Below, one piece after another: positions 1 to 64,000 of a stretch of DNA of 64,000 bases. Below the pieces are notes generated by a model that was not told where the DNA came from, did no database searches, and was given only the letters and a program-made list of their open reading frames with translations. Numbering within the stretch: the first letter of the stretch is position 1; each line of letters starts with the position of its first letter. This DNA is from Glycomyces algeriensis (lineage in GTDB: Bacteria > Actinomycetota > Actinomycetes > Mycobacteriales > Micromonosporaceae). The stretch is taken from the NCBI RefSeq assembly GCF_027622855.1, contig NZ_JAPZVR010000001.1:234664-298663 (forward strand), given 5' to 3'. A program made the position numbers and the translations under genes.

Positions 1-405
1 GCGAGTCCGGACAAGGACCTGCTCGCCTACCACGTGGAGCGGCACGCGCATCCGCTGGCGCGCGTCGGCTCGGCGCTGTCAGGGGCCGGGCTGGTGTTCA
101 GCATCTCCGCCTACATGCTCGGAGAAGGCTTCGGGCTCGGCTCGCAAGAGGAGTTCGCCGCTTACCGCACCGAGGCGCTCATCGCGATGCTCGTCTCGGC
201 GGGCCTCTTCCTCGCCGCCACGGTCGGCACCGGCATCGCGAACGCACGCGGCCGCGAGCTGCGCAACGCCCTCATGGAACGCTGGCCCCGGCAGCCCTTC
301 CCGTCCGTCAACGGCGAAGGCAAGATCAAGCGCCCCAACCAAGGCCTGGAGCGTCAACGCCCGCGAAGCCGACGGCCCGCCGCCCGGAACCGGACGTCCA
401 AGTGA
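1..405 (+). CDS. Two-TM membrane protein, possibly 5'-truncated by the window edge
   Basis: The reading frame is open to base 1, so the protein may begin outside the window; a GTG at 34 is the first start codon inside it. From that GTG there are 123 residues. Two hydrophobic stretches (about residues 12-35 and 49-66) predict two membrane helices, followed by a basic, Pro/Arg/Lys-rich tail of about 50 residues that probably lies in the cytoplasm. I recognise no family and no catalytic motif. It converges on the Hsp70-like gene, and the roughly 90-bp gap between them carries a small GC-rich inverted repeat around CGGTGCACCG. Function unknown. Confidence 0.55.
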   Translation, partial: ASPDKDLLAYHVERHAHPLARVGSALSGAGLVFSISAYMLGEGFGLGSQEEFAAYRTEALIAMLVSAGLFLAATVGTGIANARGRELRNALMERWPRQPFPSVNGEGKIKRPNQGLERQRPRSRRPAARNRTSK

Positions 406-497
406 GGTCATAGAGCCGGGCTCGGTGCACCGGGCTCGACTTGGGCGCGGGCGACTGCCTCGGCACTGTAAGCCGTCGAGCGCCCGGGCCGGCGCTA

Positions 498-2603
498 TCA
501 GATGCTTAGTACCGCCCCCGCAGCGGCGACCTGATCGACGACGTCCATGCCCGAGGTGACCTCGCCCAGGATGGTGTAGCCGGCCGGGAGGGTCGTGTCC
601 TCGTAGACGAAGAAGAACTGGCTTCCGGTGGTCCCCGGTCCCGCATTGGCCATCGCGAAGGTGCCCGCAGGGTAGTTCGCCTCGGTCTCGGCCGGGAGGT
701 TCTCATCCCCGAACATGTACCCGGGCGTGCCCGTGCCGGCCATCCCGGGCGTGCCGGACTCGATCGCGGCCCGTGCGTCGGGGTCGCCGCACTGGAGGAC
801 CCAGATGCCGTCCGTGACGAGGCGATGGCACTGCTGCTCGTCGAAGTAGCCCTGCATCGCAAGGAAGGTGAACGAGCCGGCGGTGCACGGAGCGCCGGCG
901 GTGTCGACGCCGACCTCGATCACGCCGAGGTTGGTCACGATCGTCATCTCCTGCGTCCCGGCAGCGGGCTGGCGGGCCTGCGGGGTCGGCTCGGAGCCGC
1001 TGAGGGGGGCGTACGAGCACGTCTCGCCTGACGAGGCGTCCGGGACGCTCAACTGGACGCACTCCAGGTAGACGTCCTGCGCCGGAAGCCCGTCCGTCGA
1101 GCCGTCAGAGGCGACGAGCGCGCCCTCACCGCTGGGATCGAAACCGCTGCAGCGGTCCGCCGCGTTCTGGGCATCGGCGACCAGCGCCTCGAATTCGGCA
1201 TCGACTCCGGCGGCGAGGTCATCCTGCCCGCCGCTCGGGGTGTCGGGGTCGTTGAGGCCCTTGAGGCCCAAGGAGATCAGGACCGATGCGCCGATCACCG
1301 CGAGCACGGTCGCGATCGACGTGATGATGCCGGTCGTGGATCGAAGCCATGCACCGAATGGTCGGCGCGGCGCCGGGTAGGGGCCGGGACCGGCGGGAGC
1401 GAACGGCGGCGGGGTGGTCATGGCGGGCTGCGGGGACGGCTGGTATCCGGGAACCGCGTGCGGATACGCCGGGGTCAGAGGCGGTGCCGGGGTCGGGAAC
1501 TGGGGCTGGGGGGTCATCTGCGTCAGCGGCACGGCGTTGAGCGCGCCCTCTGAGACCGCCAGTTCGGGCTGCTCGATGACCGCCGGGGCGATGCCGAGCT
1601 CATGGTGCAGCATGCTCGCGACCAACGGCATCCGGCTCGCGGCTCCGACCAAAAACAGCGCGGTGAGCTGGTCGGCGCGCAGCCCGGATTCGCGGACGAC
1701 CCCTTGGGTGATGCGGACGGTGCGCTGGAGCAGCGGCCGGGCGACCGTCTCGAGTTCGTCGCGGGTCAGGTGGACGTCCAGGTCCAGCAGCGGCACGGTC
1801 AACTCGACGCTCGCCTGCCGGGACAAGCGCTCCTTGCCCTGCCGGACCTCCTCCATCCAGGCGACGCGGTGCCGCCGGTCCGAGGTGGACTGCGGTTCGC
1901 GAAGCCGCTGCCACCGTTCGTCACCAGGGCTGACAGTGGCCGCGATGTGCTCGGCCAGCGCTTGGTCGATGTCCACGCCGCCGAGGCCCCTGTCGCCTTC
2001 CACCGCGGCGACTTCGAAGCCGTGCGCGTGGCGCTGCAGCACGGTGGCGTCGAAGGTGCCGCCGCCCAAGTCGTAGACCACGACGCCGTTGCCGATCGGC
2101 ACCTCGTTCCCGAGTGCGACGGCGAAGTAGGTGGCGGCCGCGACCGGCTCGTGAACGGTCGAGAAGGCGCCCAGGCCGGCCTCGTGCGCAGCGTCCGCGA
2201 GCGCCTGGCGGCGAGTCGGGCCCCAGTCGGCGGGCACGGTGACGACCACGGCCTCGGGGGTTCCCAAGGCCTGGTCGATCTCGCGTTTGGCCCGGCCGAG
2301 GACGGCCGCGATGAGGGACCGCGTCGGCAGTTCGCGGTCGCCGAGGAGCACGGTGTCGACGTCGATGCGTCGTTTGGGATGGGGCTCGAGGCATTCGGGA
2401 CGGCGTCGTCCATCGTGGACGGCATCGCTGCCGACGATCAGCGACCCGTCGGCGCTCAGGCTGACCGCGGAGAGGAGCTGCGGCGAGCCGTCGAAGAGCA
2501 GCTGGTGGATCCGCCCGTCGCCTCGGCGGACCGAGACGACGGTATGGCAAGTGCCGAAGTCGATCGCGACTCGCCCGGACCTGGGGCTGAATTGACCATG
2601 CAT
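498..2603 (-). CDS. Hsp70-like ATPase fused through a TM helix to a cyclophilin-type prolyl isomerase
   Basis: About 700 residues. The N-terminus is an Hsp70/actin-fold nucleotide-binding domain: phosphate-1 loop IDFGTCHT, phosphate-2 loop YDLGGGTFD and adenosine motif LVGAASRMP. No Hsp70 substrate-binding domain follows. Instead there is a Pro-rich linker (about residues 360-415), one hydrophobic helix (about 425-450) and, after an acidic stretch, a cyclophilin domain (about 550-700) with the HRL, QCGDP and GSQFFFVYED signatures typical of actinobacterial PpiB. The inferred topology is ATPase inside and peptidyl-prolyl isomerase outside. The start at 2603 (ATG-CAT) is preferred because AGGA lies 8 nt upstream; an ATG three codons earlier at 2612 is the alternative. 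The gene stands alone. Confidence 0.85.
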   Translation of the reverse strand: MHGQFSPRSGRVAIDFGTCHTVVSVRRGDGRIHQLLFDGSPQLLSAVSLSADGSLIVGSDAVHDGRRRPECLEPHPKRRIDVDTVLLGDRELPTRSLIAAVLGRAKREIDQALGTPEAVVVTVPADWGPTRRQALADAAHEAGLGAFSTVHEPVAAATYFAVALGNEVPIGNGVVVYDLGGGTFDATVLQRHAHGFEVAAVEGDRGLGGVDIDQALAEHIAATVSPGDERWQRLREPQSTSDRRHRVAWMEEVRQGKERLSRQASVELTVPLLDLDVHLTRDELETVARPLLQRTVRITQGVVRESGLRADQLTALFLVGAASRMPLVASMLHHELGIAPAVIEQPELAVSEGALNAVPLTQMTPQPQFPTPAPPLTPAYPHAVPGYQPSPQPAMTTPPPFAPAGPGPYPAPRRPFGAWLRSTTGIITSIATVLAVIGASVLISLGLKGLNDPDTPSGGQDDLAAGVDAEFEALVADAQNAADRCSGFDPSGEGALVASDGSTDGLPAQDVYLECVQLSVPDASSGETCSYAPLSGSEPTPQARQPAAGTQEMTIVTNLGVIEVGVDTAGAPCTAGSFTFLAMQGYFDEQQCHRLVTDGIWVLQCGDPDARAAIESGTPGMAGTGTPGYMFGDENLPAETEANYPAGTFAMANAGPGTTGSQFFFVYEDTTLPAGYTILGEVTSGMDVVDQVAAAGAVLSI

Positions 2604-2732
2604 GAGCAGCATCCTAAAGAAGACGCGTCAGAATCCCGAGGTGGGGCGAGCGGCCCTCACTCGAGACCGAGTGAGGACCGTGCCGAACCGGTGCACCCCG
2701 CTCGGTCCGCGTCACCGAGCGGAGGGGTCGGA

Positions 2733-2948
2733 TCAGTTGCCGGCGGAGAACCGCAGGACGGGCGGCGAGCTGAGGTTGTCCTCGGCTGCTGCGCGAGCCT
2801 CGGCGATGTGCGCGGCGCGGGCGCTGGCCTGTGCGGTAGGGGGCGGGGCGAGGAACAGCGGGAGTTCGACGGTGTTCGTGTCGATTGTGCTCATGTCGGC
2901 CGTGCTCTCGCTCATGGCCACTGCCTTGACGCGGTCAGCTGCGGTCAT
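2733..2948 (-). CDS. Small ORF of 71 residues, unknown function
   Basis: Starts at ATG 2948 with a weak AAGAG ribosome site; an in-frame start 13 codons upstream also exists. Codon third positions are mostly G or C, as in real genes here. The product has an Asp/Thr/Glu-rich front, the segment VELPLFLAPPP, an Ala-rich helical middle and the C-terminus SSPPVLRFSAGN. It has no signal peptide or TM helix. It lies about 100 bp downstream of the DHA2 exporter on the same strand. The size and leader-plus-tail look would suit a peptide precursor, but no modifying enzyme is adjacent, so this is only a possibility. Confidence 0.35.
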   Translation of the reverse strand: MTAADRVKAVAMSESTADMSTIDTNTVELPLFLAPPPTAQASARAAHIAEARAAAEDNLSSPPVLRFSAGN

Positions 2949-3051
2949 CGGTGCTCTTTTCGATCGGGGACGGAGTTTGTGGTGCAACGTCCAGTATTCC
3001 CTGCGGGTCCGACGCTCGGACGCGGGTGGCGCCCTGTCTCACCTGAACGGG

Positions 3052-4503
3052 TCAGTACCGAGCACGGGCCTCCGGCAGCGGCCGGCAGGGGGATCGAGCA
3101 GTGCGGGGAGGACGTGCTGGTCCGGACCTCGCCAGCCACAGTCCGGTGCATACGGCGGCGGCCACGGTGACGGCTCCGGCCGTGAGGAACGCGCTGTTGA
3201 TGCCGGTCTCGAAGGACGCGCCGTCGGACTGCCCGGCGCGCGCCACGGCTCCGAGCACCGCCACGCCGAGGACGGCGCCGATCTGCCGGGCGGTGCTGCT
3301 GATGCCGGAGGCGAGGCCGCCTTCCTGCGGGCTGACCGCTTGGATGGCGGCGCCGGTCAAGGGCGACAGGGTGAGGGCGAAACCGCAGCCGACGACCGCC
3401 ATGCGCCACCACACGTTCCCGTACTCGGTGTCGGCGTGCACCGTGCCGAGCGCCAGCAGTCCGAGGCCGGCGAGGGCCAGGCCGCCGGTCACCACGATGC
3501 GGAAGCCGTACCGGGCGGCGAGTCGGCCCGCGTACGGGCTGACGATCACCATGGCGAGGGACTGCGGGAGGGTCTGCAGTCCGGCGCGCAGGATCGAGCT
3601 GCCCTGGACGTGGACGAAGAACTGGGAGAAGAAGAACGCCGAGCCCATGAGCGCGAAGCCCACCACGACCATGGCGGTGTTGGACACGGTGAACAGGCGC
3701 TGCCGGAACAGCCGCAGCGGCAGCATCGGATCGGGACGGCGCGCTTCGACGGCGATGAACGCGCCGAGCAGGACCGCGGCGGCGGCGAAGCTCCCCAGGA
3801 TCACCGGTGAACTCCAGCCTCGGGCGCCGCCCTCGATCAGGGCGAAGGTCAGCACTCCCACCGCGAGGACGGACAGCACCGTCCCCGGGACGTCGATCGC
3901 GGGGGCCTTCGGATTGCGGCTCTCCGCAAGGCTGCGCAGGCCCAGCAGCAGCAGAAGCGCGCCGATCGGCAGGTTCACCAGGAAGATGGCGGGCCAGCCG
4001 AAGGCGTCCGTCAGGACGCCGCCGGCCACGGGGCCTCCGGCCAGGCCGATGCCGCTGAGTCCGGCCCACAGGCCGATGGCCTTGACCCGCTCCCGCGGCT
4101 CGGGATAGGCGGCCACGAGGAGGGCGAGCGAGGCGGGGCTCAGGGCCGCGGCCCCGATGCCCTGCAGCACCCGGCCCGCGATGAGCCAGTCGAGCGAGGG
4201 CGCGAGGCTGCAGACCACCGACGCGGCGGTGAACACGGCCACGCCGGTCAGGTAGACGCGCTTGCGGCCGAACCGGTCGGCGAAGACGCCGCCGGAGAGC
4301 AGCAGCATGGCGACCAGCAGCACGTACGCGTCGACGATCCATTGCAGACCGGTCAGCCCCGTGTGCAGCCGGTGCTGCATGTCGGGCAGCGCGGCTCCGA
4401 CGATCGTGTTGTCGAGCAGGACCATGAACTGGCCCAGGCAGGTCACCGTGAGCAGCACGGCCCGATTCGGCCGATTGCCAACGGGTGCATGCGATGCGGG
4501 CAT
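3052..4503 (-). CDS. MFS drug exporter, DHA2 (EmrB/QacA) family
   Basis: 483 residues with about 14 hydrophobic segments, the usual size for the DHA2 drug:H+ antiporter family. Visible signatures are LDNTIVGAALP in TM1 (DHA2 motif D1), DRFGRKRVY in the loop after TM2 (motif A) and GRVLQGIGAA in TM4. The C-terminus is a short basic Pro/Arg-rich tail. It probably extrudes an amphipathic toxic compound across the cytoplasmic membrane. The gene is divergent from the TetR gene at 4652, and a perfect 13-bp-arm palindrome lies between them, so it is very likely repressed by that TetR and induced by its ligand. The substrate cannot be inferred. Confidence 0.9.
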   Translation of the reverse strand: MPASHAPVGNRPNRAVLLTVTCLGQFMVLLDNTIVGAALPDMQHRLHTGLTGLQWIVDAYVLLVAMLLLSGGVFADRFGRKRVYLTGVAVFTAASVVCSLAPSLDWLIAGRVLQGIGAAALSPASLALLVAAYPEPRERVKAIGLWAGLSGIGLAGGPVAGGVLTDAFGWPAIFLVNLPIGALLLLLGLRSLAESRNPKAPAIDVPGTVLSVLAVGVLTFALIEGGARGWSSPVILGSFAAAAVLLGAFIAVEARRPDPMLPLRLFRQRLFTVSNTAMVVVGFALMGSAFFFSQFFVHVQGSSILRAGLQTLPQSLAMVIVSPYAGRLAARYGFRIVVTGGLALAGLGLLALGTVHADTEYGNVWWRMAVVGCGFALTLSPLTGAAIQAVSPQEGGLASGISSTARQIGAVLGVAVLGAVARAGQSDGASFETGINSAFLTAGAVTVAAAVCTGLWLARSGPARPPRTARSPCRPLPEARARY

Positions 4504-4567
4504 GAGTTCCTTTCGATCGCTACATGGGCTCGACCGCGGTCGACGACGGTGTCGCGACAGCCGAGCA

Positions 4568-4596
4568 CACTAACGCAGTCAATGACTGCGTTAGTG
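4568..4596. promoter_or_regulatory. TetR operator palindrome
   Basis: Perfect inverted repeat with 13-bp arms (CACTAACGCAGTC and its complement) around the 3-bp spacer AAT. It sits in the 148-bp gap between the divergent exporter and TetR genes. This is the expected position and form for a TetR-family operator controlling both promoters. Confidence 0.8.
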
Positions 4597-4619
4597 ACCG
4601 TAGCAGGCCTCGACTCGCA

Positions 4620-4642
4620 AACGCAAGTCTCGACTGCGTTAA
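4620..4642. promoter_or_regulatory. Second, degenerate TetR operator
   Basis: Reads AACGCAAGTC-tc-GACTGCGTTAA: the right half-site matches the main operator and the left half has one extra A. It abuts the ribosome site AAGGTGAG of the TetR gene, so binding here would produce autorepression. Confidence 0.6.
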
Positions 4643-4651
4643 GGTGAGCGC

Positions 4652-5242
4652 ATGAACGAGCCACAGCGAACCCGGCGACCGGGCGGGCGCAGCGCCAAGG
4701 TCGCAGCGGCGGTGCATCAGGCCGTCACCGATCTGATCAGCGAGCGCGGCTACAGCGGTTTCACCGTGGGGGAGATCGCCGCCCGGGCGGGCGTGGCCGA
4801 CAGCAGCATCTACCGCCGCTGGGGCAACCTGGAGACCCTGCTCGCCGATGTGACGCTCAACCGGCTCAACGCGCAGTCGCCGATGCCCGACACCGGGAGT
4901 CTGGAGGGCGACCTGCGCACCTACGCGGCCAACGTCGCTCGCGAGATCACCGGGCCGGACGGCCTGGCGGTGGTGCGCCTGGCGGTCGCCCTGTCGGGCG
5001 ACGGCCAGGAGGGTTCGAAGGCCGCGGAGGACATTCGCGCCGAGCGCATGGGCCAGCTCCAGTCGATGCTCGACCGCGCCCGCGACCGCGGCGAGGACGC
5101 CCCCGACGCGTACGGCGTCCTCGACCACATCCTGGCCCCCATGTACATCCGGGTCCTGTTCGGCATGGTGCCGCTCGCCCCGGGCTACATCGACGGGCTG
5201 GTCGATCGACTGCTGTTGCCGCAGAACGGATCTGGCGCATAG
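4652..5242 (+). CDS. TetR-family repressor of the adjacent exporter
   Basis: 196 residues. The N-terminal helix-turn-helix is clear (FTVGEIAARAGVADSSIYRRWG, about residues 31-52), after a basic lead containing RRPGGRSAK. The C-terminal all-helical part is the usual variable ligand and dimer domain, of the TetR_C_16/C11-like type to judge by its layout. The ATG at 4652 follows AAGGTGAG by about 3-7 nt. The gene is divergent from the DHA2 exporter, with operators at 4568-4596 and 4620-4642, which supports a classic TetR-exporter pair. The ligand is unknown. Confidence 0.88.
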   Translation: MNEPQRTRRPGGRSAKVAAAVHQAVTDLISERGYSGFTVGEIAARAGVADSSIYRRWGNLETLLADVTLNRLNAQSPMPDTGSLEGDLRTYAANVAREITGPDGLAVVRLAVALSGDGQEGSKAAEDIRAERMGQLQSMLDRARDRGEDAPDAYGVLDHILAPMYIRVLFGMVPLAPGYIDGLVDRLLLPQNGSGA

Positions 5243-5395
5243 CCGCGGCGGTGAGGGGCGTGCCGGGCGAGACCGCCGGGATGCCGTCGGCGAGCGAGTC
5301 GAGTGCACCGTCCGTCTCGCTCGGCGGGGGAGGGGTGGGCGTGACGACCGGACGGCGTCGGGTTCGCGTGCGCGCCGCGGCCTCTGAGGAATGTG

Positions 5396-5425
5396 AAGCG
5401 GCCCAGGCGTTCGCCTGGGCCGCTT
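5396..5425. terminator. Rho-independent terminator between convergent genes
   Basis: Perfect 14-bp stem (AAGCGGCCCAGGCG and its complement) with a 2-nt TT centre, so effectively a tetraloop, and a T-run on the plus side. It lies 5 bp after the EF-hand stop codon (minus strand) and downstream of the TetR gene (plus strand), so it may serve both. Confidence 0.75.
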
Positions 5426-5429
5426 TCAA

Positions 5430-5984
5430 TCAGCGCTCGTAGACCGGCTGTCCGAGGTACCAGTTGCCCGGGGCGTCCGGGTCGGTGCTGTTCCAGTACT
5501 CGAGGACCGCGGTGGTGAACTCGGTGGCGGTCAGGTGCCCGTTGCCGTCGCGGTCGAGGAAGGCGAACGCCTTGTCGATGTCGTCCTGCGCGATCTCAGG
5601 GAAGAGCGCGCGCTGGAACACGGCGAACTCCTCGGCGCTGAGCACGCCGTTGCCGTCGCTGTCGGCGATCGCCAGGAACGTCCGCGCCATCGCGCCGACG
5701 GTGGCGTCGGCGGCTTCCGGCTCGAGGGACCGGGTGGCGGCGATGAACGTCTCCTTGTCGATCTGGTCCCGGCCTTCGGGCAGGTGCGGGCGGTGGATGT
5801 TGTCCCAGATGGCCGTGAACGCGGCGATGATCCGCTCCTCCTCGGGCGACCCGGGCGCGTGTCCCAGCCCCGTCGCGGCGCGCTGCCCCAGTTCGACGTG
5901 GTCCTGCTCGGTGAGGTGCCCGTCGCCCGTGGCGTCGAGGTAGTCGAAGCCGTGCGCGATCTTGGCGGTCAGGATGTCGGTCAT
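5430..5984 (-). CDS. EF-hand calcium-binding protein (calerythrin-like)
   Basis: 184 residues, no signal peptide. Three canonical 12-residue EF-hand loops are visible: 17-28 (D-A-T-G-D-G-H-L-T-E-Q-D), 108-119 (DSDGNGVLSAEE) and 144-155 (DRDGNGHLTATE). A fourth degenerate loop lies near residues 69-80. This four-hand layout with one inactive hand matches calerythrin and related actinomycete Ca2+-binding proteins, which act as cytoplasmic calcium buffers or sensors. The last position of loop 1 is Asp rather than Glu, which may weaken calcium binding. The gene is monocistronic and ends at a strong hairpin. Confidence 0.9.
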   Translation of the reverse strand: MTDILTAKIAHGFDYLDATGDGHLTEQDHVELGQRAATGLGHAPGSPEEERIIAAFTAIWDNIHRPHLPEGRDQIDKETFIAATRSLEPEAADATVGAMARTFLAIADSDGNGVLSAEEFAVFQRALFPEIAQDDIDKAFAFLDRDGNGHLTATEFTTAVLEYWNSTDPDAPGNWYLGQPVYER

Positions 5985-6138
5985 GCGGTTGCCTCCGTTG
6001 CCTTGTGGACTGAACGGAGTAAGAGTGACAGAAGTCGACTACGGGTGGAACCTACATCGGTGCGCGTCTTTGTAACTCGATCGGGTGAATATTCCCATTC
6101 CCGGTGACCGCACGCCTGGGAGGCGGTTCCCGTGCCGG

Positions 6139-7092
6139 TCATGGGATTTCAATGAGGATCTTTCCCAGGTTGTCCCCGGCGGCGAGTCTCGCGAAGCCCG
6201 CGGGCGCCTCCTCGAGGGAGTAGGTCCGGTCGACCGCGGCGGTGGCGTCGCCGTTGACCACGGCAGCCGTGACCGCCTCCAGGTCGGCGCGTGACTGCGG
6301 CACGGCCAGGACTTTGACCCGCTTGCCCTGCTTGCGGATCGACCAGCCGGTGGTGAACATCGCGAGCAGGACGCGGGCGTGCCCGCCGACCATGAGGTAC
6401 TGCCCGCCGGGGCGCAGTGCCTGATGGACCTGGAACGGTGAGCGGTGCCCGACAAGGTCGATGACCCGGTCGTACCGGTCGCGCCGGTCGGCCCAATCCT
6501 CGTGTTCGAACGCGATCGTGTCGTCGGCGCCGAGCTGCAGCAGGTATTCGGCCTTGTCCCCGCGGTCGACGGCCGTGACTGCGGCGCCGAGGTGCTTGGC
6601 GAGGCGGACGATGAGCGCGCCGCCGGCGCCTCCCGCGCCGTTGACCAGGACCCGGTCTCCGGGCTCGATCCCGCGGGTCGATCGGTAGGCGATGCAGCCC
6701 GCCTGCGGGATCGCCGCCGCGTCGAGGAAGGACAGGCCGGACGGCTTGCGGGCCAGCAGCCGCGGTGAGGTCGCCACGTACTCCGCGAGGCCGCCGCGGT
6801 ATCCGGCCAGCTCACCGAACACCTCGTCGCCGACGGCGAATGCCGTGACGGCGCTCCCGGCGGCGGCTACGACTCCGGCGACGTCTGACCCGGGCACCGG
6901 ATGGCGCGGGCGGCGGAGGCCGCCCAGGCGCGCGTAGAAGGGGCTGCCGGCGAGGTTCTCCCGATCCGATCCGTTGAGGGACGCGGCGCGGACCCGGATC
7001 AGCACCTCGTCGTCCGCGGGCACCGGCTCGGGGAGGTCGCCGACGCGGACGACCTCGGCCGATCCGTATCGATCCTGGATAACCGCTCTCAT
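6139..7092 (-). CDS. NADP-dependent quinone-oxidoreductase-like MDR enzyme
   Basis: 317 residues, a medium-chain dehydrogenase/reductase without the zinc-ligand motifs. It has a GroES-like front half (VLIRVRAASLNGSDRENLAG, then PGSDVAGVVAAAGS) and a Rossmann domain with the dinucleotide motif VNGAGGAGGALIVRLAKHLGA. The layout matches the zeta-crystallin/QOR branch, which reduces quinones or enones with NADPH in the cytoplasm. It is monocistronic, and no regulator or pathway gene next to it suggests a substrate. The downstream 5985-6138 gap and the 7093-7324 upstream gap hold no recognisable gene. Confidence 0.85.
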   Translation of the reverse strand: MRAVIQDRYGSAEVVRVGDLPEPVPADDEVLIRVRAASLNGSDRENLAGSPFYARLGGLRRPRHPVPGSDVAGVVAAAGSAVTAFAVGDEVFGELAGYRGGLAEYVATSPRLLARKPSGLSFLDAAAIPQAGCIAYRSTRGIEPGDRVLVNGAGGAGGALIVRLAKHLGAAVTAVDRGDKAEYLLQLGADDTIAFEHEDWADRRDRYDRVIDLVGHRSPFQVHQALRPGGQYLMVGGHARVLLAMFTTGWSIRKQGKRVKVLAVPQSRADLEAVTAAVVNGDATAAVDRTYSLEEAPAGFARLAAGDNLGKILIEIP

Positions 7093-7324
7093 GTGGGGGG
7101 CTCCTGTCCTGCAGCGGCGAATCTCTCCACTGTAGTCAGGTCCGGCTCGCGCCGGTGGCTTGTGCCAGGGGTCAGCGGACCGCCAGGAGGCGGTCGATCA
7201 TGCGCGGGTAGTCACCGAAGGCCGCCGCCAACCGGCGGCCGTGGCCGATCTGGCCACGCCTCCATGCCCAAGCGGGGCAAAGGCAAGCGAGGGATGCACC
7301 TGCCTCAACTGGGCTTTGAGCGGG

Positions 7325-8215
7325 CTACGCCCCAGGCGGGCGCGACCGGTAGGCGGTCGGGGTCATGTCGTGGATGCGGGTGAACTGGCGGGAGAAGTAC
7401 ATGGGGTCGCCGTAGCCGGTCTCGCGGGCCACCGCGGCGATCGGCAGCTCGGTGCCGTCGAGGAGTTCGCGGGCCCGGGACATGCGCAGCTGCACTTGGA
7501 ACTGGAGCGGCGAGACGCCGAGGTGCTCGCGGAACAGGGCGCTGATCTGGGAGGCGCTCAGCCCCACCATGGACGCGAGCGCGGGGACCGTGGTGCGCTG
7601 CGGCGAGGTCGCCCGCAGGTGCTCGACGGCGCGCTCGAGGGGGCTCAGGCTCGTCCCGGGGTTGCGGCGGCCGGTGGCGATGACGTGCGCGAGCGCGTGC
7701 CAGGCCGCGCCGGTCGCCCGGGTGAAGCCCGCGACGGTCGGACCCGAGTCGAGGGCGTCGATGACCTGCGAGATCAGGCTCGCCACCGGCGCCGGATCGC
7801 GCAGGTGGGTCACGTGGCCGCTCGCGGCGGCGTTCGCGGCGCCGACCAGGTCCGCGGCGTCAGCGCCGGTGAAGTGGAACCACCACAGTGTCCACGGATC
7901 CGCATCGGACGCGCCGTAGGCGTGCGCCCGGCCGGCGGGGATCATGACGGCCCCGCCCCTGGCCACCGCCGTGTGGACGCCGTCGATCCGGCACCACCCC
8001 GCGCCGTCGGTGCACACCAGGAACACGTGCTCAGGCGCGCCGCGGGGCCGCGAGCGTCCGTGCCGGGCCGCGTGCGGGAAGCATCCGGCATCGGTGACCA
8101 GCAGCTTCCCCGTGACCGGGTGCCGCAGCGCCCGCTCGACGGCGAGGCGGGGGACCACGAGCATCCGCTGCCCCGCGAAGCCCTCGGGGATGGCACCCGG
8201 ATCCACGGCGACCAT
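7325..8215 (-). CDS. AraC-family regulator with N-terminal cupin-type sensor
   Basis: About 296 residues from ATG 8215. The C-terminal AraC DNA-binding domain has two helix-turn-helix units (TVPALASMVGLSASQISALFREHLG and IAAVARETGYGDPMYFSRQFTRIHDMTP). The N-terminal AraC_binding/cupin part (about residues 40-150) has the layout of sugar-responsive activators. The frame is open to 8263, but upstream starts at 8227, 8236 and 8263 would place coding sequence inside the promoter block shared with the locus at 33.7 kb, so 8215 is preferred though uncertain. It is divergent from the DUF5107 gene and is the obvious candidate to control it and the co-promoted glycosidase at 33752. Confidence 0.85.
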   Translation of the reverse strand: MVAVDPGAIPEGFAGQRMLVVPRLAVERALRHPVTGKLLVTDAGCFPHAARHGRSRPRGAPEHVFLVCTDGAGWCRIDGVHTAVARGGAVMIPAGRAHAYGASDADPWTLWWFHFTGADAADLVGAANAAASGHVTHLRDPAPVASLISQVIDALDSGPTVAGFTRATGAAWHALAHVIATGRRNPGTSLSPLERAVEHLRATSPQRTTVPALASMVGLSASQISALFREHLGVSPLQFQVQLRMSRARELLDGTELPIAAVARETGYGDPMYFSRQFTRIHDMTPTAYRSRPPGA

Positions 8216-8282
8216 CGATTCATCCATATCCTCCATTGAAATGACCATCGACAGGCATGTCAAGTGCTCATAGGTTCAGTGC
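8209..8282 (+). promoter_or_regulatory. AraC-controlled promoter with repeated GACCATCGA boxes
   Basis: Between the AraC and DUF5107 genes. The box CGACCATCGATT (8209-8220) recurs as TGACCATCGACA (8242-8253), 33 bp apart, which is about three helical turns on the same face. From 8223 to 8282 the DNA is nearly the same as 33691-33751 upstream of the cellulase-like gene: TCCATATCC, GACCATCGACA, GTCA and CTCATA keep the same spacing. CTCATA is a plausible -10 element 10 bp before the ATG, implying a very short or absent leader. Confidence 0.7.
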
Positions 8283-11200
8283 ATGCCATCCGAAGCGTCG
8301 AGGATCGTCCTGCCCGAAGCCCCCGCGGAGCTCGCCGACCGGCCCGTACGCGCCTGGCGCGAGGCGGTCGCGATCGACACGTATGCGCCTGCCGCCCCGG
8401 ACCGCTACCCGGCCTATCTGGACCAGCGCGTCTACCAGGGCTCGAGCGGGGCGGTCTACCCGCTGCCGTTCATCGACGCGGTCGCCCGCGAGAAGGCCCC
8501 GCGCGACTGGGACGCGGTGCACCTGGAGAACGAGTACGTGCGGCTGATGATCCTCCCCGAACTCGGCGGGAGAATCCACATCGGACTCGACAAGACCCGC
8601 GGCTACGACTTCTTCTACCGCAACGACGTCATCAAGCCCGCCCTCGTCGGCCTCGCCGGGCCGTGGGTCTCCGGCGGCGTCGAGTTCAACTGGCCCCAGC
8701 ACCACCGCCCCGCCACCCACCTGCCGACCGAGGCCGCGATCGAGCACGAGGACGACGGCGCCGCCACCGTCTGGTGCTCCGACCACGACCCGTTCGCCCG
8801 CATGCAGGGCATGCACGGCATCCGCCTCCGGCCCGACAGCGCCCTCATCGAACTGCGCGGCCACCTCGTGAACCGCTCGGCGGAGACCCAGACGTTCCTG
8901 TGGTGGGCGAACGTGGCGGCCGAGGCGCACGACCGGTACCAGTCGTTCTTCCCCACCGACGTGCGCGTGGTCGCCGACCACGCCAAGCGCGCCACCACGA
9001 GTTTCCCTGCCGCCGAAGGCCATTACTACGGGGTCGACTACCCCGGGCGGCGCACGGCCGACCGTCCGGACGGCGACCGGCTCGACTGGTACCGCAACAT
9101 CCCGGTGCCCACCTCGTACATGTGCCTGGGCACCGACGACGACTTCTTCGGCGGCTACGACCACGCCGCCCGCGCCGGCTTCGTCCACTGGGCCGACCAC
9201 CGCACCGCCCCCGGCAAGAAGCAGTGGACCTGGGGCAACGCCCCCTTCGGCCGGGCCTGGGACGCGCACCTGACGGACACCAACGGGCCCTATGTGGAGC
9301 TCATGGCCGGGGTCTTCACCGACAACCAGCCCGACTTCGCCTTCATCCGGCCGGGGGAGACGAAGACGTTCTCCCAGCACTGGTACCCGATCCAGGACAC
9401 CGGCCCGGTCCACCAGGCCACCCTCGACGCCGCCGTCCGCCTCGACCTCGAGGACGACGGGACGCGCGCCCGCATCGCCGCCGCCGTCACCGCGCCCCGC
9501 CCCGGCGCCCGCGTCGTCCTGCGCGAGGGCGACCGCACCCTGCACGAGGACACCGCCGACCTGGCCCCCGGCGCCCCCTACATGCGCGAGGTACGCCTGC
9601 CCGAGACCGTCGATCCGACCGCCTGCGAACTCACCGTCGAGCACGGCGACCGCGTGCTCGTGTCCTGGCGCCCTCGCCCCGAAACGACAGCACCACCCAC
9701 TGTGGACGCCGCGACCGAACCGCCCGCTCCCGCCGACGTCGACTCGGTCGACGAGCTCTACTTCACCGGCCTCCACCTCGCCCAGTACCGGCACGCCACC
9801 CGCGCACCCGAGCCCTACTGGGCGGAGGCGCTGCGCCGCGACCCCGGCGACGCCCGCTCCAACACGGCGCTGGCCGCGCGGCTCGCGCACGCCGGCCGCC
9901 TCGTCGAGGCCGAGGCGCACCTGCGCGCGGCCGTGGAGCGCTTGACCCGCCGCAACCCGAACCCGCGCGACGGCGAGGCCCACTACCGCCTCGGCCTCGT
10001 CCTCGCCCGGCAGCGCCGCGACGCGGAAGCCAAGGCCGCCTTCGGCACCGCTTCATGGGACGCGACCTGGGCCGACCCCGCCGCCGTCGCGACCGCCCGG
10101 ATCGACCTCGCCGCCGGACACGACGACGACGCGGCCGCCGGACTCGAAGCGGTCGTGCGCCGCAGCCCGCGTCATACGCAGGCCCGCAACCTCCTCGCGG
10201 TGGCGCTGCTGCGCCGCGGCGACCGGGCCCGCGCCGCCGCGCTCACCGCCGAGACCTTGCGGGACAACCCGCTCGACGCCTGGGCCCGCGACCTCGCCGC
10301 CCGACTGCGCCTCGCCGCTCCGCGGTGCCGGGACACCGAGCCCACAGCCGACCCGACCATCGCGCTCGACGTCGCCCTCGAATACCGCTCGATCGGTGAG
10401 GACGAAGCCGCGATCGCCCTCTTCGACACCGCCGCAAGGCTGCCGCTCACCCGCGGGCAGGTCAACGTCGCCCCGCTCGCCTGGCTCCACCGCGCCGACC
10501 TGGCATTCGAACGCGGCGACGAACCGGCCGCCGACCGCGCACTGGAGACGGTCCGCGAGCTCGACCGCACCTGGTGCTTCCCCTCGCACGTTGAGGACGA
10601 TGCCCTTGCGCGCCTTCGGGAACGCCGCCCGGGCGACCCGGTCCTCGCGGGCCTCGCCGGGCACCGGCTCTACGCCGCAGGCCGCCGCGACGAGGCGATC
10701 GCCGCCTGGGAGGCCGCCGCACCCACCGGCGACCCGGTCGTCCTGCGCAACCTCGGCGTCGCCGCCCACAACGTCCAAGGCGATCCCGAGCGCGCCGCCG
10801 CCTGGTACGAGCGCGCCCGCGCCGCCGCCCCCGACGACGCCCGGCTCCTCTACGAAGCCGACCAGCTCGCCGCCCGCCGGGGCACGGCCCCGCGCGAACG
10901 CCTTGCCGCCCTTGCGCAACGCCGCGACCTCGTCGACCAGCGCGACGACCTCTCGGTCCAGCTCGCCGAGCTCCTCACCGCCGCAGGCCGCGCGCACGAC
11001 GCCCTCGACGTTCTCGAAACCCGCGCCTTCCAGCCCTGGGAAGGCGGCGAAGGCCGCGTCCTCGCCGCCTGGGAGGAGGCCCACCTGTCGCTGGCCCGCG
11101 AAGCCCTCGACGCCGGCGAACCGCACCGCGCCGTGCGCCACGCCGAAGCCGCGCTGACCCCCGTGGCGGGTCTCGGCGAGGCCCGCCACCTCCTGGCGAA

Positions 11201-11648
11201 CACCGCGGACCTGCACCTCGTCCTCGGCGATGCGCTCGCTGCCGCGGGCGACGCCCTCGGTGCGCGGGCCGCCTGGGAGCGGGCCGCCGCCCAGCAGGGG
11301 GACTTCCAGACCATGCGGGTGCAGGCCCACTCCGAGCACACCGCCGCCGCCGTCACCGCGCTGCGGCGCCTCGGCAAGACCGATGCCGCGCAGGCGCTCC
11401 GGGACGACCTCGCCCGCTACATCGAGGCGCAGGCGCAGGTGACGGCCCGAATCGAGTACTTCGCGACCTCGCTGCCGACCATGCTCTTGTTTAACGCGGA
11501 CATCCAGGCCGCCCACGACACGCGGGTCCTGGTGCTGCGGGCGCAGCTGGCGATGCTGGACGGTGCGACCGACCGCGCGGGCGCCCTGGCCGGAGCCGCG
11601 CTCGACCGCGATCCGCTGAACGGCGCCGCGCGCGCCGCAGCCCGATGA
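8283..11648 (+). CDS. DUF5107 domain protein with C-terminal TPR repeats
   Basis: 1121 residues, no signal peptide. The first half (to about residue 480) is the DUF5107 module (ENEYVRLMILPELGGRIHIGLDKTRGYDFFYRND, PWVSGGVEFNWPQHHR). Its PELGGRI and GGVEFN segments resemble galactose-mutarotase-like beta-sandwich proteins. The second half is a long array of TPR helices, beginning near LHLAQYRHATRAPEPYWAEALRRDPGDARSNTALAARLAHAG. DUF5107-TPR proteins usually sit among plant glycan utilisation genes; the precise activity is not known to me. The gene is divergent from AraC and shares its promoter block with the glycosidase at 33752, so the two probably act on the same glycan. Confidence 0.82.
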   Translation: MPSEASRIVLPEAPAELADRPVRAWREAVAIDTYAPAAPDRYPAYLDQRVYQGSSGAVYPLPFIDAVAREKAPRDWDAVHLENEYVRLMILPELGGRIHIGLDKTRGYDFFYRNDVIKPALVGLAGPWVSGGVEFNWPQHHRPATHLPTEAAIEHEDDGAATVWCSDHDPFARMQGMHGIRLRPDSALIELRGHLVNRSAETQTFLWWANVAAEAHDRYQSFFPTDVRVVADHAKRATTSFPAAEGHYYGVDYPGRRTADRPDGDRLDWYRNIPVPTSYMCLGTDDDFFGGYDHAARAGFVHWADHRTAPGKKQWTWGNAPFGRAWDAHLTDTNGPYVELMAGVFTDNQPDFAFIRPGETKTFSQHWYPIQDTGPVHQATLDAAVRLDLEDDGTRARIAAAVTAPRPGARVVLREGDRTLHEDTADLAPGAPYMREVRLPETVDPTACELTVEHGDRVLVSWRPRPETTAPPTVDAATEPPAPADVDSVDELYFTGLHLAQYRHATRAPEPYWAEALRRDPGDARSNTALAARLAHAGRLVEAEAHLRAAVERLTRRNPNPRDGEAHYRLGLVLARQRRDAEAKAAFGTASWDATWADPAAVATARIDLAAGHDDDAAAGLEAVVRRSPRHTQARNLLAVALLRRGDRARAAALTAETLRDNPLDAWARDLAARLRLAAPRCRDTEPTADPTIALDVALEYRSIGEDEAAIALFDTAARLPLTRGQVNVAPLAWLHRADLAFERGDEPAADRALETVRELDRTWCFPSHVEDDALARLRERRPGDPVLAGLAGHRLYAAGRRDEAIAAWEAAAPTGDPVVLRNLGVAAHNVQGDPERAAAWYERARAAAPDDARLLYEADQLAARRGTAPRERLAALAQRRDLVDQRDDLSVQLAELLTAAGRAHDALDVLETRAFQPWEGGEGRVLAAWEEAHLSLAREALDAGEPHRAVRHAEAALTPVAGLGEARHLLANTADLHLVLGDALAAAGDALGARAAWERAAAQQGDFQTMRVQAHSEHTAAAVTALRRLGKTDAAQALRDDLARYIEAQAQVTARIEYFATSLPTMLLFNADIQAAHDTRVLVLRAQLAMLDGATDRAGALAGAALDRDPLNGAARAAAR

Positions 11649-11667
11649 CCCTCCGCAAAGGAACGAC

Positions 11668-11857
11668 ATGACCGACCGGACGCCCGCGAGCTGCACGTCG
11701 GCGCTGTTCCGCCGCTACTACGGGCCACCCGCCCTACGGCGAAAGCGGCGTCACGATCACCGTCGCCGCGTCCGGGTCGGCAGGGCCCGGCTCCGCGCGG
11801 CTGGCGGCTGCATCGGGTCGAGTGGCCGCGGAGACCGGGTCCGTTCCGGTCTCGTAG
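11668..11857 (+). pseudogene. Remnant of a gene downstream of the DUF5107 gene (probable frameshift)
   Basis: A good ribosome site (AAAGGA) precedes ATG 11668, 19 bp after the DUF5107 stop. The frame reads MTDRTPASC...LFRRYYG and then turns into low-quality Arg-rich sequence. The next frame, from about the same place, continues GHPPYGESGVTITVAAS and runs with normal codon use to TAG 11855-11857. The two halves join naturally at RYYG/GHPPYG, so this looks like a short or internally deleted gene broken by a frameshift. No domain is recognisable. The alternative is simple non-coding sequence. Confidence 0.35.
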
Positions 11858-11884
11858 GGTGGACGGCGGCTACGGGAGGTCATT

Positions 11885-12373
11885 GTGGGCGAGGCGATCG
11901 GGTCGGCGAAAGAGGCCGCCGGCAATGAGCTGGTGGTGGCGTTCGGACGGTTCCTGGGGGCGGCGAACCGGCTGGAGCACGTGCTCGGGCGGGCGATCGA
12001 GGAGGCGTGCGGGATCTCGCACCTGATGTTCGAGGTGCTGCTCATCCTGGCCCGCGCGGACGAGGCGGGCCTGCCGATGCGCGCGATCAGCCGCGAGCAG
12101 GTGCTGACGACCGGCGGGGTGACGCGGCTGATCGACCGGATGGAGGCCGCGGGCCTGGTCGAGCGCGGCGCCAACCCGGACGACCGGCGCGGGCGCATGG
12201 TGCGCCTGACGGCGGCCGGCGAGGCGAAGGCGGTCGAGGCCTCCCGCGTCCACGTGGAGAACATCCGCCGCTACTTCCTGGAGCCGCTGCCCGCCGAGCA
12301 CCACGATGTGTTCGCCGAGGACCTGCGGATTCTCAGTCGTTCGGCGGGCGACGCGGTCGGGCGTCTGCGATAG
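11885..12373 (+). CDS. MarR-family regulator
   Basis: 162 residues from GTG 11885, preceded by GGGAGGT. The winged helix-turn-helix is clear: ISREQVLTTGGVTRLIDRMEAAGLVERGANPDDRRGRMVRLTAAGEAKA, with the DDRRGR wing typical of MarR proteins. The flanking helices form the dimer domain. It is followed by an 18-bp palindrome (12425-12442) and then the MBL and SnoaL genes, which it probably represses in response to a small phenolic or other ligand. The start is supported by the strong ribosome site. Confidence 0.88.
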   Translation: MGEAIGSAKEAAGNELVVAFGRFLGAANRLEHVLGRAIEEACGISHLMFEVLLILARADEAGLPMRAISREQVLTTGGVTRLIDRMEAAGLVERGANPDDRRGRMVRLTAAGEAKAVEASRVHVENIRRYFLEPLPAEHHDVFAEDLRILSRSAGDAVGRLR

Positions 12374-12424
12374 TCGGGAGTGCTCCGCCGGGTGTGATCC
12401 GCACTGCGGACGGGCGGAAGGAAA

Positions 12425-12442
12425 TATCTGACTACTCAGATA
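12425..12442. promoter_or_regulatory. MarR-type operator
   Basis: Perfect palindrome TATCTGA-CTAC-TCAGATA with a further half-site TCAGATGA about 10 bp on. It is AT-rich against its surroundings and lies between the MarR gene and the MBL gene start at 12506. Confidence 0.7.
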
Positions 12443-12505
12443 CTGTTGTGTCAGATGAATGGTTCCCGTGCCGCGCGGGGCCCGCACGCGATACGAGGAG
12501 CACTC

Positions 12506-13309
12506 ATGGCCGCGCTCGACTTCCACATCCACGACCTGGACTTCCCGGCCGGCAACCCGGCCAAGACCGCCACGCTCGTCACCGGCGAATCCGAGGCGCT
12601 GCTGGTCGACGCCGGGTTCACCCGCGCCGACGGCCACCGCCTCGCCGCCGCCGTCCTCGACTCCGGCAAGACGCTCACCACCGTCTTCATCAGCCACGGC
12701 GACCCCGACTTCTACTTCGGCGCCGAAGTCCTCGCGGACGCCTTCCCGGACGCCCGCTTCGTCGCCACCGCGCCCGTCATCGAGCACATCGAGCACTCCT
12801 ACGAAGGCAAGCGCAAGGCCTGGGCGGCATCGGGCGCGAACCTGCCCACCCGCCTGGTCGACCTCGACGTCCTCGACGGCGACATCGACCTCGAAGGCCA
12901 CCGCTTCGAGCTCAAGGGCGGCGCCCCCGGGCTCGCCGACCGCCACTACCTGTGGCAGGCCGAGCAGCGGGCCGTCCTCGGCGGCGTCCTCGTCTTCTCC
13001 GGCCAGCACGTGTGGACCGCCGACACCGACGAGGCCGCCCGCGCCGTCTGGCGCGGGGTGCTCGACGAGATCGAGGCCCTCGACCCGGCCCTGGTCGTGC
13101 CCGGCCACCGCGCTCCCGGCGCGGCCGCGACCGTGGAGGCCGTCCGCCACACCCGCGACTACCTGGACGCGTTCGAGGAGGTCCTCAAGGACCAGCCGAA
13201 CGGCGAGGCCGTCACCGGCGAGCTCGTCCGCCGCTACCCTGACGCGCAGCTGCTCGTCGCCGCCCAGATCGGCGGCAAGGTCGCGAAGGGCGAGATGGCA
13301 TGGGGCTGA
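12506..13309 (+). CDS. MBL-fold hydrolase-like protein with altered metal motif
   Basis: 267 residues from ATG 12506, with GAGGAG seven bases upstream; a longer frame from 12446 would run through the operator region. The metallo-beta-lactamase fold is visible as alternating strands (LVTGESEALLVDAGFTRADGHR) and a late PGHRAPG. The metal signature HxHxDH is replaced by H64-G-D66-P-D68-F-Y, so two of the usual His ligands are absent. It may bind metal differently or belong to a divergent subfamily with this HGDPDFYFG form. It overlaps the next gene by 10 nt and lies downstream of the MarR gene, so the pair is probably MarR-controlled. Confidence 0.78.
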   Translation: MAALDFHIHDLDFPAGNPAKTATLVTGESEALLVDAGFTRADGHRLAAAVLDSGKTLTTVFISHGDPDFYFGAEVLADAFPDARFVATAPVIEHIEHSYEGKRKAWAASGANLPTRLVDLDVLDGDIDLEGHRFELKGGAPGLADRHYLWQAEQRAVLGGVLVFSGQHVWTADTDEAARAVWRGVLDEIEALDPALVVPGHRAPGAAATVEAVRHTRDYLDAFEEVLKDQPNGEAVTGELVRRYPDAQLLVAAQIGGKVAKGEMAWG

Positions 13310-13713
13310 GCGACTTCGAGGCGTCGACCGCACCGCGGGACGTCGTGCGCCGCCAGTACCTGGCCTCCGCCGCAGGCGACCTGGAGGCGCTGCGCGCCAC
13401 GCTCGCACCGGACGTCGAATGGACCGAGATGGCGGGCTTCCCCCTCGCGGGGACCTACCGCACGCCCGAAGGCGTCACCGCGAACGTGATGGAGCGACTC
13501 GGGGCGGACTGGATCGACTGGACCGCCCACGACGACGTCTACGTGGTCGACGGCGAGAACGTGGTGGTCCTGGCCCGCTATACCGCGGCCAACAAGGCCA
13601 CCGGCGAACCGATCGACGTCCGCGTCGCCCACCACTTCACCGTCCGCGGCGGGCTGATCGTGCGCTTCGAGCAGTTCGTGGACACCGCCAAGGTCCGCGA
13701 CGCCATGTCCTGA
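13300..13713 (+). CDS. SnoaL-like (NTF2-fold) protein
   Basis: 137 residues. The pattern RRQYLASAAGDLEALRATLAPDVEWTEMAGFPLAGTYRTPEGV, with a later ARYTAANKATGEPIDVRVAHHFTVRGGLIVRFEQFVDTA, is typical of the SnoaL-like/NTF2 cone fold found in ketosteroid-isomerase-type enzymes. The fold encloses a pocket for a small hydrophobic ligand, and specific activity cannot be assigned. It overlaps the MBL gene by 10 nt and ends just before a strong hairpin, so it is the last gene of the MarR-linked operon. Confidence 0.82.
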   Translation: MGLSDFEASTAPRDVVRRQYLASAAGDLEALRATLAPDVEWTEMAGFPLAGTYRTPEGVTANVMERLGADWIDWTAHDDVYVVDGENVVVLARYTAANKATGEPIDVRVAHHFTVRGGLIVRFEQFVDTAKVRDAMS

Positions 13714-13758
13714 GCAGTCCAGGCGCGCCGGCCCTTCGGACCGGCGCGCCCGGACTGC
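13714..13758 (+). terminator. Hairpin terminator of the MBL-SnoaL operon
   Basis: Long stem GCAGTCC-a-GGCGCGCCGG paired with its complement, with one A/C mismatch and a 9-nt loop. It begins at the stop codon of the SnoaL-like gene. No T-run follows, as is common in actinobacteria. Confidence 0.7.
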
Positions 13759-13907
13759 GATCTGGACCCGCGAGAGGGCGGGACGAACTGGCGGCCGAGA
13801 CCGCGGGAGGAACCGGTGATGAACCAGACCTCGCTCATGGCTGCGTTCCCTTCCGCATCAGCGGATATCGGGGTAACCGGCCTGACGCGTTCGCGCTGCG
13901 AAGCGCG

Positions 13908-14759
13908 TCACTCGACGAGATGGCTCCAGGAGTCCGGCTCGTTGTTCAGGAACTCCTCGAGTCCCCAAGGGCGCGTTCCGGTGACGTGTTCGACAGTGTG
14001 GCTGGTCACCGAGGTCTCGCCGGTCGCGATGGCCTTGTAGGAGCCCGCCCATCCGGCGATCTGCCAGTCCTCGGCGCCCGCCCGGGAGGCGCGGGCCTCC
14101 TCGTCGGTCTCGGCCTCATAGGTGATCTCGCGGCCGGTGACCGCGCTGAGGATCCGCGCGGACTCGTGCAGGTCGAGCGGATCCGGCCCGGACACGTCGT
14201 AGACGCGGTCGGCGTGGGCGGAATCCACAAGGGCCTCCACCGCGAGGCGGGCGACGTCGTGCCGGGCGACCCAGGCGACCCGGCCCTGTCCGGCCGGACC
14301 GCGGATCACACCGTCCTGCACGAAGAGCGGCAGCATGTCGGCGTACAGCGAGTTCCGCAGGGCGGTGAGCCGCAGCCCGGACTCGGCGATGAGCCGCTCG
14401 GTCCGCGAATGCTCACGCGCGAACGTGAACGTCGCCTCCGGGGACGCGCCCATGAACGAGGTGTAGACGACGCGCTCGACCCCGGCCTCCACCGCGGCCC
14501 GCACGGCGCTGCGGTGCTCGGGCATCCGGTCCCGGCTCTCGTGCGCGGAGACCATGAACAGGGTCTCGACGCCTTCCAGGGCAGCGCGCAGCCCGGCTTG
14601 GTCCTCGTAGGACGCGACCGCCACCTCAGCGCCGTCCAGTTCGGGCGCGCGCGAGGGATCGCGCACGACGAGCCGCTGCTGCGCACCGCGTTCGGCGAGC
14701 ATCCGGGCGACCCTCGACCCCAGCTGACCTGTGGCACCGGTGACGGCGATGATTCCCAT
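13908..14759 (-). CDS. NmrA-like NAD(P)H-binding reductase (QOR2 type)
   Basis: 283 residues from ATG 14759, which has the ribosome site GGAAAGGG upstream; a longer open frame to 14987 lacks coding character. The N-terminus has the Rossmann motif VTGATGQLGSRVARMLAERG, and the body follows the NmrA/QOR2 atypical short-chain dehydrogenase layout (VYTSFMGASPEATFTFAREHSRTERLIAESGL, DVARLAVEAL, YDVSGPDPLDLHE). Such proteins reduce quinones or act as redox sensors. It is monocistronic and divergent from the cutinase-like gene across a 381-bp gap. Confidence 0.86.
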   Translation of the reverse strand: MGIIAVTGATGQLGSRVARMLAERGAQQRLVVRDPSRAPELDGAEVAVASYEDQAGLRAALEGVETLFMVSAHESRDRMPEHRSAVRAAVEAGVERVVYTSFMGASPEATFTFAREHSRTERLIAESGLRLTALRNSLYADMLPLFVQDGVIRGPAGQGRVAWVARHDVARLAVEALVDSAHADRVYDVSGPDPLDLHESARILSAVTGREITYEAETDEEARASRAGAEDWQIAGWAGSYKAIATGETSVTSHTVEHVTGTRPWGLEEFLNNEPDSWSHLVE

Positions 14760-16421
<1,662 letters not shown>

Positions 16422-16431
16422 CGCAGAGGCC

Positions 16432-16465
16432 GGCCGAGGCACCGGAGCTCCGGTGCCTCGGCCGC
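16432..16465. terminator. Perfect palindromic terminator
   Basis: Perfectly self-complementary 34-bp sequence (CGGCCGAGGCACCGGAG and its complement), 11 bp after the hydrolase stop. It lies between convergent genes and so could terminate both the hydrolase and the siderophore operon. Confidence 0.75.
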
Positions 16466-16561
16466 TACGTGGCGTCCGGTGCACTGTTCAGATTGTTCAG
16501 GCCCTCGGTGCGGTGGCGACACCGACCGGCGCTTCGCCCGCGGACCGGTCTGAGCACCGGC

Positions 16562-17590
16562 TCAGCGCAGGTCCGAGCGGCGAGCCGCGGTGATCAGGGT
16601 CCAGGCGATGTAAGGGGCGCCGAAGACGCCGGTGACCACGCCGGTGGAGACCGGCCACGGCAGGGCGTGCTGGGCGAGCAGGTCCGCGGTCTGGAGGAGC
16701 ACCGCCCCCATGAGCGCGGCGGCCGCGATGCTCTGGCCGGCCCGCCGCAGCAGGAGGCGGGCCAAGGGGCCCGCGAGCATGGCGATGAAGGCGATCGGGC
16801 CCGCCGCCGCCGTCGCGACGGCGATGAGGACGACCCCGATGCCCAGCACCAGGACGCGGTCGCGCTGGGTGCGGGAGCCGAGCACCAGGGCGGTCGCGTC
16901 GCCGAGCTCCAGCGCCCGCAGCACCCGGGAGGCGTACACCGCGGCGGGAATGAAGAGCGCCATGGTGACCGCGAGCAGGGTCAGCGCTTCCGGCGACGCC
17001 ATGCCGACCGAGCCGACGAGCCAGGTGAGCGCTTCGCGCGCGTCCCGCATCTCGGCCCGGGCGACCAGGTAGGAGGTGATCGACTGCGCGAAGGTGGCCA
17101 CGCCGACGCCGACGAGGATGAAGCGGTAGGCGGAGATGCCGCGCCGCCAGGCGAACAGGTAGATGAGCATGGCGGTCAGCGCGCCTCCGGCGAGGGCGGC
17201 GGTCGGCAGCAGCAGGGCGCTCGAGGCGCCGAAGACGATCGCGGTGACCGTGGCGGTCCCGGCGCCCGCGGTGACGCCGAGGAAGTCCGGCGAGGCGAGC
17301 GGGTTGCCCAGCACCCGTTGGAAGAGCGTGCCCGCCGCGCCGAGCGCGAGCCCGATGAGCAGCGCCGCGGCGGCCCGCGGCAGGCGCAGTTCGCGGACGA
17401 TGAAGACGGTCGACGGCTCGCCGGTGCCGGTGAGGCCGGTGAGGACTTCGACGGGCGGGAGGAGTTCGCCGCCGATGGCGATGGCGAGCCAGAACAGGCC
17501 GGCCGCGGTCAGGGCGAGCCCGGCGGCGACCAGTCTGATGCGGCGGTGGGCGAGCACGCGCTGCCCGCTCACGGTGAGGACGGCGGTCAT
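16562..17590 (-). CDS. Siderophore ABC importer permease, FecCD family (second permease)
   Basis: 342 residues with about 9-10 membrane helices. Typical FecCD sequences are visible: RELRLPRAAAALLIGLALGAAGTLFQRVLGNPLASPDFLGVTAGAG and AAAGPIAFIAMLAGPLARLLLR. It forms half of the inner-membrane channel for ferric-siderophore uptake with the upstream permease. Its start follows the upstream permease stop by 1 nt, so the two are cotranslated. It is the last gene of a three-gene operon (binding protein, permease, permease). No ATPase gene accompanies them here. Confidence 0.92.
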   Translation of the reverse strand: MTAVLTVSGQRVLAHRRIRLVAAGLALTAAGLFWLAIAIGGELLPPVEVLTGLTGTGEPSTVFIVRELRLPRAAAALLIGLALGAAGTLFQRVLGNPLASPDFLGVTAGAGTATVTAIVFGASSALLLPTAALAGGALTAMLIYLFAWRRGISAYRFILVGVGVATFAQSITSYLVARAEMRDAREALTWLVGSVGMASPEALTLLAVTMALFIPAAVYASRVLRALELGDATALVLGSRTQRDRVLVLGIGVVLIAVATAAAGPIAFIAMLAGPLARLLLRRAGQSIAAAALMGAVLLQTADLLAQHALPWPVSTGVVTGVFGAPYIAWTLITAARRSDLR

Positions 17591-17591
17591 C

Positions 17592-18626
17592 TCAGAGCTC
17601 CACCAGGTTGCGGTAGCGGACGAGCAGGACGAAGGCGGGGGCGCCGAGCACGCCGATGACGACGCCGACCGGGATCTCGCCGCCGGGGAGGACGAGGCGG
17701 CCGATGATGTCGGCGCCCAGCATGAGCGCCGGTCCGAGCACCGCCGAGTACGCGAGGATCCACCGGTAGTCGGGCCCGGTGATCAGCCGCGCGGCGTGCG
17801 GGACCATCAAGCCCACGAACACGATTGGGCCGCAGGCGGCGGTCGCCGCGCCACATAGGACCGCGACCAGGGCGAACAGGCCCGCCCGGGCGGCGCCGGT
17901 GCGCACGCCGAGCCCGCGGGCGAGGTCCTCGCCCAGGGACAGCAGGTTCAGGATCCGCCCGGTGCACAGGGAGAGGACGAGTCCGATGACGAGGAACGGC
18001 GCGACCTGCGTGAGCACGGGGAAGTACCGGCCGCCGAGCGCGCCGACCTGCCACATGCGCAGCTCTTCGAGTGCGTCCGGGTCCGCGAGGACGAGCGCCG
18101 AGGTGACCGAGCCGCACAGCGCGGTGATGCAGACCCCGGCCAGGGCGAGTTTGACCGGTGTCGCGCCTTCCCTGCCGACCGCGGCGATGACGTACACGGC
18201 GACGGTGGTCGCGCCCGCGCCGAGGAACGCGAACCAGACCGAGCCGCTCACCGGCATGGACCCGAACACGAACGCCGAGACCACCACGGCGGCGGCCGCG
18301 CCGGCGTTGATGCCGAAGACGCCGGCGTCGGCGAGCGGGTTGCGGGCCAGGCTCTGGAGGATCGCGCCGCTGACGGCAAGGGCCGCACCGACCCCGATCG
18401 CGATCAGTGTGCGGGGCAGCCGCATCTCGCGGATGACGGTGGCGTCGGCGCTCGGAGTGGGGTCGGTGAACACCCGGAGGGCCTCGAACGGCGCGACGTC
18501 GCGCGAGCCGAGGGTGAGGCTCAGGAGGGCGAGCAGGACGAGCCCGCCGGTCGCGGCGAGCAGGACGCCCGCCCGCACCGATGAGCGGGCCATCGATGCG
18601 GGCGGGACCACCGCGGTCGCGGTCAC
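17592..18626 (-). CDS. Siderophore ABC importer permease, FecCD family (first permease)
   Basis: 344 residues from GTG 18626, whose GTGA overlaps the stop codon of the binding-protein gene; the longer open frame upstream is only a shadow of that gene. FecCD signatures include REMRLPRTLIAIGVGAALAVSGAILQSLARNPLADAGVFGINAGAA and CGPIVFVGLMVPHAARLITGPDYR. About nine to ten membrane helices are predicted. It pairs with the following permease to import an iron complex bound by the lipoprotein at 18623-19609. Expression is expected under iron limitation from the iron box at 19631-19649. Confidence 0.92.
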   Translation of the reverse strand: MTATAVVPPASMARSSVRAGVLLAATGGLVLLALLSLTLGSRDVAPFEALRVFTDPTPSADATVIREMRLPRTLIAIGVGAALAVSGAILQSLARNPLADAGVFGINAGAAAAVVVSAFVFGSMPVSGSVWFAFLGAGATTVAVYVIAAVGREGATPVKLALAGVCITALCGSVTSALVLADPDALEELRMWQVGALGGRYFPVLTQVAPFLVIGLVLSLCTGRILNLLSLGEDLARGLGVRTGAARAGLFALVAVLCGAATAACGPIVFVGLMVPHAARLITGPDYRWILAYSAVLGPALMLGADIIGRLVLPGGEIPVGVVIGVLGAPAFVLLVRYRNLVEL

Positions 18627-19609
18627 TCCTGGACGAGGTTCTCGTCGGCGCTGCGGATCACCCCGGCGAGGCGGGTCAGCTCGGACGCGTAGTCGCTGTA
18701 CGTGTGGAGCCAGTACCCGGGCCAGGTCGTGGTCTGGCCCGCCGCGAAGGCGGTGATGCTCGAGGAGATCGGCGCGGCGGCGAGGGTGTCCTCGTTGCCG
18801 GGGTGCCAGCGGTCGTCGAACAGCAGCAGGTCGGGCTGGTACTTGTCGGCGTTCTCCATGCTGAGGGTCTCCCAGTACGGGAAGTCCGGGTCCGGGGTTT
18901 CGGGATCGATGACGTTGAGCCCCCACTGCTGGAAGTCGAGCAGTTCGGGCGCGTGCTCGGGCACGGCGATCGCGTAGCTGGTGTCGTAGGGGCTGACCGC
19001 CAGCGCGGTGAGGCCGGGCTTCTCTGCGGTGGCCGCCTGGAAGTCCGCTACGGCCGCATCGAATGCGGTGCGCGATTCGGCGATCTGGTCGGGGTCGGCG
19101 CCGAGGGTCTCGGCGAGTTCGGCGTACCCCTCGATGAGGGTCACGACGGAGTCGCTCTGGGCGGGGCCGACGACGGGGGCGAGTTCGGCGAGCTTCTTGC
19201 TCTCCTCCTCGACGCCGGCTTCGAGGCCGCTGTAGGCCTCCTCGACGGGCCACCAGTCGCCGACGATGAGGTCGGGCTGCAGTTCGGCCGCGGCGGCGAC
19301 GTCGATCTTGCCCCACTCCTCGCCGAGGACCTCGATGCCGGAGAAGTCGACGCCTTGGAGCGAGACGTCCTCTTCGATCGGGTTGCTGGCCCAGATGCCG
19401 ATCGGCTCGATCCCGAACTCCATCAGTGCCTTCGCCGAGGAGGCCTCGGCGATGATGCGGGTGGGGATCTCGGCGGCGGTGTAGGTCTCGCCGTCTCCGG
19501 AGGTGTACGACCAGGCGACCTCGTCGCCGCCGGCATCGGAATCGGATGCCGAGCAGCCGGAGAGCAGCAGTGCCGCAGCGGCTGTGGCTGCGAACAGGGG
19601 GCGGCGCAT
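18623..19609 (-). CDS. Ferric-siderophore substrate-binding lipoprotein
   Basis: 328 residues. The N-terminus is a lipoprotein signal with lipobox LLSGC (Cys19). The rest follows the helical-backbone periplasmic-binding-protein layout of iron transport: PTRIIAEASSAKALMEFGIEPIGIWASNP near the front, LQPDLIVGDWW, and DPDFPYWETLSMENADKYQPDLLLFDDRW near the end. It would be anchored to the outer face of the membrane and deliver a ferric-siderophore to the two downstream FecCD permeases. The siderophore is unknown and no biosynthesis genes are near. Transcription probably starts just upstream at an iron box. Confidence 0.9.
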   Translation of the reverse strand: MRRPLFAATAAAALLLSGCSASDSDAGGDEVAWSYTSGDGETYTAAEIPTRIIAEASSAKALMEFGIEPIGIWASNPIEEDVSLQGVDFSGIEVLGEEWGKIDVAAAAELQPDLIVGDWWPVEEAYSGLEAGVEEESKKLAELAPVVGPAQSDSVVTLIEGYAELAETLGADPDQIAESRTAFDAAVADFQAATAEKPGLTALAVSPYDTSYAIAVPEHAPELLDFQQWGLNVIDPETPDPDFPYWETLSMENADKYQPDLLLFDDRWHPGNEDTLAAAPISSSITAFAAGQTTTWPGYWLHTYSDYASELTRLAGVIRSADENLVQE

Positions 19610-19630
19610 GGGGATTTCCTTCCGGCAAAG

Positions 19631-19649
19631 TTAGCTTAGGCATACCTTA
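19631..19649 (-). promoter_or_regulatory. Iron box (IdeR/DmdR1 type)
   Basis: On the minus strand the 19 bases read TAAGGTATGCCTAAGCTAA, agreeing at 17 of 19 positions with the IdeR/DmdR1 consensus TWAGGTWAGSCTWACCTWA. It lies about 20 bp before the lipoprotein start, so an iron-loaded repressor would block transcription of the uptake operon. Confidence 0.85.
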
Positions 19650-19734
19650 TATGAAGGCGGTTCGCGTGCCCGTCGCCGTGCGCCGGAGTAGTGCCGGATC
19701 CCACCGCTCGTCGAAATTGCGGTGCTGACACGAA

Positions 19735-19761
19735 GGGCCCCAAGCGGAACGCTCGGGGCCC
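19735..19761 (-). terminator. Terminator of the GH62 gene
   Basis: GGGCCCC arms with an inner AGCG/CGCT stem and a GAA loop, about 17 bp past the GH62 stop codon. It separates GH62 from the divergently regulated iron operon start. Confidence 0.65.
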
Positions 19762-19777
19762 TCGGATCGAGTCGTGA

Positions 19778-23022
<3,245 letters not shown>

Positions 23023-23036
23023 GCCCTACCCCACAC

Positions 23037-23079
23037 GGATCGCCGCCCGGCCGCGACTAGGTCGCCCGGGCGGCGATCC
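23037..23079. terminator. Bidirectional terminator between GH10 and LacI genes
   Basis: Perfect 14-bp stem (GGATCGCCGCCCGG and its complement) with a 15-nt loop, 15 bp after the GH10 stop and just before the convergent LacI gene end. Confidence 0.75.
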
Positions 23080-23090
23080 CCTTGCCCGCC

Positions 23091-24134
23091 TCAGCCTTCG
23101 GGGACCGGGCCCGTCGAGTCGCGGACGGTGAGGGCCGTCGCCAGCTGCAGGTGGCGGGACGCCGGCTTGGCGCCCTTCGCCATCGCCAGGACGGTGTCGA
23201 CCGCCATGCGGCCCATCCCCGCGAGCGGCTGGCGCACCGAGGTGAGGCCCGGCGCGGTCCACTCGGCCTGCGGCGTGTCGTCGCATCCGGTGACCGACAG
23301 CCGGCCGGGGACCTCCACGCCGAGCTCCTTCGCTGCGGCGAGGACGCCGATCGCGATCTCGTCGTTGCCCGCGACGACGGCGGTCGGCGGCTCATCGAGT
23401 GCGAGCAGCTCGAGCCCGTGCCTGAAGCCCGCCTCGACCGTGAACGCGTCGTGGCGGATCAGCGCCTGCTCCGGTTCGAGCTCGGCGGCGTCGAGGGCGG
23501 CCCGGTAGCCGTGGAAGCGCTCGGCCGAGGGGGCCGAGTTCAGCGGACCGCCGATCCACGCGATCCTGCGGTGGCCGAAGCGGATCAGGTGGTCGGCCGC
23601 CGAGCGCGCGCCCGCCCAGTTCGTGGCGCCGATCGTGACGACGCGGGAGTCCGCCATGCCGATCGGGTCGATCATCACGACCGGCAGCCGGGCGTCGCCG
23701 GCCGCGTTGAGCACCGCGCTGGGGGAGGCGACCGCGAGCTCGACCATGCCGATGGCCCCTGACGCCTGCTGCCGGACGATCCATTCGCGGGCGGACTCGG
23801 CGCTGGCGCCGACCGACGGGTCCGGCGGCAGCCGGAGCAGCAGGTCGGTCTCCGCCTCGGTGGCGGCGGCGAGGATCTCCTGCAGCACGGTGCCCGCGTA
23901 GGGGGAGGCCACGAAGTCGAGCACGACCACGATCGCCGGCTTGCGGGGCCGGTCGTGCCGCAGTGTCGTCGGCTGGTAGCCGACCTCTGCGACGACGTCC
24001 ATCACGTGCTCGCGGGTGCTCGCCGACACATCGCTGCGTCCATTGAGGACTTTCGAGACGGTGGCCGGCGAGACCCCGGCCCGCAGGGCGACGTCCGCGA
24101 GGGTGACCTTCTCGGTTCGGGGCTGCCGGCTCAC
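23091..24134 (-). CDS. LacI-family regulator of xylan genes
   Basis: 347 residues. The N-terminal LacI helix-turn-helix is TLADVALRAGVSPATVSKVLNGRSDVSASTREHVMDVVAEVGYQP. The rest is the periplasmic-binding-protein-like sensor (DFVASPYAGTVLQEIL, GHRRIAWIGGP, PTAVVAGNDEIAIGVLAAAKELG, SVTGCDDTP). Such proteins repress carbohydrate genes until a sugar binds. It is divergent from the GH39 gene and converges on GH10. TTTCG/CGAAA-type sites lie in front of itself, GH39 and the GH10/GH62 pair, so it is the likely shared regulator; the inducer, perhaps a xylo-oligosaccharide, is inferred. Confidence 0.9.
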   Translation of the reverse strand: MSRQPRTEKVTLADVALRAGVSPATVSKVLNGRSDVSASTREHVMDVVAEVGYQPTTLRHDRPRKPAIVVVLDFVASPYAGTVLQEILAAATEAETDLLLRLPPDPSVGASAESAREWIVRQQASGAIGMVELAVASPSAVLNAAGDARLPVVMIDPIGMADSRVVTIGATNWAGARSAADHLIRFGHRRIAWIGGPLNSAPSAERFHGYRAALDAAELEPEQALIRHDAFTVEAGFRHGLELLALDEPPTAVVAGNDEIAIGVLAAAKELGVEVPGRLSVTGCDDTPQAEWTAPGLTSVRQPLAGMGRMAVDTVLAMAKGAKPASRHLQLATALTVRDSTGPVPEG

Positions 24135-24150
24135 CGGGAATCCTTTCGAC

Positions 24151-24164
24151 GTTCCGAAAACATT
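24151..24164. promoter_or_regulatory. LacI-type operator half of the LacI/GH39 region
   Basis: GTTCCGAAAACATT, about 17 bp upstream of the LacI start, with a neighbouring CTTTCGAC. It resembles the TGTTTTCGAAAACA class of sites seen elsewhere in the window and suggests autoregulation. Confidence 0.5.
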
Positions 24165-24270
24165 TCGATCCTAGCAGCCACGCGCCTGCGATGTACAGCC
24201 CGAGGAATCACCAGTTCAGATGCGCATTGACTCGCGGCGTCGCAAACGGTAGCGTCGTCCGCGACCGAAT

Positions 24271-24284
24271 GCTTTTCGAAAACA
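24271..24284. promoter_or_regulatory. LacI-type operator upstream of GH39
   Basis: GCTTTTCGAAAACA, followed by TTTCGAG. It carries the 10-bp palindromic core TTTTCGAAAA centred on CG, as expected for LacI-family proteins, about 40 bp before the GH39 start. Confidence 0.6.
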
Positions 24285-24323
24285 TTTCGAGACAGCGAAC
24301 CGTGCTCCGAACGAAGTGACACC

Positions 24324-25963
24324 ATGACAAGCGACCCCGCGACCCCGCGACCCCCATCGCCATCGACGGCCGGCCCTGCGACGAGACCGCCCTGCCGCAC
24401 GTCTGGAGCGAGTGCGTCGGCGCCGGACGGGCGAACGAGGGCCTCCGGGCCGACTGGCAGCGCCAGTTCGCCGAAGCCGTCGACACCCTCGGCTTCAAGT
24501 ACCTCCGGTTCCACGGCGTCTTCCACGACGACATGTTCGTGTACCGCGAGACCTACGGCGGCGGCTTCGGCCCCGACTCCCCTTTGGACGAACCGGCCTA
24601 CACGTTCAGCTACGTGGACAAGGTCTTCGACTTCATCCTCGACAGCGGCGCCCGCCCCTTCGTGGAGCTCGGCTTCATGCCCCGCGCGCTCGCCACCCAG
24701 ACCGAGACCCTGTTCTGGTGGCGGGCGCACTGCAGCCCGCCCAAGGACATGACCCGCTGGGTCGAACTCGTGACCACCACCGTCGAGCACTGGATCGACC
24801 GGTACGGGCTCGACGAGGTCCGGCAGTGGCGGTTCGAGGTGTGGAACGAGCCGAACCTCGTGCCCCACTTCTGGACCGGCACGAGGACCCAGTACTTCGA
24901 GCTGTACGAGGCCACCGCGGTCGCGATCAAGGAGATCGACCCCGGCCTGCGGGTCGGCGGACCCTCCACCAGCGTCTTCGTCCCCGACGACCGGTACAAG
25001 GGCGAGACCCAGGACCGCTCCAAGGAGCACGCCACCGCCGCCGCGGACGACGTGGACGCCCTCGAGTGGCGCCCGGTCTGGATCGAGGAGTTCATGACCT
25101 GGTGCGAGCAGCGGCAGGTCCCGATCGACTTCCTCTCGACCCACACCTACCCGACCGACTACGCGTTCGACGCGAACGGCGTGGGCGTGCCGCTCTCCCG
25201 CTACATCGACGCCACCCGCGACGACCTCGCCCTCCTGCGCGGGCTCATCGCCGACAGCGCCTACCCCGACGCGGAAGTCCACATCACCGAGTGGTCGACC
25301 TCCCCCTCATCCCGGGACCGCATGCACGACACCGTGTTCGCGGCCGCCTCCATCACCCGCTCGCTCCTGCAGTGCGCGACCCTCGCCGAGTCGATCTCCT
25401 ACTGGGCCTTCACCGACGTCTTCGAGGAAGGCGGCGCCGGCATCGGCCCCTTCCACGGCGGCTTCGGCCTGGTCAACGAGCAGGGCATCCACAAGCCGAC
25501 CTTCCACGCCTTCAGCATGCTCAACCGCCTCGGCGACCGGCTGCTCCTCTCGACGCCCCACGGCGTGGTCACCCGCGACAGCCGCACCTCGGCGGTCTCG
25601 GCCGTGTTCTTCAACTACCCCGACGACATGGGGTCGGACTCCATCGGCTCGGCGAACTCCTACGAGGACACCCGCCACCTCGCCCGGAAGGGCCCGAGCA
25701 GGCGGATCCGCCACTCGATCGCCGGGCTCGAACCCGGCACGGCCTTCCTCGTCGAGACCGTCGACTGGGACCACGGCAACCCCGCCGAGGCCTGGTACGC
25801 CATGGGCAGCCCGGTCAACCTGTCCCGCAACGAGACCCGGCACCTGGCCAAGGTCGCCGACGCGCTCCTTCGGGACACCCTCACCGTCCCCGAGAACGGC
25901 GTCCTCGAAATCGACCTTGAGCTCGCCCCCTGGGCCGTGACGTCCCTGCGCCAGTCGGACTGA
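24324..25963 (+). pseudogene. GH39 beta-xylosidase-like gene, start out of frame through an 8-bp repeat
   Basis: The body is a GH39 enzyme: ETALPHVWSECVGAGRANEGLRADW and FKYLRFHGVFHDDM at the front, acid/base Glu in FEVWNEPNL and nucleophile Glu in VHITEWS. GH39 enzymes release xylose from xylo-oligosaccharides; no signal peptide is seen, so it is probably cytoplasmic. In the enzyme frame there is a TGA at 24317 and no ATG, GTG or TTG until ATG 24533, which would remove about 70 residues including conserved barrel sequence. ATG 24324 is displaced by the (GCGACCCC)x3 tract; with two units it would read MTSDPATPIAIDGRPCDE and give 543 residues. It may be an off-phase allele, a frameshift mutation or a sequencing error. 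Confidence 0.85.
24331..24354 (+). repeat. (GCGACCCC)x3 tandem repeat inside the GH39 start region
   Basis: Three exact 8-bp units directly after ATG-ACA-A of the GH39 gene. Eight is not a multiple of three, so each gain or loss changes the reading frame. Two units would place ATG 24324 in frame with the enzyme; the three present do not. Confidence 0.9.
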
Positions 25964-25970
25964 TTGCGGC

Positions 25971-26564
25971 TCAACTCTCGCGGCGGGCGGGCGCGGCCCG
26001 CACATGCGCGCGCTCGCCCTGCCTGCCGATGAGGCTGAGGAACTCGACCGGGCCGGCGCCGGTCGCACCGAACCAGTGCGGCGTGCGGGTGTCGAACTCC
26101 GCGGCCTCACCGGGCTTCAGCAGCAGGTCGTGCTCGCCCAGGACCAGGCGCAGCAGGCCGTTGAGGACGTAGACCCAGTCGTACCCCTCGTGCGTGCGCA
26201 GATCCGGCTCCGCGTCGTCCCGGCCCGCCGGCAGCACGAACTTGTACGCCTGGATGCCGCCCGGCCGCTGCGTGAGCGGCAGGACCTGCGCCCCGTCCGG
26301 GCTCGTGATCGCGCGCAGGTGCACGCGCGGATCGCCGGTGGGCGGGGCGTCCACCAGCTCGTCCAGCGTGACCCCGTAGGCCCGCGCGAGGGGCAGCAGC
26401 TGCTCGAGCGTCGGCCGCCGCAGGCCCGCCTCGAGCCGCGACAGCGTGCTCGCCGAGATCCCGGTCTCCGCCGCGAGGTCCTGCAGCGTGACGTCGCGGC
26501 TCTGCCGCAGGCGCTTCAGGCGCGGCCCGACCGCGTCGAGCGTCGATGCCGGATCGTTTCCCAT
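25971..26564 (-). CDS. XRE-family regulator with C-terminal cupin
   Basis: 197 residues. The N-terminal helix-turn-helix of the XRE/SinR type is GPRLKRLRQSRDVTLQDLAAETGISASTLSRLEAGLRRPTLEQLLPLARAYGVTLDEL. The C-terminal cupin-2 barrel (about residues 100-185) has THEGYDWVYVLNGLLRLVLGEHDLLLKPGEAAEFDTRTPHWFGATG. This combination senses small ligands and often controls a neighbouring transport or catabolic gene. Here it is divergent from a methyltransferase gene across a 104-bp gap with a perfect palindrome (26571-26590), so it probably regulates itself and that gene. Confidence 0.88.
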   Translation of the reverse strand: MGNDPASTLDAVGPRLKRLRQSRDVTLQDLAAETGISASTLSRLEAGLRRPTLEQLLPLARAYGVTLDELVDAPPTGDPRVHLRAITSPDGAQVLPLTQRPGGIQAYKFVLPAGRDDAEPDLRTHEGYDWVYVLNGLLRLVLGEHDLLLKPGEAAEFDTRTPHWFGATGAGPVEFLSLIGRQGERAHVRAAPARRES

Positions 26565-26570
26565 CCCCCC

Positions 26571-26590
26571 ATTTTGCCATTCGGCAAAAT
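26571..26590. promoter_or_regulatory. Operator between XRE and methyltransferase genes
   Basis: Perfect palindrome ATTTTGCC-ATTC-GGCAAAAT with 8-bp arms, 7 bp upstream of the XRE start. It is distinctly AT-rich against the background. Confidence 0.7.
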
Positions 26591-26668
26591 TCTTTGCACT
26601 TTTTCAGGGCATCGCGGCACCATCGTGCGGTGCCCCGCGCCGGGGCACGAGCCCGCGAGGAGGGACCG

Positions 26669-27286
26669 ATGCACGAATTCGACAGCACCGCCTTCAACCG
26701 TGACGCCTGGGAAGAGCGCTGGCGGGCGAGGGGGGCCGCGCCGGCGCCGCCGCCGAACCCGTACCTCACCGCGGCCGCCGCCGAGCTGCCTCCGGGCGCG
26801 GCCCTGGACGCGGGGTGCGGGGCCGGAGCAGAGGCGCTCCACCTGGCCGCGGCCGGCTGGCAGGTCACCGCCGTCGACCTCTCGGCCGAAGCCCTCGCCC
26901 TCGCGGGCCGGAGCGCGGTGGGGCACCCGGCGGCCGACCGCGTCGAGTGGATCCGCGCCGACCTGGCCACCTGGGACCCGGAATCCCGGTTCGACCTGGT
27001 CACGACCCATTACGCGCACCCGGCCATGCCGCACGGCGAGTTCTATGACCGGCTCGCGTCCTGGGTCGCCCCCGGCGGCACCCTGCTCATCGTCGGCCAC
27101 CTCGCGTCGCCGCCCGGCCAGGGCCATCGTCATCCGGAGGCGGCCTCGACCACCGCCGCGGCAGTGGTCGACCGCCTCGACGGTGCCCAGTGGACGATCG
27201 AGACGGCCGCCGAACCCGTTCGGACGGTCGCCGGCCATGCTGCCGAGCTCCACGACGTGGTCGTCCGCGCGGTCAGGCATCGCTGA
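26669..27286 (+). CDS. Class I SAM-dependent methyltransferase
   Basis: 205 residues from ATG 26669, preceded by GAGGAGGG; the longer open frame from 26546 crosses the promoter palindrome. SAM-binding motif I is ALDAGCGAGAEALHLAAAG, followed by the acidic strand end VTAVDLSAEAL and motif IV-like FDLVTTHYAHP. It resembles thiopurine/tellurite-type small-molecule methyltransferases in size and layout; the substrate is unknown. It is divergent from the XRE-cupin regulator, which probably controls it. A weak hairpin (ATGCC/GGCAT) lies in the gap after the gene. Confidence 0.85.
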   Translation: MHEFDSTAFNRDAWEERWRARGAAPAPPPNPYLTAAAAELPPGAALDAGCGAGAEALHLAAAGWQVTAVDLSAEALALAGRSAVGHPAADRVEWIRADLATWDPESRFDLVTTHYAHPAMPHGEFYDRLASWVAPGGTLLIVGHLASPPGQGHRHPEAASTTAAAVVDRLDGAQWTIETAAEPVRTVAGHAAELHDVVVRAVRHR

Positions 27287-27500
27287 ACCGTTCTGGTGCG
27301 AGCCGGTTGCAGCGGGCCCGTTCGGGAGTCGAACCTGGACGATGCCGGCTCCTCGGGCATGGCGATTGGGACCAGCACCGCCACTTCGGGAACTCGCGTT
27401 GGTCCGCTCTGCGGCCCCAGCATGCTCCTGAAAGGACCTCAGCGGATCAGCGGAGGTTCCGCCGCCCCGGTCGCCTACGCGACCGAGGCGGCCGGTTCCG

Positions 27501-29003
27501 CTATCGCTCGTACTCCTGCGGGTCGTAGACCGGCGCGGGCAGTGACGCCGCGAGGGCCACGAGGTCCCCGTGGGCGTATCCGTCGACATCGCCTTCCGCC
27601 ATCGTGTTGAACTCGACCGCCCAGCCGGCCGGGTCGTACACCGCCACCCAGGTCGAAACGCTGTCGCCGAGCCCCCAGGACCTGGTCACGACCATGCGAC
27701 CGTCTACTTCGGTCTCTTCGCAGACGTCGTCCTTGTCGTCGCCCGGCCCGCCGCAGTTGAGCAGGTACGCCTCTGCGCTCGACCCCTCGGGAGGGAGGCC
27801 CGGCAGCCATCCGCCGGGCAGGTAGTAGCGCACATGGGCGTGCACCGGGTAGCCCGAGGCGTCCTCGAACGGCATCTTGTAGTCGGCCGCGTAGGCGCGT
27901 CGACCGGAGTAGCCGGGGTCGGCCTGGTTCGGCTGGAAGGAGGTGAGCTCCACACCCGGGAAGGCTCCGTCGAGGACCGCGGTGGCCGCATCGATGCTGG
28001 CATCGGCGTCCGGGGCCGCCTCGGTCTCCCAGTCCTCCGAATAAGGCCAGCCGGGCGGGACTTCGACCAGTCCGGTGATCGGCCGCAGTTCGCTGGTGTC
28101 GTACTCGATCTGCGGCATCGCGAGCATCGCGGCACTCAACTGCTCCACCGTGAGGTCGCGGCCCTGCCCCTCGCAGTCCACATCCCATGTGGACTTCAGT
28201 GCCGATGCGTTCGGGTAGACGACCACGGCCTCCAGCGCGCAGCCGTGGTCGGCGACGATGAGCGTGCGGCCGTCGTCCAGGTCCTCGCTCGTGAACTCGG
28301 GGGCCGTTTCAGACCAGGAGGCCTCGTCGCCGAGGAGGTGCTGGGGGAACACGTCCTCGCCGGTCGGCCCGGGCTCGGCGGTCCACCCGCCCGGCTGCAT
28401 CGCGGTGACGGTGAAGGAGGACCGGTCGGCCTCCTCGTCGCCGTCGCGGGCGACGTAGCCGCGCAGCTGGACCTGGCCTGCGTTGCCCGGGGTGTTCCAG
28501 TCGCTGAACTGGAGCGGGTGGTTGAGATAGCCCAGTTCTGAGAGCGCGCCGAAGTAGCCCAGGTCCTGCTCCGCCATCTCGGCCTCGACGGCGTCCTGCG
28601 ACGGCATGTCGTACTCCAGCGCCGCCGCGTCCACGAATCCCGCCTCGACCGCGAGGCCGCCGAGCACGTCGTTCGCGGCCTCCTGCAGCTCAGGCTGCGC
28701 CACCCCCCAGTCCCAGGTGTCGCTCGGGTAGCCGGCCAGGGCCGGGTCGAACCCGAAGTCCGCGGCCGGGAGCTGCTGCCGCTCTTCGGTATCGGGGCCG
28801 GGCAGCCCCGTGACCGAGAAGGCGAGCACGACGGCGACGGCGCAGACGCCCGCGGCGGCCGCTCCGGCGACGGCGGCGCGGTTCCTCCGGCGGGCGCGGT
28901 AGCCGTCGCGCATCACCTGCTTGATGTCCAGCGCGGTTCCGGGCGGCGGATCGTCGGGCCTCGCCTCGGCGAACACGGTTGCGACGTCGTCCTGCGGGTT
29001 CAT
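27501..29003 (-). CDS. Single-TM protein paired with the ECF sigma factor (possible anti-sigma)
   Basis: 500 residues. A short cytoplasmic N-terminus (about 40 residues, including DIKQVMRDGYRARRRNR) precedes one TM helix (about residues 43-66, AAVAGAAAAGVCAVAVVLAFSV). A large acidic extracytoplasmic part rich in Asp, Glu, Pro and aromatics follows, with four Cys (GCAL, DCEG, NCGG, VCEE). I recognise no catalytic domain. It begins 16 bp after the SigE-family sigma gene, an arrangement common for membrane partners that control the sigma factor in response to an envelope signal. It lacks a zinc-binding HxxxCxxC anti-sigma motif, so the role is inferred from position. Confidence 0.7.
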   Translation of the reverse strand: MNPQDDVATVFAEARPDDPPPGTALDIKQVMRDGYRARRRNRAAVAGAAAAGVCAVAVVLAFSVTGLPGPDTEERQQLPAADFGFDPALAGYPSDTWDWGVAQPELQEAANDVLGGLAVEAGFVDAAALEYDMPSQDAVEAEMAEQDLGYFGALSELGYLNHPLQFSDWNTPGNAGQVQLRGYVARDGDEEADRSSFTVTAMQPGGWTAEPGPTGEDVFPQHLLGDEASWSETAPEFTSEDLDDGRTLIVADHGCALEAVVVYPNASALKSTWDVDCEGQGRDLTVEQLSAAMLAMPQIEYDTSELRPITGLVEVPPGWPYSEDWETEAAPDADASIDAATAVLDGAFPGVELTSFQPNQADPGYSGRRAYAADYKMPFEDASGYPVHAHVRYYLPGGWLPGLPPEGSSAEAYLLNCGGPGDDKDDVCEETEVDGRMVVTRSWGLGDSVSTWVAVYDPAGWAVEFNTMAEGDVDGYAHGDLVALAASLPAPVYDPQEYER

Positions 29004-29019
29004 CGGGCGACGACTCCTT

Positions 29020-29535
29020 TCATCTGGTCGTGGTGAGGACGGCGGTCTCGGACAGCGCGCTGCGCAGCTTGTTCAGGCCCCTGGAGGTCTGGCTCTTGAC
29101 CGTGCCCGCGGAGCAGCCCATGGCCTCGGCGGTCTCGGCGACCGACAGCTGCTCCCAGTACCGCAGGACGAGCGTGGCCCGCTCCCGGGGCGAGAGCAGG
29201 TGGAGCGCGCCGAGGACCGTGAGCCGCAGGTCGACCTCCTCCTGTGGACGGTCGACCGCCTGCACCGGCAGCGTCTCCGCGGTCTTCTCGCGCCGCACCC
29301 AGGCCAGGCGGCGGTGCGAGAAGAACACATTGGTCACGATGCGGCGGGTGTAAGCGGGGGCGCCGCCTAGCTCGACGCGGTGCCAGGCGGTGAACAGCTT
29401 CGTCAGCGCCTTCTGCACGATGTCGTCGGCCTCGTGCCAGTCCCCGCACAGGTAGTACGCGAACCGCTGGAGGCTCTCGCGCTGCGCGAGCGCGAACGCC
29501 TCGAACTCGGCCTCGTGCCGTTCCCTGTTCTTCAT
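29020..29535 (-). CDS. SigE-family ECF sigma factor
   Basis: 171 residues. Region 2 is visible as FEAFALAQRESLQRFAYYLCGDWHEADDIVQKALTKLFTAWHRV, and region 4 as LSPRERATLVLRYWEQLSVAETAEAMGCSAGTVKSQTSRGLNKLR. The GDWHEADDIVQ and WxxV forms are those of the actinobacterial SigE-type ECF subgroup. It directs RNA polymerase to stress promoters. The single-TM protein gene follows 16 bp downstream, so the two are probably one operon. The 29536-29747 gap upstream holds no gene. Confidence 0.9.
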   Translation of the reverse strand: MKNRERHEAEFEAFALAQRESLQRFAYYLCGDWHEADDIVQKALTKLFTAWHRVELGGAPAYTRRIVTNVFFSHRRLAWVRREKTAETLPVQAVDRPQEEVDLRLTVLGALHLLSPRERATLVLRYWEQLSVAETAEAMGCSAGTVKSQTSRGLNKLRSALSETAVLTTTR

Positions 29536-29747
29536 AGGCCTCTTTCGGATGACGGGTGGGGAGCCCGGTCCCGCCCCCTGCGGTGGATGGAGCGGAACCC
29601 GGCGTTGTCAGTACTCCGCGGGGAGGCGTCCCGTTGTCGGTCCGGCGCGAATATTTTCTCAGCCGCGGAGCGGGGTGCGGCGCGCGTGTTTCACCGGGGC
29701 CGGCTTCGACCGCGCGAAAGGTCTACGTCCCTTTACCGGACTGGCGG

Positions 29748-30662
29748 CTAGGCCGACTCGCCGTCGAGGGCGTCCAGTCGCTCCTGGGCCTCGGCCGGGG
29801 CGGCGGCGTGGTCGTCCATGTCCGCCCAAGGGTCGGTCTTGCGGGCGAGGCGCCTGCCGATCGCCGCGGTGGTGTAGCCGTCCGGAGTGGAGCGTCCGAG
29901 CTCGCTCCAGTCGAGAGGGGTGGCGACCGCGGCGCCGGGGCGGGCCCGCAGCGAGTAGGGCGCGACGAAGGTCTGGCCGTAGCCGTTGCGGTTGGCGTCG
30001 AGGAAGATCCGGTCGCCGCGCTGGTTCTTGCGGAACGCGGTGGTCAGCCGCTCCGGGTCGGCGGCGGCGAGCCGGTCGGTGATGCCTCCGGCGAGCGCGC
30101 GCACGGCCTGGAAGTCGGCGGAGCGGTCGAGCGGCGCGACCACGTGGTAGCCGCGCCCGCCCGTGGCCTGCAGGAACGGCGTCAGACCGATCGCGGTGCA
30201 GAGGTCCCTGGCCCGCCTCGCGATCGAGCGGAGCTCGGCGACCGTGACGCCCGCGGGCGGGTCGATGTCGATCACGAGCCGGTCGGGGCGCTCGATGTCG
30301 GGGGCCGTGGCGGTCCAGATGTGGAACTCGATGGCGGTCAGGTTCGCGAGGTACAGCAGCGTCGCGGCGTCGTCGCAGATCACGTAGGGGTCGGACCCTT
30401 CGGATCGCTTGTGCGCGATCTCGATCACGTGCATCCAGTCGGGCAGGCCCGACGGGTGCTTCTGGAAGAACCCCTCGGTCCCGATGCCGTGCGGGTAGCG
30501 GCGCAGGGTCAGCGGGCGCCCGGCCAGGTGGGGGACCATCGCGCCGGACACGGTGCCGTAGTGGAGGAGCATGTCGCCCTTGCTCACATGGTCGTCCGGG
30601 AACAGCTCCTTGTCGAGGCTGGAGACGTTGATGTCGCGGTCGGCGACGTGGAGCACGGTCAT
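29748..30662 (-). CDS. LigD-type polymerase domain protein (NHEJ primase-polymerase)
   Basis: 304 residues from ATG 30662, overlapping the ligase stop as ATGA; the longer open frame upstream is a shadow. This is the archaeo-eukaryotic primase-type POL module of LigD: DKELFPDDHVSKGDMLLHY, LTLRRYPHGIGTEGFFQKH, the metal-binding DxD in LVIDIDPP, and ATGGRGYHVVAPL. It fills or extends DNA ends, favouring ribonucleotides, before ligation. It is the third gene of a phosphoesterase-ligase-polymerase operon, divergent from Ku. In mycobacteria these three activities are one polypeptide. Confidence 0.92.
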   Translation of the reverse strand: MTVLHVADRDINVSSLDKELFPDDHVSKGDMLLHYGTVSGAMVPHLAGRPLTLRRYPHGIGTEGFFQKHPSGLPDWMHVIEIAHKRSEGSDPYVICDDAATLLYLANLTAIEFHIWTATAPDIERPDRLVIDIDPPAGVTVAELRSIARRARDLCTAIGLTPFLQATGGRGYHVVAPLDRSADFQAVRALAGGITDRLAAADPERLTTAFRKNQRGDRIFLDANRNGYGQTFVAPYSLRARPGAAVATPLDWSELGRSTPDGYTTAAIGRRLARKTDPWADMDDHAAAPAEAQERLDALDGESA

Positions 30663-31603
30663 CGGCTCGTCTCCCTCACCACGTCGCGGGCGGGCTTGTC
30701 GATGCGCTCGCCGCGGTACCGCGGGTGGCGCAGCATCCCGTCGGGCGTCCACTCGCTGAAGCCCACCTGCACCACCGGTTCGGGGCGGATCCAGTGGGCG
30801 TGCTTCTCGCGCACCGGGTCGGCGAACGGCTTCTCGTCCTGCGCCAAGGCGTCCATGCGATTGCGCAGCGCGCGCAGGGTGCGCTCGTCGTACCCGGTGC
30901 CGACCTTGCCCGCGTACCGCAGCGCCCCGCGCCCGTCGTGGTAGCCCACGAGGAGCGCCCCGAACCCGGCGCGCGAGCCCTGCGGGTCGGTGAAGCCGCC
31001 GACCACGAACTCCTGGTCGCGCACGCATTTGAACTTGAGCCAGTCCTTCGAGCGGCCCGCGCGGTACCGCGAGTCCGCGCGCTTGGCGATGAGCCCCTCC
31101 CAGCCGCGCTCGCAGGCCTGCGCGAAGAACGCCTCGCCGTCGGTGTTGCGGTGCACCGAGTAGCGCAGCGGGTCGCGGTAGTCGAAGGCCGCGCGCAGGA
31201 GGCGCTTGCGGTCGCGCAGCGGCTCCCGTTTCAGGTCCTCGCCCTCGAAGGAGAGGAGGTCGAACAGGTAGTAGTAGACCTCGACGCCGGTGGCGGCGAT
31301 GCGGGCGGCGCCGGTGAGGTGGATGCGCGCCTGGAGGCGGGCGAAGCTCGTCATCCGGCCGTCGAACGCGACGATCTCGCCGTCCGCGGCGAACCGGGGC
31401 CCGCCGAGCGCCTCGAGCGCGTCGACGAGCTCGGGGAAGCGCTCGTCGAGCCGGTTCCCGTTGCGGGACCACAGCTCCGGGCGGCCCCCGTCGCGGGTGG
31501 CGAGCGCGCGCATGCCGTCGAGCTTGCGCTCGAACAGCCAGTCGTCCTTGGAGAACCGGCGCTCGGTGAGGCTCGCCTTCATCAGTTCCTGGAAGCCGGT
31601 CAT
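30659..31603 (-). CDS. ATP-dependent DNA ligase, LigD-type ligase domain protein
   Basis: 314 residues from ATG 31603, overlapping the phosphoesterase stop as ATGA. The nucleotidyltransferase motif I is FERKLDGMRAL, with the adenylated Lys27. Other motifs are LWSRNGNRLDERFPEL (Ia), DGEIVAFD (III), WEGLIAKRADSRYRAGRSKDWLKFKC (IV, V) and an OB-fold part ending near PEPVVQVGFSEWTPDGMLRHPRYRG. It seals double-strand breaks in the non-homologous end-joining pathway with Ku. Both flanking joints are 4-bp overlaps, so the three LigD activities are translationally coupled. Confidence 0.94.
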   Translation of the reverse strand: MTGFQELMKASLTERRFSKDDWLFERKLDGMRALATRDGGRPELWSRNGNRLDERFPELVDALEALGGPRFAADGEIVAFDGRMTSFARLQARIHLTGAARIAATGVEVYYYLFDLLSFEGEDLKREPLRDRKRLLRAAFDYRDPLRYSVHRNTDGEAFFAQACERGWEGLIAKRADSRYRAGRSKDWLKFKCVRDQEFVVGGFTDPQGSRAGFGALLVGYHDGRGALRYAGKVGTGYDERTLRALRNRMDALAQDEKPFADPVREKHAHWIRPEPVVQVGFSEWTPDGMLRHPRYRGERIDKPARDVVRETSR

Positions 31604-32172
31604 GCCAGGTCCCGGTTGGTGCGGCCGGTGAGCACCGACTCGAGCCGGGTCTTGGCGGGCTTGCGGCGGCGGTCGGCGCCCTCGTCGTCCTTCTTGATGA
31701 GGATCCAGTCGCGGCCTTCGCCCATTCTGGACAGTGCGAAGCCGCCGCGGACCTTCTCGCCCTCGAGCCAGAACGAGACGTGGCCGTGCTCGACGGCGTC
31801 CGCCATCGCGATCGGGCGGCCGCGCTTGGCGGTGGCATTGCGGTAGGTGCCCGCGTCCCAGACGATCATGGTGCCCGCGCCGTACTCGCCTTCGGGGATG
31901 CGGCCCTCGAACTCGGCGTAGTCGAGCGGGTGGTCCTCGGTCTGGACGGCGAGCCGCTTGTCCCGCGGGTCGAGCGAGGGGCCCTTCGGCACGGCCCAGG
32001 AGACGAGCACGTCCCCGACCTGGAGGCGGAGGTCGTAGTGCAGCCGCCTCGCCTCGTGCCGCTGGATCACGAACCGGTCGCCGTCGCCTTTGCGGCGCCC
32101 GCCCGCGGGCTCGCCGGACTTCGCCAGGTCGCGCTTCGCCCGGTACTCGTCCAGCCGATCCCCCCGTGCCAT
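31600..32172 (-). CDS. LigD-type 3'-phosphoesterase domain protein
   Basis: 190 residues from ATG 32172; an open frame extends to 32319 but without coding character. The signature FVIQRHEARRLHYDLRLQVGDVLVSWAVPKGPSLDP matches the PE module of LigD, whose His and Asp/Arg residues bind metal and trim 3' phosphates or ribonucleotides. EDHPLDYAEFEGRIPEGEYGAG and MIVWDAGTY are also conserved in this module. It is the first gene of the split LigD operon and is divergent from Ku at 32349, with a 176-bp shared gap. Confidence 0.92.
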   Translation of the reverse strand: MARGDRLDEYRAKRDLAKSGEPAGGRRKGDGDRFVIQRHEARRLHYDLRLQVGDVLVSWAVPKGPSLDPRDKRLAVQTEDHPLDYAEFEGRIPEGEYGAGTMIVWDAGTYRNATAKRGRPIAMADAVEHGHVSFWLEGEKVRGGFALSRMGEGRDWILIKKDDEGADRRRKPAKTRLESVLTGRTNRDLA

Positions 32173-32348
32173 GCGGGCTGAGATACCCGGCCGACGACCC
32201 GGCAAAACCGTCGCGCCCGTTCGGTCCACGCCTGGACACCCCCTCTGAACTGGCGAAACACAAGCCGGTTCCGGCCTTGTCCCCAGTTGAGCCGAAGAAA
32301 GATCACATATCGCGATCACATGATCACTGTAAGTGCCATGCTGTGGTC

Positions 32349-33254
32349 ATGCCTGCGATCTGGACCGGAGTGATCGCGTTCGGGCTGGTGAGCATCCCAG
32401 TCAGCCTGCGGTCGGCGACATCGAGCCACGACGTCTCGATGCACCAGTACCATGCGTCCGACGGCGGCCGGATCCGCTACCAGAAGGTCTGCGAACTCGA
32501 CGACGAGGTCGTGCCGCCCGAGGACATCGTCAAGGGCGTCGACCACGAGAGCGGCGAGACCGTGCTCATCGCCGACGACGAGCTCGACGACCTGCCGGTG
32601 AGCTCGTCCAAGACCATCGAGGTCGTCCAGTTCGTGAGCGGCGACCAGATCGACCCCATCCACTACGAGCGGTCCTACTACGCCGACCCCGGCAAGGCCG
32701 CGGCCAAGCCGTACGTGCTCCTGCGCGAGGCGCTGCTCGACTCGGGCAAGATCGCCATCGTCAAGGTCGCGCTGCGCCGCCGCGAGAGCCTCGCCGCCCT
32801 GCGGCCCCGCGACGACGTGCTCGTCCTCCACACCATGCTGTGGCCCGACGAGATCCGCCGCCCCGAGGTCGGCGGCCTCGAAGGCGAGGCCCGCAAGCAG
32901 GAGCTGGAGATGGCCGCGACCCTCATCGACACCATGACCGGCGACTTCGACCCCGAGGAGTACGAGGACGCGTACCAGGAGGCGCTGCGGGCCCTCATCG
33001 ACGCCAAGGCGCGCGGGCGCAAGACGCCCTCGAAGTCCAAGAAGGAGGCGCCGAAGGCCAAGGTCATCAACCTCATGGACGCGCTGCAGAAGAGCGTCGA
33101 GGCGAAGGAGGGCGGGCGCCGGCCCGCGAAGAAGGCGGCGAAGAAGACCGCCAAGAAGACCGCCAAGAAGGCCGCGAAGAAGTCCGCCCCGCGCAAGCAG
33201 ACGGCCAAGAAGGCCGCCAAGAAGTCGGCCGCACGCAAGCAGAAGAGCGCCTGA
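32349..33254 (+). CDS. ku: Ku, DNA end-binding protein with Lys/Ala-rich tail
   Basis: 301 residues from ATG 32349. The Ku core is clear: MPAIWTGVIAFGLVSIPVSL, GGRIRYQKVCELDDEVVPPEDIVKG and PIHYERSYYADPGKAAAKPYVLLREALLDSGKIAIVKVALRRRE. The last 50 or so residues are repeats such as KKAAKKTAKKTAKK, resembling histone H1. Such tails occur in Ku of Mycobacterium smegmatis and Streptomyces, where they add DNA contacts. As a ring homodimer it threads onto broken ends and recruits the ligase. It is divergent from the split LigD operon and followed after 10 bp by a 132-residue gene. Confidence 0.96.
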   Translation: MPAIWTGVIAFGLVSIPVSLRSATSSHDVSMHQYHASDGGRIRYQKVCELDDEVVPPEDIVKGVDHESGETVLIADDELDDLPVSSSKTIEVVQFVSGDQIDPIHYERSYYADPGKAAAKPYVLLREALLDSGKIAIVKVALRRRESLAALRPRDDVLVLHTMLWPDEIRRPEVGGLEGEARKQELEMAATLIDTMTGDFDPEEYEDAYQEALRALIDAKARGRKTPSKSKKEAPKAKVINLMDALQKSVEAKEGGRRPAKKAAKKTAKKTAKKAAKKSAPRKQTAKKAAKKSAARKQKSA

Positions 33255-33264
33255 GCGGTGCCCC

Positions 33265-33663
33265 ATGGCCCCGGAACTCCCAGCGACCGCAGCCCTGCAG
33301 GACCGGTACCCGCTGCCGGAATGGGTGGTCGACTCCAAGTTCAAGCAGGAGCTGACGCAGGCCGTCGCCGACTCGCTCGCCACTGAGACCGACCGCTGGC
33401 CCGACCGCGAAGGCCCCTCGGCCCTGCGGGAGTACGCCGAGCAGGTCACGATGGCGGCCCGCGGCGCCCTCGAGCCCTTCCTGGCCTGGCTCCGCGACTG
33501 CGACACCGACGGCTACAGCTACCCCGGGGACGTCCTCGTCTCCTACATCTCCCAACTCACCCTGACCCGACCCGGCGAGACGCTCGAACCGGACCGCTAC
33601 CGCGACCTCCTGCGCGCCTACCACCGCCACCTCGACCTCCAGGCCCGGAGCTACGGCGCGTGA
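33265..33663 (+). CDS. Hypothetical protein downstream of Ku
   Basis: 132 residues, no signal peptide or TM helix. It starts 10 bp after the Ku stop, so it is probably cotranscribed. The sequence is acidic and predicted mostly helical (FKQELTQAVADSLATETDRWPDREGPSALREYAEQVTMAARGALEPFLAWLRDCDTDG). I recognise no family. Its position suggests an accessory role in end joining or simply shared expression. The stop is followed closely by the promoter block of the cellulase-like gene. Confidence 0.6.
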   Translation: MAPELPATAALQDRYPLPEWVVDSKFKQELTQAVADSLATETDRWPDREGPSALREYAEQVTMAARGALEPFLAWLRDCDTDGYSYPGDVLVSYISQLTLTRPGETLEPDRYRDLLRAYHRHLDLQARSYGA

Positions 33664-33690
33664 CGGCCACCCGCGGGCATCGGCGGTTCG

Positions 33691-33751
33691 TCCATATCCG
33701 CCGTCGAAACGACCATCGACAGCCACGTCACGACCTCATAAGGTCGAGCAC
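33691..33751 (+). promoter_or_regulatory. Promoter block shared with the DUF5107 gene
   Basis: Nearly the same as 8223-8282: TCCATATCC, GACCATCGACA, GTCA and CTCATA occur at a constant offset of 25,468 bp, with one extra base before the ATG. Similarity continues into the first codons (ATGCCAtCC versus ATGCCAcCC). It is probably bound by the AraC regulator encoded at 7325-8215. Confidence 0.75.
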
Positions 33752-35068
33752 ATGCCACCCAAGAGCCGAGAATCGTCCTCCCCGCAGGCGACCGCGATCC
33801 CCGCGCACCTCCCCGAACGCCTCGCCATCACCCTCTGGGACTTCTCCTGGTACGTGCGCACCGGCCCCGGCGAGCCCTTCGAAGACCTCGACGCCGCGCT
33901 GGCGAAGGCCGTGGACCTCGGCTACAACGCCGTGCGTATCTGCGCGATGCCCTTCCTGCTCTTCAGGTCCGGCCTCGACACCACCGCGCTGCGCCTCGAA
34001 CCGCTCGGCGGCGACCCGGACGGCTACGGCTCCCGCGTCCGCTGGTACGACGTCCGCCAGACCACCGTGATCGACGCGAAGGCCCACCTCCTCGACCTCT
34101 TCCGCGCCGCCGACCGCCACGGGGTGAAGGTCATCTCCTCCTCATGGGAGTACCAGCAGAGCCCCGCCTTCGCGGACGACCCCGCCTGGTACGAGGCGCT
34201 GCACGCGGTCGACCCCGAGGACCGGCTCACCGTCCTCGCCGAAGCCCAGGCCGACCTCGTCGACCTGCTCGCCGAGCACGGCCTCGCCCACGTCCTCGCC
34301 TGCGTCGAGCCGCACAACGAAGTCCAGATCGGCCACCTCACGGCCGGGCTCCCCGGCGCTGCGGACGCCGTCGTCGAACTCCAGGACCGCCTCGAAGCCG
34401 GCATCGCCGCGTTCCAGGCCCGCCACCCCGAGGTGCTCTGCGCCCCGAACTACGGCGGCGTCCCGACCGGGTCCCTGCGGAGCCTGCCGCGCAACGCGAC
34501 CGCGCTCGCCTTCCACCCGTACGTCTACGGCGTGCTCGACGACCTGATCGAGGAGTTCGGCCTCCGCCGCGACCCCGCCGAGTTCCCGCAGGAGCGCGCC
34601 GACGCCGAACTGCTGCGCCCCGGCGCCCCGACCCTCGCCGAGTGGCGGCTGCCGGAGGCGCACGCGTGGAAGCTCAAGGCCTCGATCATGCAGCCCGCCG
34701 AGATCTACGTCCACGACTGGTGCGACCCCGAGAAGTTCGACCGCTGGCTCTACGACCACTACGGCCCCCAGCGGATCGCGATGGCGAACCGCCTGCGCGA
34801 CTGGATCGACGTCGCCGCCGACCACGCGGAACGCCTCGCTGTGCCGCTGTTCTTCGGCGAAGGCTGGGTCGGCTACACGCCCCGCGACGGCCGCTTCGAG
34901 GAAGGCCCGGTCGGCGCGCAGCTCTGCCGCGACGCCGTCGCCCACTCGGTGCGGGTCGGCGCCTGGGGCTCGATCGTCTGCTCCAACGCCGCCCCGCAAC
35001 ATCCCATGTGGACCGATGAAGCGCTCCAGCGCGAATGCAACGCCGCCCTGCTGGCACCGGCTAAGTGA
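33752..35068 (+). CDS. Cellulase-like glycoside hydrolase (clan A-type TIM barrel)
   Basis: 438 residues, no signal peptide, so probably cytoplasmic. The fold reads as a TIM barrel: LAITLWDFSWYVRTGPGEPFEDLDAALAKAVDLGYNAVRICAMPF at the front, a probable acid/base Glu in VEPHNEVQIG and a probable nucleophile Glu in PLFFGEGWVGY. It matches the cellulase-like family often found with DUF5107 proteins. Substrate is unknown. Its promoter is almost a copy of that of the DUF5107 gene at 8283, which places both in one regulon although they are 25 kb apart. It interrupts a block of repair genes. Confidence 0.8.
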   Translation: MPPKSRESSSPQATAIPAHLPERLAITLWDFSWYVRTGPGEPFEDLDAALAKAVDLGYNAVRICAMPFLLFRSGLDTTALRLEPLGGDPDGYGSRVRWYDVRQTTVIDAKAHLLDLFRAADRHGVKVISSSWEYQQSPAFADDPAWYEALHAVDPEDRLTVLAEAQADLVDLLAEHGLAHVLACVEPHNEVQIGHLTAGLPGAADAVVELQDRLEAGIAAFQARHPEVLCAPNYGGVPTGSLRSLPRNATALAFHPYVYGVLDDLIEEFGLRRDPAEFPQERADAELLRPGAPTLAEWRLPEAHAWKLKASIMQPAEIYVHDWCDPEKFDRWLYDHYGPQRIAMANRLRDWIDVAADHAERLAVPLFFGEGWVGYTPRDGRFEEGPVGAQLCRDAVAHSVRVGAWGSIVCSNAAPQHPMWTDEALQRECNAALLAPAK

Positions 35069-35217
35069 CGGCAAGGCCTCGCTTCGAAGTTCCCCCAGCT
35101 GCGTGACGGCTCCGTCGGTGTCCGACAAGTTCGTGCCGGTGCCGCCGCGCGTGCGCGGTCCTGCCGCGTGCCGCCTCAGTCGCAACCGCGACTTCCTCGC
35201 CGGCGAGGCGTGATCAT

Positions 35218-38200
35218 TCAGGGCCGCAACCGGAACGCCTTGTGCGTGGGGCGGAAGCCCGCCGCCTCCAGCATTGCTCCGATCGGGGCCGAGAGCGCCG
35301 GTTCGTCGTTGACGCGTTCGATCGACAGGGGCCCCGTGGCGCCCGCACGGGCCGCGCCCGCCAAGGCGTCCACGGCGGCCCGCAGCCGCGCGTCGGCCTC
35401 CCCGTCGGCCGATTCGCCTGCAGGCCAGGCGAGCAGCGTCTTGCCGCCGCGCTCCAGGTAGAGGACGAGCGCGCCGTCCACCAGGACCACGAGCGAACCC
35501 GCCTTGCGGCCGGGCTTGTGGGCCGCGCCCGCGGGCGGTTCGGGCCAGGGCAGGGCCGCGCCGTAGGCGCTGGCCGGGTCGGCCGCGGCCAGGACCACGG
35601 CGTCGAGCCCTTCCGCGCGCTCGCGCCGGGAGGCCAAGGCGCGCAGTCGGTCCACGGCCCCGTCTGCGGCGAACTGGGCCGCGCCGAGACCTTCGACCAC
35701 GTACCCGCGGCGGGCCTTCCCCGACTCCTCGAAGACCGAGAGGACCCGGTAGACCTTCGCGAACCCGCCCTCGACGTCCTCGGCGGCGACCGCGCCGCGG
35801 GTGACCACGCCGTGCCGGTCCAGGAGGGTGGTGGCCAGCGCGTGGGCGCGGACCGTGGCGTCGCCCGCGGGCGCTGGCAGCAGCGACCAGCGTCCGGCCA
35901 CAGTGGGCATCACGGCGATGCCGGTGCCGGCCCTGAGTTCGCGCCAGCCCGAGCCGACCCCGGGGGAGTAGCGCCCGCGCGGGGCCGCGCGCTTGGCGCG
36001 GTGGGCGGTGGCGCCGGGGGAGCTGCCGGATCCGAGGTGGGCGCGCAGTGGCGCGAGCGTGTCGTTGGTGAGGCGTCCGGCCCAGACCAGGTCCCAGAGT
36101 GCTTCGGCGAGTTGGGATTCGGGGACCTCGGGGTGTGCGGCGCGCACCTGCTCGGCGAGCTGTCGGAAGAACAGCCCGAACCCGCCCGCCAGGGCGTCGA
36201 GCAGTGCGTTGTGGACCGGTCCGGCTTCGAACGGGACCGCGTCCGGGAGGAGCAGCGATGCGGTCTCGGCCGGGTAGAGCGCGATCCAGCCGTCCTTGCC
36301 GGTGAGGCTTCCCGCTCCGGCCCACAGGACTTCGCCGGAGGCGGTGAGCTCGTCGAGCAGCACGGGACTGTAGTCGACGACGCGCGAGGGCAGGACGAGC
36401 TTCTCCAATGCCGAAGCGGGCACCGGGGCGCCTTGGAGCTGCTCGACGGCGCGGGCGAGGCCGTCGACGCCGCGCAGGTCGCCGCCGAGGTGCTGCCATT
36501 CGGGCAGGAACGCGGCGAGCGCGGCAGGGGCCACGGGCTCGAGTTCTTTCCGAAGGGCCGCAAGGGAACGGCGGCGCAGGCGCCGCAGGACTCCGGCGTC
36601 GCACCATTCGCGGCCTTCGCCGCCGGGCCGGAACTCGCCTCCGGCGAGGCGGCCGTCGGCGGCGAGGCGCTGGAGGGCGCCGTCGGTGACGGCGACGCCG
36701 AGTCCGAAGCGGGCGGCGGCGTCGCCTGAGGTGAAGGGGCCGTGGGTACGGGCGTAGCGGGCGAGGAGGTCGCCGAGCGGATCGGCGACGGGCTCGAGGA
36801 ACGCGGCCGGGACGCCGGCGGGGAGCGCGGAGCCGAGGGCGTCGCGCAGGCGGCCCGCGTCTTCGACGGCCGCCCAGTGCCCATGCCCGGCGATGTCCAC
36901 TTTGAAGGCCCGGCCGGCCGCCGCCAGCTCGGCGGCCCAGTCGGGCTCCGCACCGCGTTCGGCGAGTTCGCGGTCCTGGAGCGGGCCGAGGAGGCGCAGT
37001 AGGTCGGCGACGCTCTCGGCGTCCCGCGCGCGGCGGTCCTCGGTCAGCCACTGGAGCTCGGCCTCCAACTGCGCCAAGGCGTCCGGGTCGAGCAGTTCGC
37101 GCAGTTCGGCCTCGCCCAGCAGCTCGCCGAGCAGGTGCGAGTCGAGGGAGAGCGCGGCGGCGCGGCGTTCGGCGAGCGGGGTGTCGCCCTGGTACATGAA
37201 CTGCGCGACGTATCCGAAGAGGAGGGACCGGGCGTACGGGGAGGCCTCGGGGGTCGCGACCTCGATGAGGCGCACGCGGCGGGCCTCGATGTCGCCCATG
37301 AGCTCGGCGAGGCCGGGCACGTCGTAGACGTCTTGGAGGACTTCGCGGACCGCTTCGAGGATGATCGGGAACGACGGGTACTGCGCGGCGACCTCGAGGA
37401 GCTGGGAGGAGCGCAGCCGCTGCTGCCACAGCGGCTGGCGCTTGCCGGGCTGGCGGTGCGGCAGGAGCAGGGCGCGGGCGGCGGCCTCGCGGAAGCGGGA
37501 GGCGAACAGGGCCGAGCTCCCGGCGGCCTCGGTCACGATGCCGGTGATCTCGCCCTTGTCGAAGGCCAGGTCGGCGGGGTCGAAGCTGAAGTCGTCAGTG
37601 TCGGGCAGGCGCAGGACGATCCCGTCGTCGTGGTGCATGAGCTGCGGGTCGACGCCGTGTCGTTCGCGCAGTCTCGCACCGAGGGCGAGCGCCCAGGGCG
37701 CGTGGATCTGCGCGCCGAACGGGGAGTGAACGACGACGCGCCAGTCGCCGAGCTCGTCGCGGAAGCGCTCGACGACGATCGTGCGGTCGTCGGGGACGTG
37801 GCGGGTGGCCTCGGCCTGCTCCTCGAGGTAGGCGAGGGCGTTGCGGGCGGCGAAGTCGTCCAGGCCCGCCGCGTTGAGGCGCTTGCGGGCCTGCTCCTTC
37901 GGGAGCGCGGCGATCTCGCGGGTGAACGCCCCGAGGGCGCGGCCGAGTTCGAGGGGCCGGCCGAGGGAGTCGCCGATCCAGAACGGGAGGCGGCCGGGCA
38001 CGCCGGGCGCGGGCGAGACGACGACGCGGTCGCGGGTGACCTCCTCGATGCGCCAGGAGGAGGTGCCGAGCGAGAACACGTCGCCGACCCGCGACTCGTA
38101 GACCATCTCCTCGTCGAGTTCGCCGACCCGGCCGCCGCCGCGCTTGGGGTCGGTGCCCGCGAGGAAGACGCCGAACAGGCCCCGGTCGGGGATGGTGCCG

Positions 38201-39810
38201 CCGGAGGTGACGGCGAGGCGCTGCGCCCCGGGGCGGGCGGTGAGGTTCCCGGTCGCGCGGTCCCACACCAGGCGCGGCCGCAGCTCCGCGAACGCGTCCG
38301 ACGGGTACCGGCCCGCCAGCATGTCCAATGTGGCGTCGAAGGCGGACTGGGGGAGCGAGGCGAACGGGGCGGCGCGGCGCACCACCGCGAGCAGGTCCGC
38401 GGCGGCCCAGTCGTCCATCGCGCACATCGCGACGATCTGCTGGGCGAGCACGTCGAGCGGGTTCGCGGGGATCTTGAGCGCCTCGATCGCGCCCTCCCGC
38501 ATGCGCTCCACGACCACCGCGGACTGCACGAGGTCGCCGCGGGTCTTGGGGAAGAACACGCCGCGCGAGACCGCTCCGACCTGGTGCCCGGCCCGGCCGA
38601 CGCGCTGCAGCCCGGACGCGACCGACGGCGGGGCCTCGACCTGGACGACGAGGTCGACCGCGCCCATGTCGATGCCGAGCTCGAGGCTGGAGGTGGCGAC
38701 GACGGCGCGCAGCCGGCCCGCCTTGAGGTCCTCCTCGACCAGCTTGCGCTGCTCCTTGGAGATCGAGCCGTGGTGGGTGCGGGCCAGGACTGGCGGCGCG
38801 CCCGGGGTCGCGGAGGCGCCGCCCATCAGCTCGGCCGGGCCGTGGTCCTCGGGGAGGCGTTCGCCGGTGCGCCGCTCGTACTCGATCTCGTTGAGCCGGC
38901 TGGAGAGCCGCTCGGCCACGCGGCGGGCGTTGGTGAAGACGATCGTCGACCGGTGCTGCTCCACGAGGTCGGTGATGCGCTCCTCCACGTGCGGCCAGAT
39001 CGACCGGGCCGCGCGGGCGGCCCCGGACGGGGAGGCCGACGGGGCGGGGGCCTCGGCCAGGTCGCCCATGTCCTCGACCGGGACGACCACCGAGAGGTCG
39101 AAGACCTTCGCCGAAGGCGGCTGCACGATCGCGGTGCGCCGCTGCGGCGACACGAAGCGGGCGACCTCCTCGACCGGCCGCACTGTGGCCGAGAGGCCGA
39201 TCCGGCGGGCGGGCCGCGCCAGCAGCTCGTCGAGGCGCTCGAGGGAGAGCGCGAGGTGCGCGCCGCGCTTCGTGCCCGCGACCGCGTGCACCTCGTCGAG
39301 GATGACCGTCTCGATGCCGGCCAGCGCCTCCCTCGCCTTCGAGGTGAGCATGAGGAACAGCGACTCGGGGGTGGTGATGAGGACGTCCGGGGGCCGGACC
39401 GCGAGCGAGCGGCGCTCGGCGGGCGGGGTGTCGCCCGACCGCACCCCGACGCGGATCTGCGGCTCGGGGAGCCCGAGCCGGGCGGCTTCGGCGCGGATGC
39501 CCGCGAGAGGGACGGCGAGGTTGCGTTCGACGTCGACGCCGAGGGCCTTGAGCGGGGAGATGTAGAGGACCCGGCAGCGCAGCTTCGGGTCCTCGGGCGG
39601 CGGCGCGGAGGCGAGGGCGTCGAGCGCGGAGAGGAACGCGGCCAGGGTCTTGCCCGAGCCCGTGGGGGCCACGACCAGGACGTCCTTCTCCTCGGCGAGG
39701 GCCCGCCAGGCGCTCTCCTGCGCGGGCGTCGGCGCCTCGAACGCGCCCGTGAACCATGCGGCGGTCGCGGGCGAGAAGCGGTCGAGCGCGGACTTGCGAG
39801 GTGAGGCCAT
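35218..39810 (-). CDS. lhr: Lhr-type large superfamily 2 helicase
   Basis: 1530 residues from ATG 39810, the usual length for Lhr; the open frame continues upstream without sense. Helicase motif I is VVAPTGSGKTLAAFLSALDAL (Walker A, about residues 49-55). DEVHAVAGTKRGAHLALSLERLDEL carries DEVH, SATVRPVEEVARF carries SAT, and ATSSLELGIDMGAVDLVVQVEAPPSVASGLQRVGRAGHQ carries motifs V and VI. The long C-terminal part matches the Lhr-specific region. Lhr is a 3'-5' ATP-dependent DNA/RNA-DNA helicase linked to DNA damage repair in actinobacteria. It sits near endonuclease IV and end-joining genes. Confidence 0.95.
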   Translation of the reverse strand: MASPRKSALDRFSPATAAWFTGAFEAPTPAQESAWRALAEEKDVLVVAPTGSGKTLAAFLSALDALASAPPPEDPKLRCRVLYISPLKALGVDVERNLAVPLAGIRAEAARLGLPEPQIRVGVRSGDTPPAERRSLAVRPPDVLITTPESLFLMLTSKAREALAGIETVILDEVHAVAGTKRGAHLALSLERLDELLARPARRIGLSATVRPVEEVARFVSPQRRTAIVQPPSAKVFDLSVVVPVEDMGDLAEAPAPSASPSGAARAARSIWPHVEERITDLVEQHRSTIVFTNARRVAERLSSRLNEIEYERRTGERLPEDHGPAELMGGASATPGAPPVLARTHHGSISKEQRKLVEEDLKAGRLRAVVATSSLELGIDMGAVDLVVQVEAPPSVASGLQRVGRAGHQVGAVSRGVFFPKTRGDLVQSAVVVERMREGAIEALKIPANPLDVLAQQIVAMCAMDDWAAADLLAVVRRAAPFASLPQSAFDATLDMLAGRYPSDAFAELRPRLVWDRATGNLTARPGAQRLAVTSGGTIPDRGLFGVFLAGTDPKRGGGRVGELDEEMVYESRVGDVFSLGTSSWRIEEVTRDRVVVSPAPGVPGRLPFWIGDSLGRPLELGRALGAFTREIAALPKEQARKRLNAAGLDDFAARNALAYLEEQAEATRHVPDDRTIVVERFRDELGDWRVVVHSPFGAQIHAPWALALGARLRERHGVDPQLMHHDDGIVLRLPDTDDFSFDPADLAFDKGEITGIVTEAAGSSALFASRFREAAARALLLPHRQPGKRQPLWQQRLRSSQLLEVAAQYPSFPIILEAVREVLQDVYDVPGLAELMGDIEARRVRLIEVATPEASPYARSLLFGYVAQFMYQGDTPLAERRAAALSLDSHLLGELLGEAELRELLDPDALAQLEAELQWLTEDRRARDAESVADLLRLLGPLQDRELAERGAEPDWAAELAAAGRAFKVDIAGHGHWAAVEDAGRLRDALGSALPAGVPAAFLEPVADPLGDLLARYARTHGPFTSGDAAARFGLGVAVTDGALQRLAADGRLAGGEFRPGGEGREWCDAGVLRRLRRRSLAALRKELEPVAPAALAAFLPEWQHLGGDLRGVDGLARAVEQLQGAPVPASALEKLVLPSRVVDYSPVLLDELTASGEVLWAGAGSLTGKDGWIALYPAETASLLLPDAVPFEAGPVHNALLDALAGGFGLFFRQLAEQVRAAHPEVPESQLAEALWDLVWAGRLTNDTLAPLRAHLGSGSSPGATAHRAKRAAPRGRYSPGVGSGWRELRAGTGIAVMPTVAGRWSLLPAPAGDATVRAHALATTLLDRHGVVTRGAVAAEDVEGGFAKVYRVLSVFEESGKARRGYVVEGLGAAQFAADGAVDRLRALASRRERAEGLDAVVLAAADPASAYGAALPWPEPPAGAAHKPGRKAGSLVVLVDGALVLYLERGGKTLLAWPAGESADGEADARLRAAVDALAGAARAGATGPLSIERVNDEPALSAPIGAMLEAAGFRPTHKAFRLRP

Positions 39811-40025
39811 ACCGACAATCGTGCCCCGGACGGCCGACACGACCGGCCCGGTTCGGCGAACCGCGCGCCGCCCGTGCCGGAGACGGCTCGGGCGGGCGGA
39901 TCGGGGACGTTCGCGCGGTTTCGGCGAGCCGGCATCCGCACCCATGCGCTTCCGCGCCGTCGGCGGCTCGCGAGCCTCGCCGACGCCCGACGAGCGGGCG
40001 ATGGCCGGTACTGCCCGCAGAACCC

Positions 40026-40295
40026 CTAGACGCCGAGGATCGCGAGTTCGCGGAGCTTCGCCTCGACGTCCGCGTTGCTCGGCTCGACCTGGTGCGTCCC
40101 GTCCGGGTACACCACGACCGGGATGTTCGTCCGGCCCGAGATGCGCCGCGCCTCGTCGGCGGCGGCCGGCTCGGCCTCGAGGTCGACGTAGTCGATGTCG
40201 ACGGCGAGCTCGCTGAACCGGCGCTTCGTGCGGCGGCAGTCCCCGCACCACTCGGCGCCGTACACGCGGATCGCGGTGCCTTCGTCGTTCGCCAT
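40026..40295 (-). CDS. Glutaredoxin-like protein (mycoredoxin type)
   Basis: 89 residues from ATG 40295, with the ribosome site AGGAGGGG. The thioredoxin fold is compact: IRVYGAEWCGDCRRTKRRFSEL with the CGDC active site, then NIPVVVYPDGTHQVEPSNADVEAKLREL containing the cis-Pro in NIPVV. Size and sequence match the mycoredoxin-like/glutaredoxin family, which uses mycothiol in actinobacteria to reduce mixed disulfides. The active-site Cys pair is intact. It lies about 215 bp from the Lhr start and is divergent from the endonuclease IV gene. Confidence 0.85.
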   Translation of the reverse strand: MANDEGTAIRVYGAEWCGDCRRTKRRFSELAVDIDYVDLEAEPAAADEARRISGRTNIPVVVYPDGTHQVEPSNADVEAKLRELAILGV

Positions 40296-40374
40296 GTCCG
40301 TACCCCTCCTGTTGACCTCCGCTACCGTAATCCTTTGTGAGTGCAGGCGGTAGCGAGTGAACGGGAGGCGCCGG

Positions 40375-41241
40375 GTGGGGTCGGTCGAGAGTGCAGTGGG
40401 CCACCCGGTGGGCGCGCACGTGCCCGTCGCGGGCGGCCTGGTCAAGCGCGGCATCCCCAACGCGGTCGCGTTCGAGGTCGAAGCGCTGCAGGTGTTCATC
40501 GGCTCCCCGCGCGGCTGGGCGCCGCCCCGCCTCGACCAGGACGTGGCCGACGACTTCCGCGAGCAGTGCGCCGCGCGCGGCTGGCCCGTCTACGTGCACG
40601 CCGCCTACCTGCTGAACCTCGCCTCGCCGGTGGCCGAGACCGTGAACCGCTCGGTGGAGAACCTGCGTGTGGCGATGGCCTCCGCGGAGCGGATCGGCGC
40701 GGCCGGAGTCGTGGTGCACGCCGGTTCCTCGATCGACGGCGACCGGGCCGCCGCGCTCAAGCGCCTCGCGCCCGCGTTCCGCGCCGTCCTCGACGACGCC
40801 CCGCCTTCGGTCCGGCTCCTGGTCGAGCCCACCGCCGGCGGCGCCAACTCGATGGCGTCCACACTGGTGAGCGCGGGGGAGTACCTGCAGGCCGTGGGCA
40901 TCGCCGAGGTCGGCCTGTGCCTGGACACCTGCCATATGCACGCCGCGGGCGAGCTCCTGTCCGACAGGGACGGCTTCGAGGCGTCGCTGGAGGCGCTGAG
41001 CGCGGCCGCCGGGCCGGGCCGGGTCGGCCTGGTGCACTACAACGACAGCAAGGACCCCCGGGACTCGCGCCGCGACCGGCACGAGGCGCTCGGCGAGGGC
41101 CTGCTCGGCGACGACGGCCTCAGGGCGGTGGCGGCGAGTCCGGCGCTGGCGGGCATCCCGCTGATCGTGGAGACCGCGACGCAGGCCCGCGACGTGGCGC
41201 ACGCCAAGCGCCTCGTCAGTGAGGCCGCCTCCGGCCGGTGA
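40375..41241 (+). CDS. nfo: Endonuclease IV (AP endonuclease family 2)
   Basis: 288 residues from GTG 40375, which has GGGAGG seven bases upstream; a GTG at 40357 is an alternative. The fold is the xylose-isomerase-like TIM barrel with characteristic metal ligands: VVVHAGSS, RLLVEPTAGG, VGLCLDTCHMHAAG (Asp and His), GLVHYNDSKDPRDSRRDRHEALGEG (His, Asp, His) and LIVETATQ (Glu). Endonuclease IV cuts DNA 5' to abasic sites in base excision repair, using three zinc ions. It neighbours Lhr and is part of the local DNA-repair block. Confidence 0.92.
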   Translation: MGSVESAVGHPVGAHVPVAGGLVKRGIPNAVAFEVEALQVFIGSPRGWAPPRLDQDVADDFREQCAARGWPVYVHAAYLLNLASPVAETVNRSVENLRVAMASAERIGAAGVVVHAGSSIDGDRAAALKRLAPAFRAVLDDAPPSVRLLVEPTAGGANSMASTLVSAGEYLQAVGIAEVGLCLDTCHMHAAGELLSDRDGFEASLEALSAAAGPGRVGLVHYNDSKDPRDSRRDRHEALGEGLLGDDGLRAVAASPALAGIPLIVETATQARDVAHAKRLVSEAASGR

Positions 41242-41277
41242 CGCCGCGACCCGGTCGCCGGGCCGCGGCGGATGCGC

Positions 41278-43095
41278 TCACATGCGGATCACCGGGGCGT
41301 AGTCGTCGATCCAGACGGCGAGGTCGAGGGCGAGTTCGAGGCCGAGCCGCACCTCGATCGGCATGGCCGCGCTCGGTTCCTCCACGGCCGCCTTGAGCCA
41401 CTGCTGGTCGACCAGGTCGAACACGCCGTGCCCGGGGGTGTCGAGGAGGCCGCGGCCCTGCGCGCGGATCGCCGTCGCGTAAGCGGCGTCGTTGGTCTGC
41501 GGGTAGTGGCTCTTGACGCGCTGCGCGATCGACTCGGGCAGGACGTCAGCGACGGCGGCGCGCAGGAGGCTCTTCTCGCGGCCGTCGAAGGTCTTCATCG
41601 CCCACGGGGCATTGTGGACGTACTCGACGAGCCGGTGGTCGCAGAACGGCACGCGCACTTCGAGGCCGGTGGCCATGCTCATGCGGTCCTTGCGGTCCAG
41701 GAGGATGCGCAGGAGGCCCGTGAGGTGCAGGTGGGAGACCTCCCGCATGCGGAACTCGAGGTCGCTCTCGCCCGGAGCGCGCTCGACCGCGGCGACGGCC
41801 GACCCGTAGGCGTCCCGCACGTACTCGGGGAGCGCGAGGGCGTCCTGGACGTCCCGCCGCAGGACCGGCGCGCGGCTGGGGACCATGTTGAGCCACGGGA
41901 AGGTCCGGGTGCCCCCGCTCGCCTCGGCGTGGGTCCACCGGTACCCGGCGAAGACCTCGTCGGCGGACTCGCCCGAGAGCGCCACTGTGGAGTGCTCGCG
42001 GACGCCTTTGAACAGCAGGTGCAGTGAGGCGTACGAATCGCCGTAGCCGTACGGGATGTCGCCCGCCCGGACCACGGTGGAGCGCAGGCCGGCGTCGGCG
42101 AGGCCGGCGGGGTCGAGCACGATCTCGCGGTGGTCGGTGCCGGCGTGGGCGGCCAGCTCCCGGGCGAACGCGGCATCGTGGGTGGCGCGCAGCTCGTCGG
42201 GGACGAACTCCGCGCCCGGCTCGGTGAAGCTGACCGCGAAGGTGCGCAGCGGCTCCGGGGAGCGGCGGGCCGCGAGCGCGGTGAGGGCGCTGGAGTCGAG
42301 GCCGCCGGACAGGAGCGAGCACAGCGGCACGTCCGAGACGAGCTGGCGTTCGACGATGTCCTCCAGGAGCTCCCGGACCGTGGCGACGGTGGTGTCGAGG
42401 TCGTCGGTGTGCTCGGCCGTCCGCAGCGTCCAGTACCGCTCGGTGCGGATGCCGTTGGCGGACACGGTGACGACGGTGCCCGGCTCCACCTTCCGCATGC
42501 CGCGCCAGAACCCGTCGACCGGGTCGTCGATGAGGGCCACGACCGGGCGCAGCCCTTCGGCGTCGAGGACGGGCGGGGCGAGCGGGTTGGCGAGGACCGC
42601 CTTCGGCTCGGAACCGAACAGCACGCCGTCCTCGGTGGGGAAGTAGTAGAACGGCTTCACGCCCATGCGGTCGCGGACCATGACGAGCTCGCGGCTGCGG
42701 GCGTCCCAGATCGCGAAGGCGTACATGCCGTTGAGGCGCTCGGCGACGGCCGCGCCCCATTCGAGGTAGCCGCGCAGGACCACTTCGGTGTCCGACTCGG
42801 TGGTGAAGCGGTGGCCGCGGCGGCGCAGGTCGTCCCGCAGCTCCCGGTAGTTGTAGGCCTCGCCCGCGTAGACCATGGCGACTCGGCCGTCGGGGGTGTC
42901 GGCGCGCATCGGCTGCGCGCCGCCGTCGATGTCGATCACGGCGAGGCGCCGGTGGCCGAGCGCCGCCGGGCCGTCGATCCAGACGCCCGCGGCGTCCGGC
43001 CCGCGGCAGGCCATCGTCGCGGTCATGGCCTCGACCTCGGGCCGGTGCCCGGCCAGGTCGCGGCCGAACGAGATCCATCCTGCGAATCCGCACAT
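41278..43095 (-). CDS. asnB: Asparagine synthase (glutamine-hydrolysing)
   Basis: 605 residues. The class II glutamine amidotransferase begins MCGFAGW, with the nucleophilic Cys2, and has RGPDAAGVW and RRLAVIDIDGGAQPM. The synthetase half has the PP-loop LCSLLSGGLDSSALTALAAR and later SGESADEVFAGYRW. It converts aspartate, glutamine and ATP to asparagine and glutamate in the cytoplasm. The length and both domains are complete. It is divergent from a TetR gene, with a 13-bp palindrome between them, suggesting ligand-controlled expression. It is not adjacent to the biosynthetic cluster at 50.7 kb. Confidence 0.93.
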   Translation of the reverse strand: MCGFAGWISFGRDLAGHRPEVEAMTATMACRGPDAAGVWIDGPAALGHRRLAVIDIDGGAQPMRADTPDGRVAMVYAGEAYNYRELRDDLRRRGHRFTTESDTEVVLRGYLEWGAAVAERLNGMYAFAIWDARSRELVMVRDRMGVKPFYYFPTEDGVLFGSEPKAVLANPLAPPVLDAEGLRPVVALIDDPVDGFWRGMRKVEPGTVVTVSANGIRTERYWTLRTAEHTDDLDTTVATVRELLEDIVERQLVSDVPLCSLLSGGLDSSALTALAARRSPEPLRTFAVSFTEPGAEFVPDELRATHDAAFARELAAHAGTDHREIVLDPAGLADAGLRSTVVRAGDIPYGYGDSYASLHLLFKGVREHSTVALSGESADEVFAGYRWTHAEASGGTRTFPWLNMVPSRAPVLRRDVQDALALPEYVRDAYGSAVAAVERAPGESDLEFRMREVSHLHLTGLLRILLDRKDRMSMATGLEVRVPFCDHRLVEYVHNAPWAMKTFDGREKSLLRAAVADVLPESIAQRVKSHYPQTNDAAYATAIRAQGRGLLDTPGHGVFDLVDQQWLKAAVEEPSAAMPIEVRLGLELALDLAVWIDDYAPVIRM

Positions 43096-43124
43096 GTCGT
43101 GCCGTCCTCTCTCGGAGCAATCAC

Positions 43125-43137
43125 TGTAGTGACTACA
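43125..43137. promoter_or_regulatory. TetR operator between asnB and TetR gene
   Basis: Perfect palindrome TGTAGT-G-ACTACA, followed at 43142 by a second, partial copy (TGTAGTAACT). The region is AT-rich and lies about 30 bp from the asnB start. Confidence 0.65.
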
Positions 43138-43184
43138 ATAATGTAGTAACTCTAATTGTCAAGCGAGTGCAGTAGGATTCCGGC

Positions 43185-43793
43185 ATGGCAGCGGAGCAAC
43201 CCGATCCGGGACGGCGGGAACGCAAGAAGCAGCGCACCCGGGAGTCGATCCAGGACGCGGCGTACCGGCTGTTCGCCGCCCACGGCTTCGAGCAGACGAC
43301 GGTGAACGAGATCGCCGCCGAGGCGGACGTCTCGCCCGGCACGTTCTTCAACCACTTCCCCGCCAAGGAGTCCGTCCTCTTCAACGACCGGACCGCCCTG
43401 ATCGAGCAGGGCACGCGGACCATCGCCGCGCGCGAGCCCGCCGAACCCCCGATCGAGGCCCTGGTCCGAGTCGTGCTGGCGATGCTCGACGCCCCCGGCC
43501 TCGACGCCGGCTCCGACCGCGAGCGCCTGCGGCTGGAGATCGTCATGGACTCGCCCGTGCTGCGCGGCCTCATGTTTCAGCGGATGTTCGACATCCAGGA
43601 CCAGCTCGCCGAAGCCCTCCGCGCCACCGACCCCGGCCTCGGCGAACTCGAGGCCGCGGCCCTCGTCGGCGCCGTCATGGGCGCCGGCAGCGCCGCCGTC
43701 CAGACCGCGCTCCAGTCCGGTCTCCCCCTTGAGGAGTCGCTGCGGCGGGCCCTCGGCCACATCACGCGCCACCTCCAGGCGGCGGCCGGCTAG
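43185..43793 (+). CDS. TetR-family regulator divergent from asnB
   Basis: 202 residues. The N-terminal helix-turn-helix is AYRLFAAHGFEQTTVNEIAAEADVSPGTFFNHFPAKESVLF, after a basic RRERKKQRTRESI lead. The C-terminal ligand domain is helical and of the TetR type. It is divergent from asnB, with TGTAGT-type dyads in the 89-bp gap. A role as repressor of asnB or of a wider regulon is inferred from this arrangement. No ligand can be named. Confidence 0.88.
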   Translation: MAAEQPDPGRRERKKQRTRESIQDAAYRLFAAHGFEQTTVNEIAAEADVSPGTFFNHFPAKESVLFNDRTALIEQGTRTIAAREPAEPPIEALVRVVLAMLDAPGLDAGSDRERLRLEIVMDSPVLRGLMFQRMFDIQDQLAEALRATDPGLGELEAAALVGAVMGAGSAAVQTALQSGLPLEESLRRALGHITRHLQAAAG

Positions 43794-43833
43794 CGACGCC
43801 GCGCCCCGCCGAGAAGGGGTCGACGACGGTCTA

Positions 43834-43847
43834 TGTTTTCGACAACA
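43834..43847. promoter_or_regulatory. LacI-type operator upstream of the GH93-like gene
   Basis: TGTTTTCGACAACA, one base from the perfect palindrome TGTTTTCGAAAACA found in front of the ABC importer (47374-47387). It is placed about 85 bp before the GH93-like start, in an AT-rich stretch. Confidence 0.7.
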
Positions 43848-43931
43848 TTTCTGTTAGGTTGAGCCACGAACCGGGTGCGGGCGCCGGCGCAGAGGCCCGA
43901 CCCACCGCAAGCGACCCCTTGAGGAGTGGCG

Positions 43932-46181
43932 ATGAAGCCGAACAGATCCATGTGGTGGAGGGCGCTGGCCGCGCTCGTCGCCGCGGCGGCGCTGGTGCTC
44001 GCACCATCGGCCCCGGCCCAGGCCTACAACCCGATGGGCGGGGTCCTCTACGACCTCGGCGACCGGGACTGCCTGAAGGGCCTCGGGAACTGCGCGGTCT
44101 ACCCGAAGTCCGCGCAGCTGCCGAGCGGCCGCCTCGTCGCGGCCTTCGAGAACGCCGTCGTCGCCCCCTCCGGCAGCGCGGACGGCGAGACCCTGCCGGT
44201 CTACAAGAGCGACGACCGCGGCACCAGCTGGAGCCACCTCGCCGAGGTGCCCGCCCCCGCCTACCTCTCCGCCGACCCCGCGTACGACAGGTACATCAGC
44301 CACTGGGGCAGCCCGTACCTCTACGCCCTTCCGCAGCGGGTCGGGAACCTCGCCGCCGGCACACTGCTGCTCGCCAGCGTCGTCACCGGCGACGACCACT
44401 ACTACCTCGAACGCAAGGCCGCCGACCCGAACTGGGTGCCCACCAACGACGGCGACCGCTCCGACATGGCCCTCGCCCTGTACGCCAGCGACGATGAGGG
44501 CGCGACCTGGCGGGTCGTGAACATCATCGCCACCGGCGGCTGGCAGGGCGGCAGCGCCGGCGCCACCGGCGTCAACGTCGCCGCCGCCAACACCTACCGG
44601 CAGGTCGACCCCATCTGGGAGCCGTTCCTGATGGTCTACAACGGACAGCTCGTGGCGTACTACTCCGACGAGAACGACTACATCGGCGTCACCGCCGCCG
44701 GCGTCCCGATCCTCGACCCCGCCAACGCCACCGCACCGGACTCGCACGGGCAGATCCTGGTGCACAAGACCTGGAACGGCACCAGCGCCGCCTGGTCCAG
44801 CCCCGTGGTCGACGTGCAGGGCCTGACGCAGGGCATGGGCGGCGGCAAGACCGTGATCGGCGGCGGCCGCCCGGGCATGACCACCGTCGCGCCCACCTCG
44901 GACGGCAAGTGGCTCATCACCTACGAGTACTGGGGCGGGGGAGCGAACATCCGCTACAAGGTCGCGAACAGCCCGCTCGACTTCAGGACCGTGGGCGGCC
45001 AGGCGGGCGCCGAGATCGGCGCCCTCCCGGTCGCGAGCGGCTCACGCGCCCTCTCGACCGGCGGCAGCCCGGTCCTCATCGGACTCCCCGACGGCCGCAT
45101 CGCGTACAACGCCGCGGGCAGCGCCAGCGTCTGGGTCAACGAGACCGGCTCCAGCACCGGCACCTGGACCGAGCACCAGACCAACATCGGCGCCGGGTAC
45201 AGCCGGACCCTCCAGTACGTGGAGGGCACCGGCCGCGTCGTGATCCTCCAGGGCACGTGGGGCGGTCCGACCAGCGCCGCGGTCATCCGCTTCGGCGAAG
45301 TGGACCTCGGCGACTCGGACGGCGCCTACCACCAGCTGGTGAACCGCCAGACCGGGCAGGTCCTCGGCACCGGCGGCAACACCACCGACGCGAACCTCGG
45401 CAACGGGGACGTCCCGGACGTGGTCCTGGAGGACGCCGGCGCGACTCCGGAGCCCGACACCCAGTTCTGGCACCTCGCGACCAAGGGCGGCAGCTCGGTG
45501 ACGCTGCTGAACAAGTCGGGCGGCCGCGCCGCCGGCATCTGGACCGGCAGCGCCACGGCCGGCCAGCGGATCGGCCAGTGGGTCGACGACACCGCCACGG
45601 GCACCTGGAACCTCGTCCCCACCAGCGACGGCTTCCACCGGTTCCAGTCCACCGCGAACCCGGCCCTGTACCTGACCGGCGGCGCTGAAGGCGCAGCGGC
45701 GACCTTGCAGCCCTTGACGAACAACGGCTCCCAGGAGTGGCGGCTGTCCGACGGGACGGCCGGTGCGGTGACCCTGGCGGCGCGCCACTCCGGGAAGTGC
45801 GTCGACGTCGTCGGCGCCTCCACGGCGAACGGCGCCGAGACCGCCCAGTACGGCTGCAACGGCGGCGCGAACCAGTCCTGGCGGTTCCAGGCCCTCGGCA
45901 ACGGCTACCACCAGATCACGGCGGTCCACTCGGGCAAGTGCCTCGACGTGAACGCCGCGTCGACCGCCGACGCCGCCAGGGTCGTCCAGTGGACCTGCAA
46001 CGGCGGCCGCAACCAGCAGTGGGAGGTCGTCGACGCCGGAGGCGGCCACATCCGGCTCGTGGCGCGGCACAGCGGCAAGTGCCTCGACGTGCCGAGCAGT
46101 GCGCTCGCCGACGGCGCCCGGCTGCAGCAGTACGCCTGCAACGGCGGTCAGAACCAGCAGTTCACCTGGGCCCCAGCCTGA
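43932..46181 (+). CDS. Secreted GH93-like exo-arabinanase with C-terminal ricin/CBM13 domains
   Basis: 749 residues from ATG 43932 (GAGGAG six bases upstream; a GTG two codons earlier is possible). A Sec signal peptide ends near AQA-YN (about residue 32). The beta-propeller part resembles GH93 exo-1,5-alpha-L-arabinanases: SDDRGTSWSHLAEV, DPIWEPFLMVYNGQLVAYYSDEN, SHGQILVHKTW and GRPGMTTVAPTSDGKWLITYEYWGGG. After about residue 455 come two trefoil-type modules; the last (about 615-749) has three HSGKCxDV...GGxNQxW repeats of a CBM13. GH93 enzymes release arabinobiose from arabinan. Databases may name it a generic sialidase-like BNR protein. An operator at 43834 links it to the LacI gene. Confidence 0.8.
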   Translation: MKPNRSMWWRALAALVAAAALVLAPSAPAQAYNPMGGVLYDLGDRDCLKGLGNCAVYPKSAQLPSGRLVAAFENAVVAPSGSADGETLPVYKSDDRGTSWSHLAEVPAPAYLSADPAYDRYISHWGSPYLYALPQRVGNLAAGTLLLASVVTGDDHYYLERKAADPNWVPTNDGDRSDMALALYASDDEGATWRVVNIIATGGWQGGSAGATGVNVAAANTYRQVDPIWEPFLMVYNGQLVAYYSDENDYIGVTAAGVPILDPANATAPDSHGQILVHKTWNGTSAAWSSPVVDVQGLTQGMGGGKTVIGGGRPGMTTVAPTSDGKWLITYEYWGGGANIRYKVANSPLDFRTVGGQAGAEIGALPVASGSRALSTGGSPVLIGLPDGRIAYNAAGSASVWVNETGSSTGTWTEHQTNIGAGYSRTLQYVEGTGRVVILQGTWGGPTSAAVIRFGEVDLGDSDGAYHQLVNRQTGQVLGTGGNTTDANLGNGDVPDVVLEDAGATPEPDTQFWHLATKGGSSVTLLNKSGGRAAGIWTGSATAGQRIGQWVDDTATGTWNLVPTSDGFHRFQSTANPALYLTGGAEGAAATLQPLTNNGSQEWRLSDGTAGAVTLAARHSGKCVDVVGASTANGAETAQYGCNGGANQSWRFQALGNGYHQITAVHSGKCLDVNAASTADAARVVQWTCNGGRNQQWEVVDAGGGHIRLVARHSGKCLDVPSSALADGARLQQYACNGGQNQQFTWAPA

Positions 46182-47258
46182 TCAGCGCGGTTTCGCCGCC
46201 CACGCCGTGGAGGCCCGGATCACGAGTTCGGTCTGCAGCGACGGCACGCGCGGCGGCGGCGCCTGATCGATCCGGCTGAGCAGCTCCTGCACCGCTGAGC
46301 GGCCCTGCGCGGCGAAATCGACGCGCAGGGTCGTCAGCGGCGGGGCGAAGTACGCGGCCTCGGGGATGTCGTCCACGCCGGTGACGCTGACGTCCTCGGG
46401 GATGCGCAGGCCCAGCTCGCGCAAGGCGAGCATGGCCCCCAGCGCCGTCTGGTCGTTCGCGGCGACGACCGCCGTCGCACCCAGGTCGGCGCCGCGGCCC
46501 ATGACCGCGTCGTACCCGGATTCGGCCGACCAGTCCCCGTGGATCGTCCCGGCCGACGCCAGTCCCCGGTCGGCGAGCGCGCGCTCGTACGCGCGAGCGC
46601 GGTTGCGGGCCGCGGAGTACGCGGACGGCCCGGCGATGTGGAGGAACCGCTCGTGGCCGAGCCCGGCCAGGTAGGCGATGAGCGACGGGAAGCCGACGTC
46701 GCTCAGCTCGGTGCGGTGCCCGGTGACCTCGTCGTCCTCTTCGGCGGCGATGTGCGCCGGGACCCGGAAGTCGGTGCGCTCGAAGACCTCGGTCATCGCG
46801 TCGGTGGAGGCGAGCGCGAGGATGCCGGCCACGTCCTGGCTCGCGGCGAGGCGGACGGCCTCGTCGACCGCGTCGGCGTCGGTCATGTCGAAGGTGATGA
46901 TGTCGAGGAGGTACCCCGCCTGCCGGGCCGCGGCGCTGGCGCCCTGGATGATCCGGCTGGGGCCGACCTGCTCGATCTCGTGGGTGAGGGCGGCGAGGCG
47001 GTGGGGTCGGCCGCTCTTGAGCGAGCGGGCGGTCAGGTTCGGCCGGTAGCGCAGCTCGGCCAGCGCTTTGGCCACCTTCTCCTGCGTGTGCGGCCGGATG
47101 CCTTTGTACCCCTTCAGGAAGCGGCTCACCGTCTGGTGGGAGACGCCGGCGGCGCGGGCGACGTCGTAGATCGTGGCGGGCTTCGAAGCCGCCTCTGCGG
47201 GCGCCTCGCCGGGCGTTCCCGAGGAGGGCGTCGTCTCGCCGGCCGCGTCCACTGCCAT
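46182..47258 (-). CDS. LacI-family regulator of the arabinan/ABC system
   Basis: 358 residues from ATG 47258, preceded by GGAGGT; the longer frame to 47471 lacks coding character. After a 25-residue Pro/Ala-rich lead comes the LacI helix-turn-helix ATIYDVARAAGVSHQTVSRFLKGYKGIRPHTQEKVAKALAELRYRPN, then the sugar-binding sensor domain (GHERFLHIAGPS, ATAVVAANDQTALGAMLALRELG, VSVTGVDDIPEAAYFAPPLTTLRVDF). It lies between the GH93-like gene and the ABC importer operon. TGTTTTCGAAAACA-type sites occur in front of both, so it probably represses both until an arabino-oligosaccharide or similar ligand binds. Confidence 0.9.
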   Translation of the reverse strand: MAVDAAGETTPSSGTPGEAPAEAASKPATIYDVARAAGVSHQTVSRFLKGYKGIRPHTQEKVAKALAELRYRPNLTARSLKSGRPHRLAALTHEIEQVGPSRIIQGASAAARQAGYLLDIITFDMTDADAVDEAVRLAASQDVAGILALASTDAMTEVFERTDFRVPAHIAAEEDDEVTGHRTELSDVGFPSLIAYLAGLGHERFLHIAGPSAYSAARNRARAYERALADRGLASAGTIHGDWSAESGYDAVMGRGADLGATAVVAANDQTALGAMLALRELGLRIPEDVSVTGVDDIPEAAYFAPPLTTLRVDFAAQGRSAVQELLSRIDQAPPPRVPSLQTELVIRASTAWAAKPR

Positions 47259-47342
47259 CCGCTTACCTCCGAAGTCCGGTGCCTGTGCACCTGATTGTGC
47301 CGTGTGGGGCGCGGTGTCGCCCAGTCTGGCCCGCGCGGTCGA

Positions 47343-47356
47343 GTTTATCGAAAACA
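47343..47356. promoter_or_regulatory. LacI-type operator 1 before the ABC importer
   Basis: GTTTATCGAAAACA, sharing TCGAAAACA with the site at 47374. The centres are 31 bp apart, about three helical turns, so two dimers could bind on one face. Confidence 0.65.
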
Positions 47357-47373
47357 TCTTGGTAAACTCGTCT

Positions 47374-47387
47374 TGTTTTCGAAAACA
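47374..47387. promoter_or_regulatory. LacI-type operator 2 before the ABC importer
   Basis: Perfect 14-bp palindrome TGTTTTCGAAAACA, about 57 bp before the first permease start. It is the best match to the site class also seen at 43834 and 24271. Confidence 0.8.
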
Positions 47388-47443
47388 TTCTGGGTTAGCG
47401 TACACACCTGCCTCATCCGAAACAGCAACGGAGCGACCACGCG

Positions 47444-48331
47444 ATGCCCCCTCATCCCTCCCGAAGGCCACGCCGCGACTGGCGCGGCTGGCAGTTCACC
47501 GGACCGTTCGCCGCCGTGTTCGTGTTCGTGTTCATCGCCCCGCTCGCGTACGCGCTGTGGCTGAGCCTCTTCCAGAACCGGCTCGTCGGCGGCAACGCGT
47601 TCGTGGGCCTCGAGAACTACCGGACCGCGCTGACCGACCCCCAGTTCTGGGACGGCTTCCTGCGCGTCTCGCTGTTCCTCCTCGTCCAGGTCCCGATCAT
47701 GCTCGCTCTCGCGCTCGTCGCGGCACTCGCGATCGACGGCGCCCGGCTTTACGCCACCGGCCTCTTCCGGCTGGTGATCTTCCTGCCCTACGCCGTACCG
47801 GCCGTCGTCGCGGTCCTCATGTGGGGCTTCATCTACGGCGACCACTTCGGCCTCACCGCCGACCTCAACGAGCTCCTCGGCACCGACCTGCGGCCATTCG
47901 CCCCCGACTGGATGCTCGCCTCCCTCGGCAACATCGTCACCTGGGAGTACGTCGGCTACAACATGCTCATCTTCTACTCGGCCCTGAAGACCGTGCCGTT
48001 CGAGCTGTACGAGGCCGCCGAGATCGACGGCGCCCGCGGCGCCCAGGTCCTCAAGGCGATCAAACTGCCCGCCGTCCGCGGCGCCGTCGTCATCGCCACG
48101 ATCTTCTCCATCATCGGCAGCTTCCAGCTCTTCAACGAGCCGAACGTCCTCAAGCCCCTGGCCAACAACGTCGTCAACAGCTACTTCACGCCCAACATGT
48201 ACGCCTACAACCTCAGCTTCGCGGGCCAGCAGTACAACTACTCCGCCACGATCGCGATCGTCATGGGCGTCATCACCGCCGCGATCGCCTACGCGGTCCA
48301 GTTGCGCGGCACCCGCAGGGAGGACCGCTGA
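47444..48331 (+). CDS. Sugar ABC importer permease, MalF-like
   Basis: 295 residues with six membrane helices. It has the CUT1-family permease layout, starting with RDWRGWQFTGPFAAVFVFVFIAPLAYALWLSLF and carrying the EAA loop YEAAEIDGARGAQVLKAIKLPAVRG, which contacts the ATPase. It pairs with the next permease and the binding lipoprotein to import a sugar or oligosaccharide. It ends with a one-base overlap (TGATG) with the next gene. No ATPase is encoded here, which is normal when an MsiK-type shared ATPase is used in actinomycetes. Confidence 0.92.
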   Translation: MPPHPSRRPRRDWRGWQFTGPFAAVFVFVFIAPLAYALWLSLFQNRLVGGNAFVGLENYRTALTDPQFWDGFLRVSLFLLVQVPIMLALALVAALAIDGARLYATGLFRLVIFLPYAVPAVVAVLMWGFIYGDHFGLTADLNELLGTDLRPFAPDWMLASLGNIVTWEYVGYNMLIFYSALKTVPFELYEAAEIDGARGAQVLKAIKLPAVRGAVVIATIFSIIGSFQLFNEPNVLKPLANNVVNSYFTPNMYAYNLSFAGQQYNYSATIAIVMGVITAAIAYAVQLRGTRREDR

Positions 48332-49248
48332 TGCCCACCGCACTCGCCGCCCCAAGGCACCGCACGATCCACCACCGGGCGCGCCGGCCGCGCCACTCGG
48401 TCGCCTCGCCGCGCAAGTCCCTCGCCCTCACCCTCCTCATGGGACTCTTCCTGGCCTACGCGCTCGTGCCGCTCGCGTGGCTCTTCATCAATGCCTCCAA
48501 GACCCAGGCGGACCTCTTCAGCGGCTTCGGGCTCGCCTTCGGCGACTCCTTCGCCCTGTGGGACAACATCGTCCGCACCTTCACCTACGACGACGGCATC
48601 TTCCTGCGCTGGCTCGGCAACACGCTCCTGTACGTAGTCCTCGGCGCCGGAGGCGCGACCCTCCTCGCCACCCTCGCCGGGTACGGCCTCGCCAAGTACG
48701 CCTTCCCCGGCCGCAAGGCCTACTTCGCCGTCATCCTCGGCGCGATCGCCGTGCCCGGCACGGCTCTCGCCGTCCCCACGTTCCTCCTGTTCAGCGAGCT
48801 CGAACTCACCAACACCCCGTGGGCGATCATCGTCCCCTCGCTCATCAGCCCCTTCGGGCTCTACCTGATCTGGGTCTACACCCTCGAATCGGTGCCGAAG
48901 GAGCTCCTGGAGGCCGCGCGCATCGACGGCGCCGGCGAGATGCGCATCTTCTTCACCATCTCCGCCAAGCTGCTCGCCCCCGGCATCGTCACCGTGGCCC
49001 TCTTCGCGGTCGTCGCCACCTGGAACAACTACTTCCTGCCGCTCATCATGCTCAGCGACCCGAACTGGTACCCGCTCACCGTCGGGCTCAACCAGTGGAG
49101 CGAGCAGGCGTCCGGCGTCGCCGCCGAACCGATCTTCAACCTCGTCCTGACCGGATCGCTCCTCACGATCGTCCCGATCGTCGCGGTCTTCATCCTCCTG
49201 CAGCGCTTCTGGCAGTCCGGCCTCAGCGCCGGAAGCGTCAAGGGCTGA
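48331..49248 (+). CDS. Sugar ABC importer permease, MalG-like
   Basis: 305 residues from ATG 48331 (stop and start overlap as TGATG); the longer open frame upstream is a shadow. Six membrane helices are predicted after a 35-residue basic lead. The EAA loop is LLEAARIDGAGEMRIFFTISAKLLAPGI, and the helix pattern ATLAGYGLAKYAFPGRKAYF is typical of CUT1 permeases. With the MalF-like partner it forms the channel, and the following gene encodes the binding lipoprotein. Expression is probably under LacI control from the operators at 47343-47387. Confidence 0.92.
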   Translation: MPTALAAPRHRTIHHRARRPRHSVASPRKSLALTLLMGLFLAYALVPLAWLFINASKTQADLFSGFGLAFGDSFALWDNIVRTFTYDDGIFLRWLGNTLLYVVLGAGGATLLATLAGYGLAKYAFPGRKAYFAVILGAIAVPGTALAVPTFLLFSELELTNTPWAIIVPSLISPFGLYLIWVYTLESVPKELLEAARIDGAGEMRIFFTISAKLLAPGIVTVALFAVVATWNNYFLPLIMLSDPNWYPLTVGLNQWSEQASGVAAEPIFNLVLTGSLLTIVPIVAVFILLQRFWQSGLSAGSVKG

Positions 49249-49330
49249 CCGGACCCCTCCGGCCCCGCCCGATCCCGCCCAGCCCCGGGAGTCTCCGCAC
49301 CCCCGCACAACGAAGTGAAGGAACCCGCAC

Positions 49331-50656
49331 ATGTCCACTTTGAAGCGCCGCACCGTCATCGGCACCGTCCCCGCCGCCCTCGCCACCGGCGCACTCGCCG
49401 CCTGCGGCGACGACACCGAACCGGCCGCCGCCGGCAGCCCCGAAGACCTCGACGCCGCCCTCGAGCGAGGCGGCAAGCTCACCTACTGGACCTGGACCCC
49501 CTCCGGCGAAGCCCAGGCCGCGGCCTTCACGGCCCAGTATCCGAACGTCGAGGTCGAGGTCGTCAACGCCGGCACCGCCACCGACGAGTACACCGCCCTC
49601 CAGAACGCCGTCGCCGCCGGCTCCGGCGCACCCGACGTCGCCCAGATCGAGTACTACGCGCTCCAGCAGTTCGTCCTCTCCGACGCCCTCGTGGACCTCG
49701 GCCAGTACGGCCTCGCCGACCTCGAACCCCAGTACACCGCCTCGACATGGGCCGCCGTCGACCTCGGCGGCGTCTACGGCCTGCCCCAGGACTCCGGGCC
49801 GATGGTCATGCTCTACAACCAGGCCGTCTTCGACGAGTTCGGCCTCACCGTCCCCGCCACCTGGGACGAGTACGTCGCCGCGGCCGAAGCCCTCCACACC
49901 GCCGACCCGAACCGGTTCCTCACCAACGACGCCGGCGACCCCGGCTTCGCCCAGCCCCTCATCTGGCAGGCCGGCGGCCGGCCCTACACCGTCGACGGCA
50001 CGAACGTCGGCATCGACCTCCAGGACGAGGGCACCCGCCGCTGGGCCGACCTGTGGAACCGGATGCTCCAGCCCGGCCTCCTCGCCCCCATCCCCACTTG
50101 GAGCGACGACTGGTGGAAGGCCCTCTCCAACGGCACCGTCGCCAGCCTCATCAGCGGCTCCTGGATGCCCGGCATCCTCGAGGGCTCCGTGCCCGAAGGC
50201 GCCGGGAACTGGCGCGTCGCGCCCGTCCCCAGCTACGACGGCACCCCCGTCACCGCCGAGAACGGCGGCAGCGCCCAGTCCGTCCTCAAGCAGTCCGCGG
50301 ACCCGGCCCTCGCCGCGGCCTTCCTGCGCTGGCTCAACAGCTCCCCGGAGAGCATCGCCGTGTTCCTCGAGAACGGCGGCTTCCCCTCCACCACCGCCGA
50401 ACTCGCCTCGCCCGAGTTCACCGGCACCGCACCGGACTACTTCGGGGGCCAGAAGATCAACGAGGTGTGCGTCGCCGCCTCCGAGAACGTCGCCACCGGA
50501 TTCCAGTACCTGCCGTTCCAGGTCTACGCCAACAGCGTCTTCCCCGACACCGTCGGCGCCGCCTACACCGAGCAGGGCGACCTCAACGCCGGCCTCGAAG
50601 CCTGGCAGGAGTCGCTGGAGGGCTACGGCGAGGCCCAGGGCTTCCAGGTGAACTGA
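49331..50656 (+). CDS. Sugar-binding lipoprotein of the ABC importer
   Basis: 441 residues. The N-terminus is a twin-Arg-like lead (KRRTVIGT) and a lipobox ending AAC at Cys25, so it is probably a surface-anchored lipoprotein. The extracellular solute-binding family 1 fold is seen in GGKLTYWTWTPSGEAQAAAFTAQYPNVEVEVVNAG, GAPDVAQIEYYALQQF, VYGLPQDSGPMVMLYNQAVFDEFGL and a late NGGSAQSVLKQSADP. It follows the two permeases by 82 bp. The neighbouring GH93-like enzyme suggests arabino-oligosaccharides as ligand, but this is inference. A strong hairpin follows. Confidence 0.92.
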   Translation: MSTLKRRTVIGTVPAALATGALAACGDDTEPAAAGSPEDLDAALERGGKLTYWTWTPSGEAQAAAFTAQYPNVEVEVVNAGTATDEYTALQNAVAAGSGAPDVAQIEYYALQQFVLSDALVDLGQYGLADLEPQYTASTWAAVDLGGVYGLPQDSGPMVMLYNQAVFDEFGLTVPATWDEYVAAAEALHTADPNRFLTNDAGDPGFAQPLIWQAGGRPYTVDGTNVGIDLQDEGTRRWADLWNRMLQPGLLAPIPTWSDDWWKALSNGTVASLISGSWMPGILEGSVPEGAGNWRVAPVPSYDGTPVTAENGGSAQSVLKQSADPALAAAFLRWLNSSPESIAVFLENGGFPSTTAELASPEFTGTAPDYFGGQKINEVCVAASENVATGFQYLPFQVYANSVFPDTVGAAYTEQGDLNAGLEAWQESLEGYGEAQGFQVN

Positions 50657-50676
50657 CCTCAGGGCACCTGGACGGC

Positions 50677-50721
50677 GGCTGCGCGGCCGCGGTGATTCGT
50701 CTCGGCCGCGGCCGCGCAGCC
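50677..50721 (+). terminator. Terminator after the sugar ABC operon
   Basis: Perfect 16-bp stem (GGCTGCGCGGCCGCGG and its complement) with a 13-nt loop, 20 bp past the lipoprotein stop. The next gene is on the opposite strand and ends at 50744, so the hairpin could serve both directions. Confidence 0.8.
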
Positions 50722-50743
50722 TTCCAGCCGCACCAATAAGGAC

Positions 50744-51958
50744 TCAGGCGAGCGCCTGCTCGGGTTCGCGCACGCCCCTCCACATCGCGAGGAACGCCAC
50801 GAGACCCACTGCGGCGCACATGATCCACACGAACGAGTGCTCGATCTGGAACAGGTAGGTGCCCACCGCCGGACCCAGCGCGTAGCCGCCGATCTGGGCC
50901 GTGGTGATCGCCCCGATGTAACGGCTGCGGTGCCGGTCCGTGGGAGCCGCGAGCGCCGGATACGCCACCACCGAAGGCGCGGAGATGATCTCGCCGAACG
51001 TCCACACCAGGACCCCCGCGAAGCACACCCAGATCCCCGCCGGGACCCCGAACAGCGCCAGGCCCGCGCCGATGAAGAGGCTGCCGAACGCGATCGTCGT
51101 CCGCATCGGCAGCCGCTGCGTGTACCGGGTCACCGGCAGCTCGAACAGGATCACGATGGCGCCGTTCAAGGTCACGATCGTCCCGTACAGCCACGCCGGA
51201 TGGCCCTCGCTCAGGATCTGCAGCGGCAGCACCGCCTGGTACTGCGACTCGATGAACCCCGTCAGGAACATCGCGACGATCACCAGCACGTACTTCGAGT
51301 CCTTGAAGACGTCCCGGTAACTCACCGCGGGCGCTTCGTCGGACGACTCCTGGCCCTCGCGCGCGTTCGGGAGCAGGAACAGCGCGATGAGACCGAACGC
51401 CAGGTGCGTCAACGCGTTCACCACGAACATCAGCGCGAACGAATGCGTCAGCAGCCACACGCCGAGCATCGGACCGAGCGCCGCGCCCACGTTCAGCCCC
51501 AGCCGCGCCGCGGCGGAGACCATGACGAGCCGCTGCGGCGGCGTCAAGGCGGCCATCATCGCCGCGGCCGCCGGCCGGTACATCTGCCCGAACAGGCCCG
51601 CCGCGAACGCGAGCGCCACGAGCAGCCGGTAGTCCTCGGCGAACGCGACCCCGAGGACCGCCAGTCCCGAAAGGAGCATCGACCCGACGATGACCTGCCT
51701 GGCGCCCCACCAGGCGGTGACCGTCCCCGAGGCGAAGCTCCCGACGATCGAGCCGACGCCGAACACCGTGAGCGCGAGCCCCGCGCTGGCGGGGGTGTGG
51801 CCTCGCGCGGTGAGGTAGAGCGTGAGGAAGACCGCGATGAAGGTGCCGGTGCGGCTCAGCGCGATGCCGACGAGGAGGGTGATGACGGACGGCGGCAGGT
51901 CCCGCAGGGTGGACCAGACGCCGTCGGCGGCCTCCTCGGGGGCGCGGGTCCCGCTCAT
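50744..51958 (-). CDS. MFS exporter of the biosynthetic cluster (left operon)
   Basis: 404 residues from ATG 51958, whose ATGA overlaps the stop of the ATP-grasp gene. About 12 membrane helices are predicted: PPSVITLLVGIALSRTGTFIAVFLTLYLTARG at the front and the motif-A-like loop SGTVTAWWGARQVIVGSMLLSG. The family is a drug/metabolite MFS transporter of the MdtH/YfcJ-like kind. It is the last gene of the leftward operon (ATP-grasp, two carbamoyltransferases, diiron oxygenase, ATP-grasp, exporter). A role in product export or self-protection is inferred from position. Confidence 0.88.
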   Translation of the reverse strand: MSGTRAPEEAADGVWSTLRDLPPSVITLLVGIALSRTGTFIAVFLTLYLTARGHTPASAGLALTVFGVGSIVGSFASGTVTAWWGARQVIVGSMLLSGLAVLGVAFAEDYRLLVALAFAAGLFGQMYRPAAAAMMAALTPPQRLVMVSAAARLGLNVGAALGPMLGVWLLTHSFALMFVVNALTHLAFGLIALFLLPNAREGQESSDEAPAVSYRDVFKDSKYVLVIVAMFLTGFIESQYQAVLPLQILSEGHPAWLYGTIVTLNGAIVILFELPVTRYTQRLPMRTTIAFGSLFIGAGLALFGVPAGIWVCFAGVLVWTFGEIISAPSVVAYPALAAPTDRHRSRYIGAITTAQIGGYALGPAVGTYLFQIEHSFVWIMCAAVGLVAFLAMWRGVREPEQALA

Positions 51959-53178
51959 GCGGCTCCCCGCAGGGGCGTGCACTCGAAGATCGTCTCGGCT
52001 TCGGCGCGGTCGAGGATCTCCTGGCATTCACTCGCATTGGCGCCCAAGGCGATCAGGCAGCCGTACCGGGCGATGTACCCGTCAGGGGGCATGAGGAGCT
52101 CGTCCCCGGGGGCCGCGACCTGGACCGTCTCGAGCTCGCCGGGGCGCGCGGGCGGGAGCGCGATCTTGTCCACGACGGCGCTGCAGGGCGGCACGAGGAA
52201 CCGGATGGCGGTGTGCCGTTCGCGGCGGTGGGCGAGGTCCGGCCGTGCGCCGAGGGCGAGCCGGGTGCCCGCGACGCCGGAGTCGATACCGTTGGCCAGC
52301 ATGCCGAGGTAGGGGATGAGGTCGCCGCCGAGCCGGCCGTTGATCTCCACCAGGACCGGGCCCTCGGGGGTCAGCTTGACCTCGGTGTGGGTGCTGCCGT
52401 GGCGCCAGCCGACCGCTTCGTGGGCGGCGGCGAGCATCCCGGTGAGCGCCGTGTCGGCCAGCAGCGGATCGTGCGGGTCGACGGTGTGCCCCATCTCCTC
52501 GAAGTACGGTTCGGGGCCGATCTGCTTGCGCGCCAGCGCGTACGGGAGGTACTCGCCGTCGATGACGGCGGCGTCGACGCTGATCTCGGGCCCGGTGAGG
52601 TACTGCTCCAGGAGCAGGGTGCCGTCGTTGCGCATGCCCGCCTGCTGCGTGCCGCGGGCCGCCGCCACGGCCGCGGCCAGGTTCCCGGAATCGTCCACTT
52701 TGATCACGCCTTGGCTGGCGCCGAGCGCGATCGGCTTGACCACCAGCGGGAATCCGATCGCGGCGGCGGCCTCGGTCCCGTCGTCGCCTGGTGCGAGGAC
52801 GTGGAACGCGGGCTGCGGGACGCCCGCTTCGGTGAGGCGGCGGCGGGTCGCGGACTTGTCGCGGACGGCCCGCACCGCTTCGGGGTCGGGCCCGGGCAGG
52901 CCGAGTTCGGCGGCGGCTTCGGAGGCGGCCTGGATGGCGGCCTCGTGCCAGCAGAACACGCCCAGGACGTGGTGTTCGGCGGCGACCCGCCGCACGGCCT
53001 CGCGGGCGGCGGCGGGGTCGAACACGTCGCACACGGTGTGCCCGGCGAGGTACGGCGCCTGCCAGGTCGGCTCGGCCGGGTCGAGCGCCCACAGCGGAGT
53101 GCCCTCCCTGGCGGCGGAGGCCAGCAGGTACTCGCGGAACAGCTCGTGCCCGGTGCCCATGATCAGCAGCAGGTCCAT
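51955..53178 (-). CDS. ATP-grasp ligase (carboxylate-amine ligase type), left operon
   Basis: 407 residues. It has the ATP-grasp layout: a pre-ATP-grasp Rossmann-like front (LLIMGTGHELFREYLLASAAREGTPLWALDPAEPTW), the ATP-binding strand LVVKPIALGASQGVIKV and the metal-binding end VLVEINGRLGGDLIPYLG. Such enzymes join a carboxylate to an amine through an acyl phosphate. Sequence style is that of the biotin carboxylase/carnosine-synthase group. It overlaps the exporter (ATGA) and starts 19 bp after the diiron oxygenase. It is one of two different ATP-grasp ligases in this operon. Confidence 0.9.
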   Translation of the reverse strand: MDLLLIMGTGHELFREYLLASAAREGTPLWALDPAEPTWQAPYLAGHTVCDVFDPAAAREAVRRVAAEHHVLGVFCWHEAAIQAASEAAAELGLPGPDPEAVRAVRDKSATRRRLTEAGVPQPAFHVLAPGDDGTEAAAAIGFPLVVKPIALGASQGVIKVDDSGNLAAAVAAARGTQQAGMRNDGTLLLEQYLTGPEISVDAAVIDGEYLPYALARKQIGPEPYFEEMGHTVDPHDPLLADTALTGMLAAAHEAVGWRHGSTHTEVKLTPEGPVLVEINGRLGGDLIPYLGMLANGIDSGVAGTRLALGARPDLAHRRERHTAIRFLVPPCSAVVDKIALPPARPGELETVQVAAPGDELLMPPDGYIARYGCLIALGANASECQEILDRAEAETIFECTPLRGAA

Positions 53179-53197
53179 CGGCGTCGCTCCATTCTGG

Positions 53198-54145
53198 TCA
53201 GGGCAGGATCAGGCCTTGCTCGGTGAACGCGTCCCGAGCGCCGGGCTGGTCGAGGACGCCCACCTCCTCGAACAGCCGCAGGGTCTTCGCCGCCGAGTGC
53301 CGGATGCCGGCCAGCACCCGCTCGTTCGAGAACGAGTCGGCGATGACGTCCTTCACCTGCGTCTCGCCGAGCCCGGTCGACAGGAGCGCGTCGCGCGCCG
53401 GGTCGGTGGCCGGGCGCAGCGAGCGCAGGACGAGCGGCGGCAGGTAGTGCGCGACCCGCTGCCGCAGCGGCGGGTCGAGCTGGCTCCACAGGTGCTTGAA
53501 GAACGCGCTGAAGAAGGCGTGGTGGCGGCCTTCGTCGATCGCGTGCTCGCGCACGGTGTCGCGCATGATGTCCACGACGCTCTCGTCCGGCGGGATGTCG
53601 GAGAGGATCGAGGTCACGAGGGTCTCGAACACGACGACCTGGAGCAGTTCGACCAGCTTGCGGTGCTGCGGGAACTCCTCGCCGACCGCGTCGAGCCCGG
53701 AGATGAACGGCCCGAAGTCGTAGTCCAGCGCGGGGATCCCGGAGCGGTTCACGAGCTGGTGCTGGACGTCGAGGCTGTACAGCGAGTGGTAGCCCTCGTC
53801 GACGACGATCTTGTACGCGTCCATGCGGGTGGTCTCGTGCAGGTGCAGCCCGCTGGAGCCGTCCGCGATCTTCTGCGAGGCGCGCACGACCACCGCGACC
53901 TCGAAGTGCATCGTGAACCGCAGCCACTGGTACGCGTGCTGCGCCGTCAGATACCGGCGCAGCACCAGGTCCTCCTGGTCGAGGAGCGGGTGGTCCAGGT
54001 GCGGCACCAGGTGCTCGGGGAAGAACGCCTTGTGGATGTCGTCCTCGGGGGCGAGCATCTTGCGGCGCTCGGCCCGGACCCCCGCGCGCTCGTACCAGTT
54101 GCGGAAGGCCTCGATGCGGGGCATCGGGGCGTCGCCGGCGAACAC
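53198..54145 (-). CDS. AurF-like diiron oxygenase
   Basis: 315 residues from GTG 54145 (GGGAG six bases upstream); ATG 54124 is an alternative. Numbered from that ATG, the candidate iron ligands are Glu75 (HFEVAV), Glu110 and His113 (DEGYH), Glu167 (FETLV), His194, Glu198 and His201 (EHAIDEGRHH). These seven keep nearly the spacing of the p-aminobenzoate N-oxygenase AurF (E101, E136, H139, E196, H223, E227, H230). AurF oxidises an aryl amine to a nitro group. The substrate here may be an aminobenzoate made by the divergent anthranilate-synthase-like genes. It lies between a carbamoyltransferase (2 bp away) and an ATP-grasp gene. Confidence 0.88.
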   Translation of the reverse strand: MFAGDAPMPRIEAFRNWYERAGVRAERRKMLAPEDDIHKAFFPEHLVPHLDHPLLDQEDLVLRRYLTAQHAYQWLRFTMHFEVAVVVRASQKIADGSSGLHLHETTRMDAYKIVVDEGYHSLYSLDVQHQLVNRSGIPALDYDFGPFISGLDAVGEEFPQHRKLVELLQVVVFETLVTSILSDIPPDESVVDIMRDTVREHAIDEGRHHAFFSAFFKHLWSQLDPPLRQRVAHYLPPLVLRSLRPATDPARDALLSTGLGETQVKDVIADSFSNERVLAGIRHSAAKTLRLFEEVGVLDQPGARDAFTEQGLILP

Positions 54146-54147
54146 GG

Positions 54148-55884
54148 CTACTCCCGGGCCCGCGCGGGGTGGCCGGCGGGCAGTTCGCGCCCGGGCTTGC
54201 CGACCAGGTACCCCTCGATGTAGAGGTGGTCGATCTCGGTGCGGGCGAAGGTCCGCAGCGCGTCCTCGGGGGTCTCGACGATCGGCTCGCCGTTGTCGTT
54301 GAAGGAGGTGTTGAGGACGATCGGCACGCCGGTGCGCGCGGCGAACAGCGAGATCAGCTCGTGGTACTCCGGGTCCACTTCGGCGTCCACGGTCTGGACG
54401 CGGGCGGTGCCGTCCACATGGGTGATGGCCGGCAGCCCGTCGCGGCGGTCCTCGCGGACCGAGGGGACCAGCAGCATGAACGGGCTGGCGCCGCGGAAGT
54501 CGAACCAGTCCTCGACGGCCTCGGCGAGCACCGAGGGCGCGTAGGGCCGGAACGGCTCGCGGTGCTTCACGGTGTCGTTCAGGTAGTCGCGGACGCGCGG
54601 GTGGCGCGGGTCGGCGAGGATCGACCGGTGCCCGAGCGCGCGCGGCCCCATCTCGGAGCCGCCGTTCACCCATGCCACGATCCGGTGCTCGGCCAGGAGG
54701 TCGGCCACGTCGCTGATCGGCGCCTTCCGCCACTCCAGCCTGCCTTCGTACGCTTGCAGCGATTCGAGGACGCGCTCCTCGGAGTAGCGCTGACCGTATG
54801 CGGCGGTGGTCATCCGCCCGCGCCGCTCGGTGCCGCCGTCGAGGATCTGGTGCCAGCCGTACAGGGCCGCGCCGATGGCGACGCCGGAGTCGCCGGCCGG
54901 GGCCGGGATGAACACCTCGTCGAAGGGGCCCTCGGCGAGGACCCGGTGGTTGGCGACCGAGTTGAGCATGACGCCGCCGCCGAGGCAGAGCCTGGTCTCG
55001 CCGGTGCGGCGGTGGGCCTCCCCGGCGAGGTGCAGCATGGCCTCCTCGAGCTCGTCCTGGACCTTGCGCGCCACGTCCTTCGCGAACTGGCAGTCCCAGC
55101 GCCGCTCGGTGAGCGACTCCCACTCGGCGCCGTCGGAGGCGACGATGTCCTTCCAGATCTGCTCGAGCCCCGCCTGGGAGACGGTGATGTCGAAGCCGTC
55201 GAAGGTGAGCCACCGGCCCCAGTCGGGCCGGGGCTCGCCGTAGGGCGCCAGGCCCATCGTCTTGCCGGCCTCGGGGTAGCCGCCGCATTCGAAGACCCCG
55301 AAGTCGGGCGTCCCGTACCGGGTGGTGAACCCGAGTTTGGCGGTGAAGAAGTCGTAGAACAGCCCGATGCTCATGTCGCTGTAGTCGACCGGGTAGGCCG
55401 TCTCGGCGACGCGGGTGATCTCGACGCCGCTGCCGGTGAACAGGGTGTGCTTCTCGACCATGCCGTCGGTGCGGCTGCCGGCCTGGTCGACGATGAGCAC
55501 GGCCGCGCTTTCGAACGGCGAGGTGTAGAACGCGGTGGCGGCGTGCGCCAGGTGGTGCGAGGGGAACGGGAAGGCCCGCACCTTGCTCTTGTCCTTGAGG
55601 GGGAGGTCGCGCAGGATGCGCGGGACCGTGCGGTCGCCGAGCGGCCGGTTGCCGACGATGAGGTCGACCTCGTCGATGCCGATCCCGGCGGCGTCGAGGC
55701 AGTAGGCGATGGACTTGATCGGGATGAGCTTGGTGAGGCGCTCGAAGTGGCCCTGGATCAGGAACCCTTCTGAGTGCTTGATGCGGTCGAGCCGCTCCTC
55801 CTCGATCGCGGCGAGGACCTCGCCGTCCTTGACGATGGCGGCCGAGCGGTCGTGGCTGAGGTTGACGCCGAGGATGTAGGTCAT
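54148..55884 (-). CDS. NodU/CmcH-type carbamoyltransferase 1
   Basis: 578 residues. The N-terminal Kae1-like domain starts ILGVNLSHDRSAAIVKDGEVLAAIEEERLDRIKHSEGF and has the metal-binding HHLAHAATAFYTSPFESAAVLIVD and LCLGGGVMLNSVANHRVL. The C-terminal domain has the GPRALGHRSILADPR signature and FRPYAPSVLAEAVEDWFD. The family (NodU, CmcH, TobZ) makes carbamoyladenylate from carbamoyl phosphate and ATP and moves the carbamoyl group to a hydroxyl of a small molecule. It starts 33 bp after a second, different carbamoyltransferase gene. Confidence 0.93.
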   Translation of the reverse strand: MTYILGVNLSHDRSAAIVKDGEVLAAIEEERLDRIKHSEGFLIQGHFERLTKLIPIKSIAYCLDAAGIGIDEVDLIVGNRPLGDRTVPRILRDLPLKDKSKVRAFPFPSHHLAHAATAFYTSPFESAAVLIVDQAGSRTDGMVEKHTLFTGSGVEITRVAETAYPVDYSDMSIGLFYDFFTAKLGFTTRYGTPDFGVFECGGYPEAGKTMGLAPYGEPRPDWGRWLTFDGFDITVSQAGLEQIWKDIVASDGAEWESLTERRWDCQFAKDVARKVQDELEEAMLHLAGEAHRRTGETRLCLGGGVMLNSVANHRVLAEGPFDEVFIPAPAGDSGVAIGAALYGWHQILDGGTERRGRMTTAAYGQRYSEERVLESLQAYEGRLEWRKAPISDVADLLAEHRIVAWVNGGSEMGPRALGHRSILADPRHPRVRDYLNDTVKHREPFRPYAPSVLAEAVEDWFDFRGASPFMLLVPSVREDRRDGLPAITHVDGTARVQTVDAEVDPEYHELISLFAARTGVPIVLNTSFNDNGEPIVETPEDALRTFARTEIDHLYIEGYLVGKPGRELPAGHPARARE

Positions 55885-55917
55885 CGGTGCGCGCTCCTTC
55901 CGGTGCTGGGGTGTGGG

Positions 55918-57627
55918 TCAGCCGCTGTTGCGGCGGTAGAGGGTGCCTTCGCTCCAGACGAGGTCGACGCGGCCCCAGGCGAGGGCGGAGGCGACGTCGG
56001 GGAAGAACCCGCTGCCCTTGAGGTTCGCGCTGGTGTTGCACAGCACGGGGATGCCGCTGGCCTCGAAGTAGGACTCGAGGAGGCGCCGCACGGCGCCGTC
56101 GCCGCGCCCGACGGTCTGGAGCCGGGCCGTGCCGTCGAGGTGGACGATCGCGGGGATACGGGCCCGCCACTCGGGGCGGACCTCGTGGTCGAAGAGCATG
56201 TACGGGTCCGGGGTGCCGGGGGTGAAGACGCCGGGAGCGGCCTCCTCCAGGCAGATCGGCGCCACGGGCCGGTAGGGCTCGCGGTCCTTGACCTCGTTGA
56301 GGCGGTCCTTCATCTTCGGCGAGGTGGCCGGGGCGATGATCGACCGGCTGCCGAGCGCGCGCGGCCCGAGTTCGGCGCGGCCGTCGAGGACCACGCACGG
56401 CTCGCCGGTGCGGTGGAGGATCCGGCCGAGCTCCGCTTCGTCCACTGCGGCGGCGCTCCAGCCCTCGGGGACTTCGTCGAGGGGCTTGAGCGCGGGGCCG
56501 AGCTTGACGTGCCAGTCGACCGGCGCGGCCGGGTTCTCGCGGCCCAGGGCCGCCGCGCCGATGGCCGATCCGGAGTCGTTGGGGAACGGCGGCACCCACA
56601 CGTCCTCGAACTCGTCGAGCGCGCGGAGCCGGGAGTTCCACTTGATGTTCAGGGCGCAGCCGCCGACGAAGCAGAGCTTCCAGGGGCCCTCGCCCTTCCA
56701 CTCGCGCACCCGGGCCCGCAGCTGCTCGGAGAGGAGCCGCTCGAGGAAGACGTGGACGCTGGCGAGGACGTCCGCGTCGGAGGCGCCGCTGGCACCGTCG
56801 CCGCGCACGATCCGCTTGACCTCGCGGAAGTAGTGGTGGAGGTAGTCGAGCACCGGTTCGGAGGTGGATCCGAAGCCGCCCACGGCATGCCGGTAGCCGA
56901 CCGCCAGCGCCTCGGAGCCGAGGAAGTTCTCCTCGTACTTCTCCCGTAGCACGGCGATGACGTCCTCTTTGGGCGATCCGAGCGCGATGTACGCCATGAG
57001 CTTGCCGGCCACCGAGAGGTCCTCGTTGACCGAGGCGGGGCGCTCGTCCCAGTGGAACGGTCCGAAGTGGTGCGCGGCGACGGCGTAGGTGTGGCCGGTG
57101 AGCGGGAACAGCGCGCCGCCGTTCTCGACGGTCCCGTCGGGGTCGACGTGGTAGAGGCGCGGGAAGCTGCCGCCGTCCCACACCAGGACCAGCGCGCTCT
57201 CGCGGCGCTGCCCGAAGGGGCTGAGGCCGTAGGAGCTCGCCACGTGACCGGCGACGTGGACGTGGCTGGTGTAGGGCCGCGCCTTCCCTCCGATGGGGAG
57301 GGTCCCGTCGAAGCCGGGCTCGAACAGGTTCGGCACCGCCTCGGTCTCGCGGTAGGGGGCGAGCTGGAGCAGGACGGGCTCGCCGTCGGATTCGAGGCTC
57401 ACCTGGCCGAACTTGGCGCCGTCCCAGCCGTCGACGACCCACCGGTCGACCTGGTCGGGCCGGTAGCCGAAGTCGGCGAGCAGCTCGGTGACGACGGCGA
57501 GGTCGGCCACCTGGCCGTGCCGGGCGCCGTTGCCGAGCTTCTCCATCTCGACGCTGAAGACCAGCCGGTCGCCGTCGATGAGCGCGACCGCGCCGTCGTG
57601 CGTGAGTTTGAGGCCGCAGACGATCAT
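55918..57627 (-). CDS. NodU/CmcH-type carbamoyltransferase 2
   Basis: 569 residues, a divergent paralogue of carbamoyltransferase 1. It starts IVCGLKLTHDGAVALIDGDRLVFSVEMEKLGNGARHG, has the metal motif HVHVAGHVASSYGLSPFG and the nucleotide-binding CFVGGCALNIKWNSRLRAL. The C-terminal signature is ELGPRALGSRSIIAPATSPKMKDRLNEVKDREPYRPVAPICLEEAAP. Its start codon overlaps the stop of the upstream ATP-grasp gene (ATGA). Two carbamoyltransferases in one operon suggest two carbamoylations, or that one has taken another acyl-transfer role. Confidence 0.92.
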   Translation of the reverse strand: MIVCGLKLTHDGAVALIDGDRLVFSVEMEKLGNGARHGQVADLAVVTELLADFGYRPDQVDRWVVDGWDGAKFGQVSLESDGEPVLLQLAPYRETEAVPNLFEPGFDGTLPIGGKARPYTSHVHVAGHVASSYGLSPFGQRRESALVLVWDGGSFPRLYHVDPDGTVENGGALFPLTGHTYAVAAHHFGPFHWDERPASVNEDLSVAGKLMAYIALGSPKEDVIAVLREKYEENFLGSEALAVGYRHAVGGFGSTSEPVLDYLHHYFREVKRIVRGDGASGASDADVLASVHVFLERLLSEQLRARVREWKGEGPWKLCFVGGCALNIKWNSRLRALDEFEDVWVPPFPNDSGSAIGAAALGRENPAAPVDWHVKLGPALKPLDEVPEGWSAAAVDEAELGRILHRTGEPCVVLDGRAELGPRALGSRSIIAPATSPKMKDRLNEVKDREPYRPVAPICLEEAAPGVFTPGTPDPYMLFDHEVRPEWRARIPAIVHLDGTARLQTVGRGDGAVRRLLESYFEASGIPVLCNTSANLKGSGFFPDVASALAWGRVDLVWSEGTLYRRNSG

Positions 57628-59015
57628 GCGTCAGTCCTTCTCGATTCGTGGCCCTTGGCGAGCAGGGCCTCCAGGTTGTCGAGGACGTGGTAGGAGTCCG
57701 CGACGAGGGTGTCGGCCGAGGCGGCACGGAGCATGAAGATGCCGCCGTAGCCGAGCGCCCCGGTGCTGAGGTCGTAGGCGGGCATGGGGGTCCCGGCCGG
57801 GATGCACAGGCCGGGGACGGCGGTGACGGTGGTCCCCGGGTCGACGACGCCGGTCCAGTCCACGAGGGACTCGTCCCAGACGGGGTGCTCGGTCCACGGC
57901 CGCCCCGCCGAGTCGGTCGCGATGAGCGACAGCGATCCGGCCGCGCCCGTGGCGTCAGTGTCGAGGAGCATCCGCTCGGGCGGGTCGATCGGCTCGCCCA
58001 GGAGCGCGTCGGTGAGCATGCCGACGATGTCGACGCCGAAGCAGTGCTCGATCTCGGCGGCGACCATGACGCCGCCGAGCCGCGCGGCCGACTCGAGGAC
58101 GGAGAGCTTCCCGTCGGGGCAGAGCTTGAGTTCGGTGTGGGTGCCGCAGTAGTCGAGTCCGAGGGCGTCCACCGCGGCGCGGGAGACGCGTTCGATCTCC
58201 CGTTGGGCCGCTTCGGGAAGCGCGCACGGCGCGAGGTTGCTCAACTCGGTGAACGGCGGAATCGTGGGGATGCGGGAGGTGATGCAGACCGGGTGGTAGA
58301 CACCGCCCGCGACCACGCCCTCGACGCTCAGGTAGTCGCCGTAGCCGCTGTCCGCGTCCCACCAGGACTCGGTGCTCGCCTGGATGATCTCCTCCACGAG
58401 GAAGTCCGCGTCGGCGCCGGCGACCTGCATCTCGGTGTAGCCGCGCTCGCGGGCCCGGATCATCGCCTCGTTGGCCTGGGCCCAGGCGGATTCGATGTCG
58501 GCCTCGGTCTCGAGCACGAGCTGGCCGATGGCCCCGGCGCCCCAGGCGTGCTTGAGGAGCATCGGGGCCTCGAGCTCGCGGAAGGCCTTGCGGAGATCGG
58601 CGGCGGAGTCGACGGACCGGAACCGCGGCACGGGGACTCCGGCGTCCTCCCACACTTGCCGCATCCGGCGCTTGTCGCGGGAGTTGACCGCATTGGGGCC
58701 GGCGCCGCGCAGGCCGAGCCGCTCGGCCGCTTCGGCGACGGCGATGACGGCGTACTCCGAGAGCGTCAGGATCGCGTCGGCGCCGATCCGCTCGGCCTCT
58801 TCGACGATGAGGCCGACCAGGTCGTCACCGGTGCGCTCGGTCTCCCAGTGGGGTGTCACCGAAGTGCAGTGGGGACTCCACAGTGGTTCGGTATGAGTCG
58901 GCGGCGGTTTGAGCGCGAGAACGTGCAACTCGGCTTTGGCCGCAATTTTCGGAAAGGCGTACTCGAGTGGCGCGCCGCCGCGAGAATAGACGAAGAGCAC
59001 CTTTTTTCCAGGCAC
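57624..59015 (-). CDS. ATP-grasp ligase, first gene of the left biosynthetic operon
   Basis: 463 residues from GTG 59015, with GGGAG seven bases upstream. The front Rossmann-like part is KKVLFVYSRGGAPLEYAFPKIAAKAELHVLALK. The ATP-binding part has MLLKHAWGAGAIGQLVL, and the metal end is LSVLESAARLGGVMVAAEIEH. It is a member of the carboxylate-amine ligase ATP-grasp group and differs clearly from the other ATP-grasp in the operon. It probably activates a carboxylic acid and joins it to an amine; neither partner is known. The start codon lies in a small inverted repeat (59013-59033). Confidence 0.9.
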   Translation of the reverse strand: MPGKKVLFVYSRGGAPLEYAFPKIAAKAELHVLALKPPPTHTEPLWSPHCTSVTPHWETERTGDDLVGLIVEEAERIGADAILTLSEYAVIAVAEAAERLGLRGAGPNAVNSRDKRRMRQVWEDAGVPVPRFRSVDSAADLRKAFRELEAPMLLKHAWGAGAIGQLVLETEADIESAWAQANEAMIRARERGYTEMQVAGADADFLVEEIIQASTESWWDADSGYGDYLSVEGVVAGGVYHPVCITSRIPTIPPFTELSNLAPCALPEAAQREIERVSRAAVDALGLDYCGTHTELKLCPDGKLSVLESAARLGGVMVAAEIEHCFGVDIVGMLTDALLGEPIDPPERMLLDTDATGAAGSLSLIATDSAGRPWTEHPVWDESLVDWTGVVDPGTTVTAVPGLCIPAGTPMPAYDLSTGALGYGGIFMLRAASADTLVADSYHVLDNLEALLAKGHESRRTDA

Positions 59016-59033
59016 AGTCGTCTCCCTACTGTG
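59013..59033 (-). promoter_or_regulatory. Hairpin at the ribosome-binding site of the ATP-grasp gene
   Basis: On the minus strand CACAGT-AGGGAGACG-ACTGTG: the start GTG closes the stem and the ribosome site AGGGAG is in the loop. If it forms, it could limit translation of the first gene of the left operon. Confidence 0.4.
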
Positions 59034-59538
59034 ATAACGAGAAGAACGCGGGGGAAAGGGATCCGGACCCGCATGCGCGCGGGTCGGCTATGGGGGTATC
59101 GGGTTCCGGGCGGTGACACGACGTGTCAGGCCGGTGACGATCGTATGAGACGCGGGGGTCCGTGTCAAGCACACCCTGGAAGGCGCTTCCATAGTGGCTC
59201 GAGTGCATGAGCTGGCATTTCAGTGACACAATGGTTCCATTGTGACCAGAGTGAGCGCACAAGGGACGGCAGTGGCCCGTGCGTTCCGGGCGGAGTGTCC
59301 CGAACGCCGGATCTATGACCACCGTCACAAACCCTGGGTCGCGGGGCATTTCGCCGCCGCTGAGCATGGGGATCGTCACTGTCGGGAGTCGTCCCGGCCA
59401 TGGCGACTTTCGCAACAGGAGCCTCAATGGATGCAGTGCTTCCCAATCGACCCAATACGGTGGGAGCGGTGCACAACGGTTTTGGCTTGCCGATGCTAAT
59501 CTGGCCCGATCCCCCAGACCGGCGAAAGGTCCGTATTG
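59016..59538. other. 523-bp divergent control region of the biosynthetic cluster
   Basis: Lies between the left operon (starts 59015) and the right operon (starts 59539). It is noticeably less GC-rich than the flanking genes. No convincing gene is present; short plus-strand ORFs at 59242 and 59279 lack domain or codon support. It contains an 18-bp perfect palindrome (59227-59244) and the ribosome site GAAAGGT before the right operon. Confidence 0.6.
59227..59244. promoter_or_regulatory. Perfect palindrome, candidate cluster operator
   Basis: CACAATGG-TT-CCATTGTG, 8-bp arms, roughly midway between the two divergent operons. It is the strongest dyad in the control region and suits binding by a dimeric regulator. 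No regulator gene of the cluster is inside the window. Confidence 0.65.
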
Positions 59539-61068
59539 ATGAGCGCAGCTGCCGACCGACCCAAGATCGCATTGCGGCGCTTTCTCTCCAAAGCCGAAGA
59601 CCCGTTCGCATCGTTCATTCGACTGCGCGCGGCAGAAGGCGAACAGAACGTCTTCCTCTTCGAATCACTCGCCGGCCCCGCGGCCGACAAGACCCGCGCC
59701 ATGATCGGCGCGACCCCGCTGCTCGACGTCGTCGTCCGCGACGGGGTGCTCGAACTCGACGGCCGGGGGCCGTGGCTCGACTGGGCGCTGCGTCGCATGG
59801 CCGGCTTCGGCGGCGCGCGGCCCGAGGGCGAGCGGTTCTACCGCCTCCACGAGCGCACCGCGCTGTGGGAGGCCTTGCGCCACCTCGAAAGCGGGCTCGA
59901 CGTCGACGGTCTCGACGACCAGGGCTTCGGCTTCGGATTCGTCGCCCTCCTCAGCTACGACGCGGTGACCTACATCGAGACCCTGCCGCGCCTGATCGAG
60001 GCCCACGACCGGGTCCCCGACGCGGTGTTCCGGATCTACCGCTCCGTCATCGAGATCGACCTCGTCCGCCGCGAAGCCCAGCTCCACGTCGCCCACTGCC
60101 CCGACTGGGACGAGCCCGACCCGGCCGACGTGCACCGCGGCATCGAGGCCGCGCTCGCCACCGAAGCGGCGCAGGCGAACCAGGTCCCCGAACCGCCGCT
60201 CAGCGACGTCGAACCGGAGCTGACGATCACCCCGGAGTCCTACGGCGAACGCGTCGAGCGCTCCCTGGAGCGCATCCGCGCCGGCGACATCTACCAGGTC
60301 CAGATCGGACACGAGGTCCGCATGCGCGGCAAACGCTCCGACCTCGACGTCTACCTGCGGATGCGGGCCAACAACCCCTCGCCGTACATGGGGTTCGTGC
60401 CCTTCGACGACCTCACGCTCCTCAGCGCCAGCCCCGAGCTCCACGTCCGCATCGAAGCCGACCACCTCACCATGCGCCCCATCGCCGGGACGGCCCGCCG
60501 CGGCGCCACCGCCGCCGAGGACGAGGCCCGCGCCGCGCGCCTGCGCGGCGACGAGAAGGAGATCGCCGAGCACATCATGCTCGTCGACCTGTGCCGCAAC
60601 GACCTCGGCCGCGTCGCCGACCCCGGCTCCGTCGAGGTCGACGACCTCATGAACGTCGAGGCCTACTCCCATGTACTGCACCTGGTCTCCACGGTGACGG
60701 CCGACCTCGCCGCCGGCTTCGACGCCTACGACGTCATCCGCGCGACCTTCCCTGCCGGCACCATGACCGGCGCCCCGAAGCTGCGCGCCATGGAGATCAT
60801 CGAGACCACCGAGACCAGCCGCCGCGGCATGTACGCCGGCGCGTTCGGCGTCATCGGCTTCGGCGGGTTCACCAACCTCGCTTTGAGCATCCGCACCATC
60901 GTCGCCACCGGCGACGCCTACACGGCCCGGGCCTCCGCAGGGGTCGTCGCCGACTCCTCGCCCCAGGGCGAATGGCGCGAGACCCTCGCGAAACTCGGCT
61001 CATCGATCCACGCCGTCGTCGGACACGACGCGGCCACCGACTCCGCACCGAAGGGCGACACCCGATGA
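59539..61068 (+). CDS. Anthranilate-synthase-like chorismate enzyme (component I)
   Basis: 509 residues from ATG 59539 (GAAAGGT eight bases upstream; a TTG one codon earlier also fits). The chorismate-binding domain has GDIYQVQIGHEVRM, LLSASPELHVRIE, RPIAGTARRG, EHIMLVDLCRNDLGRV and FPAGTMTGAPKLRAMEII. The PIAGT motif is that of anthranilate synthase TrpE; typical PabB enzymes have PIKGT with a catalytic Lys. It should therefore make anthranilate or 2-amino-2-deoxyisochorismate. It is coupled (ATGA) to an amidotransferase subunit. Placement in a cluster, not a trp operon, points to specialised metabolism. Confidence 0.88.
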   Translation: MSAAADRPKIALRRFLSKAEDPFASFIRLRAAEGEQNVFLFESLAGPAADKTRAMIGATPLLDVVVRDGVLELDGRGPWLDWALRRMAGFGGARPEGERFYRLHERTALWEALRHLESGLDVDGLDDQGFGFGFVALLSYDAVTYIETLPRLIEAHDRVPDAVFRIYRSVIEIDLVRREAQLHVAHCPDWDEPDPADVHRGIEAALATEAAQANQVPEPPLSDVEPELTITPESYGERVERSLERIRAGDIYQVQIGHEVRMRGKRSDLDVYLRMRANNPSPYMGFVPFDDLTLLSASPELHVRIEADHLTMRPIAGTARRGATAAEDEARAARLRGDEKEIAEHIMLVDLCRNDLGRVADPGSVEVDDLMNVEAYSHVLHLVSTVTADLAAGFDAYDVIRATFPAGTMTGAPKLRAMEIIETTETSRRGMYAGAFGVIGFGGFTNLALSIRTIVATGDAYTARASAGVVADSSPQGEWRETLAKLGSSIHAVVGHDAATDSAPKGDTR

Positions 61069-61661
61069 AGGCACTGCTCATCGACGCGTACGACAGCTTC
61101 GCGCACATCATCTACCAGTACCTGCGCGTCCTCGACATCGACACGGACGTGATCCGCTCCGGCGACATCGCGCCCGCCGGGGCCCTCGCCCACGACGCCG
61201 ACTTCGTCCTCCTCGGCCCCGGACCCGGCACCCCCGAGGACTCCGGCCACGTCGAGATGGTCCGCGCCCTCGCCGGCGTCAAACCGGTCCTCGGCGTCTG
61301 CCTCGGCCACCAGGCCGTCGGCGTCGCCTTCGGCGCGCAGGTGCGGCCCGCCCGCCACCTCATGCACGGCAAGACCAGCACGATCGACCACGACGGCCGC
61401 GGCGTCTTCACCGATGCGCCGCAACGCTTCAGCGCCACCAGGTACCACTCGCTCATCGTCGTCGAGGACACCCTCCCCGCCGAACTCGAGGTGACCGCCC
61501 GCGCCGCCGACGACGGCTACGTCATGGGCGTGCGCCACCGCGAACTCCTCATCGAGGGCGTCCAGTTCCACCCTGAGTCGATCCTCACCGAATCCGGCAT
61601 GGGCCTCTTCGCCGGCTTCGCCGCCGCCGTCCGCGCCCAGCCCGCCGGGGCCCGCGCATGA
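61065..61661 (+). CDS. Glutamine amidotransferase, component II partner of the chorismate enzyme
   Basis: 198 residues, class I amidotransferase of the TrpG/PabA type. The oxyanion loop is GPGPGTPEDSG, the nucleophilic Cys is in GVCLGHQAVG, HGKTSTI is the family signature, and the His-Glu pair is in VQFHPES. It supplies ammonia from glutamine to the adjacent synthase. The N-terminus reads LLIDAYDSFAHIIYQYL, where most relatives have DNYDSF, which suggests a specialised branch. Start and stop overlap by 4 bp with both neighbours, so the three genes are tightly coupled. Confidence 0.92.
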   Translation: MKALLIDAYDSFAHIIYQYLRVLDIDTDVIRSGDIAPAGALAHDADFVLLGPGPGTPEDSGHVEMVRALAGVKPVLGVCLGHQAVGVAFGAQVRPARHLMHGKTSTIDHDGRGVFTDAPQRFSATRYHSLIVVEDTLPAELEVTARAADDGYVMGVRHRELLIEGVQFHPESILTESGMGLFAGFAAAVRAQPAGARA

Positions 61662-62281
61662 AGATCCTGACCATCAACGGCTCCGAGCGGTCCCGCGGCT
61701 CCACCTGGCTCGCCGTCCAGGCCATCGTGGAGCGCGCCCGCGCCCGCGGCTGCGAGACCCGCGAAGTCGACCTCGCCGAGCAGCGCGTCACCCGCTGCGA
61801 CTGCGGCCGCTGCAATTCCAGGACCGACCCCTGCCCCGTCGACGACGACGTCGGCACGATCGTCGCCGCCATGGTCGAAGCGGACGCCGTCTTCCTCGCC
61901 GCGCCCGTCCACGGCTTCGGCCTCTCCTCGCTCATGCAGACCTTCGTCGAGCGCGCCGGGGTCGGGCATCTGCGCTTCGAGCGGCCCCTCACCAACACCA
62001 TCGGCGCCGCCGTCGTCATCGGCCGCCGCTACGGCCACCTCGACGTGCACGCTCAACTCCTGCACAACCTGCTGCTCAACCGCTTCATCGTCGTCGGCAG
62101 CGGCTTCCCCGTCACCATCCACTCCGGAGGCGAGCAGGGCGTCCTCTCCGACACCGAGGGCATGGAGGCGCTGCACCGCACCGTCGACCGCATCATCGAC
62201 ATCGGCAACGCCCTCGCCGAGTCCGGGACGCGGCTCCCGCGCCCGTCCGAGGTCGAGCGGCGCGTCGGAAGGACGAGCTGA
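61658..62281 (+). CDS. NADPH-dependent FMN reductase family flavoprotein with Cys cluster
   Basis: 207 residues with the flavodoxin-like fold: ILTINGSERSRGSTWLAVQAIVERARARG (phosphate loop of FMN) and AVFLAAPVHGFGLSSLMQTFVERAG. Between them lies CDCGRCNSRTDPCPVDDD, a Cys-rich loop like that of iron-sulfur flavoproteins and related NAD(P)H reductases. It may supply electrons to the diiron oxygenase or reduce a pathway intermediate. It overlaps the amidotransferase gene by 4 bp. The role in the pathway is inferred from co-location only. Confidence 0.85.
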   Translation: MKILTINGSERSRGSTWLAVQAIVERARARGCETREVDLAEQRVTRCDCGRCNSRTDPCPVDDDVGTIVAAMVEADAVFLAAPVHGFGLSSLMQTFVERAGVGHLRFERPLTNTIGAAVVIGRRYGHLDVHAQLLHNLLLNRFIVVGSGFPVTIHSGGEQGVLSDTEGMEALHRTVDRIIDIGNALAESGTRLPRPSEVERRVGRTS

Positions 62282-62285
62282 CCGA

Positions 62286-63521
62286 GTGACCGTCACGCAG
62301 GCACCGCGGGCCCGGACCGGCGGCCTGGGCCTCCTCATCGGCAGCAAGTCCGCCTCCACCGTCGCCTACGCGACCTCCTGGGTCCTGCTGCCGCTCTACG
62401 TCTACCAGGCCAGCGGCTCGGCCCTGCTGACCGCGCTGGCGTCCGCGGCGAACGTGCTCCCGTTCCTCCTCTTCGGGCTCCTCGCCGGGGCCGCCGTCGA
62501 CCGCTCCTCGCCGGTGCGGGTCATGGCCTGGATGGAAGTCGCCAACGCCGCCGTGCTGCTGTGCGTGCCGCTCCTGGCCGCCACGGTCGGCGCGGGCCCG
62601 GTTGTGTTGTGCGCCATCGGGTTCGCCTCCGCGACCGCCTACGTCTGGTTCGACGTGGCCAGCGCCGCGCTCGTCCCGGCACTCGCCGGGGCCGACGGCG
62701 TCTTCCGCGCCAACAGCTACCTCTGGATGACCACCACCGTGCTCACGGCCGTGGCCGCACCGGTCGGGTACTTCCTGCTCGAAACGCTCCGGCTCGGCCC
62801 CACCTTCGCGGTCCTCGCCGCCTGCTACCTGCTCTCGGCGGCGCTCATCGCCGCCATCCGGCCGCGCCCGGACACGGCCGGCCCGTCCCGGCCCGAACCC
62901 GGGGCGGTCTGGGCCGGCCTCAAGTACCTCGCCGGCCACCCGCTGCTGCGGACCTACACCACGGTGAACGTGGGCGTCGGGGTGAGCGCCGGAGCCGTCT
63001 ACGGGATGCTGGTCGTCTTCGCCTCCCGCGCGCTCGGCCTGCCCAGCGACGACTACCGGGTCGCGTGGATCGTCGCGGCCTCCGGGGTCGGCGCACTGCT
63101 GGGCGCGATCGCGGCCCGCCGCTTCAAAGGCGTGCCGCCGATCCCGGCGGCCCGCTGGATGACCGGCCTCGACCTGCTCCTGCTGCTCGCGTACGCCGCC
63201 GCGCCGTCCTGGCAGCTCGCCGCCGTCCTGCTGCTGTCCTGGAACGCCGTCCACACCTGCTTCCTGGTGGTGGGCATCTCGGTGCGCCAGACCGCTACAC
63301 CGCAGCGGCTCCAAGGACGCGTGAACGCCGTGGGCCGCATGATCGTCTGGGGTTCAGTGCCGCTCGGTACGCTGCTGTGCGGCGGCCTCACCGAACTCAT
63401 CGGTCCACGGTGGGCACTGGCCGCCCTGGGCGCGTTCGCGTTCGCGAGCCTCGTCACCGCCCTGCGCGCCCCCAGCGCGCTGCACACGGACAACGCACTT
63501 CTTGAGAAAGCAGACACATGA
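62286..63521 (+). CDS. MFS exporter of the biosynthetic cluster (right operon)
   Basis: 411 residues from GTG 62286, 4 bp after the reductase stop. About 12 membrane helices are predicted. It shows LLIGSKSASTVAYATSWVLLPLYVYQASGSALLTALASAANVLPFLLFGLLAGAAVDRSSPVRVMAWMEV, which is typical of the MFS macrolide-efflux-like (MefA/Cmr) group. It is a second, different exporter of the cluster and probably transports the product or an intermediate. Its stop overlaps the glycosyltransferase start (ATGA). Confidence 0.9.
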   Translation: MTVTQAPRARTGGLGLLIGSKSASTVAYATSWVLLPLYVYQASGSALLTALASAANVLPFLLFGLLAGAAVDRSSPVRVMAWMEVANAAVLLCVPLLAATVGAGPVVLCAIGFASATAYVWFDVASAALVPALAGADGVFRANSYLWMTTTVLTAVAAPVGYFLLETLRLGPTFAVLAACYLLSAALIAAIRPRPDTAGPSRPEPGAVWAGLKYLAGHPLLRTYTTVNVGVGVSAGAVYGMLVVFASRALGLPSDDYRVAWIVAASGVGALLGAIAARRFKGVPPIPAARWMTGLDLLLLLAYAAAPSWQLAAVLLLSWNAVHTCFLVVGISVRQTATPQRLQGRVNAVGRMIVWGSVPLGTLLCGGLTELIGPRWALAALGAFAFASLVTALRAPSALHTDNALLEKADT

Positions 63522-64000
63522 CCTCATCCCGTCCACTGAGGGTGCTCTTCGTGGCCTTCAGCCGCTCCAGCCTCGGCCACGTGACGCGCATGCGCACGGC
63601 CGCCAGGCGCTTCGCCGACGCCGGACACACCGTCGCCGTCGCCGCCCACGAGGAGGTCCGGCACCTCATCGAGCACGCCGGCCTGGCATGGATCGGCATC
63701 GACGAGATCGGGCCCGCCCCGGCCTGGCGCGGCATGAGCGACGTCGCGAGCCTGCGCGCCTTCGCCCGCACGCGGCTCGCCAGCCCCATCTACGTGCAGG
63801 CCTCCCTGCGCGACGAGCTGCGCGCCATCGACGAGTTCGCCCCCGACGCCGTGGTCAGCGACATGCGCAACACCGCGTCCGTCGCGGCCTCGATGCGCGG
63901 GCTGCCGAGCTTCACCTGCCACAACCTGCGCCTGTTCAAGCACCCGATGCACGCGGTGCTCCCGGAGATCCTGGCGACCCTCGAGGCGATCGGCGTCGAG
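63518..64000 (+). CDS. GT-B glycosyltransferase, 3'-truncated by the window edge
   Basis: Starts at ATG 63518 (ATGA overlap with the exporter) and stays open to the last base, giving at least 161 residues. The front reads RPLRVLFVAFSRSSLGHVTRMRTAARRFADAGHTVAVAAHEE, the first Rossmann strand and GHVTR loop of GT1/MurG-type glycosyltransferases. It continues with FAPDAVVSDMRNTASVAASMRGLPSFTCHN, the typical acceptor-domain segment. The C-terminal donor-binding half lies outside the window. It implies that the cluster product, or a resistance form of it, is glycosylated. Confidence 0.85.
   Translation, partial: MTSSRPLRVLFVAFSRSSLGHVTRMRTAARRFADAGHTVAVAAHEEVRHLIEHAGLAWIGIDEIGPAPAWRGMSDVASLRAFARTRLASPIYVQASLRDELRAIDEFAPDAVVSDMRNTASVAASMRGLPSFTCHNLRLFKHPMHAVLPEILATLEAIGVE

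Follow-up and report, generated by a model that had tools for sequence, protein, structure and literature searches.

At 50744-64000 of the window, the stretch of 64,000 nucleotides from Glycomyces algeriensis analysed here, two divergent operons were found which, at an even chance in our estimation, constitute two functional modules: a right-operon core that would form 3-O-enolpyruvoylanthranilate (OPA), glycosylate it and export it, and an optional left module acting on this product. The gene families named for this region in an earlier note were all detected by a Pfam profile scan, including the two ATP-grasp ligases, the two carbamoyltransferases, the AurF-like protein and the exporter of the left operon. 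Its description of tightly joined genes is also correct. Four-base overlaps connect ATP-grasp ligase 1 with carbamoyltransferase 1 (CT1), ATP-grasp ligase 2 with the first exporter (MFS1), the TrpE-type with the TrpG-type gene, the latter with the flavoprotein gene, and the second exporter (MFS2) with the glycosyltransferase; the remaining intergenic joints of both operons measure 2-33 bp. The same gene order is repeated in two further Glycomyces genomes with proteins 81-95% identical, and is therefore not due to chance. None of the 16 proteins scanned (the ten named genes and six more, some of them beyond the window) belongs to a PKS or NRPS family. A set combining glycosyltransferases, ATP-grasp ligases, two carbamoyltransferases and an AurF-type diiron protein outside any NRPS/PKS context is borne out. 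The note recognised no known cluster with this content, and no published account of the two-operon gene set was found in the open-access literature, among the matches listed and as judged by titles and abstracts.

The right operon, on the forward strand, starts with a TrpE-type subunit (59536..61068; PF00425, Chorismate_bind, 278 bits), a TrpG-type glutamine amidotransferase partner (61065..61661; PF00117, GATase, 160.9 bits) and an FMN/[Fe-S] flavoprotein (61658..62281; FMN_red, 91.3 bits). The families of the proposed chorismate-to-anthranilate-type pair and FMN reductase are thus present, but their closer relationships favour another chemistry. The TrpE-type subunit is 43% identical to SgcD and is grouped with it (99/99) in a 31-row clade of a tree in which long branches are flagged elsewhere. 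The PIAGT motif is found in the TrpE-type protein of all seven Glycomyces right operons, while the PabB-like protein of the same genome carries PIKGT, the motif of PabB-type (PABA/aminodeoxychorismate synthase) proteins. The flavoprotein shares 48.7% identity with SgcG, encoded on the C-1027 plasmid, over 91% of the query, and 46-53% with the SgcG-like group; four cysteines are invariant in 15 aligned sequences. One SgcG-like locus has a TrpE outside the SgcD clade. SgcD is reported to form 2-amino-2-deoxyisochorismate (ADIC), and SgcG to form OPA (PMC10098953). The motif, the SgcD grouping and the SgcG-like partner make a route that leads from chorismate through ADIC to OPA the better interpretation: the TrpE/TrpG pair, a predicted ADIC synthase, would convert chorismate and glutamine to ADIC, and the flavoprotein, a predicted ADIC dehydrogenase, would convert ADIC to OPA. 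The operon is probably neither a PABA nor a plain anthranilate route, and a PABA-type reading of the aminobenzoate unit proposed earlier was rejected on account of PIAGT and the clade placement.

To our knowledge, the conversion of ADIC to OPA is found only in makers of benzoxazolinate, where the ring is closed by an acyl-AMP ligase. Benzoxazolinate is an unlikely product here since this OPA-cyclising ligase is missing. It is encoded near none of the 12 operons of the right-operon class, as against 57 of 68 other SgcG-like genes, and a search for the XsbC-type ligase gave no match at E 0.001 in six of the seven Glycomyces genomes with a right operon; the seventh, G. tenuis, gave a weak partial match (30% over 165 aa). 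Escherichia coli equipped with the ADIC synthase and the dehydrogenase, without the ligase, is reported to have formed no benzoxazolinate (PMC10098953). The existence of a conserved family that lacks the ligase and has glycosyltransferases of its own implies that OPA has a second fate, whose product can be sought in culturable strains.

This second fate would be glycosylation and export. The exporter MFS2 (62286..63521, forward strand; PF07690, MFS_1, 51.4 bits) is present in 12/12 operons of the class and has relatives near 8/68 other SgcG-like genes. The next gene, detected by profile scans, encodes a GT-B glycosyltransferase that starts at 63518 on the same strand, reaches the window end at 64000 and continues to 64747. 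The operon runs off the window, as the note had stated, with a 373-aa gene (to 65831), a P450 (to 67234) and a GT2 (to 68235). The GT-B and 373-aa genes accompany all 12 operons of the class and none of the 68 other SgcG-like genes. The designation of the 373-aa protein as GT-A-like is a weak claim, because this protein has no Pfam or NCBIfam family, a PDB sequence search allowing E values as high as 1 finds nothing, its AlphaFold model is of weak confidence (pLDDT 69, pTM 0.69), and the Foldseek matches listed, mostly GT-A glycosyltransferases and nucleotidyltransferases, have a best E of 8.1e-5 and a TM of only 0.25-0.36 by query length. OPA would be glycosylated by the GT-B enzyme, then by the GT-A-like protein and, where present, the P450 and GT2, and exported. 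The G. tenuis right operon lacks the P450 and GT2 genes.

The left operon is read on the reverse strand. Its first gene (57624..59015; ATP-grasp, 33.2 bits) encodes ATP-grasp ligase 1, of the BacD (alanine-anticapsin ligase) type, which matches 3wo1 with an E of 2.2e-50 (phmmer); BacD, from the L-amino-acid ligase dipeptide pathways, is its nearest solved structure. CT1 (55918..57627; Carbam_trans_C/N, 144.6/229.4 bits) and CT2 (54148..55884; 232.6/138.9 bits) both carry PF02543 and PF16861, the N- and C-terminal carbamoyltransferase domains of the NodU/NovN/TobZ superfamily. CT1 resembles rhizobial NodU over its full length, with 50-51% identity to the 15 plasmid matches listed (13 of them annotated as NodU), and differs in missing the curated equivalog cutoff of the NCBIfam model nodul_NodU (NF041651; 668.8 bits for a cutoff of 1000). 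CT2 matches the NovN/GdmN/TobZ O-carbamoyltransferases over nearly its whole length, its residues 10-569 of 578 aligning to 9s2t (256.8 bits) and the GdmN and TobZ chains being recovered as well (phmmer). After the AurF-like gene comes ATP-grasp ligase 2 (51955..53178; PF13535, ATP-grasp_4, 62.6 bits), of the L-amino-acid-ligase type, whose best NCBIfam subfamily is PRK02186 at 169.8 bits, under the cutoff of 625. A gap in its G. paridis counterpart, which might have suggested a disrupted gene, consists of a run of unread bases. The last gene encodes MFS1 (50744..51958, start placed at 51958 by the gene caller; PF07690, 157.6 bits), 79-91% identical in the three other left-operon genomes. In the proposed module, the ATP-grasp ligases would add an amino-acid-type unit through amide bonds, the AurF-like enzyme would N-oxygenate an amine, the NodU-type CT1 would carbamoylate a sugar hydroxyl and the NovN/TobZ-type CT2 a second hydroxyl, and MFS1 would export the product.

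According to marker genes, the right operon is present in 7 and the left in 4 of 22 Glycomyces genomes, and all four left operons occur with a right one (P 0.0048, kinship ignored). The operons are adjacent in three of these four genomes, the source genome included. They are separable: in G. paridis they lie on different contigs, the right operon of G. niveus occupies the same site in a genome that lacks the left one, and G. tenuis and one MAG likewise possess the right operon alone. Each operon also has its own conserved upstream element. A promoter-like TTGACA-17-TACGAT (59140..59168, reverse strand) has both hexamers identical in 4/4 left operons, the unlinked one of G. paridis included, and a second element, TGGGAGCG ... 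TGnTAnnCT (59461..59502, forward strand), precedes 7/7 Glycomyces right operons; both are candidate regulatory elements. A motif common to the two operons was rejected, since the 300-bp upstream stretches of G. paridis, when compared, yielded just a single overlapping match, a 12-mer containing a mismatch.

These observations bear on the most serious alternative, somewhat doubtful in our view, in which the operons are independent neighbouring pathways: the left would make a small peptide or amino acid that is ATP-grasp ligated, N-oxygenated and carbamoylated, and the right a glycosylated OPA or anthranilate compound. The earlier note had named unrelated, independently conserved operons as the finding that would count against a single pathway. 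The conservation of the right operon alone, the absence of the left operon from the syntenic G. niveus site, the separate G. paridis contig, on which a gene judged by eye to be SARP-like adjoins the left operon, the distinct upstream elements and the presence of one MFS exporter per operon all agree with independence. The left operon, however, was never seen without the right one, and relatives of ATP-grasp ligase 2 (28-42% identity) lie near 31/68 other SgcG-like genes versus 1/23 control loci, the 68 loci not being independent and the controls having been picked for convenience. The side-by-side arrangement is moreover seen again outside Glycomyces: in Catellatospora coxensis, a left-like operon (AurF 49%, ATP-grasp ligase 1 47%, CT2 68% identity) lies beside the right operon, in convergent rather than divergent layout. 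This copy, however, carries its own SbnA/SbnB/OTC-like genes, which speaks for independence. Genes in the relatives were called with a codon-usage gene caller, and many neighbour names there were read by eye from the first residues. No left-operon genes occur in the flanks examined of Nocardiopsis metallicus and of four of the five Catellatospora loci. Because a left-like operon stands beside the right one in C. coxensis in another layout, cooperation is likely. Gene families, clade membership, cofactor ligands, distribution and linkage are read directly from the sequences, whereas each chemical step, the order of the steps and the action of both modules on a single molecule are inferred.

A wider proposal, which is put forward tentatively and may well prove wrong, is that of a new NRPS/PKS-free class of natural product in which uncyclised OPA serves as glycosyl acceptor (FMN-MFS-GT-B-GT-A-like genes in Glycomyces, Catellatospora and Nocardiopsis), an exchangeable accessory module contributes two O-carbamates and an N-oxygenated amino-acid unit linked by ATP-grasp enzymes, and the ADIC synthase is swapped between SgcD and PhzE types. 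The Glycomyces locus shares the ADIC synthase homologue, the glutamine amidotransferase and the FMN/[Fe-S] dehydrogenase with sgcD/sgcG of C-1027 (Streptomyces globisporus plasmid SGLP1, NZ_CP013739.1) and with benzoxazolinate clusters related to it. It differs from them by the missing acyl-AMP ligase, by the conserved MFS, GT-B and 373-aa genes added in its class, and by the absence of PKS/NRPS families among the proteins scanned. The naturally separated arrangements of G. niveus, G. tenuis, G. paridis and C. coxensis allow what each module adds to be asked by comparative metabolomics.

The substrate of the AurF-like diiron oxygenase (53198..54145, reverse strand; PF11583, AurF, 83.7 bits; start at 54145 and 315 aa by the gene caller) is central to another explanation, an improbable one, in which N-oxidation of the amine on a PABA- or anthranilate-type ring precedes amidation, carbamoylation and glycosylation. 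AurF itself is the p-aminobenzoate N-oxygenase, and the family assignment is sound: a profile search recovers AurF (3chh/2jcd) and 5hyg (CmlI), and all seven AurF metal-ligand positions are retained in the alignment (E82, E117, H120, E174, H201, E205, H208). A tryptophan-2,3-dioxygenase-like gene, of which one copy was tested, accompanies five AurF-like loci at 41-45% identity and could supply ortho-amino aryl ketones. Against oxidation of an aromatic amine, as formerly suggested, stand the relatives at 49% identity, which sit with 2,3-diaminopropionate-type genes, and the occurrence of AurF with just 3 of the 12 right operons compared, that of C. coxensis among them; PIAGT in place of PIKGT, the SgcD-clade placement and the SgcG-like partner argue in the same direction. 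A tree of AurF-like proteins does not separate the diaminopropionate-type from the tryptophan-dioxygenase-associated relatives as nearer, and the relatives taken together favour a diaminopropionate or kynurenine-type substrate over OPA. A glycosylated plain anthranilate, formed by an ordinary anthranilate synthase beside a general reductase, is very improbable: the top NCBIfam models of the TrpE-type subunit are anthranilate synthases (374.5 bits, below the cutoff of 517.7), but the SgcD clade, the four-cysteine SgcG-like flavoprotein, the replacement of TrpE/TrpG by PhzE-like genes in Catellatospora and two further chorismate-binding enzymes elsewhere in the genome speak against it.

Catellatospora, too, speaks for the OPA core. 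In Xenorhabdus szentirmaii, the xsb dehydrogenase cluster is reported to borrow ADIC from a PhzE homologue encoded elsewhere and to need the acyl-AMP ligase XsbC (PMC10098953). The Catellatospora operons, which are devoid of TrpE/TrpG, may likewise borrow ADIC, and the Glycomyces class differs by its missing XsbC-type ligase. In 5/5 Catellatospora genomes there is a PhzE-like gene that does not lie with recognisable phenazine genes; C. tritici contains a second one, and in C. vulcania a truncated PhzE-like gene lies beside GT2.

Pfam bears out every gene family that the earlier note had named from the sequence alone, and the families were also scored with NCBIfam. The left operon runs on the minus strand from 59015 to 50744, in the order ATP-grasp1, carbamoyltransferase 1 (CT1), CT2, AurF-like oxygenase, ATP-grasp2 and exporter MFS1. 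CT1 comes closest to NodU (its 668.8 bits fall short of the NCBIfam equivalog cutoff of 1000), CT2 matches NovN/GdmN/TobZ-type chains across nearly its whole length, ATP-grasp1 is BacD-like, and the AurF-like protein keeps 7/7 diiron-ligand positions of AurF. The right operon, on the plus strand from 59536, encodes a TrpE-like, a TrpG-like and an FMN protein, exporter MFS2 and a GT-B glycosyltransferase, and continues beyond the window to 68235 (window numbering) with a 373-aa protein, a P450 and a GT2; a convergent EF-hand gene follows, also outside the window. The source genome comprises 5.59 Mb in 34 contigs.

The core of the right operon resembles the SgcD/SgcG cassette of C-1027. Against SgcD of the C-1027 plasmid the TrpE-like protein shows 43% identity, against a PabB-like protein from its own genome 30%. 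All seven right-operon copies carry the motif PIAGT, and that PabB-like protein has PIKGT, the ADC-synthase motif. The top NCBIfam model for the TrpE-like protein is anthranilate synthase, below cutoff. In a 46-row tree, which gave long-branch warnings, an SgcD clade of 31 rows (99/99), most of them picked for an adjoining SgcG-like gene, takes in the Nocardiopsis protein along with all seven Glycomyces copies; PabB-like and other TrpE proteins are placed apart, as is the TrpE of the SgcG-like locus L222. The FMN protein shares 48.7% identity with SgcG over 91% of the query, and all 15 homologues aligned have the same four cysteines. According to PMC10098953, SgcD forms 2-amino-2-deoxyisochorismate (ADIC) without pyruvate loss, SgcG yields 3-O-enolpyruvoylanthranilate (OPA), and benzoxazolinate formation in E. 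coli requires an acyl-AMP ligase besides ADIC synthase and dehydrogenase.

This ligase, the defining feature of benzoxazolinate pathways, marks the difference from C-1027. With the C-1027 enzyme as tblastn query (E values of at most 1e-10, flanks of up to 10 kb per side, some loci shorter), 57 of the 68 SgcG-like genes outside the present class have a match nearby, against none of the 12 operons within it; the loci are the best 80 of 85. Two of 22 Glycomyces genomes hold matches, both partial (28-30%); one is G. tenuis, which carries the right operon. Because the defining ligase is missing, the right operon was not classed as a benzoxazolinate pathway. No description of the cluster appeared among the papers listed by open-access literature searches. 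With the cyclase missing and the glycosyltransferases conserved, OPA is predicted to meet a new fate; this prediction makes the orphan cluster interesting and can be tested in culturable strains.

Many other SgcG-like genes adjoin an ATP-grasp ligase and an MFS exporter, often with an acyl-AMP ligase (L086 8885-14131, L087 8542-16544, L164 235-12877 and similar loci, each in its own numbering); tryptophan-synthase-beta-like and chorismate-mutase-like proteins were seen there by eye. Loci of this type are another widespread cluster type. Pseudomonas syringae-group plasmids (H32-H40) encode a flavoprotein 36% identical to the window's FMN protein, annotated in H40 as 2-amino-4-deoxychorismate dehydrogenase.

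The ligase-free class also differs from the other loci in gene content. Among the best 80 of 85 loci, which leave out the window's own genome, the GT-B and 373-aa genes occur in 12/12 loci of the class versus 0/68 others, and the P450 and GT2 in 9/12; six of its members are Glycomyces-type loci (a MAG among them), five come from Catellatospora species and one from Nocardiopsis metallicus. In the last, the operon (L154 7076-15433) lies between chorismate-mutase-like and prephenate-dehydrogenase-like genes, within a housekeeping block (names by eye).

The Catellatospora operons are devoid of TrpE/TrpG, and a TrpE search of the five genomes found no SgcD-like protein. All five possess a PhzE-like gene, about 41% identical to C. 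tritici protein L238; at these loci (L249, L250, L252, L253, L254) inspecting up to five neighbours per side by eye revealed no recognisable phenazine genes. In C. tritici L238 is present in addition; among solved structures it matches 3r74, a PhzE, best (E 1.2e-131). In C. vulcania the C-terminal half of a PhzE-like gene stands directly behind GT2. The stand-alone PhzE genes may serve the right-type operon. ADIC synthases include PhzE-type enzymes, as stated in PMC10098953. A swap between two ADIC synthase types beside one dehydrogenase supports the ADIC reading of the right operon.

The earlier note had joined both operons in one cluster; the alternative is that they are unrelated. For a link, the left operon (marker AurF) occurs in 4/22 Glycomyces genomes and the right (marker FMN protein) in 7/22, and all four left carriers also have the right (P 0.0048 assuming independent genomes, which these are not). 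C. coxensis pairs the right operon with a left-like one (AurF 49%, ATP-grasp1 47%, CT2 68% identical), convergent and so unlike the window's layout; the left-like operon is absent from the fetched stretches of four other Catellatospora species. ATP-grasp2 relatives lie near 31/68 other SgcG-like genes (best 80 of 85) versus 1/23 control loci (Fisher P 2.5e-4, with non-independent loci and controls chosen for convenience). Against it, the operons are on different contigs in G. paridis, and their conserved upstream elements differ: TTGACA-17-TACGAT for the left (4/4 copies), TGGGAGCG...TGnTAnnCT for the right (7/7 Glycomyces copies). In G. niveus, moreover, the right operon begins about 0.75 kb past an endonuclease-IV-like gene, with no left operon at the site; the window's 84% identical copy ends at 41241, some 18 kb, left operon included, from the right operon, and two neighbouring genes are in swapped order. 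The left operon is probably, though not certainly, an accessory module modifying the right operon's product. Positions 41278-50656 are likewise missing from the G. niveus locus; judged by eye, they encode an asparagine-synthase-like protein, a TetR-like regulator and a large secreted protein bearing ricin-type repeats, and they include a LacI/sugar-ABC operon.

Gene contexts of AurF-like relatives point to two candidate substrate types, 2,3-diaminopropionate-like and kynurenine-like, and the AurF tree does not settle where the Glycomyces branch belongs. Relatives in C. coxensis (L243 15272-19249) and genome G497 (L117 9056-13241), 49% identical to the window's copy, are flanked by an SbnA-like and an SbnB-like gene, with an OTC-like gene after them. 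The SbnA-like and SbnB-like proteins, of 2,3-diaminopropionate synthesis, score 246 and 200 bits, and 263 and 183 bits, each short of its curated cutoff; the set possibly yields an N-oxygenated, carbamoylated 2,3-diaminopropionate. In G036, G401, G441, G218 and G203 the AurF-like relative adjoins a tryptophan-2,3-dioxygenase-like gene (one copy scored, 205 bits, below cutoff). A recurrent actinobacterial cassette of SDR, class-I PLP enzyme, AurF-like oxygenase and tryptophan-2,3-dioxygenase-like protein, in some cases with a hydrolase, is found at L025 8579-12267, L118 7806-11760, L120 7555-12532, L121 7595-12575 and L119 1353-5203; three proteins were profile-scored and the remainder identified by eye. 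This arrangement suggests an uncharacterised N-oxidised kynurenine-type pathway.
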